Shown piece after piece: positions 1-64,000 of a DNA stretch of 64,000 nt (positions are counted from its first letter, which is position 1; every line of letters begins with the position of its first letter). The stretch comes from Caenorhabditis remanei. Its lineage: Eukaryota > Nematoda > Chromadorea > Rhabditida > Rhabditidae. The translations under genes were made by a program, and so were the position numbers. The notes below the pieces were generated by a model. That model was not told the DNA's origin. It saw only the letters and a list, made by a program, of their open reading frames with translations, and ran no database searches. The stretch is from assembly GCF_010183535.1 (NCBI RefSeq), contig NC_071329.1, forward strand, positions 19,172,879 to 19,236,878, read 5' to 3'.

Positions 1-1354
1 ACATAATTTATTTTGTGGGATAATCTGTGATACCGTAACATCCTCGTGGTAATTTTCAACTGCCAAATTGTATATCTTACTGCATGGTACTATCCTTGAA
101 AAAGAAAAGAAGCAACCTTTAGTTTTTTCATATACCTTGAATTTTTCATTTCTCCAGCTATGAGCTATTTTTCGGTGGTTTTCAGCTGAAATCTGCAAAA
201 ATCCAGTACCAGTCCAATAAAATTTGATTAAATCAATAAAATTTTGAAATCGGGATACTCTAGCATAATTACAACATCCGGACCAGGGCTGTGCGAAAAA
301 TTTTTCGGACGAAAAATTTTTTCGATTTTTTCGGTGGTTTTCGAAAAATTTTGAGGCGAAAAATTTTTCGGGCGAAAAATTTTTTCGGTTTTTTCGGTGG
401 TTTTCGAAAAATTTTGAGGCGAAAAATTTTTCGGGCCAAATTTTTCGAAAAATGTTACGGCGAAAAATTTTTCGGTGCAAACTTTTCGAAAAATTTTCGG
501 AAAAACCGTTCGAAAAATTTTGGAAATTTAAGTTACAAAAATAGTGATTTTTCGATTTTTCCTGAAATTCTGTACTCAAAACCGGTTTCTATCAGTCTTT
601 CTTCGAAATACTTACAGTTTTCACACAAATTCAAGATTTTTAGCCCGAAAAACACATTTTGCAGACAGTTTTCTGGAATCTTTTTTTTTCGAATGTTTCG
701 GTTTTTTTGGTCAAAATTTTTCGAAAAAAAATGTTTTTCGATTTTTTCCGTCCGAAGTTTTCGAAAAAAATAAGTTTTTTGGTTTATTCGGTACCAAGAT
801 TTCGAAAAATAAAATTTTTTCGAAAATTTTTCGGAAACTTTTTTTCGCACAGCCCTGATCCGGACACCCAGGCAAACAGACACCGACTTCGAGAATTTTT
901 AAAAGAGTATTTATATGTATTAAAACAAAAAATTTGGACATCTGAACACACAAACAGAAAGGGTAACATAACGTTTAGCAGGTTTCAAACTGCTTAAACC
1001 ACCAAATCTACTGATTACTATTTGAGACCTGACCTCATGGATGATTTTGGCCCAAAACACTTAGAAAACAGCTGCTTTTTTTCGGTTTTTCGTTGAAGGC
1101 ACCATATTTTTAACCTCCAAATATATAGTTTCTATCATCTTCAGACAAATCATCTGCTACGTAGTAACAATGATTCATGTGATAACATATTTTTGTTGTT
1201 GTAAACCTACCTTCACTATCGATTTCTTTAATTTCCGCCAGTTTCGCAAAAAATTGTTTCAATGCAATACCTATTATTTGTATTTGGTTTGACGAGTTTT
1301 TTTGGTTATGGTAGGAAAACAATTAATTAAAAATTCTCGATTTTCGATTTTCAG
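1..1354. other. Probable intron of an upstream gene, no clear exon
   Basis: This stretch ends at a splice acceptor (TTTTCAG ending at 1354) that opens the first visible exon of the + strand gene, so it is most likely intron. It is AT-rich and contains the palindromic repeat at 277-864. A 70-codon minus-strand frame at 1110-1322 has protein-like composition, but no start context, splice partners or family were recognised, so it is not called. Confidence 0.5.
277..864. repeat. Terminal-inverted-repeat element filled with AAATTTTTCG units
   Basis: The 24 bases at 277-300 (starting TCCGGACCAGGGCTG) reappear as the reverse complement at 841-864 with one mismatch. The interior is made of reiterated GAAAAATTTTTCG-like words, each nearly self-complementary, so the whole can fold on itself. 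It looks like a non-autonomous DNA-transposon-type (MITE) element. The long frames inside it on both strands are low-complexity phenylalanine/lysine/arginine strings and are not genes. No clear target-site duplication was found. Confidence 0.7.
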
Positions 1355-2570
1355 TGTCCCCACGAACCCTTACCGATTTGGTGTGTAAAATCAACCCTTC
1401 CCGATGCGAGGATTTCAAAACTTCCGGAGGTTCTAGAAGAAAAGGGGCGGAGCCTCATCGAGGTCACCATCATATCCACGAGAGCCCCCTCGGGGCCCCA
1501 TCACTGGAAGAATTCAGAAAATGGAATAATTATGAGGAGGAGGCGCAGGGAACCGGTTTCTTGAAACCGGCAAGTGGAAGTAATCCGGTGCCGTATGGAC
1601 AGGGTAAGTGTTTTTGAAACCAAACTAATGTTCTCGAAAAAATCGTAAAATTTCCTGTGTTGTAAGCCCAAAAACAGGAAAAACTAGCAAAAACTGATAA
1701 AGTTACAGAATTTCAAAAACTTTCAAAAATCTGAAATTTTTTATTTGGCTCTAACTAACTCCATTTTGATCCAAATCGCTTAAAATAGCAATTTTTGAAT
1801 CAAGCGTGTTTTCAGCTTTCAGAAAAGTATAATCATGACTAGGTTTGGAGAAAATGGGTCCCGACGCGAAAACTACCTTCGGTGGGTTACTGTAGTTTTC
1901 GCGCCGGGACCCGATTTTGTCAGAACATAGGCATGATTATACTTTTCTGAAAGCTAGAAACACACTGACTGTGAATGTAGTAGTTTCAAACACCAAAAAT
2001 GGGCTTGGCCTGTTTTAGACACCTCTCTCGGGTCCAAACAATTATTTTTTCAGAAAATAGGCATGATTATACTTTTCTGAAAGCTGAGAACACGCTTAAC
2101 TCAAAAACTCTAATTTTGAGCGTTTCAGATCAAAATTGCGTGAGTTACAGCCAAATTAAAAATTTCTGATTTTTGAAATTTTTCGAAATTCTGTAACTTG
2201 TTCATTTTTGTCCGCTTTAGCTGCTATTTGGCTCAAAATCACTGCAATTTTTCAGTTTTTTAGGAAAAATGGAATATTCCGTTTTAGATTGAAAAAATTT
2301 CAGTCAGCACTGTCTTAGATCCTTGTAAAGTTTGAAACTTCAAAAAAAAATTCCAAAAAAAATTTTTTTTGAAATTTTTTTCAATTTCTAGGCCTCGGTG
2401 ACATTGGTATCTACACGGGTGTCGGTGTGCAACACCCATTTGGCGGGCTCGGAATCGAGCGGAATTTCGGAATCGGAATGGGCGGAAACGGGCGGATCGG
2501 TGGAATTCCAGTCGGTTGGGGGAACGGCGGGACCCGGAGTGTTGGCTCCGCCCCCTGGGCTAATCCGTGA
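1355..2570 (+). CDS. 3' end of a gene with a glycine-rich C-terminus (partial)
   Basis: Two exons are visible: 1355-1603 and 2392-2570, stop TGA 2568-2570. The first begins after TTTTCAG and contributes two bases of a split codon. It ends G|GTAAG, and the second begins after TTCTAG in matching phase. About 142 residues result. The first part has a basic His-rich stretch (HRGHHHIH) and a polar linker. The second is a glycine-rich tail with G-x-G and GGxG spacing, ending SAPWANP. Upstream exons lie outside the window. I do not recognise the protein. The tail suggests a structural, RNA-binding or extracellular protein, but that is only inference. AATAAA at 2727-2732 is a plausible polyadenylation signal. 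Confidence 0.65.
1814..1955. repeat. Palindromic MITE-like repeat (AGCTTTCAGAAAAGTATAATC family)
   Basis: Outer arms of 24 bases at 1814-1837 and 1932-1955 are exact reverse complements. Inside them a second inverted pair carries the word CGCGAAAACTAC. Related copies or half copies lie at about 2052-2083, 6910-7060, 8060-8200, 9125-9440, 31500-31790 and 34390-34510. They are always in introns or spacers, often with the GGTCTCGACGCGAAAACTAC core. This is a dispersed non-coding family. Confidence 0.7.
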
Positions 2571-2726
2571 AATTGATCTACATGAAATTTTGATCTACGT
2601 AATGAAAATGTGAGCCTACTTTGAAACATTCATGAATAATTACAGACAAAAAAGTTTTTTACAAAAAAATTTCAAAAAATGTTTCAAAAAAGTTGTCAAA
2701 AACATTTTTAAAAAATATTTTGAATT

Positions 2727-2732
2727 AATAAA
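2727..2732 (+). terminator. Polyadenylation signal for the 5'-most gene
   Basis: AATAAA lies 157 bases past the stop of the + strand glycine-rich gene, before the convergent transporter gene begins its 3' end at 2863. Confidence 0.45.
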
Positions 2733-2862
2733 TTATCATTTTTCAAAATTCACACACACATATGGCTAAAAAACACATAATTTTCTGATAAGACTCGATA
2801 AATTAAGTAAAAATTGAAGAAAGCACCAGAAATTCCGGGAAAAATGTGTAGTTTGTAGTGGT

Positions 2863-5800
2863 CTAGAGTGCTGTGGAGATGACTGAAGACACTCCGTGGA
2901 CTAGAAGAGTTGGTGGAAGGGCGTCAGTGAGGTTACGCACCATTTCGAGGTATCTGGAATTGGAAATTATCGATTTTTTGGAAAAAAAAGAGAAAAAAAG
3001 TTTAAAACTTACCGATCCCCATCATCCTCTGCGTTATCCGGGGGTACTGGAAGATTTAGAAGAGTAATAGCCGCTTCTTCCGAGTATCGCTTCACCATAT
3101 CGTTGAATGCACTGATATAGGCGGCGGGGAGGTCCACGGATGGGCTGCAAATTAGGAAATTTGGAGTTTTCAAGATTTGATAGTATTAAATTCGGATTCT
3201 ACGCAAAAATCCAAAGTTTTGAGCCCCATATTAACTCGGTTTCGTATAATTTTAAAATTGACGCAACACCGCAACGCGGCACGCGTCGCACATCGAAATT
3301 TTTTTTGAAAATTACAATTTTACACTAGAATAGTCGATATGGGGCTTAAAATCTCAGAGATTTTACGGAAAATTTGAAAATTTTAATTTCAATGTTCCGA
3401 AGTGCCAACTGACCGCGACGCGGCACGCGTCGCATACGAAAAATGTTGACATTTTTCAAAGTTTATCAAATATAGTCAATATGGGGCTCAAAACTTTGGA
3501 AATTTTACGGAGATTTCAATAATTACAGTCTCAAAACTCAAAAATGCACTCACATTGTAGTATTAGCACTCGCCGCCCCATTAGCTGGTTGATAATGGCA
3601 CACCACGTGGTCCCATGGCACCACTGAAGACTCTCCGTCAATTCTCAGCGTCTGGAGCACAGTTTTGAGTTGTCTCTCTCTTCTATGCATATCTTGAAGA
3701 GAGTTGACACAGATGAATACTCGAAGTTTTGTGTAGGATCGCCAGCGGGATGACATTGAGAGAATACAGGCGAGTTGGAGGAGGAAGAGAGAGCTGAAAT
3801 GAGAGAAAATGTCAATAAGAGTTAAAAATTTAAATTCTGCGTTGAATTTACGGAGTTTTGAACCCCATATTGGCTATATTTGGTAGAGTTTGAAAATTGA
3901 AGTATGACCGCGACGCGACACGCGTCGCACCTTAAAATCTCAATTTTGATGTAACCTAGGCAATATGAGGCTCAAAACTCTGAAAACTTTGGGTCAAACC
4001 TAGAAATCATGGTAATTTAGCCCTTAGACTCTTAAATTTACAAAAACTGAAAATATTTTTTTTCCAAGAATTTTTAAATCTCCCGAAAACTAGCTAAAAC
4101 GCAAAAACTGAGAGTTTTTTTATGTCAAATTCGAATTCTTGAGCCATTTTCCAAAATTTCGAGCCCCATATTGACTATATTCTGACAAATTTGAAAACTG
4201 GGCCATATCTTGGCACCTTTTGGCCCCAAAATAAAAAATTGTCAGAAAATAGTCAATATGGGACTCAAAACTTTACAAATTTTAAGGAAAATTCAAAACA
4301 ATACTTTTGAACTACTTCTGACCAGCTACCGCTAGTTAGAAAATGAGCGACCGCGACGCGACACGCGTCGCACCTCAAAATTTTGATTTTAAGCTAACCT
4401 AAGCAATATTGGGCTCAAAATTTTGCATTTTTTACGGAAAATTCAAAAATCTAAGTTTTAGCTACAAAAACCTTACCTATTATCCCATCCCAAACCAGTT
4501 TCCTGTGGTTTCTGCAAGTCAACCGGCCACACATCGATATACCGTTTTTGTCCATTCCATCCACGTGATAGTGCTTCTTTATCCAATTTTGAAAAGTGAC
4601 GGGCGACACACAAATTTTTGGTCATATGGAGCACGTCTTTGAGCACATTCACGTAGTCCACAGGGCTCAGCCTCTCCAGATTTCCGTCCAACTCTTTCGG
4701 CATATAGTCGCCGGCGGTGAAGTACTCCACCACCGCGGCTCGATCGATTTTTGAAAATCGAAGGTCCTTCAGAAGTTGAGACTCTTGAAGGGTGACTTGG
4801 CTCGGTGCCAACTCGTGGAACCCAATGACTACGGTATTTGGCTTCATCGCACCGAGACCGGATAACCGCATGAGTTGTTGAATACCATGACGGATGTTAT
4901 TTGACATTGTCAACTCCACAAACGCTTTGAGTTTCAAATAATCGATAAGAGAGAGCCAATAGGGGAAAACTTGTTGGAGGGGGTCCACTGGTACCGACGA
5001 GTCCATATCACCCTTCCGGACGTGGCCTACCACGTAGAGACCCGATTTTTTGAGATCGTTGACAAAATCTAAAAGGGAGCACGCGGACGCTGGACGAGAA
5101 ACGAGGAGGAGGATTTGTGGACGCCAGTATCTGGAAACAATCAGGTTTCGAAAGATGAAAATTGGGAAAAGAGAAGTTTTCGGGGTAAAGGAGTATCACA
5201 TTCAAATTCTTTGTCAAAAATCCAAAATTTTGAGCCCCATATTGACTATATTTGGTAGAATTTGAAAATTGGAGTATGACCGCGACGCGGCACGCGTCGC
5301 ATATCGAAAATTTCAGATTTGAACTAGACTAGTCAATATGGGGCTTAAAATAGTGCAAATTTTGAGAAGAATTCAATTTTTTCAGTCTCTAGGTGCCGAG
5401 AATCAAAAAAAACCGCGACGCAACACGCGTCACACCTCGAAACTTGAGAAAATTGAAATTTCACCAAACACATCAAATGTTAAGTATGTAGAGTAGGAAA
5501 ATCAAATTCTACGCAAAATTTGTAAATTTTTGAGCCCCATATTGACTATGCTAGCTTTAAATCTAGTTTTAGGGGTGCGACGCGTGCCGCGTCGCGGTCG
5601 GTAGGTCAAATTTTGAATATAAGCAATATGGGGTTCAAAATTTTGCAAATTTTGCGTAGATCACGATTATTTTGTTATTATTTCCTAAAAATGTCACCCT
5701 CTTACTCACTTGACGTGTTCTTTTCTGACATCCAACAGAAGTAAGTACTTTCTGACTTGATGGTAGATCAAAGCTTGAGAAATTGAGCCGGAAGATACGC

Positions 5801-8800
5801 TGGGGGCCTGAAATTAGGTCTTGTTGGTTTTTTTTAAAGCTTGTTTATCAAAAATCCACTTTTTCATGTATTTTCTGATCGAAAAATCAATTTTTTCCAT
5901 TTTTTTTCAAAAAATTTTAAATTTCTCACCTGATAATGGAGTACCATAATCAGTGTCATGAGTACTACCACTCCGAGTGCACTCATGGACGCATCGACCA
6001 CCAACATCATAGTTCCAGTCGCTAATACTCCAAGTGCACATGTTTGCCACGAGAAATACTTGAAAGTTGGTCTGAAAATCCAAATTAGAGTGATTGGGAG
6101 CCCAACTTTTGAATTTTACACAAAATTTCCAAAATTTTGAGCCCCATATTGCCTATATTCGGTAAAATTTGAAAAAATTTTGACCTACCGACCGCGACGC
6201 GACACGCGTCGCACCTCAAAATTTAACTTTGGAGTAAACTAGTCAATATGGGGCTCAAAACTTCACAAATTTTGCAAAATGTTCAAAAATCTTAATTTCA
6301 AGCCTCTGACATCGGTCATCTCCAAGTTAGGTAATGAGCGACCGCGACGCGACACGCTTCGCATCTCAAAATTTCAATTTGAAGCTAGCATAGTCAATAT
6401 GGGGCTCAAAACTTTACTAATTTTGCGTAGAATCCAAATTTCCTTCTGTACCCACCTGAAATTTGGTGCACTTGTCAATTCCAGCGCCAATGTGGCCACA
6501 TTCACTCCCATATAACTCAACAAGAAGAAGATTGATGTCAACTTGGCGATTTTGTTCATAGCTCCAACTAGAAACACCAAAACAACACAGATCCATGTGA
6601 TGACCACCGACACCACAGGATTACGGTCTCCAATTTCGATTTTGGCGGGTCGGAGGAGACATCCGAAGAGTTTGTCGTGAGAGAGACGGTTTAGGACTCG
6701 AGACGAGCCTGAATATTCACAATTTTGAAAATTTTCAGCCCAAAAAATAGTTTATAACATACCAATAAGATTACTCATCGATGAGAATAGTGTGGTTGAA
6801 AAGATTCCGATGAGAATGAAAATTCGATGGAAGTTGGTATCCATCATAACCTGGAAATTGAGAAAAATGTTTTTTTTTCTTTTTCTGGTTCCATATTCAG
6901 ATTCAGCGTGTTCTCAGCTTTAAAAAAAAGTATAATCATGCCTAATTGAAGCAAATTGGGTCTCGCCACGAAAGCTACAGTAACCCGAAAATTGACGATT
7001 TTCGCGTCGAGACCGAACTTGTTCCTAATATGGGTATGATTATACTTTCATGAAAGCTGGAAACGTGCTGAATTCAAAAATTTTTGATTTTGACCGATTT
7101 AGATCAAAATTGCGTGATTTACAGCCAAATAAAAAATTTCAGATTTTTGAAAATTTTCGAAAATTTTCGAAATTCTGTAACATTGTTCATTTTTGTCCGT
7201 TTTAGCTGGTATTTAATTCAAAATGATCGCAATTTTTCAGTTTTTTTGGAACAAAGATCTCACCGTATAGTCATTCTGCAACAAGTATCTACTCGACGTG
7301 GCGGCCATCAAGAACGCCGTGGCAATATAGGCGAACAACGTTGTGAACACCGCTTGCACAGTTCCACGTGGAATGGATACAGACGGTCGGGCGAGCTCTC
7401 CAGACATGTTGGCTCCGGCCATAAGACCAGTGACTCCGGAGAAAATGATAGCGAACATTAGGGCAAAATCTGTTGGCTTCTCAGTGGTGTAATCCATCGT
7501 GTAGTTGGGGAACATGTTTTCGCCGAGAGTGTGGAAACTGGAAGATGAAAATGTCGTGATGATAAGATTTCATAAAAATATAGAAAATTCTGTACATTTT
7601 GAGTTAAAAACCCAAAAAAAAAACATTGAAAATTGGTAAAGATATGGGGATTGGAGTTTTTAAGAATTAAAAATTTTTTTAAATCTGTGGTTTTTTTCAC
7701 AAAATATCTCCATATCATGAATGGAGATATTTTGTGAAAAAAATTTTAGATCGTTCAGATCGTTAAAATGGTTTGAATAAGTCAAAAATCGGCAATAAGT
7801 GACCAAATTCCAGGTTTTCCAACATTTTCAGACATTTCAGACAATTAAACTACCGTAACTCCTTATATTCCGAATTGAGTCCCATGAAATATAGATTGTT
7901 GTTTTAGGCTTATCAAGACGGTCAAAAAATGCTTAAAACGGACTCAAACCGTCAAAAAATGACTGAATTACGAGATATTGAAAAAATAAAATTTTGAGAA
8001 AAAAACATTCTGAAAACTTTATTTGGCTGTAACTCACTCAATTTTGATCTGAATTGCTTCAAATTAAAAATTTTAAATTCAGTTTGAACCAAGTTAGGTC
8101 CCACCACGAAAACTACAGTATCCCAAAAACCGACGAATTTCGCGTCGAGACCCAACTTTTTTCAAACCTAGGCATTATTACACTTTTCTGATAGCTGGAA
8201 ATGTGCTGAATTCAAAACTCTTGAATTTGAGCGTTTCAGATCAAAACTGAGTGAGTTACAGCCAAATGAAAATTTTCAGATTTCGAATTTTTTCGAAATT
8301 CTGAAACTTTTTTCATTTTCGTTCGTTTTAGCTGGTTTAAATCTTAAAATGACCGCAATCTTTCCGTTTTTGGGAAAAATATAAAGTTTATGTTTTTCAG
8401 AACTATATATGTAAGCTATGAATCAATTAATACAAAATTTTGTTTTTCGAAAAAAAAATTTTTTCAATTTTGATTCTCTCCTTACCTAGCTTTCGAAAAA
8501 CGCTAAAAATTACTGTACTCACCTCCATCCAGTATAATTAGCTGTCAAATTCTGATTGAAGTCCTCCACCATACCCTGCGATGGGTCGGAGACGTTTACG
8601 GGTACTCGGTAGGCAGGGGTGTTGACCTAAAATTGAAAAGTAGACGATTTTCAGCCCATTTTTAAGCTTAAAATCAGATTTTTTGTCAGAAATTATCCTA
8701 CTTACCTTCGGAATAGCCACTTCCATGTGTCCATTGAAGCAGACTGATAGAATCCATGTGAAATAACAAATCGAGATGAGCATAAATGTGATTAGAGCAG

Positions 8801-11800
8801 TTTTCGCGAAAAGGGCGGAGCCAAGAAGTGATAAGATCAGAAGTACCAGTGAGACCAGCACACAGTAGAGGAATCGCCATGTGGGTGAGTCGGGAAATTC
8901 TGGAATTGGTTGTGTTCTTTAAACCCCCGTTAAATCATAAAGAGCTAATTATTCTTTGAAAAAATAGAAAAATTCTGCATTTTTGAGCTAAAAATCAGCT
9001 GAAAACAAGAAAAATTGAGTGAGTTACGGATTTTCGAAAATTTTCGAAAATCTGCAATTTTTTATTGGCTATAACTAACTCAACTTTGATCTGAATCGTT
9101 CACAGCTAAGATTTTTAAATTCAACACGTTTTCAGCTTTCAGAAAAATATAATCATGCCCTAGTTTGAAGCTACTTAGGTCTCATCACAAAAACTACAGT
9201 AACCCGAAACATCGAAACACATTTTCCATCATTACTCTGTCATTTTTGATTCAATACTTTTGAAATTTGTGTGAATCTATTCAACAAGTTGAGAGCTTTC
9301 AGAAAAGTACCCACAAACCTAAGTCTGTGGCGATTTAGGGTCTCACCACGAAAACTACAGTAACCCGAAAATCGAAGAATTTCGCGTCGAGACCCAACAA
9401 ACCATGACGTGTGGGTACTTTTCTGAAAGCAGGGAACACGCTGAGTCCGAAAACTGTAACTAGAATTTTTTTTGGGGCCAATTTTAGCATTTTTGGGATC
9501 AAAAATGGATTTTTTTCAAACCTAGTCATGATTATACTCATTTGCACCGTCCCAGCTAGCTGAATTCAAATTTCGTAACAAAATTCAAAAAAAAATATTT
9601 TAGTCTTTTTTTGGACAGTTTTTGACGAACTTTTTTCAAAAATGTTTATCTACACTCACGTCCATTCCCAATATTATTCATCAGCGCTTCCGTGAATCCA
9701 GAAATGTACAAAGCGCATGAAAATACGTTGGCAACAAAAAATAACACTCCGATGGCACCACCAAACTCGGGTCCCAGCGATCGGGAGATCATGTCTGAAA
9801 ATAATTAAACATTTTGTAGATTACAAAAAATTCTGTTCTCACAATAAACTCCGCCTCCTTCCACAGCTCCATTCGAAGAGATTGCACATAATGAGAGTAC
9901 GGTAAGCATGACTATCGCGTAGGCCATCGCTAATTGAAGGATCGTCATGAGGAAACCGAGTTGGCCGACAACGAATCCTGGAATTTTGGAAAATAGAGGG
10001 TTTTGTATAGGGAAAACGCTGAGAATTTTTGGAAAATTGAATGAAATTATAATCTCGAGAAGTTTATGGTCATTTTGAGTCAATATTTTGGTTTTTTGGT
10101 CTTTTGGAAGTTGAGATAGACACGAATTACGAGAAAAGACTATCTCACTTTCCAGAAGGCTAGAATCCTGGATTTGAGAGCAAGATGACCGAAATCATTG
10201 TCAAATTTTAAATTCTTATCTGGTTTTTAATATTCATATAATATTTCTGTCGGTTTAAACTAAAACCCATGTTTCTAGGTCAGCTGGAAGCAAAAATGCA
10301 GTCCGATACTAGGGTTGAGGTTATTTCAGCTACTAGAAGGCATAGGAGTCAGATTTTTGGGCCAAAATGATCAGAGTCAGTCATGAATTTTGAATTTTAT
10401 TTGATTTATGAAATCTGCAAAATATTACTGTCATTTAGAATCAAAATTCTGGTTTCAAGGTGTTCTGGAAGCTGAGATACAGTGAAATACTAGTGATGAG
10501 GATATCTCAGCTACTAGAAGGCAAAAGAGTCAGATTTTTGAGTCAAAACAACCGGAATCATTCCTACTTTTTAGGCTTTTATGTGATTTTCGAAATCTAC
10601 TGAATTTTCCTATGATTTTGAGCCAAAAACCTTTTTAGGTGATCGGGGAGCTGAGATCCAGTGAAACTAAGTAAGGAGGATATCTCAGCTGTTAGAAAAC
10701 AAAGGAGTCAGATTTTTATGTCAAAATAATCAGAGTCAGTCATAAATTTTGAATTTTTTTTGATTTCTAAAATCTGCACAATATTTCGGTTATTTTAATC
10801 CAAAAACCTTGTTTTTTGGTGCTCTGAGAGCTGGGATACATCAAAATTAAGTTATAAGTTTATTATGACTCAGGAATGTGGTTTTTCAATCAAAACGACT
10901 GAAATGTATTGAGTAATTCAGAAACTTTTATCACTTTTTGACTTCAAAGCATTTTGAGCAAAAATGGTAGCTCCAGACCATCTTTTTCTAATTTTCCCCA
11001 ATTTTCCCCCAATAATCAAACAATAAAAAACGTACCCATTCTCAAAAAGAGTAATATACTGAACATGCTCAATGCGACCGGTGCGAATACACCAGAAATC
11101 GTCGATAGACCTCCGGGTCTCGAGTTGGCAAATTCCATACTCGGCGATCCGGCACCCCCGTCTCCAGTCGTGCTGCCACGTGGCGTTGATTGTGAGTCTT
11201 CGTCTGCAAATATGAGAATTTCAGTGATTTTGGGCTAAAAAACTGTAAAATTCTCTTAAAAATGGCCTAAAAACGACACTAAAAACAGTTACAACTATGA
11301 GGAGCCGTTTTCGCGTCAAAGGTGCGCCAGACAATTTCAAATGTTGAGATTTTTAACCATTTTTAAGAGATTCATGTACTTTCAGAGATTTTTGACACAA
11401 AATCTGCAAAAAATCACTCAATAATGGACCAAATCCGGCACATGTAGATTTCGCGTCAAAGGCGCGCCAGACTTTTTCCGTTTTTCTTTCTTTTTTTGAG
11501 TTTTTGACCGGTTTTTGCACCAATTTCAGCATTTTTAATTCTAATTTTTAATTTTTTCAACGCGCCAAAGGCACCCCAACCATATAAGAGGCTTTTCGCG
11601 CCGAAGGCGCCCCACCCAGATAAGAGATGCGTCAAAGATGCGCCAGCCAATAGTGGATTTTCAGTTTTTTGGTGATTTTTGAACAATTTTAAGCGCCCAG
11701 GGCGCGCCAGTCAGCGATTTTCTGGATTTTAAGATGTTTGACCAATTTTAGGTGATTTTAAGCAAATTGATATTTAGACGCGCCGAAGGCGCGCCAGACA

Positions 11801-14800
11801 GGGCTTATTCTGGATTTTAGGGTGTTTTTAACCAGCAGCGATTTTTTGGTGTTTTTTAACGATTTTAAGCATTATTTTTACGATATAAACCAATTTTTTA
11901 ACCGATTTAAACCATTTTTTCTTTGAAATTTCAAGTCTTTGAAAACTCACTATTCGGTTCATGTACAAAATTGGGGTTATCAATAAAAGGGCCGTCCGGT
12001 ATGGGTACCCTCAAATCCATTGAACTAGTGCTCGGCCCGAAAGGCGGCGGATCGTTTTGATTGGAAGTGGATGGAGTAGTTGTACTCATTATGGAGACAC
12101 TGAGTTATTAGAGAGATAAGGGAGAATTGAGAGGGTCGAGAGAGAAAGAGAGAACTGACAGTCAAGAAATCGAGAAATCGAGAAAATGTGCCAAATGTGA
12201 TGATAAAATGTGTAAACATTTCGATTTAGAGATAAGGTGTGGAGATGGAAACGCAGAGATATTTGGAAATTGATATGAGTGTTTGATCGGGAATTGGAGA
12301 ATAGGGAGGAGGTGAGTCAGTGGGTGTCTTGGAGTCATGACGAACTTTTTTTTTACTTTTGGAACTTTTCTAGAGAAAAAGATAAAACTCCAAACCTTCT
12401 AGAACTGCCAGTATTCTTAGTTTTGGTTCAAAATGCCTTAATTTAGAAGTTCGGTGGAAAAACCTGAGAATTTTTGGGCCAACAATGTAAATTTTACAGA
12501 AACTGAAATTTCTAGAGGTTTACGGTCATTTTGAGTCGAAATTCTTTGTTTTAGGTGCTCTGGGAGTTAAGAAAGATAAGAATTACGGGAAAAGACAATC
12601 TCAGCTCCCAGAAAGCCTTGAATCCTGGATTTGAGAGAAAAATGACCGGAATTAGAGTCAAATTTAAAATTGTTATCTGACTTTTAAAAATGTTCAAATA
12701 TTTCGATCATTTTAAGCCAAAAATCATGTTTTTAGGTGCCCTAGAAGCTGAGATACAATGAAATACTAGTGATGAGGATATCTTAGCTACTAGAAGGCAG
12801 AGGAGTTAGATTTTCACGTAAAAATAACGAGAATCATTTTCAAATCCTCGATTTTTATTTGAATTTTAAAATTCCTGTGTTATTTCTGTTATTTTAAGCC
12901 AAACCCCATGTTTCTAGGTGCTTTGGAAACTGAAATATAGTAGGACAAAATGAAAAGTCTACCTTGTGTCAGTATTCAAATTAAAATAACAAGGATTTTC
13001 TGATGCAATCTAAGAAGTATTCTGGAAACTAAGGATTTAAGTTTTGAAGACAACAAAAACTTCTTAAAGAAGACTCATATCTACTCAAAAACTAACAAGC
13101 GAACTCCTTTGAGAAAATGTTTGAAAATTTGCTGAAAATTGGTTCATAGATAACTTCGATCATTATGAATACGGTGGTAACACAATTTTTTGCCCATTTC
13201 TGCTCTGGGGATCAAAAAACGAGAATGAGAAATTTCTAAAAATGTTCCAATTCCAATTTAAGGATCAACAACACAAACACTTTCTGAAAAAGGTTTTTCT
13301 GTCGTATAACCCGTTATTTGAAAATATCTAACAAAGTAAGACGTAACAGGAAAATGCTAATAATATCCAGCTTAAAAGTATAGATAATGTAGGGGGATTT
13401 GAAAACAAAAAGCAGAAAAGAAAATTATAGAGATAGAAAAGAAAAATTCGAGGCGAAAAAAATGAAAATTGACGCTATTTTTAGTTTGATAATGCCAAAA
13501 TTATCTAATTTCCGCATTTTGACATGTTTCAGAACAAATACTTTGGTAATTTCTACGTTCCAGACACATTTTGGGATCTGAAATACATCAAATGTTGCAA
13601 TTTTTCAGACAAAATCATTGAAAAACGCCCAATTCTGTACAAATCTGGACGTTCTCGGTGAAAAACTGAAAAAAGCACAATTTTTCTGCTATTTCAATAC
13701 AAAAATGAGTCACAAGTGGTTTCTTGCGAAATAACAATTAGTCTTCCTTCCAATTCCAGCAAACAACCACATATAGATGTATGTGTCTAAAATGAAAATT
13801 GAATTGTTTCACATGAGAAAAAGGATCTCCGAGAAAGGAGAGAAGCAGCACACACTCAAATAAGGGGTTAGGAACATTTGGAGCCTGAGAGAGAGAGCTC
13901 AATGAGCCCCGAGACACACCACGCGGAGCACAAATAGAGCACTGAGAGAGTTGGAGAGACGCAGAGAGAGAGAGAAAGAGAGAGAGAGAGACGGCGGGGC
14001 TTCCGTTTCCTCTTTTTCAATGACTCGCTATGACTTATGATGGTAGTGAGGAGAGGAGATGGAAAGGTGGAGCATTATTCTTATTATGGAAAGTGGAAGA
14101 GAGAGGAGACATCTGGACAGACAGGTGGACAGACAGACAAAGGGCTTAGATTAGGAATAGGAGGACTTGGGCTGTCTAGCAGAGTTTTTGGGAATTCCGA
14201 CTTTCGGATAGGAAATTTTGTTTCCGGATAAAAAAATGTGCGTTTTTCACTGATTTTGTTCGAAAAATTGCAGAATGTTATGTATTCTAGGGGCCAGAAC
14301 GTTCAAATGCGATATTTTTGCACACAAAACTCTATAATAATAATTTGAAGTAGAAATTGCTAAATTTTGTAAAATATACGTTCAGAAACATATCAGAATG
14401 CTAAAATTGGATCTTTTTTGGCATTATCAAACTAAAAATAGCAAAAATATCAATTTTCACTTTCTGAACCATGGAATTTACAATTTTTCGGCTATAATTT
14501 AGCTTGCTGATAACGAATTTTTATTCCGGATAACCGATTTTGCTTAAAAATAAAAAATTTCGCTTCCAGATAGGTAATTTTAAATCCGGATAAGGAATTT
14601 TGTTTAAGGGTAAAAGATATTGCTTTCGGATAAGAAACATTTGGGATTTTTCAGCACATTTCTATTTCTAACCGCTCTGAACTCATTTTCATTCATATTC
14701 TGACAATTTTCGAATGAAAATCAGTGTCTAGACAATCTATTAGCCTCCTGAACCATTGTTATACTCAAAAATAGTAAAAATTCGGAATTTTTGATGTCCA

Positions 14801-15658
14801 AACACTTAATTTCTTCAAAAATTGAGCTCAATCGCGATTTTTCAGTAGATTTTAATCGAAAAACTGCGCTTTTCTACGATTTTCAAAGCTGAAAATCAGT
14901 ATTTCAGTAGATTTTTGACAGAAACGCATTTTTTAAGAAAAACTTTCCTTCCTGATTTAGAATTTTGCTTAGGAATAAGGAATTGTTCCTTCCTGATTCC
15001 TTCTTTTAAAAAAAGCGGGCAATTTCGGATTAGGAACACTTACAAACTAATTTTATTTTCTTTAATCTACTAATTACGATTTCAAAATCCCCAAACTTTG
15101 ACCAAAAACCCTTGTAATTTCGTTGAAATTGGCGTCAGAAAGTCGCCAAATGTTTTCGCTGTAAAAAATGCTGATTTTTGTGATTTTTTCTATTGAAATA
15201 GGTAGGAAACATGTGTTTTTATGCTTTAAAACCCTATTTTTAACCCTAAAATAAGAAAATTTGGTTGAAAACGGCCTAGAAACTCAGAAAGACATCCGGA
15301 CTGAGGAAACACAGACAGACTAACAGGGAAACCTTGGATGTCTGTCTGTATGTGTGTCCGAATGTCCGGACTAAAGATTTCTAATCTCCACCTAGCTATA
15401 GATCTGTCTGGCGCGCCATTGGCCCTGTTTTTGGTATTTTTTTTCAATTTTTAAATGTTTTTTCCACATTTTCTAAATAAATAAAACCTCACCAATCAAC
15501 GGCACTGCTCCCTTCTTCGGACTCTTCCCGTTCGCCGAGATGGGCGGTCCGTCGACCGGCCCACCACCACTATCGAACATCTCATTAACGATTCCACCGT
15601 AAGAAGTGACACTCGAACCACCGCCACCACCGAATATGGTACTCCCGTCGTTTGACAT
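2863..15658 (-). CDS. SLC12-family cation-chloride cotransporter, SLC12A9-like
   Basis: This is a complete minus-strand gene. Common exons are 11036-11203, 9843-9977, 9660-9794, 8706-8899, 8523-8626, 7264-7537, 6763-6850, 6456-6708, 5930-6071, 5710-5807, 4477-5130, 3554-3793, 3013-3144 and 2863-2953 (stop). Two alternative first exons, 15493-15658 and 11951-12089, both end in phase 1 and give 957 or 948 residues; all junctions keep frame. Family hallmarks are [17 protein letters not shown] in TM1, [19 protein letters not shown] near TM3 and [19 protein letters not shown] after the extracellular loop. The C-terminus is PPTLL followed by SVISTAL. Residues of about 80-530 form the transporter core; the rest is the long cytoplasmic regulatory tail with a [17 protein letters not shown] block. 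The family moves chloride with Na+ and/or K+ across membranes, but the A8/A9 branch has uncertain substrates. The position of the 15658 ATG, just after a TTCCAG acceptor, suggests trans-splicing there. Confidence 0.9.
3219..6412. repeat. Intron-resident palindromic repeat family with CGCGACGCG...CGCGTCGC core
   Basis: Units of about 120 bases start with GAGCCCCATATTGACTAT and end with the reverse complement ATAGTCAATATGGGGCTC. Most carry a GC-rich core CCGCGACGCGRCACGCGTCGC that is itself palindromic. Full, half or core-only copies lie at about 3219-3351, 3412-3495, 3855-3980, 4158-4275 (no GC core), 4350-4420, 5229-5352, 5410-5430, 5530-5645 (core reversed), 6139-6262 and 6340-6412. All are in the 3'-half introns of the SLC12 gene, often two per intron. 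Confidence 0.8.
10085..10900. repeat. Degenerate tandem repeat, unit about 180 bp
   Basis: Inside the transporter intron between exons 11036-11203 and 9843-9977, a unit recurs at about 10100, 10280, 10450, 10635 and 10820. It carries words such as GGAAGCTGAGATACAGTGAAATAC, GAGGATATCTCAGCT and AAGGAGTCAGATTTTT (single words shown with small variations). A second block of the same family lies at 12540-12960 in the long first intron. It is non-coding. Confidence 0.65.
11290..11800. repeat. CGCGCCAGAC-type short dispersed repeats
   Basis: Within the intron between 11036-11203 and 11951-12089, the word (T/G)CGTCAAAGGCGCGCCAG and its variants occur at about 11310, 11455, 11590, 11630, 11695 and 11780. 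The same word family (ACGCGTCACAGGTGCGCCAG) is prominent at 18410-18620, 19370-19440, 20050-20520 and 22770-22915. It is a dispersed AscI-like GC-rich motif in AT-rich DNA. Confidence 0.6.
12090..15492. other. Long first intron of the distal transporter isoform / promoter of the short one
   Basis: No exon is seen. Contents are as follows. A GA-rich stretch at 12110-12180 lies just upstream of the short-isoform ATG (12089). The ~180-bp repeat family recurs at 12540-12960. A purine-rich tract at 13840-14000 includes (GA)n and AGAGACGCAGAG at 13955-13966. Reiterated CCGGATAAGGAATTTTG-like words lie at 14190-14650. The purine tract could be a promoter for transcripts starting at 12089. Confidence 0.5.
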
Positions 15659-18332
15659 TTTGGCTGGAAATGTTGGGGGTAATTAGGGGTAATTAGGGGT
15701 GAATCAGTGATAAAAATTAATAAATGTGTCAAATTTATATGCATTCAAAAGCTTTTACAATTCTATGCGAGTTTGAGCCAATTAATCAAAAAATGCAAGA
15801 CATTTTTTGAAAATCTATATCTTTTTAAGTTTCAGTCTGTTTTTTTGTATCATTACCTCAAAATATATCAAAAAATTAAGAGCTGACAGGGTTCTGGAAG
15901 TTTCTAGCGCGAAAAACTGGAAAAATGTTGGGTCCGCCTTCTGAAACACATCATTCTCATTCTCAAAATAGAACGTTTTCGAAAAACTAGATTCTCCATT
16001 TTTAGAATTTTAGAATAGAACTGTCTATCAAGGTCATTGGTCTATAATTATTCTTATTTTTGGAAAAATAGGCATTCGGATTGGTTAATGACGTTCTGGG
16101 CTTGAAATCGATGATTTTGATGAGAAAAATTGTGAAACATTTGTAATTTTTGACTAAAAATGACGATTTTTTGCACAAAAAGTCTATTTTTGTCGTTTTT
16201 CATTCTGAAATACAGTTTTTTGGCTTAAAAAGCGTCACGAATGGAACGCGCCGACAGGCACGCCAGACAACTGCTGTTCATTCACTTAAGAGCGTTTCCA
16301 AGGAATTTCAGAGGTGAAAAATCTTTTTTTTTGAAAATTTTATAGGCAAAAAATAAGAAAACGTTCTGAATCATGTTTGAGAATGAATGTGTGTCTATAC
16401 ATACAAAAAACAGCGACATGTTGGAATAGAAAATAGAAAAATAAAGGAGAAAGGGACAATAGTTTGGGTGGGAAAACCTTTGAAATCGTAAATGAATAGA
16501 AGGGGGACAGCAAAAAGTTATAAACAAAAAGGGCGACCCGGAATTGTTTGGAAGAAAAGTTTTGGCTCATTGATCGACGAAGGTGGACCGGAATTTCAAT
16601 GAGCAATTGGGAGAAATGTCAAAATGTTGGGGAAAAATTGAACGAGTAATTTTTTTTGAGTGTCAGTTATTGAAAATAAGATAAAAACTTAAGTTGGTTA
16701 ATTTATAAGTAACAGGAATGTCAGTTCTGAAAAAAAAAATTGTCAAAAATTATGCTATTCTGAGCCAAACACAGTTAAAAACTATCATCGGTTTCACGTA
16801 TTCAAGAAAATTTGGGGCTGGCGCGCTTTTTACGCGTTTTTTCACGTTTACGACTTCACTACCTTACTATAGTTTCACTGATCACATGAAGTTGTCTGGC
16901 GCTCCTTCTGCGCGTTTTTGCATATCTGTATATATAGGCTTGTATATACTTAAAGATAAGTATCCGACCTTTTTTTGTGTTTTTACTAGTAGAAATCTTC
17001 AAAAACGTTGAAACATGAAGTTGAGGTTTAGTTTACAGGGGAAAAAGAGAACCATGGTATATAAAATATGAGAAAACTTGATATTTATGTCAAGATCTTT
17101 TTTGGAAGTCTAAAACTTACAAAAACATTTCAAAAACAGCAGTAAAAACCTTTTTTATGGAGCATCACCCTTTAGTTGGACTTCCAGGCCATCTAGGAAG
17201 TATTGGAATCCAATAATTTGGATTTTTATGAAATTTGAATAATAATACCATCTGGATGCCACGAAAACCGAATATACTCACATGAAATCAAATTCTTTAT
17301 AAAATTTCCAACGTTTTGATACCCATATTGCCCTGGTGGCCTGACTTTCCAAATTTTTTGGATCCTAACCCACCAGAAGTTTTTGGGGTATAACTCGGAA
17401 GGGTGAAGAGCTAGAAGAAAGTGGTCAACTATAAAAATGATGAAATTGAAATTTGCTATTGACTCGCATTAACTTTCACATATAACCATAAAATTTTCTA
17501 TCGAAACAATATTAAATAAATTACATTTTTGAGATCTACGTAGTTCGAAAAGCTGCAAAACTGTATAAAGTCCATTTATGACTGTTTTCTACCGATTTTT
17601 TAACAAAAGCTCGGATTTTCCTGGCATTTTTGCTCTTTATACGTTTTCAGACTGACCAAATCTCAAAAAACTCATTAAAAATCCCCAAAAAAAACTATAA
17701 AAATCCGAGAAATTACGCGTGTAACACATAACACACTGTGTGTGTACAGGTCAGTCATTCCGCTACTGCGGGAGGTGAGAGAAGACAAAAAAAGGGATCA
17801 CTCGGGAGAGAGAGATAATAGGAATTGGAGAGACGGAGAGAAACAGAGAGAGAGAGAGACCATTGGCCTTCTGTGTCCAGTGTGGGAAGACATGAGGAGG
17901 AGGAGTGAGAGAGGAGAGGGAGGGATGGGGATGGGTAATTGTTCCCGAGGGAAGAGGAGGGATAGACACAGAGCGGGAGAGGAAATGAGGAAGAGAATAA
18001 GTCGCAACATAAGTTATTTTTGGTGATTATGAGGGTCCAAAGGTTCTGAAAGGTTTTGAAGAAAGAGACTCTGATAACAGGTACCATGTGACAGTGGTCC
18101 CCGGAATCATAAATTGAATAAACAGAAGCCGTTATAAGGAATCTGAGTGCATGGTCAGGTGCATCTGGACGTATAATTCTAGATTCATACGAACTTATAT
18201 CAGTTTTATGGCTGGTAAGGACATTGATGGCCAATCCCAGGCTCTTACTATTAGGTCTTGAAACACTAAAATTTAAAAAATTCATTTGGAATTTAAGCAT
18301 ATAGACTGAGTATTTTGTGATTGATCATTTTT

Positions 18333-19506
18333 AGACGACACAAAAATGCAAAAAATGTTAAATGTTAGGTTTTTTGAAATTTCGAGGTCAGACAGATGTT
18401 CCGTACTAGGGGGACGCGTCACAGGTGCGCCAGCTGGCGAGAGGTACAAAAATAAAGGTTTCTGAAAGGTTATTTTGAGTTTTTATGCTGAAAACGCGTC
18501 TGAGGTGCGCCGGACGTTCCCAAGAGCGTCACAAACGTCAACTATACCAGGACCATTAGAAACGCGTCACAGGCGCGCTAGGCATTTCGGTTGATAATCA
18601 AAACGCGCCAAAAGTGCGCCAGAAACCTTAAAATTGATGCTCGACTATTTTTTCAAAAGATTTTCACCCATTTCTTGGTTTTTTTGTCTGAAAATCAAAC
18701 AATCACAAACTTTTCTAATTATATTGTGTCCTCAAGTCATTCTGACTGTATAACCGAAGAGAGAAAGTGAAAAAAAGAATAGGTTTTCAAATAATAGGTA
18801 CTGTAGGCATCAAGAAATAAAATGAAAAGTGGAAAATCTGAAAAAAATAGTCCCTACGAAATTTCCTAAATTTTGATACCCATATTGACCTGGTGGCCTA
18901 ACTTCCCAAATTTGTCGGATGACAGGCCACCGGCAGTTTTAGGGGGATAACTCAGAAGGGTGAAGAAATAAGGAAAAGTGGTGAACTACAAAAATGATCA
19001 GAATCTCATTTTCTACCGATTCATGTATTTTGATATGTCCTAGGACCCTAGGCTACCACTTTAAATCGGCTATAACTCAAAACCTAGGCCATCTATCAAA
19101 AAATGGGCGACTACAAAAGTGATCAGAATTCAATTTTCTATCCAATAGTATAAAATATATGTGTCTATGCTATGACACACACCCAACGCCTCCCCTATTC
19201 AATTCTCCATAAATTTCTAAACAGATCAAGTTTCTTTTCACTTCCTCTCTTTCGGTTATACAATCAGAATGACTTGATGACATAATAGAATCAGAAAATT
19301 TCATGATTGTTTGATTTTCAGACAGAAAAAAAACCAAAAAAAAATTGGTCAAAATTTGGAAACGTCTGGCGCACCTCAGAAGCGTTTTCACTACGAAAAC
19401 TTGAAATGAGCTGGCGCACCTGTGACGCGTCCCCTGGTACGGAATATCTGTCTGACCTCGGAATTCCAAAAAACCCAACATTTTTTTGCATTTTTTTGTG
19501 TCCAAA
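18333..19506. repeat. 1.2-kb imperfect palindromic element
   Basis: The left arm (about 18333-18450 and 18650-18780) is matched by the reverse complement of the right arm (about 19410-19506 and 19230-19330). Shared words include GAGGTCAGACAGAT, GACGCGTCACAGGTGCGCCAG, GTCTGAAAATCAAACAATCA and CAAGTCATTCTGA. The arms differ by substitutions and by extra sequence in the left arm, so it is old. The centre (18850-19150) holds a TAGGCCACC-family unit. It looks like a non-autonomous transposon or a decayed inverted duplication. Confidence 0.65.
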
Positions 19507-20636
19507 TCGTACTTCACAGCAGGTGTCATGCAGCTGTTCACCACCGACGGACATAAATCTAGGCTCCGCCCACTTTTCTCACTTTTTTCTAAACGGTGAG
19601 AGTGTGTACATGTTCATTTTGGTTTGGTTCAGTTGTTCATTTGGTTTTCGACGGATTATTCACAGTTTTTGTACATTCAGATCGGCCTCAGTGTCGGTTT
19701 TACACTCTGAAACCCAAAAATTCGGATTTTCCATAAAATTTTCAAAGTTTTGACACCCATATTGCCCTGGTGGCCTAACTTCCAAAATTTGTCGGATCCT
19801 AGGACACAGGCAGTTTTTAGGATATAACTCAAAGGCGTGAAGATATAGAGGAAAATGGTCAACTACAAAAATGATCAGAATTTCATTTCCTATCAAATGA
19901 TGTAACTTGCTGGCCTAACCTCGCCAGTCGGATCCTAGGCTACCATCTTAAAATCGCCTATATCTCAAAACCTAGGCCACCAATCAAAAAATGATCAACT
20001 ACAAAAGAGATCAGCATAAAATTTTCTACAAATTGGTAATATTTTGTTTTTACTGGCGCACCTGTGACGCGTTTTCATCCCTGATTTTGACCCGCTCTGT
20101 TGTTGCTGGTTACGCGCCAAAATTCGAAAATTCAAACTTTTAGATTTTTTACTTAAAAATTCTAATGATTCAGAATTAAAAGACATTCTGAGAAAAAGCA
20201 TCAAAAATGTTCAGATTTTCAAAGGGAAATTGAAAAAATGTCAAAAAACGCGTCTCAGGCGCACCAGCTCATTTTTTCGTTTCCCGTCGTCCTGGCGCGC
20301 CGTGACGCGTTTTCTCCTCAAAAACGCGCCTCAGGCGCGCCAGCTAGCTTATTTTTGTATTCAGTTTGAATGTATCTATCCATGAGGTTTCAGGTTCTTC
20401 CTTTTGAAAAAATTTCAAAAAACGCGTTCCAGGCGCGCCAGCTCATTTTTCGTTTCCCGTCTAGATGGCGCTCCGTGGGCGCGCTGTGCCCGTTTTCTCC
20501 TCAAAACGCGCCGACGGCACCCCAGCTTCCTTATTTACCTTATTTACCTCCCCATCTGTTCAAATTTCTCCTCTTTGTCTTTCCACCAATGACACCCATA
20601 ACCTTCCTCTCTCTCCTCTCTCCACTAGTCACCTTT

Positions 20637-20793
20637 CTCTGCGTCTCTTCCTCTCACACACTCTCTCACTCTTTGTTACGCATACATACGCATCTCCTCC
20701 TCCTTCTCCTCTTTCTTCTTCCCAATTTCTTCGTCCCGAGGAAAGCGGGAGAATATATTGATCTAAGAGATAGAGAGAGTTGAAGAGACGCAG
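20637..20793. promoter_or_regulatory. CT/GA tract with paired CTCTGCGTCTCT / AGAGACGCAG motifs
   Basis: CTCTGCGTCTCT at 20637-20648 and AGAGACGCAG at 20784-20793 face each other around a CT-rich block. The same motif occurs at 13955-13966 and, in NHL intron 1, at 23871-23882. Its repeated association with purine/pyrimidine tracts near gene 5' ends suggests a core-promoter element; this is inference. Confidence 0.4.
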
Positions 20794-23013
20794 ACGGTGA
20801 GAGACTGGGGACTCGTTGCCTTATTTTGGGGTGTTTTGGTGAGGGTTTTGCATGCATTTTCCATAATTTTTTCATTAAATTGAATTTTCCTTATATTATT
20901 GTTATATTGTCCACTTTAATCCACTTAAATCCCATAAAACCTCAAAAAGTTAGCGATTTTTCAGTTTTTTTGAAGTTTCTCGTTTTTTCTGACATTTTAA
21001 GCCAAAAATCACTGAAATCCGTCATAAATGACAGATATTTACAGATTTTCGAAACATTTCAAAAATCTGCAAGTGTTATTTAGTTATTTTGGCTGTAACC
21101 CGGAATTTAAAAAAAATTATTTTGTAATTGCTAATTATTTAGTTAATCAGCATTGAATTCTGTGTTTGATCGTATACTTTTCATCAATTTTAAGTCAATT
21201 TCAGCCCTCTTTCATATTTTATTGTTTTTTCATAGTTAGAAGTATTAGATTGGCTGCAACTCACTATCTGAAATGGATAACTAAACATTATTAATTACAA
21301 AAATTACCAGCATAAAATTCCCTACATTTTGGTATATTTTTGTCGCGACAATGTTTGAAAATGAGGTATTGCACTGTTTTAAGTTTTTGTGTCGAATTTC
21401 AAGCGTCATAAATAAGAAATTGTATTTTTTGAGGTGTATCTTTGAAATAATATAATTTAGGTGACTTACACTAGTTAACAAAATGAAGAGCATAAAATTT
21501 GCAACATTTTAATATATTTTTCTTTGCAAAATTTAAAAAAAATTGGCACTTTCTGACAGTTTCAGTTCCAACATCTGGTTTTTTTGGGATTTCTTGTCTT
21601 ATTTTTTGTTTAACTCGCTATCCAGAATAGACAACTAAAATTGGTCAATTACAGCATAATCAGGATAAAATTTGCTGCTTTTTGTTGTATTTTTCTTAGA
21701 AAAAAAATTTTTTTTTGAAATTTTTATTAGAATTTTCTACCAAAAATCCATTTTTCTAAAATCGACGCTTTTTGTAACCTAAATTTTCCGCCTTCTCCAC
21801 AAAATTTCCAACATTTTGATACCCATATTGATCTGGTTTGGACTGGTGGCCTAACTTTAAAAAATTTGTCGGTCGGATCCTAGGCCACGGAAGTTTTTCA
21901 GTTTTTATGGTATAATTCCAAAGGGTGGGGAGATGGAGGAAAATGGTTAACTACAAAAATGGTCAGAATCTTATTTTCTATCGATTCATATATTTTTGAG
22001 CAGAGGCCGAGTTTTTGAAACATGACGGATCCTAGGCCACTACTTTGTTTTGCCATGCTAGACCGGCAAAAACGTTCTGAAACAGTTTGAAACTAAAAAA
22101 TCCGCATTTTTCATAAAATTTCCAAAGTTTTGATACCCATATCGGCTTAGTTTGGTGTGGTGGCCTAACTTCCCAAATTTGTCTGATCCTAGGCCACCTT
22201 CTGTTTTTAGGCTATAACTCAAAGGCGTGCAGAGGTTGAGAAAATTGGTCAACTTCAAAAATTATCAGACTCTTTTTTTTTTATTCATGTACTTTGGTAG
22301 CCTAACTTCCCCAGTCGGATCCTAGGCCACCGCTCTAAATCGGCTATATCTCAAAACCTAGGCCACCTACCAAAAAAAGATCAACTACAAAAGTGATCAG
22401 CATGAAATTCTCTACAAATTGGTAATAATTTTCCCTCATTCCTCTTTCATTCCATGCAAAAAAAAACCAGTTCTCCCCTCTCCTCCTCCTCCTCTCGTGG
22501 ATTTGTCCTTCCACACATTTTGTCCTCCCGTCCCGTCCCGTCCGCCACCGTTTTGTCAGCTGTTTTACGTCTCACTCTCAACATGCTTTTAGTGTCTAAG
22601 AGAGTGTGCAGAGAAGCAGACAAAAGAGTGAGATAGTGTGTGAAATCAAGAGAGTGCCAGAGAAACGCGGCGCCCCCGATTTCTCCGTTTTGTCAAAAAG
22701 ACCACCCATGTGACTGTATCTGTACTTTTTGACCAATTTTTGGTTTTCTTGGGTCTCAGGGACTACATGACGCGTCTCAAGTGGCCCAGCTACTTTTTCA
22801 TCGACTAAAAAGCGTCTAAAGCGCGCCAGACAGCTTTTGAACTGCTCAAAACGCGCCTAAGACACGCCAGATAGCATTTTTCTTGGTTTAAACGCGCCAA
22901 ACGGGCCCCAGTCCTACATGTTTTGTTTTTATCTTCTCTTATTTGGAACTCAGATCCCTTTTCTTTTTTTTATCCCAAAATTAAAAAAAAATCAATTTTT
23001 ATTTTTTCAGGTA

Positions 23014-26000
23014 ATGACTACTAGCACCTCACTAGTAGAAACAGTGAATATCAATGTGGACGACTTTTCGGAGACATTTCTGACATGCTCAACGTGTCTC
23101 TACACTTATGATGGGGTGAGTTCTTATAGAAAATGAGATTCTGATCATTTTTGTAGTTGACCATTGTTCTCTATCTCTTCACCCTTTGGAGTTATACCCC
23201 AAAAACTGCCGGTGGCCTATGATCCGACAAATTTGGAAAGTCAGGCCACCAGGCCAATATGGGTATCAAAATTTTAGAAGTTTCATGGAGAATCCGAATT
23301 TTTAAATTTCAAACAGTTTTAGAACGTATTTTTCGGTCTAGCATGCCAAAACAAAGTTGTGGCCCAGGATCCGACAGGTTACAGAAACTCGGCCACTGCT
23401 AAAAAATATATGAATCGATAGAAAATTTTATTTTGATCATTTTTGTAGTTGACCATTGTTCTCTATCTCTTCACCCTTTAGAGTTATACCCTAAAAACAG
23501 CCGGTGGCCTAGGATCCGACAAATTTGGGAAGCTAGGTCACCACTCCAAACTAGGCCGATATGGGTATCAAAACCTTGGAAATTTCATGGAGAACTCGAA
23601 ATTTTAGGTTTTAAAGCTCCTGGAGTCGTCTGTTTTCAGTTATAGCTAAAAAAAATTCTTTTGAATATTAAACAAATTTCGATTTTAGGGCTCCCTTGAG
23701 GTCAAATGTTAGTAGCTTTCTCTGCAGGTGTAATATTTCTTAATACTAAACTTGACACTCTTTCCATCCTGCTCCTTCCCCCTTACTTACATACATAAAT
23801 AGATGTACTACGCTCCCCTTTGCTCTCCGTGGCTGCTCTCTCTCTCCACGTGACCAATCTCTCTGCGTCTCTCACTCTCACACACTCTCTCGTCTCTTCT
23901 TTTCAGTCAGTAGTCATTCACCGCGCTCCTTTCTGTTTCTGTGTACTTTTACGCTGATTCAACATGGGAAATTTTTTTTGAAACTTTTTTCGAAAATTTT
24001 TTTTGTCATTTAAAAAAATAGATTTTCAACATTCTCAATTCAACTCAAAAATATATTTTCTAGAATACCCGCAAGCCGAAACTTCTTCCGTGCTCCCACT
24101 CCGTCTGTCTGTATTGTGTGACTCAGTTGGCCGGTCTTAGTGCAGAGGTAAGTACTGAATACTCCGTTTTCAATGACAAAAACTCAAAATTTTACGTTTT
24201 TGATGTCAAATTCGGATTCAGCGTGTCTATTTACCCTAATCCACCAATTTTCAGCTCGATATCTCAAAATGTCGTAAAATTTGGTGTATTGTACGCAATC
24301 ACTGTGATCTACTTGGTGTTTGCGTACAATACCTAGAATTTTACGACATTTTCAGATAACTAGCTGAAAATTGGTGGATAGAGGTAGAAAAACACGGAGA
24401 ATCTGATTTTGATGTCAGAATTCCAAAATTCTGACATCAAAATATTGAAAACTGGTTAAAATTTTTCACAGTTTTCTCGTTCTATATGTCAAAATATGAA
24501 AATTTGATAACTAAGTTCGGATTTTCCGTGTCTTTTTACCCCTATCCACCAATTTTCAGCTTGTAATCTCAAAATGTTGTGAAATCTGATGTTTTGTACG
24601 CAGACACCGAGTAGATCACAGTGATTGCGTACAATACACCGAATTTTACGACATTTTGAGATTTCGTGCTGAAAATTGGTGGGTAAGGGTAAAAAGACAC
24701 GCTGAATCCGATTTGATGTTAAAAATCAAACATTTTGACATTCAAAACGGGAAAATTGGGAATCTCATGGTAACATCTGTTTCTCAAGAAACATTTTCAA
24801 AATTTTTTGTCCCAAAAATTTGAGACAAATTTTCCAATTCCAGACAATTCCCCCAACACTCCGATGTCCTCTATGCCGTGAGATTTGTCCGATCCCTGCA
24901 GGCGGAGTCATCTCCTTCCCAGCCGCCTTCTTTATCAACCAATTATTGGATGTAATGCAGGTACTGGACATCCGGACAACCGAACTCACAGACACACAGA
25001 CAGACTTTTTCAGAGACAACGAAAAGATGTGGTCCCGTCGTGTTCAAACCATCCATCCGACCAACTTCTGTATTGTGAAACATGTGATTTGGTTTTCTGT
25101 GAGCATTGTCAAACTTCTGTCATAAAGTGAGTCAGAAAATTTTACAAAGAGGTTTTTGAGCTCTGAAACTTAAAAATTCGGATGTTCCATGAAATTTCCA
25201 AAGTTTTGATACCCATATCGGCCTAGTTTGGTATGGTGGCCTAACTTCCCAAATTTATCGGATCCTAGGCCACCGCCAGGTTTTGGGGTATAACTCGGAA
25301 GGGTGAAGAGATAGAGAAAAACTGTCAACTACAAAAATGATCAGAATCTTATTTTCTATCGATTGGTGTAAATTTGTGGCCTAATTTTCTATCTCGGATC
25401 CTAGGCCACCACTTTAAGTTTTCTATATCTTAAAACCTAGGCCACTTATCGAAAAATGGCCAACTAAAAAATATAGAGAATCATTTTTTCTATAAAATCA
25501 CACAATTTTCAAACATTTTTCTTTCAGCAAAAAATGCGACGAGCATACTGTAGTCCCCCTCTCTATCGCTATCAAGAGAATGTCTGAAATCGTGGTGTAC
25601 CGAGCGAAGGGACGTCTTCGAGCACTCGACGACGCACATGTGGCGGTGAATCGAGAAATTGTGCAATTGGATGGAAATGTTGACAAAATTGTGGAACAGA
25701 TCAATACGGCGATTCAGGTGAGAAAATTTTAAAAATAATAAAAAGAAGTGTTTTATTCTTTTTGATAGATTTGTTTTAAGTCTAGAGCTTTAAAACTTAA
25801 AAATTCGGATTCTCCCTAAAATTTCCAAAATTTTGATACCCATATTGACCTGGTTTGGACTGGTGGCCTAACTTTTAAAATTTGTCGGATCCTAGGCCAC
25901 CGACAGTTTTTAGCGTATAACTCAAGGGCGTGAAGAAATAGAAAAAAGTGGTCAACTACAAAAATGATCAAACTCTTATTTTCTATCGATTCATTTACTT

Positions 26001-29000
26001 TGGTAGCCTAACTTCCCAAGTCAAATCTTAGGCCACCACTCTAAATCGGCTATATCTCAAAGCCAAGGCCACCTACCGGAAAATGGTCAACTAGAAAAAT
26101 GATCAGCATATCTTTTTATATAAGATTACGTTTTCAAATTTCCGGTACCCCCTCATAAGCCCCGCCCCCTTTTTTTCAATTTCCTGCCGCCAATTTTTCT
26201 GATATCGAAAAAATGTTTTTCGTTTTTTTTACAAAAACAAAAAAGCCAATCAAAAAAAAGTTGTTATTCTACACGTCCCTTTACTGTTTACTCTGTTTTC
26301 TCTAAACACCCTCCACTATTTAAGTACTATTTTTTTTAGTGACGGTCGTCCCCCCTTCTCATACCTTCACAATATTTTTAAGTGTTTTTTTTTTCGTGTA
26401 TTTTTATAGATTTTCTATCGATTTTGGCACGTTTTTTGGGTTTTTAGAGAAGATTTGGGTTACTGTATGCGCCTTTAAATTTTATTTTTTTCAAAAAATT
26501 TGTTCCAGGAAGTGTCAAATCTGGTCGAGAACCGACGTCGTGTACTTATCGAGACGGTCCGTGTTCGACGGGATGAGAAGCGAAAAGTGTTGAAAGACCA
26601 ATTGGAAGTGATACAGGACGAGAAGAAGAAATTACAGAAGGTACAGTAAGACAATAATTTTTTGGGAGCTGAAAATGTTACCCAAAAAATTCAAAAAAAA
26701 AAAGTTTTTTTTTGGCTGGAATTCTTTCAGATTTTTTCTCACCATCGATAGACAACAATTCTAGTTTGTAGTCCAGAAAATTCCAGTCATATCCAGGCAA
26801 AAAACACTGGAAAACGTCAAAAATGGGCGGAGTTGGCCATTTTTAGTCATTTTCAGACTTCTTTCACTTATACCTCCGCCCCATTTTTTAATTTAATTTA
26901 TTTATTGACTAGAATATAAAAATTTTGTCAGTCCTAAAAAAATTTTGTTGAATACTGTAGTCCAAAACATTTTCTACATTTCTAATAAAAAACCAGAAAG
27001 ATATCCCAAAAATGGGCGGAGTTACACTCATTTTTAGCCCAAAATTACAAAAATGGTGAGGCTCCGCCCATTTTTCAGATTCTCAGATTGAAAATAGCTC
27101 AAAGTATGCAGAATTTTTTCGGACTACTTAATTGGCGGACAGTTTTTTGAATTTTCAAAAATGGGCGAAGCTACGAGGGATTTAAACAAGAAAACTTCAA
27201 AAATTATTGATTTTCCCCCAATTTTTAGAGATTTTCAGCTAAATTTTTCGCAATTTTTCTAGCTACTGTTTTATAACCCTGCAAGTCCAATTTATCAGCT
27301 TTCATTTAAGCCCAAAACCAGTCTGATAGCTCAAAAATGGGCGGAGTTACAACAATTTTAATCTCGAAAACCCTTTTTTTCGCTCATTTTCAACATTTTT
27401 GGCTGAAAATAAGGCGAATTTTTTATACAATCAATTAATGTAGATTGCAGTCTATTCTTCTAAAAATGCAACCCTTTATATATTTCAGGAACTGGAATCC
27501 TGCAAAATGGACATCCGATCAATGGCTCGCCAACTGAAAGACGGTGCCGCCGAAGACAATTGGCAACGGAAAATCATTGAGCCCCGAGAAAATGCATTCT
27601 TGAGAATTAATACGAACTCAGAGCAGATGCTTGTCGACGTGGAGAAGAATTTGAACGAATTCGGAAAACTCTATGCGTCGAACACGTTCCCAGGAACGTC
27701 GACGATTGAGGTGCCCACGCATATGGGCATTCACGTCGAGAATACGGTCACTTTGATGTGAGTTTTAAGAATTTTTTGGATATGTTTTGTTAGTCAGTGT
27801 GTAGCCATCTGAAAATCTAAAAAATCAGCTTTAATTTGAACCAAAAATCATCGAAAAAAGTGTAAATCTCGCGGAGTTACAGAGATTTTTAGAAAAAAAT
27901 GCTGAAAATCAATTTGGGTAATTTCAGCAGGTTTGTAGTGACTAGCATATAATTTTTTATATGATATTGTAACCAAAAAAGTTTATTTTAAATTAAAACC
28001 AAAACTGTAGAAGAAATATTGAAAATGGGCGGAGTTACAGTGCTGAAAATCGTCATAGTTATATTTTTTGGGTTTTTTCGGATTTTCAAAAAAAATTTTA
28101 AAGTAACTTTGTAGAAATAAAAAATTTTGTATTTCAATTAGTAGTCCAAAATATCAGCTTTAATTTAAACCTGATTTAGTCTAGATTCCTATAAAATGGG
28201 CGGAGCTACAGTATGCTAAAGTTTTAAATTTCAAATTTTTTGCCGATTTTTTCAGTTTGACCTGATTTTTAAGTTCTACAGTGCTTACCGTCAAAATTAA
28301 TATTACATCAGATTTGAAACAAACTCATTATACTGAATTATCACTAAAAATCATGCAATTATCTCAAAAATGGACATAAATACAACAATTTTAATCTCAA
28401 AAACCCTTAATTTTTCACATTTTTGGATTAAACTCCCCCATTTTCAAAAGTTTTCTAGGATTTTAGCTTAAAATGAAGGGAATTTTTTATATTTTCAATT
28501 AATACCAAATAACCCTGAAAATCCCATTTCCAGCACCCGCGACGTCGACGGTAAGGCTCGAAAAACTGGCGGTGACCCGGTGGAAGTGGAGCTGGAACTA
28601 ATTGCTCTCGACTCTCATTTATCCACAAATCGTCTGGCAGATGCGTACAAAAAACGCGCCGAAGAAGAGGTCAAAAATATCAGAGTGGCAGATGAGAATG
28701 ATGGAACTTATCAGTTGTATTTCAAGTGAGTTAAATACTCTGAAAATTGGTGAAAACAGCTCTGAAACAGTCGGAAACCTGAAAATTGGGATTCTCTATA
28801 AAATTTCCAAAGTTTTGATACCCATATTGCCCTGGTTTGGAATGGTGGCCTAACTTCCCAAATTTGTCGGATCCTAGGCCACCGACAGTTTTTGGCGTAT
28901 AACTCGGAAACGTGAGGAAATAGAAAAAAGTGGTCAACTACAAGAATGATTAGAATCTCATTTTCTATCGATCCAACTAGCTTGGTGGCCTAACTTCCCC

Positions 29001-31269
29001 TGTCGGATCCTAGGCCACCAGTTTCTAAAGGATATATCTCAAAACCTAGGCCACCTATCAAAGAATGATCAACTAGAAAAATGATCAGCATCACTTTTTC
29101 TATCAATTAAAGCAAAATAACAATCATCATTTTCTATTTGCAGACTAACGCACGCGGGCGACTACCAAATCTCGGTGAAAATCTTCGGCCGTCCGGTGGC
29201 CAACAGTCCCCTCCAAATTCGAATCAACAACTGGCATTCGTATGATTGGCAAATGCCGGTCACATTCAAGTATCCGACAAAATGCTGGTGGGATGAACCG
29301 ACGAAACGGATGTTTGTACTGGATTCCGGAAATAAGAGGGTACGAGTGTTACGAGAGGATGGAGATGTGATTACCGATGTCAGGAATGACGAGTTTAAGG
29401 TAGATCAAATGTGTTTTTTTGGAAATGTTAATTAATAGAAGTGTAGTCCAGGACATTGGCTACATTTTGAAATAAAAATCACGAAAAAACTCGGAAAGTT
29501 GGCGGAGTTATAGAGTTTTTAGTTAAAATTTGCGATTTTTATTTTCTTAAGTGATTTTTTGAATGTAGCTCCGCCCATTTTCAGAATTTCTATATTATTT
29601 TTATATTAAAAGATGAAGAATCTCAAGGGCTACAAAATTATCTAGTTTTGATTTTATGAAAATGCAACTGTGCTCTACCAAACTCGTTCAAAGTTTAGAA
29701 ATAAAATTTTAAAAATTAAAATTTTTTATTTTTCACGGTTTCTGTTGTAACTCCTTTCATTTTTAATATTTCCGAGATGTTTTAGTTTAAAATATAGCGA
29801 AATTTATGATCTACAAAATGTATTACTAAAATTCTCATTTGGATGCAAACCCGCTCCACCGCACATCTTCGAATTGCCAGAATCCCGTCTTGAATGGGAA
29901 AAGTCTTTTTTTTACATTTTTGTGTATAGCACCGCCCGTTTTCAACATTTTCAAATGATTTTTAAGTCAAAATGTAGCTAATGTTATGATCTACAAAATT
30001 ATCGTTTTATTTTTCACAAATATGCAAAGACGCTCCACCGCACCGCTTCAAAGTTGAGAAATCAAAAATTTAAAGCAAAATGTTGACTTTTCCGCTGTTT
30101 GTGCTGTAACTTCGCTCATTTTTAACTTTTTTGGTCAATTTAAAGCTCAAAATGTAGCCGACGATAAGATCTACAAAACTTTCTTTTTGATTTTCACAAA
30201 TATGCAAAGACGCCCCACCGCACTCCTTCGTTTTTCCAGAGCGGTACCGTCGGCATGGTCTACCTCGGTAACGAGGAGCTCGTCGTGCTCTCCTGGCAAC
30301 AAAAAATGCTGAGCAAACTAAATACCCGTGGAGAGATTCTGAAGGCCGTTCAATTCTCGGAATTCTATCAGCCGACCGATGTGGCCGTCGACTCGCGCGG
30401 CCGATTCGTCATTGCGGATAAGACGAAAATCTTCATTTTCGACGCCAACTTCAAACCGGTCCTCAGTTTCCCAGTCAGAGAGACGAAAGGTGCCGAGGTG
30501 AAGTGTGTTGGCGTGGGGATGGATGATGACGTCATTGTTGGAACGACCGATGAGCTGTTACTGTATGATGGTGCTGGAAAGATGATGAGACGGTTGAATG
30601 TGTCACCTCCGGGCACTGTGATGCCGAAAATTGGGTTAGTTTTGGGAGAAAATGGCAGAATTTGAATGTTGGTCAGCTAGCTACGATATTTGTAGTTTGT
30701 AGTCAAGCTAGCAGACCGATGTCTCATTTTTTCTTATTTTCGAGATCCGGCATTCAGAATTCTGAGCATAGACGGGAAAAGTTGTAACCATCAGAATTTC
30801 TATACGAAAACCCAAAATTTGAAGGTTGAAAAATGATTAGAAACCGAAAAACCACTTAATTCGAGCGAAAGTAAGATAGACTACAGACTACACTTTCCAT
30901 TGCTAGCAGACCCCGATTTGTAGTTTGTAGTCTAGATAGCATAGCAATTCTTTCAAACCCAACAAGTTTTTCCCCACTTTTTCTTTAAAATGCCTAAAAT
31001 TTGATAAATTCTTCAATTTCAGCGGTCGTTTCAACATCACCACCGTCACGTGTGACGTCACCACCGGTCAAATCGTCGTCATCTTCACCGACAAAAAGAT
31101 GGATCGTACGACGATTGGTGTTGTCAGTTACAAGGGAGATTTTCTCTATTCCATCGAACCGGGACCCCACGAGAAATTCATGGCGCCCTGTGGCATTTTT
31201 GTCCACAAAAATAAGGCATTTGTGACGGATTTCGAAAGGAACACTGTCAGAAGTTATAAGTATAAGTAA
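23014..31269 (+). CDS. nhl-3: RING/B-box/filamin/NHL-repeat (TRIM-NHL) protein
   Basis: There are 11 exons: 23014-23115, 24064-24147, 24844-24960, 25014-25126, 25528-25717, 26509-26640, 27489-27757, 28534-28725, 29144-29399, 30240-30634 and 31023-31269. They sum to 2097 nt (698 residues), all in phase. The ATG follows a strong TTTTTTCAG, a probable trans-splice site. A RING finger has C25-x2-C28, C44-x-H46-x2-C49-x2-C52 and C70-P-L-C73. A B-box starts C111-x2-H114 with C122, C125, C130 and C133. A charged coiled coil spans about 150-290, a filamin-type immunoglobulin domain about 316-430 and NHL propeller blades about 440-698. TRIM-NHL proteins act as ubiquitin ligases and/or RNA-binding post-transcriptional regulators. 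The symbol is inferred from architecture and from its proximity to cdc-37, which in C. elegans is also on chromosome II. It could be another family member. Confidence 0.85.
23140..29100. repeat. TAGGCCACC-type ~300-bp repeats in NHL-gene introns
   Basis: Units read roughly GATACCCATATTGGCC, TGGTGGCCTAACTTCCC, TCGGATCCTAGGCCACC, ATAACTCGAAAGGGTGAAGAG, AACTACAAAAATGATCAGAA, then a second TAGGCCACC. Copies are in introns at about 23140-23290 and 23400-23590 (reverse), 25190-25480, 25800-26110 and 28790-29100. More lie upstream at 17310, 18870, 19745, 21800 and 22120. A separate short word, AAAATGGGCGGAGTTAC, recurs in introns 6-9 (about 26820, 27010, 27335, 28025, 28195 and the reverse at 27060 and 29570). 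Confidence 0.75.
24201..24718. repeat. Two adjacent palindromic elements in opposite orientation
   Basis: In NHL intron 2, 24201-24417 is an inverted repeat whose arms include CACCAATTTTCAGCT and its complement around a GTACGCAATCACTGTGATC centre. A relative at 24512-24718 has the same arms but the centre reversed (GATCACAGTGATTGCGTAC). Each could fold into a ~90-bp hairpin. They are non-coding and MITE-like. Confidence 0.7.
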
Positions 31270-31328
31270 CTTTTTAAAAAATAATTGAACTTTTCGGGTG
31301 AAAACTGTTGCATTAACCTCATTATGTC

Positions 31329-31334
31329 AATAAA
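31329..31334 (+). terminator. Polyadenylation signal of the NHL gene
   Basis: AATAAA lies 60 bases after the TAA stop of the NHL gene (31267-31269), a normal 3' UTR length in worms. Confidence 0.7.
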
Positions 31335-32596
31335 TGTTGTGATTTTTTAAATTTATAATGAAAATAGGAACTTAAATGGAAGAAAATGAAGATAAGGTGA
31401 AAAACACAAACAGATATCTTAGAAAATCCAAAATCGAAGCCTAGGAATCCAAATCTATGTCATAAAAATAAAATAATTGTATTCGGAAGGTTGAGAGTTT
31501 TGAAATGAGTATAACCATGCCCAGGTTTGGTGTAAGTTGGGTATCGACAAGAAAAACTACAGTAACCCAAAACGACTTTCTATTGTATCTCGATGGATCG
31601 ATCCGAATTCAATGAAATCTAAATTTTCGAAATCAGCACTTTCAATACTTTCAGAAAAATACCCACAAACCAAGGTTTTGATAAAATTTGGTCTCGACGC
31701 GAAAACTACAGTAGTCCGCTGAAAGCAGGGCGGAACTTAACTTGCCCAGAAGTCAGGCTTGTGGGTATTTTTGTGAAAGCTGAAAGTTTACTGATTCTGA
31801 TTATCTAGTTCTTATCGAGTTTAATGCAAAACTCGCAAAGTTACTTTCAAAAAATCAAAAATTCACTCTGAACAATAGAGGGACTACCACCTGCGTACTC
31901 TTTACTCCGAATTATGTCTGCATACGTGTTTAAATATAAGTCTTGCATTTGAGTTATGTAAGTTATTTCACGTCTTTTTGAACTTTCAGCTTTTCCACAT
32001 ATCTATTTTCATCAAAATCTTTATTATAAAGTTCACATAATTTTTCATATAATCTTCCATCTACTGTATCTTGGTAGAGATCGAGTTGGGCGGATAGTGA
32101 ATGCAGAAAACAAGATTCATTAAATTGAGTTTAGCAGATCAATAGAAAATCGGTTAGTGGTTAATTTTAATTCAAAGTTGAGAGAGACACATGATATTTG
32201 GAAAAAATGCAGGATAAATAGTATTAAGATGAATGAGAATGGAAAATGCAAAAAATAGAAGAAGAACGATGTAATACGAACATTTAATTAAGACAGAAAA
32301 TTTAGCAGGTTGAGGGGAAGAAACCGGCCCAAGTTGTAGTGTCCGGTCTGCGCCACGTGACACTTTAACATTGAATCCAATTGGTGGTAACAGGAAAAAT
32401 GTAACAGGAAAAAGTTGTAATTGTGTAGTTAGAAGATGCAGGAGAAAAGGACAAGGAGATGAGAAGGAGTACGCAAAACTTTAAGCTTCAATTACATTAA
32501 TTAAAATTTGAAAAATTTCAGGACTCAAATGGTGACTTACGCAAGAAAATAAGCGTAAACGCGTTAGAACTTAGACAAAAGTGGAAATGTTTCTTA
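31335..32596. other. Intergenic spacer between the NHL and DUF3557 genes
   Basis: No exon was found. 31500-31790 carries two CGCGAAAACTACAGTA-type palindromic repeat units. 31390-31870 is the parental copy of a segment found inverted at 34290-34590, so this spacer was part of the duplicated block. The remaining 31900-32590 is AT-rich with no recognised feature; the two genes converge here. Confidence 0.5.
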
Positions 32597-33697
32597 TCAT
32601 TCATCCGTAGAGACCACCTTCAACACAAGTTGATAGACGGTGCCGTCTTTTGACTGTATCTCAGTTCCATAGATAATAATCTTGGATATTGGGCTTATTG
32701 GAATCAAAAACCGCGGCTCTCTGTCGAGAAAACTGTAAAAATGAATGAAGAGTTGGAAATAATTTTAATTAATTGCGTACCGCACATTGATCCCCTCCAA
32801 ATCATTCTCGAACTCATCGAACTCATTTTTTAAGTCTCTCAGCATTCGTCTCATCCAAAAATCAAAAGTGAAGCCGAGCAAATACTCTGTTCCGACTTCC
32901 CTTCCGTTCTTTATCCAGTCGTTAATTATTTTCACTGCATCGACGTTTTCATAGCCAACATTATGAATAGATAGTTTTTTTCTGTGAAGTTTTTCAATTC
33001 CTTTAATCAGTTCGTTCTCTCCGTCAAACTGAAAAATCACATCTTCAGTGGTATTGACAACTGGATGATCAACATAAATTAATCTATCTTGAAAAAGTTT
33101 TAGATTTTTCAAAGGGAAGCTGCGAGAATCGATAATTGGAAGTAAATTCGTGAAATTGGAACAACCTATTGTTACCAATGTGTTGGTGATCAAGTTGAGT
33201 TTCACTGGAACTTGTTTATAAGACTTCATATAGTAGAAACCAACACAATCCACTAGGATACTAGGTTTTGCTTCCAAATACTTTTTCACTAATTTTTCCT
33301 TTGCTTCATGAATTTTCAAGAGTTCCTGCAGTTCTTCATCGGTTTCCCATTTCGAAAACAGGTACTCAAAGCCCGTGCCGTATGATAAATTGTCTAGAGA
33401 AACACAGTCGTCCCGTATTTCAAGATCTCTCACGCGAAGAGGGATTATCTTATCTAATTTTTGAAGAGCACTGTTACGAGATGTGATGTGATACCTGGAA
33501 GCGGTGTCGATAATAGGGAATTCATAAAAACTGAAGATAACTAACCGTTTTTTCGCTTCCAAATACTCCAATACAAGTTTCAGGGCAGGATAGGATAGAG
33601 GAGGAGGCATCGGTGATGTGTAGGGAAGGAATGAGGAAAGAATGAGGGGGGAGGTGGACAGTAGGGGATGAGACGGGGCAGAGATACCATCTGCCAC
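32597..33697 (-). CDS. DUF3557-family protein
   Basis: There are three exons on the minus strand: 33546-33697, 32781-33494 and 32597-32732 (stop TGA). They give 333 residues, or 304 if the Met at 33610 is used. The latter begins MPPPLSYPALKLVLEYLEA, which matches the usual start of this nematode family. The 51-nt intron 33495-33545 is a multiple of three without a stop, so a simple ORF reads through it. Splicing it restores the family pattern LEAKKR-YHITSRNSALQKLDK. The last exon supplies the conserved end, IIIYGTEIQSKDGTVYQLVLK. These proteins carry an F-box-like N-terminal motif and are expanded in Caenorhabditis; their function is unknown. No signal peptide or membrane segment is evident. 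Confidence 0.85.
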
Positions 33698-33981
33698 GTC
33701 ATCGTCCTGTGCAAATAGCTCAGAGACTCCTGAGGAGCCAGTAACACTGGATTAGATGAGAAAAAGAGGAGAAGAGAAGGTCAAATGTCATCTACGACGT
33801 TGTTAAGGGGTGTACGTCAAGTGCTAATTGATCGGATGCTAATCTCGGGGTGTTTCCCCATCCATATGTTGCTAAGTTGTAGGGTTGGGCAATTAAGGAA
33901 TGCAGAAAGCTAGTTTAATGGGTTGAATTTAGTAGGGGTATTGTCCTAATTACAATAAAAGAGACTATTAAAAGAATGGCA

Positions 33982-34019
33982 AACAGATTGTCTAAAAACG
34001 TTTTTTTAGACAATCTGTT
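33982..34019. repeat. Perfect 17-bp inverted repeat (hairpin)
   Basis: AACAGATTGTCTAAAAA at 33982-33998 is followed, after 4 bases, by its exact reverse complement at 34003-34019. It lies in the spacer upstream of the DUF3557 gene. It may be a small MITE end or a structured RNA, but nothing else supports transcription. Confidence 0.5.
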
Positions 34020-34289
34020 CTAAATGCAATACTAATAGCGCTAATTTCAATCACAATCATGGACAATGCACAACAGTGGTGAATTTTGAGCATGTGGAAG
34101 GTGACTCGATTCTCGAAATTAGGCACTTATCGTAACATCACACTTCCGTTTTTTTTCACACTTTCAACAACAGCTCAAAGGGGTATGTTTTTTAGAAATC
34201 GTTCAAAAATAAGTTTTTAAAGTCAGTGTTGTTACCTACGAATAAGCGTAAAACTATAACCGTAGCTCTAGAACTCAAAAAGTTACGAG

Positions 34290-34682
34290 TTCTCAAAGTG
34301 AGTTTTTGATTTTTGGAAAGCAACTTTGCGAGTTTTGCATCAAACTCGATAAGAACTAAGTATTCAGAATCAGTAAATTTTCAGCTTTCATAAAAATACC
34401 CATAAGCCTGACTTCTGGGCAAGTTAAGTTCCGCCCTGCTTTCAGCGGACTACTGTAGTTTTCGCGTCGAGACCAAATTTTCTCGAAACCTTGCCATGAT
34501 TATACTGATTTTGAAGCACTCAACTTTCCGAATCCAAATATTTTATTTCCATGACATAGATTTGAATTAATAGACTTGGAATTTGGATTTTCTAAAACTA
34601 CAGTTGTAACTTCTGAGAGTATTCCTCTCGAAATCCGTCACAAATGCCTTATTTTTGAGGACGAAAATTTCTTGTCGGTGAA
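34290..34682 (-). pseudogene. Inverted copy of the NHL gene 3' end, left part (split by the element)
   Basis: Read on the minus strand, 34620-34682 begins TTCACCGACAAGAAATT and continues with CAAAAATAAGGCATTTGTGACGG, which matches the end of NHL exon 11 (31090-31255) with about 100 bases missing. Beyond it, 34290-34590 matches the parental 3' flank (31390-31870), including GAAAGCAGGGCGGAACTTAA; about 130 bases of the parental repeat are absent. The other half of the exon is at 53475-53540, on the far side of the mobile element. It is a decayed fragment and does not encode a protein. Confidence 0.85.
34677..34682. repeat. 6-bp target-site duplication, left (GGTGAA)
   Basis: GGTGAA precedes the element terminus AGAGAAGT at 34683 and recurs after the other terminus at 53475-53480. 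The intact NHL exon has the site once (as TTCACC near 31090), so this is a true target duplication. Six bases is the length typical of Polinton/Maverick integration. Confidence 0.9.
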
Positions 34683-35286
34683 AGAGAAGTATGGGTGTGT
34701 GCTAACGCACAGACAAGGTGAGGAGCAAGTGTGGCCATGTCATTGAGAACAGGGAAACCGTATTTCCAGCGCTATTGTTTGTTTGTTTATTGTTTATTTT
34801 TAATTAATTAATAATTATTCTGTTTTAACTAATTAGTTCTCTATCGCTAATTAGCATTTAATTAATTAGTTCAAGTAATTAAGAGAGTAAGTAACTGATA
34901 ATTCCAGAAGTTTGACACGTGAACATCATCATCTTGTCACGTGAACAGTTGATACACTTAATTCATTTTTGTTTTGAAACATGAACTTGAACATAATATA
35001 CAATGTTATTCTCAGAAAAGGGGTGTATTAGGCACAAAATACTACTTTCATGCATTTTCACACTTTTCAATGTTTTTACGGTGTCTTACGACTAATCACA
35101 AACCTGAAAATGGGCGGAGCCTAATAAAATAGTATTTAAGACGGCTTGTCCGTACCTAAATTATCATTCTGAGCAAAAATTTATGTGAGTTTTCATTTTA
35201 TTCATTTTTTTTTTTTTTGCTGTTTATGACTATTGTTTTCAATTTCAGATATTTATTCTAAAATTATAACATTCATCTTCCAGAAA

Positions 35287-35852
35287 ATGGCTAACTATAA
35301 GAGAATATTGTTGACAATTTCACATGATGAAGTTCAAATAGACGATCCAACATTTCCATCAAATGATGAATCATCTCCTGATGAAGTAGATGCCAAGGAA
35401 AACCTTCCGAGTCAAAAGGTACATAAAAGTATTTAAGTTTCAATTTACAAGTGTTAATATTTCAGCTCGAGTCAAAAAATATTGTAAGAGTTTTGAGAAA
35501 GACATTTGATGAGCCAAGAGGAAAGTTTCGAGGAGCGATTGCAACTGTCCGTCTTCTTCTCGAACTACCACCAGCTTTGATTTTGCTTGACTCAGGATCC
35601 GAAAAATTCGGAGAATGTGTTATCAAGCTCATGAAATCTCATAACCCATTCAAATCTGACCGCACCATCGTATCCATTGCCATTGATGGAGGTGACAATA
35701 ATTGTGATGTGTCTACTCAATTCAAACCAATAGGAGCCATCAAAAACTTTGATGTTGTTCGTTGTATTGAAAAGTCGGAGCACGACATCGACCTTGGACT
35801 CCGACAAACATCAGTGATTTTCACATATTTGAATCCACCAAGATCGAATTGA
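35287..35852 (+). CDS. Stand-alone relative of the polymerase N-terminal domain (left copy)
   Basis: Two exons, 35287-35418 and 35466-35852, encode 172 residues. The second exon resembles the polymerase N-terminus (exon 2 of the gene at 37939): both share VRVL near the start, then GxFxG, LELPP, a later NPFK/DPFK word, and both end in a TYLNPP motif. The stand-alone protein stops just after that motif, while the polymerase continues. It appears to be a duplicated N-terminal module, perhaps a replication accessory or priming-related protein; the function is inference. A TATTTAAG word at 35133-35140 and AATAAA at 35938-35943 bracket the gene. Its first exon is acidic (SNDESSPDEVDAKE). Confidence 0.75.
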
Positions 35853-35937
35853 AGTCGACTCTGTGTATTTTTGTTTAACTTTACACTATTTACAGTATCA
35901 ATAATCTATGTATACCTATATTATTTTGTAGTTCTTA

Positions 35938-35943
35938 AATAAA
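35938..35943 (+). terminator. Polyadenylation signal, small element gene (left)
   Basis: AATAAA occurs 86 bases after the stop of the small N-terminal-domain-like gene. The mirror copy is at 52214-52219 on the minus strand. Confidence 0.55.
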
Positions 35944-36240
35944 TTTTGTATTTTCCAATGAAGCGAAAAATGGAGCATTACATTAAAAACCAAGTCTGAA
36001 AATAATTCCAATGCGTTGTTATGTTGAAAATCAAAGCGGGGTTTGTATCAGACAAGAAGGAAACTTATCGCGATCGTGACTATAACAATAGGAATTATAC
36101 TAAGCATATAAATTATTATTCATTACATGAAGTGAATATATTTTTAATGAAAGGGTAAACTAATTAATTGCGAAACTAACACATAAAATGTTTATAGAGA
36201 AAAAAATACAATAATAGGTGAGTAAAAAGAGGTTTAGTCA

Positions 36241-36546
36241 TTATGAAGGTGTAGGGTGAGGTATATCAAGGTTTGTTATATGTAGATTTGACTTAAATGC
36301 TGTTGAGGAGATTTCGGCAGGAATAGTGTCGGCAGGCAATGAATTTAATAACCGGTTGTGAAAGTATTGAGCACCACGTTTAGTTGCATAAAGCAAGACA
36401 GACTCAATGTAGTAGGGATGTCTTCTTAACGATCCAAAGTTCAGAAGTGTAGTAAATAACTCATCAGGGTTAAAAATTTCTTCCGACACTATAGTTTTGT
36501 ACATGAGATTTAGCACAGACGTAAGTCTGTGGCATACATAAAACAA
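36241..36546 (-). CDS. Uncharacterised 101-codon ORF of the element (left copy)
   Basis: The frame runs opposite to the two neighbouring element genes and has protein-like composition: a helical, aromatic-rich N-terminal half (SEEIFNPDELFTTLLNF, RRHPYYIESVLLY) and a proline-rich end. The ATG may not be the true start, because a CCACAG acceptor-like site lies just inside it and an upstream exon may exist; no join in phase could be fixed. No family was recognised. A perfect 7-bp-arm hairpin, CACAGACTTACGTCTGTG, spans 36514-36531 in the coding start region. Confidence 0.45.
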   Translation of the reverse strand: MFYVCHRLTSVLNLMYKTIVSEEIFNPDELFTTLLNFGSLRRHPYYIESVLLYATKRGAQYFHNRLLNSLPADTIPAEISSTAFKSNLHITNLDIPHPTPS

Positions 36547-37938
36547 AAAGCAGTTTATTATTAGTCATATGTGGTATCAAATAGACAAAATACGTTCAGA
36601 TGAAGAATGTCACGTATACACTCAGACGAAAAATCTTCAAATTTCAATAACAAGAATAAACTTTTCATTTCAACTTCGTTCAAAAAATAGAGGAAACTTC
36701 ATTGTAAACTAAGGAGTTACTATGAATCCTGATTGATAGTTAATGAAATTAATAAGTCAGCATAAACAAAGTAACAAAAAGATAGCACAATAAATGTAAA
36801 ACAAGACGTAAGAAAACATATGTTTACACTTGACACAACTATATTCTAGTGTGATATTCTGAATTCGGTACAGTAGAATGAGGGCGTGAATATCAAACCT
36901 TGTTAGAAATTGCTAGAATAAATGAATACGCGGGCCTACTTCAGAATGATTAAGAATATAAATAAGTAGGGCTTGAAATGAGACGCGGTGGGACGTCCCG
37001 CGTCCCCGTCCCGCACGTCCCGGATTGTCATAAAACGGCTAAAAATGAACCTATATTCTTGAAACTTTGGAAATCGCATCCCCAGCTATGTCTTCGGGCT
37101 CTGTGAAAGTTTGACTACTCCCCGACAAAAATTGACAGTTTTCCAAAATGACCGGAAAAAATCTGGGACGCCCCATTTCGAGCGCTATAAATAAGACAGA
37201 GATTTAGGAGTCCGGTTCAAGCTCCTTGTGTGGTGGCGGGGGTCCCTTTTGTACTGCTGCTACTGGAATAACATTCTTAGAGATTGTGGGAGATTAAGAG
37301 GTTGTTGGGACGGTGACTAATCGATTGGGTCTTGGGAATGTGCTAGAAGGGGAAGATTATGAGTTGGGAAAGTAACTTGTCTGGAAATAGACTTCCGCGA
37401 CTGTATTCGGGATGTGAGTCATATGGGAACGCGGTGTGAGTGGCCAATCTGAGGATGACTAATGGAGCCGTGACAAACTATCCGTTAGGGATTACTGATC
37501 CCTTACACTAGGAGAGCTCACATATATTTTGCTAGGTCTTTCATTTGGTACTTTTATGAAACAAGTGACGTCATCACTAAAAACAATAGTATGACGTCAT
37601 AAAATGATATCGTGTTCGAACACTTACTGAAACAAAGTAGGAAAAGCTCTTGAAACAGTAATTTTACCTAAAACCACGTATTCCTTATATTCCCATTATT
37701 ATCACATTTTCTATACAGTGATGATAAACTTGCAAAAGTGACGATAATTGGACATATGGCGGTGGAATGATCAAGAATGATAGAATTCAGCATAAAGTAT
37801 GAAATAAGGCAAATTATCAACCACACGGAGGGGTATATAAGGCACATATTTTGACGGAAAATCATTCATTACACACTTTCACAAGTGCAGACTCTGCTTA
37901 TTCCTATTCTGAAATAATTTATTTTCTTTTAATTTCAT
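36547..37938. other. Element segment upstream of the polymerase gene
   Basis: No gene was recognised. 36980-37025 is a GC-rich run built on GGGACG/CGTCCC words, unlike its AT-rich surroundings; with 37030-37200 it looks like a nested dispersed repeat. Two CRE-like palindromes, TGACGTCA, occur at 37566-37573 and 37592-37599. A TATATAA box lies near the 3' end. The mirrored segment is 50219-51610. Confidence 0.55.
37834..37840 (+). promoter_or_regulatory. TATA box of the element polymerase gene (left)
   Basis: GGGTATATAAGG sits about 100 bases before the polymerase ATG at 37939. A strong TATA box is uncommon for housekeeping worm genes and suits a self-contained element promoter. The mirror copy is at 50317-50323. 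Confidence 0.55.
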
Positions 37939-40900
37939 ATGATGGATTCAAAACTAGATGAAAGTGATGACAAAGTGGTAAGAGAAATTACATTTTTATT
38001 TTGATTGAAAGATATATTAGGTACAAGTGGGAGGAGCCAATGTTCGAGTTCTGACAAAACTTGCTGAAGACGCAAAAGGAAGATTTAATGGACTTGTGAA
38101 GACAGTAACACTTTCTCTCGAACTTCCACCATCCATGACGTCAGATCCACGTGGAGCAGAACTATTTGCAGACACGCTGATTGAACTAGTTCAGAGAAAT
38201 GATCCATTCAAAACTCCACGGACTAGAGCAGGATTCAACTTCGAATCTTCAGAATTTCAAGAATCTGTTGGAATGGCATTCCAAAAAATCAATAATATGT
38301 CTGTTTCGGAGATTGTGGAAAATATGGCAAGGATGTCACAATCAAGTAGATCTCCTCTTGAACTAGAGGATCCCAAATTGACTTTGAGAATCACATATCT
38401 CAATCCACCGTCAGGAAGTGGAAAACGGAAGTTCAATACAGGAGATATTTTGGAGCTTACCGCATTTGAAAAGAAGAAAAAAACTGATGATACCATCTAC
38501 GAACCATGTTGTGAGACCAAAACTATGATGAAAACAAAACAGACGAGATCAAACATAATGCCAAATGAAGGTAACAAAATCATATGACTTCATAACAATA
38601 ATTATGTTTATTTCAGTACTTGAAAATTGCCTAGTTCATGCACTTTATCAAACTCTTATGTATCATGAATGGAAACAAAATCGTACCATTGAAAATCAAA
38701 ACAAGTACCGCAGTTCCGTCAGGAAAACATATAAACGCCCAGGAATTTGTTCAGAAGTATATGACGCAGTGAATGACTTGAAAGAGGTAAAAATATGGAT
38801 GTAATATATTATCAAACAAATTTTCATTTCAGAGAGCAGGAATGACGAAATCTAGTGATTTTGACAGACTGGATATAGATCAATTTCAGAAAACTGTATT
38901 TGCAAGTACACATCAAATAGTTGTCTTTGTTGAAAATTCAACTACGCCATACTATATGGGTCCCTATGTCGGGTCAAGTAAGCAACTGGTTTTGTATCTG
39001 TCTAACGGACACTTCAGCGGTGTGAGAAGTATCTGCGCACTTCTCAAAACGGAATATTATTGTTTTTTATGTAACACGAAGTACAATAATTCATCATCAC
39101 ACTACAATTGTCCACTAATTCATCGCGTGTGCGGCCAGAAGAACTGTATTATTTTGAAGGAAGATGAAGAAGTTCGTTGTAACAAATGCACAATTAAATT
39201 CCGTTCCCAGTTATGCTTTGAAAATCATTTGAAAAACGGTAACAAAACAGCATTTTAAAGTAGTTGACATATGCTTTCAGGACCTAAAAACGGAAAAAGT
39301 CGTTGTCAACACACACAATTTTGCAAGAAATGTGGTGAAGCATTTTATACAAACAAAAACAAGGATGCTCATAAGTGTGGAGAAAAATGGTGTTACCGAT
39401 GTAGCTGTAAAAGAGCAAAAAATCATCAATGCATTATGCCTATTTCAAAGAAAAATGAGAAGAGATTGACAAGGCGGCGAGTATTCTTTGACATTGAGGT
39501 ATAATCAATACCTAGTTTTATTTTTGTTAATGTATTGTTTTTAGAGTAGAGCAGATGAAAAGACGGGTCAACAGTATCCAGTTCTTTTTGTGGCACTTCG
39601 TTGTTGTCCAGAGTGTGCTTCATCAATACCAAAAGCTCTTAAAGATGCCTGGAAGGAAACTTGTAAAAAATGTGCACCGGATGGAAGACTGAAAATTATT
39701 GAATGTGTCACCATTAATAATAGAAACGTTGATGTTGCTTCTGAACTAACCGAATGGCTCTTTGCGGATCATCACAAAGGAAGTGTTTTACTGGCACACA
39801 ATGCATCTGGGTAATTTGTGATTGCTTAGAAAACATTATTAATACTACTTTTCAGATATGATGCACAATTCATACTGGAAAAGATGATAGCAAGTAACAA
39901 AGCGTCACCTAACCTTATACTGGATGGTACAAAACTGATATTCATGGAACATAGAGGTGTAAGATTGTTGGATTCAATGAAGTTTTTGACGATGAGTCTT
40001 TCTGCATTAGGGAAAGCATTCGAAATTGACTCAGTCAAAGGGCAAGTGATAATTCTTCTAGCTAAAACAAACTATTATTTTTCAGAGATTTTCCTGTTTT
40101 GTTCATAAAACCTGAACACTATGACTACAACGGCAGTATGCCAGAAGACAAATGGTACAATTTGGAAAACAAACCTTCTTCTGTTAAGAAGCAAGTCTTG
40201 AGTTTTCTTGAAAATGAGAGAAATGCAAACAAAACATTTCATTTTGTTGATGAAATCATAAGGTATTGCTACAATGATGTTTATATTCTTGCAAAAGCAA
40301 TGAATATTTTCGAAACAGAATTTGAAGCTATGACCAATGTGTGTCTTTTGGAAGTGAGTTATTTCCCATTTAATACAAAACGAAATGTACAAGTTCAGGA
40401 GTCAACAACTGCGGCGTCTGCTGCTGCACTAGTTTTTCGAAGAAATCACTTGGATCCTGAAAAACCAATTGTTTTAGATGTTAAGCCTTCTGCTTCTGTC
40501 AACAGTTCGGTAATCAGCCAAAAATACTTGGCATGGTTTGGAAGAAAAGAAGGAGTTCAAGTTAACATGTCTACCACATATGGCGAGCAAAAAGTAATTT
40601 GAAAGCAGTAGTGTTAAACTGAAAAGAAAATGTTACAGATTGGTGAATACCATGTAGATGGTTTTGTCTCTCCCTGTGAAAAATTTCCGGAAGGATTGAT
40701 TATTGAATTCTTTGTAAGTTTACGCATTTTTTGATAAAATCATTATTGTTTTTATTTTCAGGGGTGTTACTGGCATGCACATAATTGTACCTACACAAAA
40801 TCTTCTATAATTGGTAACGAAAATGGCGAAGAAATTTGGGATAGAGATGCAAAAAGATTGAAAAGTCTTAAAGAACACCATCCAGTGAAAGTAGTATGGG

Positions 40901-42700
40901 AGTGTGAAGTTAAGCGAGAACTGTTGTTTGACACTGAAATGGCAGAATTCTTCGACAACTATGAACCAATTGTAAGTTATCTAACTATCAAACAACAAAA
41001 TAATTTCATTTATCAGGGAATATTACACTGTGAAAAGTCTCTTGCTGGCGGTAGAACGGAAGTTTTCAAGTTGTACGCAAATAACGCTAGAAAAGTTCTG
41101 CGATATTTGGATGTAGTCAGGTAATTTAAATTACTAGTACTCAATAAATAACTAGTTTGCAGTTTGTATCCCACTGTCATGAAGCATGAGGCTTTTCCGA
41201 TTGGATCTCCTGAAAATGTACCCCAATCTACAATGAAAGTACCTATGAAGAAACCGGAAGATATAAAATTTCGAGGATTCATGAGCTGTCGAGTACTTCC
41301 ACCTCGCCAGTTGAATCTACCTATCCTACCTATCAAGTATGGGGGCAAATTGCTATTTGGACTATGTAGATGTAAGTTTGGTTAATTTAAAATTATGATA
41401 ACATTGTTTCTCCTGTGTTCAGGCTGTGCAAAGAAGATGAGTAACACGTCTTGCACCCACTCAAATGAAGAACGGTCATTCAATGGTACCTTCACAACAG
41501 CAGAATTGCAAAAAGCTCTTAGCCTTGGTTACACTATAATTGAAATTTACCACGTTAGTTCCAAATGAAGGGTTTGCTTTAAAATGTGGAATGTTATAGG
41601 GATTAAAATACAAACATTGGGCTCAAAATGATGCAAACGGAGAAGGTGGACTGTTCACTACCTATATAAATCAAATGATGGAGGAGAAAATAGTATGTTG
41701 TTACATATAGCGGTATAAAACGGAATTATTATATTTCAGTATAGTTCCGGATGGCCTTCAAATGTTAAGACAGAAGAAGAGAAACACGCATTTTGTCAAG
41801 AATACTTTGAAAAGGAACATATTCGACTGACTGATCATTCCCGTTTCAAGAAAAACCCAGGAAAACGTGCCGTAGCTAAACTGATGCTCAACTCATTGGT
41901 AATACTCTGTTTCATTATCTTTTATAATTGTATAATTTTGCAGTGGGGTAAATTTGCTCAGAACGTAGATCAAGAAACAACCAGCATCATAATTGATCCT
42001 TCAAAATTCTGGAATATGGTTTATGACACAAAAACAGTTATAACTGCCGCAAGGAGTGTAAATGATGTTTTGATTGTCAAACATCGTAAACAGGCTGAAA
42101 CTCTGGAAAGTATGAGAACGAGTGCTATGCAGCTTGCCACTTATACTACATCATATGCAAGACTTCGACTCTACCGCTTCATGGAAATGGTAGGAGGAGA
42201 AAACATAATCTATACAGGTGCGTTATTGCAAAATACCTCAAAAGTATATTTTTATCTTTATAGACACCGATTCTATTATCTACTCTGTACCGGAAGGTAC
42301 GGAAGATCCGCTAAAAGATGAAGTCGGTTCTTATTTGGGACAACTTACGGATGAGCTAAATGGTAAAATGACAGAATTTGTAAGCCTTGGACCAAAAACT
42401 TACTGCTATAAGGATCTACTTGACAACCATGAAGAAAAAATTGTGAGGAAAGCTAAAGGAATCATCATGAACTCACAAGTGGAGAAAGAAGTCAATTATG
42501 AAAAAATGAAAATCATGGTGGACGAAGCAATCGAAAATGCACAAGATCGTACAAGTCTCTACCTCCCACAACACACCATTTATAGAGACAATAATCATAG
42601 GATGTACAGTAGGAACATCAAGAAAATTTTTAAGTACACTTTCAACAAACGTAGACTGTTATGTGATGGATCAACACTACCGTTTGGTTATTGTGACTAA
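37939..42700 (+). CDS. Protein-primed-type family B DNA polymerase (left copy)
   Basis: There are 17 exons: 37939-37977, 38021-38570, 38617-38786, 38833-39238, 39281-39498, 39545-39810, 39856-40041, 40086-40593, 40639-40713, 40762-40971, 41017-41120, 41163-41371, 41423-41553, 41600-41692, 41740-41898, 41944-42217 and 42264-42700. They sum to 4035 nt (1344 residues) with no frame break. The intron at 40042 uses a GC donor (GCAAGT). An N-terminal unique domain and Cys/His clusters (CFLC, CNKC, CKKC) come first. The exonuclease follows, with FFDIE (~460), HNASGYDAQFIL (~548) and YCYNDV (~672). The palm has DVVSLYPT (~910), KLMLNSLWGKF (~1108) and YTDTDSIIY (~1198), with the catalytic aspartates present. 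The family replicates linear DNA from a terminal protein. All motifs are intact, so it may be active. Confidence 0.92.
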
Positions 42701-43889
42701 CTTGTTTTTACACGTGTCATACTGTTAGCATAAAAATGTTATTAAATAAATATATTTTATAAAAGTTAAGTGAAAAGTCGATTACTGAATAAAAAATGTG
42801 GTTACGTGTTTCACACAGAAGGGAAATTTGTATGTGGCAAGCGGAAACCATACAAGTTGAGCATTTTATTGTAATACGTTAATAATTTTATTTATAAAAT
42901 AACAAAATAAAGAAACAAAAAGTTTGAAATGAGTGTAACAACAACAAAAAACTATATTTTCAAATTGTCTGTTACAAAATGAAAGAACTGAGTTGTTATT
43001 TTTCCTGAGAATCTTTGTTTTCTAAACCTTAAATTTTGCCATAGTTTCGAAATTGTTAATACTTTCATTTATGAGTCAGGTTGTGAGGCTCGGCAAACGT
43101 CGTTTTTGCTTCTTTCCCTATGAGTCATCCTAACAGTGTTTGTTTCCAAGGTTTGGGTCCCGTCGTGAATGACTAATTTTGATTTGTCATCAAAAAAAAA
43201 GAATTGGGATGAGGGAATACGAATCGAAACCAATATAGTGGGGAATTAATAAAATACAAACTAGGAAAATTATTTCAAGATCACAAAATACACGGATTGT
43301 TATACCTGATTTTATTTATTTAAAAACTTTATTGTTAAGCCATTATTTTGAAAAAGAAGTTTGAAAATAGTTTGGTGTTACTATGTCATTTCCCCCTTCC
43401 TAGTCAGGAAGAATACAAGGAAAACAAAGAAAGTACCGCCTTTGTCTGGTATTAAAAAAAAAAAGAGAACTTGTGAGATTTAATGACTTAGTTTTTAATT
43501 AAAAGTCAGATTATGTTTATATATTCGATATAAACACTTTAGAAATTAAAATTTATTAGTATTTTTTTGGGGAAACAAGTCATGAAAGGAAACAAGGTGT
43601 GTAGTTATTGTTAAATAACTATTTAAAATAATTAATTCTATTTTTGCAAATTATAAAAAACAAAAATATCTCTAATAGAAATACCTTTACCACGCTTTAT
43701 CTATGTTTAACATAATAAAATTGAGTGAAATGTATTTTTATTCCAGAACTGTATTCCATTTGCTGTTCACTTTTTCATATTTTTCCTTTAAATTGACGAA
43801 AACTTGTAATTATGACTGTCAAAACAGTGTTTTCTGATAAGTTTCGAGGAAACGATTCTCGCATCGAATGTGCCAGAGAAATATGGGGG
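42701..43889. other. Inner, gene-free end of the left arm
   Basis: This is AT-rich DNA with no coding frame of note. AATAAA at 42745-42750, 45 bases after the polymerase stop, is the likely polyadenylation signal. The final bases run into the spacer at the GGGGGACCCCC word. The mirror image is 44268-45456. Confidence 0.6.
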
Positions 43890-44267
43890 ACCCCCTACGA
43901 CATGTCCCCATCCTTTCTCTCTGGACCTTTTTTTTTTTTAATTGTTTTTTGCTTTACATTGCTTCTTATTGTTGACTATGACGTCATCACTAAGATAGAG
44001 ACCGGCCAGAGGCGCGAGAGAGTACACACCGCGCGGAGGGAGCGAGAGAGTACACAAAGAGAGGAGGGTGTTAGACAAACAGAGAGAGGCGGTCGGCAGC
44101 GAGAGTTCGGAGAAATGACATGGAGGAGGGGAGGGGGGATGTGCGCGCGCGCGCCGGAGAGGAGGACCATCATGGATATGGTCGGGAGCCAGGTCGGCCA
44201 CGGTAGAGAGCCATACTACCAGACTACACTTTGGCAAAGATCAAAGATCAACTTGTGTCGTAGGGGA
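43890..44267. other. Central spacer of the palindrome
   Basis: This 378-bp unpaired segment is very different from the arms. It is purine-rich on the + strand with reiterated GAGAGAGTACACA and AGAGAGG words and a GCGCGCGCGCGCC run near 44142-44154. Near its left edge it has TGACGTCATCACTAA (43979-43993), a 15-mer also present upstream of the polymerase gene. The outermost 12-13 bases on each side are weakly complementary. It codes for nothing recognisable. It may be a loop left by fold-back replication, a captured host promoter-like tract, or the remnant of a larger single-copy centre. Confidence 0.7.
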
Positions 44268-45456
44268 CCCCCATATTTCTCTGGCACATTCGATGCGAGA
44301 ATCGTTTCCTCGAAACTTATCAGAAAACACTGTTTTGACAGTCATAATTACAAGTTTTCGTCAATTTAAAGGAAAAATATGAAAAAGTGAACAGCAAATG
44401 GAATACAGTTCTGGAATAAAAATACATTTCACTCAATTTTATTATGTTAAACATAGATAAAGCGTGGTAAAGGTATTTCTATTAGAGATATTTTTGTTTT
44501 TTATAATTTGCAAAAATAGAATTAATTATTTTAAATAGTTATTTAACAATAACTACACACCTTGTTTCCTTTCATGACTTGTTTCCCCAAAAAAATACTA
44601 ATAAATTTTAATTTCTAAAGTGTTTATATCGAATATATAAACATAATCTGACTTTTAATTAAAAACTAAGTCATTAAATCTCACAAGTTCTCTTTTTTTT
44701 TTTAATACCAGACAAAGGCGGTACTTTCTTTGTTTTCCTTGTATTCTTCCTGACTAGGAAGGGGGAAATGACATAGTAACACCAAACTATTTTCAAACTT
44801 CTTTTTCAAAATAATGGCTTAACAATAAAGTTTTTAAATAAATAAAATCAGGTATAACAATCCGTGTATTTTGTGATCTTGAAATAATTTTCCTAGTTTG
44901 TATTTTATTAATTCCCCACTATATTGGTTTCGATTCGTATTCCCTCATCCCAATTCTTTTTTTTTGATGACAAATCAAAATTAGTCATTCACGACGGGAC
45001 CCAAACCTTGGAAACAAACACTGTTAGGATGACTCATAGGGAAAGAAGCAAAAACGACGTTTGCCGAGCCTCACAACCTGACTCATAAATGAAAGTATTA
45101 ACAATTTCGAAACTATGGCAAAATTTAAGGTTTAGAAAACAAAGATTCTCAGGAAAAATAACAACTCAGTTCTTTCATTTTGTAACAGACAATTTGAAAA
45201 TATAGTTTTTTGTTGTTGTTACACTCATTTCAAACTTTTTGTTTCTTTATTTTGTTATTTTATAAATAAAATTATTAACGTATTACAATAAAATGCTCAA
45301 CTTGTATGGTTTCCGCTTGCCACATACAAATTTCCCTTCTGTGTGAAACACGTAACCACATTTTTTATTCAGTAATCGACTTTTCACTTAACTTTTATAA
45401 AATATATTTATTTAATAACATTTTTATGCTAACAGTATGACACGTGTAAAAACAAG

Positions 45457-48400
45457 TTAGTCACAATAACCAAACGGTAGTGTTGATCCATCACATAACA
45501 GTCTACGTTTGTTGAAAGTGTACTTAAAAATTTTCTTGATGTTCCTACTGTACATCCTATGATTATTGTCTCTATAAATGGTGTGTTGTGGGAGGTAGAG
45601 ACTTGTACGATCTTGTGCATTTTCGATTGCTTCGTCCACCATGATTTTCATTTTTTCATAATTGACTTCTTTCTCCACTTGTGAGTTCATGATGATTCCT
45701 TTAGCTTTCCTCACAATTTTTTCTTCATGGTTGTCAAGTAGATCCTTATAGCAGTAAGTTTTTGGTCCAAGGCTTACAAATTCTGTCATTTTACCATTTA
45801 GCTCATCCGTAAGTTGTCCCAAATAAGAACCGACTTCATCTTTTAGCGGATCTTCCGTACCTTCCGGTACAGAGTAGATAATAGAATCGGTGTCTATAAA
45901 GATAAAAATATACTTTTGAGGTATTTTGCAATAACGCACCTGTATAGATTATGTTTTCTCCTCCTACCATTTCCATGAAGCGGTAGAGTCGAAGTCTTGC
46001 ATATGATGTAGTATAAGTGGCAAGCTGCATAGCACTCGTTCTCATACTTTCCAGAGTTTCAGCCTGTTTACGATGTTTGACAATCAAAACATCATTTACA
46101 CTCCTTGCGGCAGTTATAACTGTTTTTGTGTCATAAACCATATTCCAGAATTTTGAAGGATCAATTATGATGCTGGTTGTTTCTTGATCTACGTTCTGAG
46201 CAAATTTACCCCACTGCAAAATTATACAATTATAAAAGATAATGAAACAGAGTATTACCAATGAGTTGAGCATCAGTTTAGCTACGGCACGTTTTCCTGG
46301 GTTTTTCTTGAAACGGGAATGATCAGTCAGTCGAATATGTTCCTTTTCAAAGTATTCTTGACAAAATGCGTGTTTCTCTTCTTCTGTCTTAACATTTGAA
46401 GGCCATCCGGAACTATACTGAAATATAATAATTCCGTTTTATACCGCTATATGTAACAACATACTATTTTCTCCTCCATCATTTGATTTATATAGGTAGT
46501 GAACAGTCCACCTTCTCCGTTTGCATCATTTTGAGCCCAATGTTTGTATTTTAATCCCTATAACATTCCACATTTTAAAGCAAACCCTTCATTTGGAACT
46601 AACGTGGTAAATTTCAATTATAGTGTAACCAAGGCTAAGAGCTTTTTGCAATTCTGCTGTTGTGAAGGTACCATTGAATGACCGTTCTTCATTTGAGTGG
46701 GTGCAAGACGTGTTACTCATCTTCTTTGCACAGCCTGAACACAGGAGAAACAATGTTATCATAATTTTAAATTAACCAAACTTACATCTACATAGTCCAA
46801 ATAGCAATTTGCCCCCATACTTGATAGGTAGGATAGGTAGATTCAACTGGCGAGGTGGAAGTACTCGACAGCTCATGAATCCTCGAAATTTTATATCTTC
46901 CGGTTTCTTCATAGGTACTTTCATTGTAGATTGGGGTACATTTTCAGGAGATCCAATCGGAAAAGCCTCATGCTTCATGACAGTGGGATACAAACTGCAA
47001 ACTAGTTATTTATTGAGTACTAGTAATTTAAATTACCTGACTACATCCAAATATCGCAGAACTTTTCTAGCGTTATTTGCGTACAACTTGAAAACTTCCG
47101 TTCTACCGCCAGCAAGAGACTTTTCACAGTGTAATATTCCCTGATAAATGAAATTATTTTGTTGTTTGATAGTTAGATAACTTACAATTGGTTCATAGTT
47201 GTCGAAGAATTCTGCCATTTCAGTGTCAAACAACAGTTCTCGCTTAACTTCACACTCCCATACTACTTTCACTGGATGGTGTTCTTTAAGACTTTTCAAT
47301 CTTTTTGCATCTCTATCCCAAATTTCTTCGCCATTTTCGTTACCAATTATAGAAGATTTTGTGTAGGTACAATTATGTGCATGCCAGTAACACCCCTGAA
47401 AATAAAAACAATAATGATTTTATCAAAAAATGCGTAAACTTACAAAGAATTCAATAATCAATCCTTCCGGAAATTTTTCACAGGGAGAGACAAAACCATC
47501 TACATGGTATTCACCAATCTGTAACATTTTCTTTTCAGTTTAACACTACTGCTTTCAAATTACTTTTTGCTCGCCATATGTGGTAGACATGTTAACTTGA
47601 ACTCCTTCTTTTCTTCCAAACCATGCCAAGTATTTTTGGCTGATTACCGAACTGTTGACAGAAGCAGAAGGCTTAACATCTAAAACAATTGGTTTTTCAG
47701 GATCCAAGTGATTTCTTCGAAAAACTAGTGCAGCAGCAGACGCCGCAGTTGTTGACTCCTGAACTTGTACATTTCGTTTTGTATTAAATGGGAAATAACT
47801 CACTTCCAAAAGACACACATTGGTCATAGCTTCAAATTCTGTTTCGAAAATATTCATTGCTTTTGCAAGAATATAAACATCATTGTAGCAATACCTTATG
47901 ATTTCATCAACAAAATGAAATGTTTTGTTTGCATTTCTCTCATTTTCAAGAAAACTCAAGACTTGCTTCTTAACAGAAGAAGGTTTGTTTTCCAAATTGT
48001 ACCATTTGTCTTCTGGCATACTGCCGTTGTAGTCATAGTGTTCAGGTTTTATGAACAAAACAGGAAAATCTCTGAAAAATAATAGTTTGTTTTAGCTAGA
48101 AGAATTATCACTTGCCCTTTGACTGAGTCAATTTCGAATGCTTTCCCTAATGCAGAAAGACTCATCGTCAAAAACTTCATTGAATCCAACAATCTTACAC
48201 CTCTATGTTCCATGAATATCAGTTTTGTACCATCCAGTATAAGGTTAGGTGACGCTTTGTTACTTGCTATCATCTTTTCCAGTATGAATTGTGCATCATA
48301 TCTGAAAAGTAGTATTAATAATGTTTTCTAAGCAATCACAAATTACCCAGATGCATTGTGTGCCAGTAAAACACTTCCTTTGTGATGATCCGCAAAGAGC

Positions 48401-50218
48401 CATTCGGTTAGTTCAGAAGCAACATCAACGTTTCTATTATTAATGGTGACACATTCAATAATTTTCAGTCTTCCATCCGGTGCACATTTTTTACAAGTTT
48501 CCTTCCAGGCATCTTTAAGAGCTTTTGGTATTGATGAAGCACACTCTGGACAACAACGAAGTGCCACAAAAAGAACTGGATACTGTTGACCCGTCTTTTC
48601 ATCTGCTCTACTCTAAAAACAATACATTAACAAAAATAAAACTAGGTATTGATTATACCTCAATGTCAAAGAATACTCGCCGCCTTGTCAATCTCTTCTC
48701 ATTTTTCTTTGAAATAGGCATAATGCATTGATGATTTTTTGCTCTTTTACAGCTACATCGGTAACACCATTTTTCTCCACACTTATGAGCATCCTTGTTT
48801 TTGTTTGTATAAAATGCTTCACCACATTTCTTGCAAAATTGTGTGTGTTGACAACGACTTTTTCCGTTTTTAGGTCCTGAAAGCATATGTCAACTACTTT
48901 AAAATGCTGTTTTGTTACCGTTTTTCAAATGATTTTCAAAGCATAACTGGGAACGGAATTTAATTGTGCATTTGTTACAACGAACTTCTTCATCTTCCTT
49001 CAAAATAATACAGTTCTTCTGGCCGCACACGCGATGAATTAGTGGACAATTGTAGTGTGATGATGAATTATTGTACTTCGTGTTACATAAAAAACAATAA
49101 TATTCCGTTTTGAGAAGTGCGCAGATACTTCTCACACCGCTGAAGTGTCCGTTAGACAGATACAAAACCAGTTGCTTACTTGACCCGACATAGGGACCCA
49201 TATAGTATGGCGTAGTTGAATTTTCAACAAAGACAACTATTTGATGTGTACTTGCAAATACAGTTTTCTGAAATTGATCTATATCCAGTCTGTCAAAATC
49301 ACTAGATTTCGTCATTCCTGCTCTCTGAAATGAAAATTTGTTTGATAATATATTACATCCATATTTTTACCTCTTTCAAGTCATTCACTGCGTCATATAC
49401 TTCTGAACAAATTCCTGGGCGTTTATATGTTTTCCTGACGGAACTGCGGTACTTGTTTTGATTTTCAATGGTACGATTTTGTTTCCATTCATGATACATA
49501 AGAGTTTGATAAAGTGCATGAACTAGGCAATTTTCAAGTACTGAAATAAACATAATTATTGTTATGAAGTCATATGATTTTGTTACCTTCATTTGGCATT
49601 ATGTTTGATCTCGTCTGTTTTGTTTTCATCATAGTTTTGGTCTCACAACATGGTTCGTAGATGGTATCATCAGTTTTTTTCTTCTTTTCAAATGCGGTAA
49701 GCTCCAAAATATCTCCTGTATTGAACTTCCGTTTTCCACTTCCTGACGGTGGATTGAGATATGTGATTCTCAAAGTCAATTTGGGATCCTCTAGTTCAAG
49801 AGGAGATCTACTTGATTGTGACATCCTTGCCATATTTTCCACAATCTCCGAAACAGACATATTATTGATTTTTTGGAATGCCATTCCAACAGATTCTTGA
49901 AATTCTGAAGATTCGAAGTTGAATCCTGCTCTAGTCCGTGGAGTTTTGAATGGATCATTTCTCTGAACTAGTTCAATCAGCGTGTCTGCAAATAGTTCTG
50001 CTCCACGTGGATCTGACGTCATGGATGGTGGAAGTTCGAGAGAAAGTGTTACTGTCTTCACAAGTCCATTAAATCTTCCTTTTGCGTCTTCAGCAAGTTT
50101 TGTCAGAACTCGAACATTGGCTCCTCCCACTTGTACCTAATATATCTTTCAATCAAAATAAAAATGTAATTTCTCTTACCACTTTGTCATCACTTTCATC
50201 TAGTTTTGAATCCATCAT
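45457..50218 (-). CDS. Protein-primed-type family B DNA polymerase (right copy)
   Basis: This is the mirror of the gene at 37939-42700. Exons, in transcript order, are 50180-50218, 49587-50136, 49371-49540, 48919-49324, 48659-48876, 48347-48612, 48116-48301, 47564-48071, 47444-47518, 47186-47395, 47037-47140, 46786-46994, 46604-46734, 46465-46557, 46259-46417, 45940-46213 and 45457-45893. Every frame gives the same translation as the left copy, so both are predicted intact 1344-residue enzymes with the same exonuclease and palm motifs. Two identical convergent copies would yield complementary transcripts if either read through the spacer, which could trigger small-RNA silencing. Confidence 0.92.
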
Positions 50219-50316
50219 ATGAAATTAAAAGAAAATAAATTATTTCAGAATAGGAATAAGCAGAGTCTGCACTTGTGAAAGTGTGTAATGAATGATTTTC
50301 CGTCAAAATATGTGCC

Positions 50317-50323
50317 TTATATA
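50317..50323 (-). promoter_or_regulatory. TATA box of the element polymerase gene (right)
   Basis: Mirror copy of the TATATAA at 37834-37840, about 100 bases before the right-copy polymerase ATG (50218). Confidence 0.55.
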
Positions 50324-51610
50324 CCCCTCCGTGTGGTTGATAATTTGCCTTATTTCATACTTTATGCTGAATTCTATCATTCTTGATCATTCCACCGCCA
50401 TATGTCCAATTATCGTCACTTTTGCAAGTTTATCATCACTGTATAGAAAATGTGATAATAATGGGAATATAAGGAATACGTGGTTTTAGGTAAAATTACT
50501 GTTTCAAGAGCTTTTCCTACTTTGTTTCAGTAAGTGTTCGAACACGATATCATTTTATGACGTCATACTATTGTTTTTAGTGATGACGTCACTTGTTTCA
50601 TAAAAGTACCAAATGAAAGACCTAGCAAAATATATGTGAGCTCTCCTAGTGTAAGGGATCAGTAATCCCTAACGGATAGTTTGTCACGGCTCCATTAGTC
50701 ATCCTCAGATTGGCCACTCACACCGCGTTCCCATATGACTCACATCCCGAATACAGTCGCGGAAGTCTATTTCCAGACAAGTTACTTTCCCAACTCATAA
50801 TCTTCCCCTTCTAGCACATTCCCAAGACCCAATCGATTAGTCACCGTCCCAACAACCTCTTAATCTCCCACAATCTCTAAGAATGTTATTCCAGTAGCAG
50901 CAGTACAAAAGGGACCCCCGCCACCACACAAGGAGCTTGAACCGGACTCCTAAATCTCTGTCTTATTTATAGCGCTCGAAATGGGGCGTCCCAGATTTTT
51001 TCCGGTCATTTTGGAAAACTGTCAATTTTTGTCGGGGAGTAGTCAAACTTTCACAGAGCCCGAAGACATAGCTGGGGATGCGATTTCCAAAGTTTCAAGA
51101 ATATAGGTTCATTTTTAGCCGTTTTATGACAATCCGGGACGTGCGGGACGGGGACGCGGGACGTCCCACCGCGTCTCATTTCAAGCCCTACTTATTTATA
51201 TTCTTAATCATTCTGAAGTAGGCCCGCGTATTCATTTATTCTAGCAATTTCTAACAAGGTTTGATATTCACGCCCTCATTCTACTGTACCGAATTCAGAA
51301 TATCACACTAGAATATAGTTGTGTCAAGTGTAAACATATGTTTTCTTACGTCTTGTTTTACATTTATTGTGCTATCTTTTTGTTACTTTGTTTATGCTGA
51401 CTTATTAATTTCATTAACTATCAATCAGGATTCATAGTAACTCCTTAGTTTACAATGAAGTTTCCTCTATTTTTTGAACGAAGTTGAAATGAAAAGTTTA
51501 TTCTTGTTATTGAAATTTGAAGATTTTTCGTCTGAGTGTATACGTGACATTCTTCATCTGAACGTATTTTGTCTATTTGATACCACATATGACTAATAAT
51601 AAACTGCTTT

Positions 51611-51916
51611 TTGTTTTATGTATGCCACAGACTTACGTCTGTGCTAAATCTCATGTACAAAACTATAGTGTCGGAAGAAATTTTTAACCCTGATGAGTTA
51701 TTTACTACACTTCTGAACTTTGGATCGTTAAGAAGACATCCCTACTACATTGAGTCTGTCTTGCTTTATGCAACTAAACGTGGTGCTCAATACTTTCACA
51801 ACCGGTTATTAAATTCATTGCCTGCCGACACTATTCCTGCCGAAATCTCCTCAACAGCATTTAAGTCAAATCTACATATAACAAACCTTGATATACCTCA
51901 CCCTACACCTTCATAA
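51611..51916 (+). CDS. Uncharacterised 101-codon ORF of the element (right copy)
   Basis: Mirror of 36241-36546, with an identical translation. Upstream at about 51488 a short frame starting MKSLFLLLKFEDF could be a first exon, but no canonical donor joins it in the right phase to the CCACAG acceptor at about 51630. The start is therefore unresolved. The hairpin CACAGACTTACGTCTGTG is at 51626-51643. Function unknown. Confidence 0.45.
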   Translation: MFYVCHRLTSVLNLMYKTIVSEEIFNPDELFTTLLNFGSLRRHPYYIESVLLYATKRGAQYFHNRLLNSLPADTIPAEISSTAFKSNLHITNLDIPHPTPS

Positions 51917-52304
51917 TGACTAAACCTCTTTTTACTCACCTATTATTGTATTTTTTTCTCTATAAACATTTTATGTGTTAGTTTCGCAATTAATTAGTTT
52001 ACCCTTTCATTAAAAATATATTCACTTCATGTAATGAATAATAATTTATATGCTTAGTATAATTCCTATTGTTATAGTCACGATCGCGATAAGTTTCCTT
52101 CTTGTCTGATACAAACCCCGCTTTGATTTTCAACATAACAACGCATTGGAATTATTTTCAGACTTGGTTTTTAATGTAATGCTCCATTTTTCGCTTCATT
52201 GGAAAATACAAAATTTATTTAAGAACTACAAAATAATATAGGTATACATAGATTATTGATACTGTAAATAGTGTAAAGTTAAACAAAAATACACAGAGTC
52301 GACT

Positions 52305-52870
52305 TCAATTCGATCTTGGTGGATTCAAATATGTGAAAATCACTGATGTTTGTCGGAGTCCAAGGTCGATGTCGTGCTCCGACTTTTCAATACAACGAAC
52401 AACATCAAAGTTTTTGATGGCTCCTATTGGTTTGAATTGAGTAGACACATCACAATTATTGTCACCTCCATCAATGGCAATGGATACGATGGTGCGGTCA
52501 GATTTGAATGGGTTATGAGATTTCATGAGCTTGATAACACATTCTCCGAATTTTTCGGATCCTGAGTCAAGCAAAATCAAAGCTGGTGGTAGTTCGAGAA
52601 GAAGACGGACAGTTGCAATCGCTCCTCGAAACTTTCCTCTTGGCTCATCAAATGTCTTTCTCAAAACTCTTACAATATTTTTTGACTCGAGCTGAAATAT
52701 TAACACTTGTAAATTGAAACTTAAATACTTTTATGTACCTTTTGACTCGGAAGGTTTTCCTTGGCATCTACTTCATCAGGAGATGATTCATCATTTGATG
52801 GAAATGTTGGATCGTCTATTTGAACTTCATCATGTGAAATTGTCAACAATATTCTCTTATAGTTAGCCAT
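52305..52870 (-). CDS. Stand-alone relative of the polymerase N-terminal domain (right copy)
   Basis: Mirror of 35287-35852: exons 52739-52870 and 52305-52691, 172 residues, translation identical to the left copy. It lies just inside the right terminus and is transcribed inward, ahead of the polymerase gene on the same strand, as in the left arm. Confidence 0.75.
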
Positions 52871-53474
52871 TTTCTGGAAGATGAATGTTATAATTTTAGA
52901 ATAAATATCTGAAATTGAAAACAATAGTCATAAACAGCAAAAAAAAAAAAAATGAATAAAATGAAAACTCACATAAATTTTTGCTCAGAATGATAATTTA
53001 GGTACGGACAAGCCGTCTTAAATACTATTTTATTAGGCTCCGCCCATTTTCAGGTTTGTGATTAGTCGTAAGACACCGTAAAAACATTGAAAAGTGTGAA
53101 AATGCATGAAAGTAGTATTTTGTGCCTAATACACCCCTTTTCTGAGAATAACATTGTATATTATGTTCAAGTTCATGTTTCAAAACAAAAATGAATTAAG
53201 TGTATCAACTGTTCACGTGACAAGATGATGATGTTCACGTGTCAAACTTCTGGAATTATCAGTTACTTACTCTCTTAATTACTTGAACTAATTAATTAAA
53301 TGCTAATTAGCGATAGAGAACTAATTAGTTAAAACAGAATAATTATTAATTAATTAAAAATAAACAATAAACAAACAAACAATAGCGCTGGAAATACGGT
53401 TTCCCTGTTCTCAATGACATGGCCACACTTGCTCCTCACCTTGTCTGTGCGTTAGCACACACCCATACTTCTCT

Positions 53475-53480
53475 GGTGAA
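53475..53480. repeat. 6-bp target-site duplication, right (GGTGAA)
   Basis: Directly follows the right terminus ACTTCTCT. It pairs with 34677-34682 and continues into the interrupted NHL-exon copy (GATGACGACGATTTGACC). Confidence 0.9.
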
Positions 53481-53960
53481 GATGACGACGATTTGACCGG
53501 TGGTGACGTCACACGTGACGGTGGTGATGTTGAAACGACCGCTGAAATTGAATTATTTATTGATTTTGCGAGATTTTGAATTTCAAAAGAATTGGTCTGC
53601 TAGCTCGACTACAAACTACAAATTCTGGAGCTAGCAGACCAATATTGGTCTTAACCATTTTTTCTCTGAAAAGTGCAGTTTGAAGTTTAGCCCACTTTCG
53701 CTCAATTAAGTGATTTTTACCGGATTTCTTGAGTTTTTATAATTTTCACATCTGAAAACCGGAATGATTGAGAAAATCTGATGAATACTGCTTTTGAACG
53801 AAAATTTCGAGTACATACTGCACTTTTCCACTTTTCTCTATGCTCAGAATTCTGAATCTGAACCCTGGAGCCCGAAAACAAGAAAAAATTTAAATATGAG
53901 GCATTGGTCTGCTATCTCACTACAAACTACGAAACCTGTAACTGGCAGACCAATGTTGGT
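53475..53960 (-). pseudogene. Inverted copy of the NHL gene 3' end, right part (intron 10 and start of exon 11)
   Basis: On the minus strand, 53475-53560 matches the start of NHL exon 11 (about 31010-31093), including the acceptor, with no difference seen over about 80 bases. Farther out, 53580-53960 resembles intron 10, with the GGTCTGCTAGC hairpins and AGAATTCTGAGCATAG-type words. Together with 34290-34682 it shows that the 3' end of the NHL gene was duplicated in inverted orientation before the mobile element landed in it. Confidence 0.85.
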
Positions 53961-54028
53961 ATGCTAGCTCAAAGTGTAGTTTGTAGTCAATCGAATTTCC
54001 ATCTGTCCAAATTGGACGTTCAAATCAC

Positions 54029-54190
54029 AAGTGACGGTGGGGATGTTCAAACGACCGCTGAAATTAAATTATTTTTTGATATGAGGAACTTTTAGTTTTT
54101 AAAGAATTGGTCTGCTAGCTCGACTACATACTGCAAAAACTGAAGCTAGCAGACCAATATTAGTCTTAACCATTTTTTCCCCTAAAATTC
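54029..54190 (-). pseudogene. Second partial copy of the NHL exon 11 start
   Basis: It is a diverged tandem repeat of 53520-53670, about 510 bp away in the same orientation. Shared words are GATGTTCAAACGACCGCTGAA (single base changes), AGAATTGGTCTGCTAGCTC and TCTTAACCATTTTTTC. It carries only about 45 bases of exon sequence followed by intron-like DNA and is non-coding. Confidence 0.65.
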
Positions 54191-54247
54191 GGTCTAGTCA
54201 CCAGGAAAGCTCTTTGATTGGTCTAGCTTAACTACAAACTACAAAAA

Positions 54248-54997
54248 TTAGTGGCTTCGGATCTCCTGTTTCATCATCTTCTCGTTCTTCCCGTAGCCGA
54301 CATCTTTGGTGTACATTGGAGGAAACCTGCAAAACAATTGGCGGAGAGAACATCAATAGTTACTTCTTGAACTAACTCGACTACTCATGAAACATCATTT
54401 TGAGAAGAATTATGACTGCTGCAGCTAGATGGGATTGACGATTCTAAAAAAAGGAAATACTGGCGGAGAGAAACACTGGAGCTCGATGTCAAACTAACAC
54501 AAAATAAACTCATTTTTCAGAAGGTTGGATTTGTCTGAAGACCTATTTGGAACCTGAAAGATGAGAAAATGTATGAATCAAAAGAAAAAATGAGACAAGA
54601 ACAGAACACGTCAAAAACCAAACTACTTTTATCAACTAAAAGCACAACACAGATGAAATAACATTAAAATAGTGTCCATACTTGATTTTCAAAAGATATT
54701 TCACCGAAAAATCAAGAAATTCGGTGGAAAATAAACTGAAAAGTCGAGACTTTTTTCAAAATCTAACAATAATAGAGCTAGCAGACCAATGATCGTTGGA
54801 GCGCATTTCCTGACCGTTGGTCTGCTAGTTATTTTCCAGCCGAACTCAGCCGGTTTTGTTATTTACAACCATTGTTCCTGCGAATAAAAATTCTGGATGT
54901 ACTATGGAATTAAGATACAACTATACAACAGGAAAAAGTTGATATTCAGTCAGAAAATCTCATATTTTTCAAAAACTAATTTTTTTAGACCCGCCAT
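54248..54997 (-). CDS. Candidate 52-residue single-pass membrane protein
   Basis: Proposed exons are 54977-54997 (MAGLKKL), 54385-54443 and 54248-54326 (stop TAA), in phase and giving 52 residues. The last two exons are well supported: clean CTTTTTTTAG and TTTTGCAG acceptors and a coherent frame across the junction. There is a hydrophobic helix (HLAAAVIILLKMMF) and a charged tail (YGKNEKMMKQEIRSH). The first exon is less certain, because its donor (TTA|GTTTTTG) is weak and the first intron is 533 bp. The size and layout resemble small mitochondrial inner-membrane subunits, but I recognise no specific family. It is divergent from the DnaJ-like gene. Confidence 0.5.
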
Positions 54998-55007
54998 CTT
55001 CAGGAAA

Positions 55008-55020
55008 GTCCGCAAACACC
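55008..55020. promoter_or_regulatory. GTCCGCAAACACC motif in a divergent promoter
   Basis: The same 13-mer occurs at 60743-60755, between the other divergent gene pair of this region (the 228-residue protein gene and cdc-37). In both places it sits close to 5' ends and is followed by GTCACG/TTGACG. It may be a shared bidirectional promoter element. Confidence 0.4.
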
Positions 55021-55301
55021 GTCACGTAAAATTGCAGAGGAAAACAGAAAAAGAAGGTTCTAGAAGGGGAAATTTTTTAAAATTCTCCCGCTCTGTTTAA
55101 ATCAAAACCGGACATTTTGACGACGGTTTTTTTTTTCAAAACGTCCTCAAACTATCCATAAAATTCCTCAATTTATAGCCAAAAACTCAATTTGAAGCCG
55201 TCATGGTCGTTTTGAAATTCGAAAATCCGTTGTTTTTCGTATTTTTCTCGAAATTCTCTTCATTTTCCCCATATTCCCACCTATTTCCAGCATTTTCAGC
55301 C

Positions 55302-57904
55302 ATGAAATGTCACTATGAAGTGCTACAAGTGGAACGAGACGCCGATGACGAGACGATCCAGAAGAACTACAAAAAATTGACTCTCAGATGGCATCCCGAC
55401 AAGAATCCGGATAATATTGATGAGTGCACTCAACAATTTCGACTCCTTCAGGCCGCCTATGATGTGTTGAGTGATGCGAAAGAACGAGAATTCTATGATA
55501 GACACAGAGAATCGATTTTGAAAGGAAAGAATACGGAATATGGGGAACAATCCGTCTCGTTATTCCCTTATTTCAATGCGAGCTGTTATCAGGGATACGG
55601 AGATGATCCTAATGTAAGGATTGGCTTGATTGTGGGGGAAAAATCATGAAAAATCATGAAAACCCGTGTAAAATTCGTCTGAAATCGGGGAAAAATAGCT
55701 AGAAATTGAGAGTTCGCGGCTGAAAACTCCCATTTCACTTGTCAAAACTCTAATTTTCCCTATACTCAGCCAAATCGACATGAAAAGTTATGAAAACCAA
55801 CTTAAATCTATCTTTTTTCAAAAATTCCAACTTTCTTGATCTGAAATTTGGATTCAGATTGAAAAACTCAATTTTTAATCAAACATTTCACTCCAAGTCG
55901 TCTATTTTGATATAGCAAGTGCGCTCTATCGGAAATTCGTTCTGAATTCTCCGAAACTTCCAGCACTTTTTGGAAATTCTCAATAGAGCGCATTAAGCCA
56001 CTTTGGTGTGGAATCTATCCTCATATTGTCTTTTTTAATCTTAGACTTGTGATTTTGCAGGGTTTCTACGCTGTCTACCGTGAAATCTACAAAATTCTAG
56101 TCACCGAAGAGTACGATCATTACGTCGAGAATCCGATCGACCATCCGGAATTCGGCGATGAGAACAGTGATCCGGAGGAGATCGTCAACAAATTCTATGG
56201 ATTCTGGATGTCATTTTCGACGAGTCGATCGTTCGCCTGGTTAGATCACTACGATATCACGCAGGCGTCGAATCGATGGGAATCGAGAAAGATTGATCAG
56301 GAGAATCAAAAGTATCGGGATATTGGAAACAGGATAGAAATGAGCAGATTAGGGTACGGAAGTTAAGGAAAATTGTTGAAATGAGGCCAAAATTGATAAA
56401 AATCGCATCCTGAGAGTACTCACGACCCGACCTGTGGCAGATGCGCTCTACTGACAATTTGAGGCTGAAAATCTCAATTCTGTGACAAGTTGGACACAAA
56501 AATTGAAATTCCCAGAACCAGATTGTTAGTAGAACTGATTATTATTTGAACTGTCGGAAACGTCTCAACCTTGTAGAACCTCTGGAAAGTGCGCTCTACT
56601 GATCTTATTGTCCATATGCATCGAATTTCCAAAAGAATTTCGAATCCAGTGTGAAAATCTGTGATTTCATCGGTCTTTTCGTCAAAAAATTGGCAAAATC
56701 TCGACTTTTTCAGAACAAAATCACGGTCTTCATGCTGAAAATTATAGTTTCTCGATCAAAATCCTTGATTTCTCCGCGAATTTTCATTTTTCCAACTTAC
56801 AGGAAATGACAAAATTCGCTCATAAACGGGATCCACGTGTAAAACTATATCGGGAGACTCTGGAACGAAGAGAGGCGGAGCAACCAGATCTGCCAGAAAA
56901 TGATGGCGTACTCAATGATATGTACGAAAATGAAATGCCGCCTCACGCATATTTTCGATGTAACACCACTAAAGGTGGATTTGTATACAGATTTCATTTT
57001 ATTACGTCGAAATGGGTGAAAAGTGAGAAAAGTCGCTTCCATGAAAATGAAACTCGTTAATCTGTTTCAGGTGTCGACTGCAAAACCTTGGGACAAATTG
57101 AAATGACGTTCGGTTGCCAAATCCATAAACTTGAACGCAAAAATTGGATATTATATACAATTGTGGGAAGATTCTATCAACTGAAGAGAATAGTGGACGA
57201 AATGGAAAAGCATACAAGACGAGCATCTGTAATGAAACTTCAAATTCCTGAAGCATTGTATGAGAATCCCACGTTGATATCATCTTTACCGGTGAGTTTT
57301 AGAGATTTCACACTTGGCTGGTTAGTCAAAACGTGTTGCAAACACGTTCTAATGAATAAGGCCAAGCTTTCTCATTCTCGAAACAAAATGCTATCAATTA
57401 TCTATTTTAGGCACTCTCCCAATGTGATCTGTCCTTTCAACACGATAAACGTATTATGATAATCACGGGAATCTCGTCTCTCCTCACTCCTCTAGTCGAT
57501 GCACTTAAAAATCTGGGACGAACCGGCTCTCTTGCGAGTTTCACCGAGGAGGTTTACACTCTTTCAAGAAGAAGAGCGTTGAAAATGGGAAAGAATGTAA
57601 TTCTGGCAGAGACTGATGTAAGTTTTCTCCACTCTTGTTCTTATCTCAATTGTTTCTCTTTCAGGATTTATACTTGGTTTTCACGAGAGCTCAACTTTCG
57701 AAAGTCACTCGAGAAGGTCTACTGAAACAGACAGATGTTATTGTAGAAATGGTTGATGAATGCTCGACGAACGTCACTGTAAGAGTCCAAGGATCCAAGG
57801 AAAATGTCACTGAATACTACCATGAAGTCAACAAAGTTTTCCTCGGAAAAGAAGAGTATAAACTCGTCCCTGTCCCATTCACCACTCAAAACTGGAAGAA
57901 GTAA
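55302..57904 (+). pseudogene. DNAJC21-like J-domain gene fused to an unrelated C-terminus, with a frame problem
   Basis: Exons are 55302-55613, 56061-56353, 56803-57022, 57071-57291, 57411-57617 and 57665-57904. Residues 1-65 are a J domain (HPD at 31-33), followed by the DNAJC21/JJJ1-type block FYAVYREIYKILVTEE and WESRKIDQENQKYRD, then KRDPRVKLYRETLERREAEQ. These proteins stimulate Hsp70 and help 60S ribosome maturation. The rest of DNAJC21, including its zinc fingers, is absent. From about residue 230 comes a different sequence with three blocks resembling degenerate KH domains (low confidence). The join of exon 2 (ends in phase 2) to exon 3 (reads in phase 0) is one base short; one extra G at the acceptor would restore frame and the family alignment. 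The total is 1493 nt, one short of 498 codons. An upstream in-frame ATG exists at 55203, but the 55302 ATG follows a TTTTCAG acceptor and starts the J domain. Confidence 0.7.
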
Positions 57905-58019
57905 ATTTTATATGAAAATAATTGTATGCCGGAAATTTGTATTTTTCTCATTATATCATTTCGTTTAATTCTACTTACATATAACTAATCTTGTAACAAA
58001 ACATTTAAAACGAGAAGTC

Positions 58020-58025
58020 AATAAA
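58020..58025 (+). terminator. Polyadenylation signal of the DnaJ-like gene
   Basis: AATAAA lies 116 bases after the stop at 57904. Its presence suggests the locus is or was transcribed to this end. Confidence 0.55.
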
Positions 58026-58435
58026 GGTTAACACTGTAACTACAAATAACTCACAAAACAAGCAGACCAACATCACTTGGCCTGCTATCTCAAGTTTTGT
58101 AGTTTTTAGTCTTTAACCACCACTTACCTCATTTCGAAAATCTATCGGCACACCACAAAAGAGCTATGAGCCTGCAAGTGGCAGACCACGTCAAGAAAAA
58201 TTTACAAATGTAGTAATTTTTATGCTCATAACAAATAAATTATGCAATTTGACTGAAAAAATTATAAATAAGTATCACACAACCGTAAAATGCAAGAAAA
58301 TTATGCCAGGGAATCGAGATGGAATGGGAATAAAACAAATTTGTGTTAATTTTCGCGAATTTTCACTAATTTTGTCTCAAAAAATAGCGAAAATCCAGAT
58401 TTACATCACAAATTTCAAGAAAATACATATAACAA

Positions 58436-60484
58436 TTAGAGCTCTCCGGTGGCGCGTGCTTTGTAGTGTTGGAAGACTTGGTACATCGACTGGCTCAGAG
58501 TGATCCAGTAGTTTTGAGCCTGTGTGATGTAGAACTTGATGATTGAGAGCGGCTCGCCGAGGGAGATTCCAGAGGTGACGTGGACAGTGGAAGAGAACGG
58601 TAGGAATCCGCGTCCTGAAGAAAAAGTTTAAAAAAAAGAAACTTTGGGCATAGGTTCCTTGTAAAAGTGACTAGATGCGCTCTATTGATAATATGATGTC
58701 GGAAAATGCGATTTTCAGGAATTTACACTTGAAAAATCGCATTTTAACGACACCTGGATTATCAATAGAGCGCATATGCCACAGGTACGTCAAATTGAGC
58801 TGAAAACACTAATTTCTGTCAGAATTTCAACAATTTTCAGCGTTTTCAACTCAAAATTGAAAAAATGAATTTTATGGACAAAATCGAAATTTTTTGACTG
58901 AAAAATGAGAATTTGGGCATAGGTTCCCCGTAAAAGTGACTAAATGCGGTCTACCGATAATAAGATTTGAAATTTGTTACTTTTGAAGGAAAAAATAACG
59001 AATTTCAGTCTACATTATCATTAGAGCGCACTAGCCGATTTTGTAGTTTGTAGTCTTACCATAGCATGCCACATAGGTATCCTTCTCCAAATTATAGACA
59101 AACGACTCGAATTGTCCGTGTCTGAAAACCATTCCAGACGAGAACGTCTCACTCGACTCATCCTGAGTCCCATCGTTGAATCTCGACACTTTTCCCTTCA
59201 GAACTGTGCACGTCGTGTTCGCCCAATGGAATCCAGGACGTCCCGTCGTTGGGAATGGGGCGGAGAAGGCGGCGGCGAACTCGGTGAATGCGGTGAGATA
59301 TGGATAGATCTGAAAAATTAGAAAAAATGATTGAAAAATGGCAAAAATTGATATTCGTCTGCTAGCTCGAAAAGTGTAGTTTGTAGTCTGGCAGACCAAA
59401 ATGAGCTATTGGTCTGCTAGCTCATCACAAACTACAATACAAGAGGTTGCAGACCAACACCTGCTGGTTCTTGGTCTGCTAGACTACAAACTACAAGTAG
59501 ATAGCTAGCAGACCAATATCATTTTTCACTGAAAAATGTGAAAAAAGCGGAAATTTTGGATATTTCAGTGAAAATTACTGAAAATTTTCATTTTCCATTG
59601 AAAAAACTGGTGTTTTCACGAAAAATTTGAGATTCGGGTCAAAATCGCGTCTTTCGACAAGAAAAATGATAAAAATCGATATTGGTCTGCTCGAAAAGTG
59701 TAGTTTGTAGTGAGCTAGCAGACCAATGACAGTTTCATTAATGTGAAAACTAGCGACTTTTTTGGAGATTTCAGTGAAAAATAGTGGTTTTTGTGGTGAA
59801 AATTATCAAAAAACTTTGATTTTTCACAAAAACGTGAGATTTTTGTGTCAAACTCTCCGATTTTCTGCGAAAATTTTGGATTTTTCAACCAAAAACATCG
59901 ATTTTCGGCAATTTTTCAGCGAAAAATTTCCAGATTTTCAGCTATACACCGCCTACTAACTCTCAGACTCAATCCTCCCATTTGCATTGCGTGCCATTCG
60001 ATGTGTCTCGGCAAGATCGGCTCGTAATATGTCCGCAATCCGGATGTCAATGAGGACATTGACTGAGAAATTGTCGCGGCGCCTGAAAAAACTCATTTTT
60101 ATCAAATTTTGAGCTAAAAAATTGAAAAATCGATGTTTGTCTGCTAGCTCGAAAAATGTAGTTTGTAGTCTGGCAATACAAGAGCTAGCAGACCAACGAC
60201 TGGTCCGTTGGTCTGCTAGTCTTGCAAACCTAGACTACAAACTACAAGTAGATCGCTAGCAGACCAATTTCACTGAAAAATGTGAATAATAGCGGAATTT
60301 TTGGAAATTTCAGTGGAAAACCCCAGGTTTTTAGGCCAAAAACCGTACCAGCCGCTTTTCCAGCCACCGTCTTGAACTGTTTCGGCGAGATATCGTACGA
60401 TTTCCAGCGGAGTCCATACTGAATCGCCTGGAACGCGGCGTAGAAGACCAGAAGATAGCGGAGCTTCGACGAGAACAGCGTCAT
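58436..60484 (-). CDS. Unrecognised 228-residue protein with an N-terminal hydrophobic segment
   Basis: There are four minus-strand exons, 60349-60484, 59961-60082, 59060-59309 and 58436-58614 (stop TAA), all in phase. Residues 10-25 (YLLVFYAAFQAIQYGL) form a probable membrane anchor or signal sequence. There follow an Ala/Gly/Ser stretch (AGKAAG, GAATISQSMSS) and a Pro/aromatic region. A block with TGRPGFHWANTTC and VACYG cysteines comes next, and the end is YQVFQHYKARATGEL. I do not recognise the family. The introns carry many GGTCTGCTAGC/TAGTTTGTAGT repeats. It is divergent from cdc-37, with about 1.5 kb between the ATGs. Confidence 0.8.
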
Positions 60485-62000
60485 CGTTCGTGGCGTGTTG
60501 AACTACCCTGGAAACGTGGAAATTGTCAAGATTCGTGGCACTTTTTGGGGGAAAACGTGGAAAAATCGAAAAACGAGCATTCCCGAAGAGTTGGAAGCAC
60601 AAAAACAGCTTTAAAAGTGAGTTTTGCCGCTAATTTTTCGATTTTTTCAAGATTTTTCCAATTTTTATCGCGAAAAATCACTGAAAATCAAATTTTCCCG
60701 CTGAAAAATAACTAAAAATACCCAAAAAAGAAAAATCGGCCGGTCCGCAAACACCTTGACGCGCAGGTGCACAGTGCACACAATTGTACGCGCAAAAGAA
60801 TGTGCTAGAAAATTGGCGATTACTCCGATTTTGGCCGTTTTTCATGGAATTTTCTGGATTTTTGGTTGAAAATTGCTGAAAATAGTAATGTTAAGGAGTT
60901 CACTATTATTTTGAATCCGAATTCGTCGATTTTCGTTGAAAATTCTTTGAGAAACGGGGGAAAATCGATAGTTTCCGTTTTTGACCGTTTTTCATGAAGT
61001 TTTCCGGATTTTTGGTTGGAAATTGGTGTAATATTGCTGAAATTATCAATTTCGAAGTGTTCACGACCATTTTGACTCCAAAATCGTCAATTTTCGTTGG
61101 AAATTATTTGAGAAACTGGGGAAAGTCGATAGTTTCCGTTTTTGACCGGTTTTCATTTAATTTTCTAGAAATTTTATTCTTTTTTGGTTGGAGAATTGCT
61201 GAAAGTATTACATTTGAGGTGTTCACGACCATGTTGACTCTAAACTCATCAATTTTCGTTGGAAGTTCTTTGAGAAACTGGGAAAAATCGATATTGCTCA
61301 TTTTCTCTAGAAGATTTGAATGAAATATTGCTGAAATGGTCACAAAATTGTCTATTTTCACTTGAAAACCCATGAAAAATCGATTTTTGAGGTTCAAACG
61401 ACTGTTTTGATACCGATTTTGTGATTTTTTGCCTCAAAAATGGCTGAAAACTCTAATTTTCGAGTTTTTTTCTCTCTAAAACCGCTAATTTTTGTATTTT
61501 TGCTCAAAACCCGTGAAAAGTTGTCTAAAATCCACGTTTTCCTAGTTTTCCACGTGGTCTTTCAATTTTCTTCTAGAAATTTCTCATCTTAATCCTTTCG
61601 AGGATCTTCCGGATTATTCCGTTGCCAAGGCTGCTCGCATCGATTTTTCTCGTTTTTCCTCAATTTTTAGCCTAAAAACGTCATTTTTTCCGATTTTGCT
61701 CACTTTATCCGCCTAAAAACCTCATTTTTCTTGATTTTCTCTCATTTGTTGTCTAAAAACCTCATTTTTCGTCCAAACCCCGGATTTTTTGCTTAAAAAC
61801 TTCACTTTTCTTGTTTTTTCCCATATTTCTCGCCTAAAAGCTTCATTTTTTCTTGGTTTTCTTTACATTTTCGCCTGAAAACCTCATTTCTCTTGTTTCT
61901 TTTCACATTTTCGGCTAAACCTCATTTTTCGCTTAGAAACTTCATTTTTCCCTTTAAAAACCTCATTTTTCTCTCTAATTTCACATTTTTTCAACAGAAA
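60485..62000. other. Divergent promoter region upstream of cdc-37
   Basis: It holds GTCCGCAAACACC at 60743-60755 and a degenerate tandem repeat at about 60820-61400. The repeat has roughly 150-180 bp per unit; words TTTTTGGTTG, GAGAAACTGGG and GATAGTTTCCG recur. A T-rich stretch at 61660-61980 has reiterated AAAACCTCATTTTTC words. No coding exon was recognised. The acceptor TTTTTTCAACAG just before the cdc-37 ATG suggests trans-splicing. Confidence 0.55.
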
Positions 62001-64000
62001 ATGCCGATTGACTACTCTAAATGGAAGGATATCGAGGTGTCCGATGACGAGGACGACACTCATCCGAATATTGATACGCCGTCACTCTACAGATGGCGTC
62101 ATCAGGCTCGTTTAGAGCGAATGGCCGAAAAGAAAATGGAAAAAGAGGCGTTGGAAAAGGAGAAGAAGACGACGAGCAAGAAAATGCAGGTAAAATCGAT
62201 GAAATTGGTTGAAAATGGTTGCAGATAGACTACAAACTACGAAATTTGGGGCTAGCAGACCAATCTGCGTTGTTCTGCCTGACTACAAACTACAGAGTGA
62301 ATAGCTAGCAGACCAACGCTCAAAATAGTTAGAATAACTCATATTCTGTTGATTTCAGTCGTTTTCCGCTGAAAACAGCGAATTTTTGAATGAAATTCCT
62401 CAAAATGGATTGAATTTGCCGAAAAGTTCGATTTTTCAGCTGTAAAATCGACCAAATTTGCTTGAAAAGACAGTTTGGAGGTGGAAAACCGAGTTTTCTT
62501 TCTGAACGTCCTGATTTTAGCCTGAAATGGCAAATTTGGTCGAAAATATCAGATTTTCAGCTGTGAAACTGCGAAATTCCATCTTCAGGCTCTCAATATG
62601 TGAAATTTGAGCGATTTGGAGCTAAAAATCGAGTTTTTGAGCATATTTTCATCTTTCTGCCCGAGTTTTGGAAATATTCGCCATTTTCATTCGTTGGTCT
62701 GCTAGTTATGCGCTCTGTAGTTTGTAGTCTGGCAGACCAACACCGATTGGTCCGCTAGCTGATTGTTTTGTATTTTGTAGTCGAGCTAGCAGGCCAACCA
62801 AAGCTGATCTCACTTTTCACCAAAACCAGCTAAATTTTTATCAAAAACATCATTTATGACAGAAAATCTGCGAATTCGGCTGAAAATCGACAAAATTATG
62901 TATAAAAATCCGATTTTCGATCAAAAGTTAGCTAGCAGATCGAATCCGATTTTTCCACTATATAAATCAGAAATTTCCATTTAAAAAAATCAAATTTTCC
63001 CATTTCCAGGAACTCGAAAAGAAGCTTGCCGACGCTTCAGTCGACTCGAAATCGTCAATTCAACAACAAATCGATGAAGTGAAGGCTCAAGAGGAGGCGT
63101 GGCGTAAAAAGGAGGCGGAGCTTGAAGAAAAGGAACGTCTCGAGCCATGGAATGTGGATACTATCGGACATGAGGCATTCAGTACTTCAAGAATTAATAA
63201 GGTAGGAGTTTAGGCTGAAAAATACAGATTTTCAGTGAAATTTTCACTAGCAGACCAACGTAGATTGGTCTGCTAGCTCGTTTTTCGTAGTTTGACACTG
63301 AAAACAGCGAATTTTTGAATGAAAAACTGCTGAAAAATGCAAAAAACCAAATTTTTTGCTTTCAGATCACCGAAAAGAAGCCGGAAGTGAAGAAGACCGA
63401 TGAGGAGGATAGTCACGATATGGCATCGTTCTTCGAGAAGAATGAGAGTCTTCTGGAAAGAATTGGAACGCTGAAAGGAGGTGCGAAGGCGACGGAAATC
63501 TTATTGGCTGAACATCCGCATCTCGCTTGCGACTACACAGCCAACTGGCTCACAATCGAAGCTCTGAACGCGGCGATCTTCGAACAAGAGGAGAAAATGA
63601 AGACGATGGCCGAGCAATGCATCATTATTCAATACTTGTTGGAATTGTCGAAATCGCTCAACGCAGTCGCCACGAACATCACCGTCCAAAAGCAATTCTT
63701 CAAGAAATTCGAGTGCGCCGAGCCAGTTTACATGAAACACTATCATGATGAGGTGAAGGCGTTCGAGGATCGCCTCAAAATTCGAGCTCAAACGAAGAGA
63801 GAAGCGGCGATGGAGGAGGCGGAAGCTGTTGAGAAGGAGGAGAGAATCAAGGCGTCGCCGGGAGGAATTGATCCACAGGAGGTGTATGAAGAGTTGCCGG
63901 AAGAGATGAGAAAGTGCTTTGAGTCGCATGATATTGAGGCGTTGAAAGGTGTCGCCCAGAAGATGGATGAGGAGGTAAAAATGAAGTTTTCAGGCGTAAT
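62001..64000 (+). CDS. cdc-37: Hsp90 co-chaperone Cdc37 (3' end beyond the window)
   Basis: Exons seen are 62001-62189, 63010-63201 and 63366-63974, followed by a GTAAAA donor; the gene continues past the window. The 330 residues present compare with about 370-380 for the whole family. The N-terminus has the diagnostic pattern: W8, the acidic CK2-type site at S14 (IEVSDDEDD), then [18 protein letters not shown] long charged coiled coil and the central domain follow. Cdc37 delivers protein kinases to Hsp90 in the cytosol, and phosphorylation at the S13/S14-type site regulates it. The start is fixed by homology and by the upstream TTTTTTCAACAG acceptor. No defects were seen. Confidence 0.95.

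What the first reader, a model, noticed from the sequence alone, without database searches (positions are those of the whole stretch)
34683..53474. An 18.8-kb Polinton-like element that is one near-perfect palindrome
Coordinates pair as x to 88157-x from 34683 to 43889 with 44268 to 53474, without a detectable indel and with identical translations in both arms. AG/CT termini, a 6-bp target duplication and a protein-primed-type polymerase point to the Polinton/Maverick group. Terminal repeats in that group are usually hundreds of bases to about 1 kb, not half the element. A head-to-head dimer formed by fold-back or template switching during protein-primed replication would explain it.
Basis: partly seen in the sequence, partly recalled or inferred. 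Interest (0 to 1): 0.95.

Follow-up and report, generated by a model that had tools for sequence, protein, structure and literature searches.

The report
Mirror-image satellite transposon in a roundworm
An 18.8-kb virus-like jumping element in a roundworm genome reads almost the same on both strands from end to end, and it belongs to a family of such mirror-image elements that keep a DNA-copying enzyme but show no integrase or coat genes, so they look like self-folding parasites of ordinary Maverick elements.

Summary
Confirmed. The 9,207-bp arms 34683-43889 and 44268-53474 pair without mismatch or indel; the unpaired centre is 378 bp; the target duplication is GGTGAA. The genome is Caenorhabditis remanei PX506. 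It is not a one-off: I paired 19 mirror-image loci. All 11 tested have perfect 6-bp duplications. Arms within an element are nearly identical (5 mismatches in 35.3 kb over ten loci), while elements differ by 1.5-36%. Arms evolve in concert: a 220-bp insertion sits in both arms here and in neither arm of two relatives. Each arm carries a family-B polymerase under purifying selection; no integrase or capsid gene was found. The centre holds a buried terminus: its right 252 bp match ends of Maverick-type elements at 88-94%, and arm identity stops 6-26 bp inside that terminus in 8 of 9 elements. Total length is close to that of Mavericks. Best reading: polymerase-bearing, integrase-less Maverick satellites whose genome is rebuilt by snap-back (fold-back) copying from a buried right end, like adeno-associated virus snapback genomes but inherited as a transposon family. 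Trans-mobilisation and packaging are inferred.

The parts
34677..34682 (.). left copy of the 6-bp target duplication GGTGAA
   Evidence: identical to 53475-53480
53475..53480 (.). right copy of the 6-bp target duplication GGTGAA
34683..43889 (+). left arm of the palindrome, begins AGAGAAGTATGGG, ends in the buried terminus motif
   Evidence: 0 mismatches in 9,207 positions against 44268-53474
44268..53474 (-). right arm of the palindrome, ends CCCATACTTCTCT
43890..44267 (.). unpaired central spacer (loop)
   Evidence: with its edges 96% identical to the spacers of two relatives on contig C4
43875..43889 (+). left buried terminus motif AGAGAAATATGGGGG (proposed internal annealing site)
44268..44282 (-). 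right buried terminus motif, outermost bases of a buried end (proposed 3' primer)
44031..44282 (+). buried end: 252 bp that match the ends of Maverick-type elements elsewhere in the genome at 88-94%
   Evidence: query positions 157-408
35427..35849 (+). ORF-A, paralogue of ORF-B; dN/dS about 0.25 against the C3 relative
52308..52730 (-). ORF-A, right-arm copy
38021..38584 (+). ORF-B, probably the N-terminal exon of the polymerase gene (conserved end followed by a splice-donor-like GAAG|GTAACA); dN/dS about 0.21 against the C3 relative
   Evidence: the model resembles part of the mavirus polymerase only weakly
49573..50136 (-). ORF-B, right-arm copy
38791..42697 (+). family-B DNA polymerase gene in several exons; exonuclease and polymerase motifs legible across the exons
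45460..49366 (-). polymerase gene, right-arm copy with identical exon translations
36967..37186 (+). 220-bp dispersed repeat inserted with a roughly 10-bp duplication; the site is empty in both arms of two relatives
50971..51190 (-). the same 220-bp insertion at the mirror position

Best explanation
This is one copy of a family of Maverick-derived satellite elements. The unit is half a Maverick (left end plus polymerase) joined to a short right end. Its displaced or packaged single strand folds back: the 3' right terminus anneals to an inverted copy of the terminus motif just inside the arm and primes synthesis back along the arm to the left end. The result is a full-length palindrome with a 0.4-1 kb loop. 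Shown: the palindrome, its family distribution, concerted arm evolution, the buried end at the boundary of arm identity, Maverick-type termini and 6-bp duplications, no integrase found, and purifying selection on the polymerase. Inferred: snap-back priming as the step that renews arm identity in each round of replication; integrase (and perhaps capsids) supplied in trans by full Mavericks; doubling of a half-length genome to near the length of full Mavericks as a packaging adaptation.
For: Palindrome exact; three close relatives are palindromes with 1-2 mismatches and 0-3 indels over 7,994-9,336 arm positions. 19 mirrored ORF-B pairs, hand-paired from the list (38 of the 126 matches); the polymerase pair has the same mirror constant in 18 of 19. 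Arm against arm: 5 mismatches and 1 gap in 35,295 columns over ten loci; between those ten elements 63.7-98.5%; 0 mismatches in 4,330 columns over eight more loci. Symmetric insertion; 146 substitutions between the left arms of two relatives against 2 and 2 arm asymmetries. 6-bp duplications, all different, in 11 of 11 palindromes. Buried end: the window spacer matches nine ends of Maverick-type elements, eight of them exactly to the terminus; the C6:9.4 spacer matches the polymerase-distal end of four such elements at 77-91%, of which one (C16) was later dropped for lack of a target duplication, while the opposite end of the other three matches only 41 bp. Arm identity ends 6-26 bp inside the buried terminus in 8 of 9. 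No rve match inside any of the 19 (150 of 232 candidates scored) and only chance matches to a Maverick integrase in the pieces held. Lengths 16.4-19.3 kb (11 palindromes) against 16.1-20.0 kb for six Mavericks with verified duplications. dN/dS 0.15 and 0.20 against two relatives.
Against: No replicating or packaged molecule was seen. The internal annealing site requires a pre-existing inverted terminus copy, whose origin is unexplained. In the C1 relative, spacer identity runs 274 bp inward, so homogenisation can pass the boundary. In situ gene conversion would also make arms identical. The outer ends of two palindromes show no nucleotide similarity to the ends of the two Mavericks compared, so the donor of the left half is not identified; the one contig where a palindrome-like left end (99%) and a Maverick right end bracket a polymerase (C16) lacks a target duplication and was dropped. 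Monophyly of the palindromes in the polymerase tree is weakly supported (0.329). Several relatives have a stop inside an exon window (8 of the 9 other palindromes among the first ten show one or two; one stop in each of four exon windows of the C3 and in one of the C4 relative); these may lie in introns or mark broken copies. The capsid model found only 3 matches in the genome, so its absence from palindromes is weak evidence.
Confidence: 0.62

Rival explanations
1. One ancient dimerisation made the palindrome; afterwards ordinary chromosomal gene conversion between the two arms, not replication, keeps them identical.
For: Arms are near-identical in the stretches compared at all 19 counted loci. 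Conversion in long palindromes is established in other genomes (recalled). The C1 spacer is 92% self-inverted and identical for 274 bp inside the motif. The centre-deleted copy C4:3.57, which should no longer fold and copy in this way, still has only 2 differences in 1,985 bp.
Against: Arm identity stops at the buried terminus in 8 of 9, although the adjoining C2 and C6 spacer halves are themselves 80-82% inverted. A 1.15-kb insertion is present in one arm only at C62, and C122 at 310-322 kb has a locally 1.2% diverged stretch.
Confidence: 0.25
2. Assembly artefact: fold-back reads or collapsed repeats created the second arm.
For: No reads were available. Contig C40 carries what looks like a larger inverted duplication that includes flanking sequence, which may be such an artefact.
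Against: Eleven palindromes end exactly at inverted termini with different perfect 6-bp duplications. At the four loci tested the 200 bases next to the ends mirror each other at only 28-31%; 2-kb flanks give no inverted match at the window and C4:10.56, and weak short ones (72-95% over 20-397 bp, repeat-like) at C4:20.22 and C3. Of the four arm pairs compared end to end, three differ at a few sites. The same spacer recurs at different loci. Fifteen of the 19 pairs lie on the six chromosome-length contigs.
Confidence: 0.03
3. Repeated dead-end products: each palindrome arose separately from a Maverick as a defective by-product and never replicates as a palindrome.
For: AAV snapback by-products are a major category of defective particles in another system (PMC8235507, passages read); arms are young at each locus.
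Against: Palindromes of one subfamily share the same asymmetric spacer at 96% or 89-94%, and the same arm architecture, so the palindromic state was inherited through several insertions; their polymerase is under purifying selection.
Confidence: 0.07

Closest known systems
Polinton/Maverick elements (autonomous)
   Same: 6-bp target duplications, AG...CT termini, a related family-B polymerase, similar total length
   Different: No integrase or capsid found; terminal inverted repeats of 8.0-9.3 kb instead of 27-653 bp in the five Mavericks measured; same genes twice, head to head; buried end in the centre
AAV snapback (self-complementary) defective genomes, PMC8235507
   Same: One moiety of a viral genome duplicated head to head, sometimes around a loop (passages read)
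   Different: AAV ones are by-products of a Rep-dependent single-stranded virus; these are chromosomal insertions with a polymerase gene of their own, inherited as a family
Adenovirus incomplete-particle genomes (Daniell 1976; not held)
   Same: Recalled: deleted genomes with extended inverted terminal duplications; [quoted passage not shown]
   Different: Not integrated, not a lineage
Mavirus and other virophages
   Same: Virus-like elements that depend on another virus (recalled; listings)
   Different: Virophages carry capsid genes (PMC4409740 abstract start); none was found in the palindromes
Foldback (FB-type) transposons
   Same: Long inverted repeats
   Different: FB arms consist of tandem subrepeats (recalled); here tandem-repeat search found only one 55-bp array, in the spacer

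Membership tests
Polinton/Maverick | 6-bp target site duplication | tested here: met
   window GGTGAA; 11 of 11 palindromes
Polinton/Maverick | 5'-AG ... CT-3' termini | tested here: met
   terminus shared with Mavericks of the same genome
Polinton/Maverick | family-B (protein-primed type) DNA polymerase | tested here: met
   PF03175 in four exon pieces; protein priming itself not testable
Polinton/Maverick | RVE-family integrase | tested here: not met
   no rve match inside 19 palindromes (150 of 232 candidates scored); only chance tblastn matches to a Maverick integrase in the held pieces
Polinton/Maverick | capsid, ATPase and protease genes | tested here: not met
   26 of 26 frames of 70 aa or more over one window arm and spacer scanned with Pfam: polymerase only, the rest chance-level; DJR capsid model 3 matches genome-wide, none in a palindrome. 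Weak for divergent or finely split genes
Polinton/Maverick | terminal inverted repeats of hundreds of bp, with unlike halves | tested here: not met
   repeats are the whole arm
snapback defective or satellite genome | self-complementary genome made of one moiety of the helper | tested here: inconclusive
   self-complementary: met; right end shared with Maverick-type elements; the donor of the left half not identified at nucleotide level
snapback defective or satellite genome | lacks functions of the helper | tested here: met
   integrase not found
snapback defective or satellite genome | depends on and is packaged by a helper | not testable with these tools
   no virion or expression data
Foldback transposon | inverted repeats built of tandem subrepeats | tested here: not met
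   only a 55-bp two-copy array, in the spacer

The most novel reading that the evidence does not exclude
A heritable lineage of obligate snapback satellites of animal Mavericks: half-length genomes that carry their own replication polymerase, borrow integrase and capsids, and exist only as full-length palindromes, with a buried viral terminus serving as hairpin primer so that one arm is the template for the other in every replication cycle. They would be the Maverick world's equivalent of self-complementary AAV, fixed as a transposon family.
Probability: 0.45. Interest if true: 0.93.

Novelty: new variant of a known kind. Interest (0 to 1): 0.86.

Why it matters
Mavericks are suspected viruses of animals whose particles have not been observed (abstract start of PMC8097293). 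A satellite family whose genome is doubled to about the helper's length would be indirect evidence that length, and hence packaging, matters. The buried terminus gives a sequence-level record of fold-back priming, a step otherwise discussed for defective viral genomes. The family is also a natural experiment on how 9-kb perfect palindromes persist in animal chromosomes and on concerted evolution outside tandem arrays.

Tried and rejected
Assembly artefact: rejected on 11 different target duplications, but reads not seen. Autonomous Polinton: rejected, integrase not found. Spacer as a small element inserted at the centre: it has element-like inverted edges, but in the window its flanks are reverse complements, not direct duplications. 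Simple end-to-end fusion of two right ends: the buried termini point the other way. C16:2546-20341 as a Maverick that shares the palindromes' left end: dropped, no target duplication; C156 likewise. C2:13.28 was in the length list but its duplication was never tested, so it is left out of the lengths given here. C40 was not counted as a palindrome because its inverted duplication goes beyond the element. C122 near 274-281 kb was not counted: its two arms belong to different subfamilies (94% to C6:4.85 and 99% to C5:13.5), either a hybrid or a misjoin. Similarity in phage records, IMG/VR contigs and PDB sequences (one 150-aa piece): none. ORF-B model: no match at E 0.001 in PDB; best viral match a mavirus polymerase, E 3.6e-4 but TM 0.36, too weak to name a function. 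Paper searches for palindromic Mavericks (listings only) showed no title or abstract start that describes them. The library lacks most subscription journals, and Widen et al. 2023, the PX506 assembly paper and Daniell 1976 are not held, so prior description cannot be excluded. Repbase could not be searched.
Full report
WHAT WAS CLAIMED AND WHAT IS THERE. Every position from 34683 to 43889 pairs with 88157 minus that position: 9,207 pairs, no mismatch, no indel. Pairing fails outside 34683/53474 and inside 43889/44268. The element is flanked by GGTGAA on both sides and has AGAGAAGTATGGG/CCCATACTTCTCT termini. GC is 0.35 against 0.37 and 0.39 in the flanks.

WHERE IT IS. The window lies at G000:C2:19172879-19236878 in a 130.5-Mb genome. 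A protein named as Caenorhabditis remanei sits on a contig of 17,877,849 bases, the length of G000 contig C3, and PMC10461856 (passages read) gives 17,247,545 for chromosome I of C. remanei PX506, the length of contig C1. So this is C. remanei PX506; that contig C2 is chromosome II is inferred from the order.

GENE CONTENT. One arm with the spacer has 26 stop-to-stop frames of 70 aa or more; all 26 were scanned with Pfam (19). The only family above its cut-off is the family-B polymerase PF03175, at E 1.4e-9 and 1e-9, with two further pieces at 7.8e-6 and 1.2e-4; the rest are chance-level (the best, DUF4187 at 0.0012, is below its cut-off). Motifs legible across exons, named from memory, are FFDIE, HN..YDAQF, YCYND, SLYP, KLMLNS/WGKF and DTDS. 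Translations of the seven exon pieces checked are the same in both arms. ORF-B (38021-38584) lies upstream of the polymerase in palindromes and in many single-copy loci; it ends in a conserved RSNIMPNEG-like stretch followed by a donor-like GAAG|GTAACA, so it is probably the first large exon of the polymerase gene. ORF-A (35427-35849) is a diverged copy of it; ORF-A-type matches, apart from the ORF-B matches that the same query also finds, lie in the window, C3, C4:10.56, C4:20.22, C5:4.4, C5:20.6, C5:21.5, C98, C124, C6:5.2, C4:3.57 and C62 palindromes and in fragments (for example C6:21.05, C4:3.03); I saw none beside the C1/C6:9.4 group. Against the C3 relative dN/dS is 0.15 over all exons, against the C4:20.22 relative 0.20 (exon borders approximate; codons with gaps or stops left out; one stop each in four exon windows of C3 and one of C4). 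One search also reports stops within the exon-wide match of 8 of the 9 other palindromes among its first ten; they may lie in introns or mark broken copies. No integrase was found: none of the 150 scored rve matches (232 candidates) lies inside a palindrome (the nearest, at C98, starts 163 bp outside the end), and a Maverick integrase of this genome gives only chance matches in the held pieces (best E 1.2; whole arms for four palindromes, 3.5-kb parts for six more).

IT IS A FAMILY. A 3-kb DNA query and two protein queries find mirrored pairs of matches at many loci. I paired the ORF-B matches by hand: 19 convergent pairs, 38 of 126 matches, 15 pairs on the six chromosome-length contigs and four on smaller contigs (C62, C98, C122, C124). 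In 18 of 19 the polymerase pair has the same mirror constant as the ORF-B pair; C62 is off by 1,150 bases because of an insertion in its left arm alone. One of the 19, C4:3.57, has lost its centre and part of one arm. Single-armed or one-sided relatives also exist, many on short contigs, for example C6:21.04, C6:21.29, C148 and C6:19.78; the spacer query found no spacer at C6:19.78, and I have no example of an intact monomer, but I did not examine every single-armed match.

Three relatives were walked arm against arm: 2 mismatches and 2 indels in 9,316 positions, 2 and 3 in 9,336, 1 and 0 in 7,994. Pieces of 3.5 kb from ten loci (these three, the window and six more) give 5 mismatches and 1 gap in 35,295 columns; between loci identity is 63.7-98.5%. 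Pieces of about 0.54 kb from eight further loci give 0 mismatches in 4,330 columns. Less perfect stretches: C122 at 310-322 kb has 5 mismatches and 2 gaps in 571 bp of ORF-B but none in 510 bp of polymerase; C5:20.6 has 1 in 570; C4:3.57 has 2 in 1,985. Perfect 6-bp duplications, all different, flank 11 of 11 palindromes tested. Of eight intervals taken for Mavericks and tested, six have the duplication; two (C16, C156) do not and were dropped. At four palindromes the flanks are not inverted copies of each other (mirror identity 28-31% in the adjoining 200 bases; weak repeat-like inverted hits within 2 kb at two of the four).

CONCERTED ARMS. Between the left arms of the two C4 relatives there are 146 substitutions, while each has only 2 arm-to-arm mismatches, so nearly all change is shared by both arms of an element. 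A 220-bp dispersed repeat with a roughly 10-bp duplication occupies the same mirror position in both arms of the window element, and both arms of both C4 relatives have the empty site. Spacers of one subfamily are homologous (window and C4 relatives 96%; the C6:9.4 group 89-94%), so the palindromic state was inherited, and the arms were renewed from one another after the elements had separated.

THE BURIED TERMINUS. The centre is bounded on both sides by the element's own terminus motif, facing into the spacer. Outward from it the arms are identical over the 78-100 bases shown; inward, identity lasts 15 bp in the window and 6, 13, 15, 20, 21, 22 and 26 bp in seven relatives, but 274 bp in the C1 relative. 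The right part of the window spacer, 252 bp, matches nine ends of Maverick-type elements at 88-94%; in eight the match ends exactly at a terminus seen, the ninth (C122:204078) was not checked. Among them are both ends of C5:18247328-18263425, which has a perfect CATGCC duplication and a single polymerase, but no rve match was listed inside it; the others were not tested as whole elements or (C156) lack a duplication. Two near-full spacer copies also lie on C1 near 14.08 Mb. The C6:9.4 spacer matches the polymerase-distal end of C5:22.15, C5:18.61, C4:9.88 and the dropped C16 at 77-91%, while the polymerase-proximal ends of the first three match only 41 bp. The C5:4.4 and C124 spacers match both ends of the C1:15.3 Maverick at 87-88% over 106-115 bp. 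So a right-type end is buried at the middle of these palindromes. The C3 spacer edge (AGAGAATTGTGG) is only loosely terminus-like.

MECHANISM. These facts fit one step well: a strand ...left end-polymerase-motif-loop-right end-3' folds so that the 3' right terminus pairs with the inner motif copy, and the polymerase copies the arm back to the left end. This predicts two like ends outside, a different end buried inside, arm identity beginning at the buried terminus, and an unpaired loop that is not homogenised. All four are seen, the last with the C1 exception. That the step recurs at every cycle is inferred; chromosomal gene conversion is the main rival. That the integrase comes from Mavericks is inferred from shared termini and duplication length. 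Length: 11 palindromes 16,402-19,283 bp (median 18,707); six Mavericks with verified duplications 16,098-19,978 bp. Equal length with half the information is expected if the genome must fill a capsid, but this remains an inference; the capsid model found only three loci in this genome.

TREE. A FastTree of a 178-column exon region from 18 palindromes and 23 other loci puts the 18 together with four of the others: C4:3.57 (the nineteenth palindrome), the left arm of the C122 hybrid, C148 and C6:21.29; the remaining 19 loci lie outside. The node that unites this group has support 0.329; the node that joins it to the nearest outside pair has 0.947. Of the polymerase loci without a mirror partner, at least eight have an rve match 4-6 kb downstream on the same strand.

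KNOWN PARALLELS. AAV snapback genomes are self-complementary molecules of the left or right moiety (PMC8235507, passages). Vertebrate Mavericks have 6-bp duplications and AG-type end motifs (PMC8097293, passages). [quoted passage not shown] Nematode Mavericks carry a putative fusogen and move genes between species (PMC10680173, passage). No listing showed a palindromic Maverick family, in a library that lacks most subscription journals.

CHANGES AT CHECKING.

VERDICT. I file it as a new variant of a known kind, not as an autonomous Maverick.

Noticed in passing
G000:C62:15609-16756 (coordinates): A 1.15-kb insertion lies in the left arm only of the C62 palindrome; a similar-sized gap at another arm position is seen on C128 and C7.
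   Followed up: partly
G000:C122:273770-281210 (L090, L113): Convergent polymerase arms of two different subfamilies (86% to each other) around a buried terminus: a hybrid palindrome, or a misjoin.
   Followed up: partly
G000:C40:60083-141735: Apparent larger inverted duplication around a palindrome, with an rve match on both sides and another in each half; possibly an assembly fold-back.
   Followed up: no
G000:C2:19719641-19728440, C4:5720283-5728670, C6:21105053-21113182: Loci with an rve match, a polymerase and, in between, a short inverted fragment of the polymerase: partial fold-backs, perhaps intermediates.
   Followed up: no
window 37204-37508 and mirror: 305 bp at 93% to direct repeats about 11.8 kb apart with an rve match between them on C161 and C6, so LTR-like; in both arms here and in the C4 relatives, not aligned in the C3 relative.
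   Followed up: partly
G000:C1:14082208-14086360: Two near-full copies of the window's spacer in inverted orientation, 3.4 kb apart; no arm match was listed there.
   Followed up: no
window 32768-33697 (-) and 4476-5033 (-): Host frames left of the element: a DUF3557 protein about 1 kb away and an SLC12 fragment.
   Followed up: no
ORF-A 35427-35849: A stand-alone copy of the probable polymerase N-terminal exon, seen in some palindromes and fragments; a candidate priming or regulatory partner, untested.
   Followed up: partly
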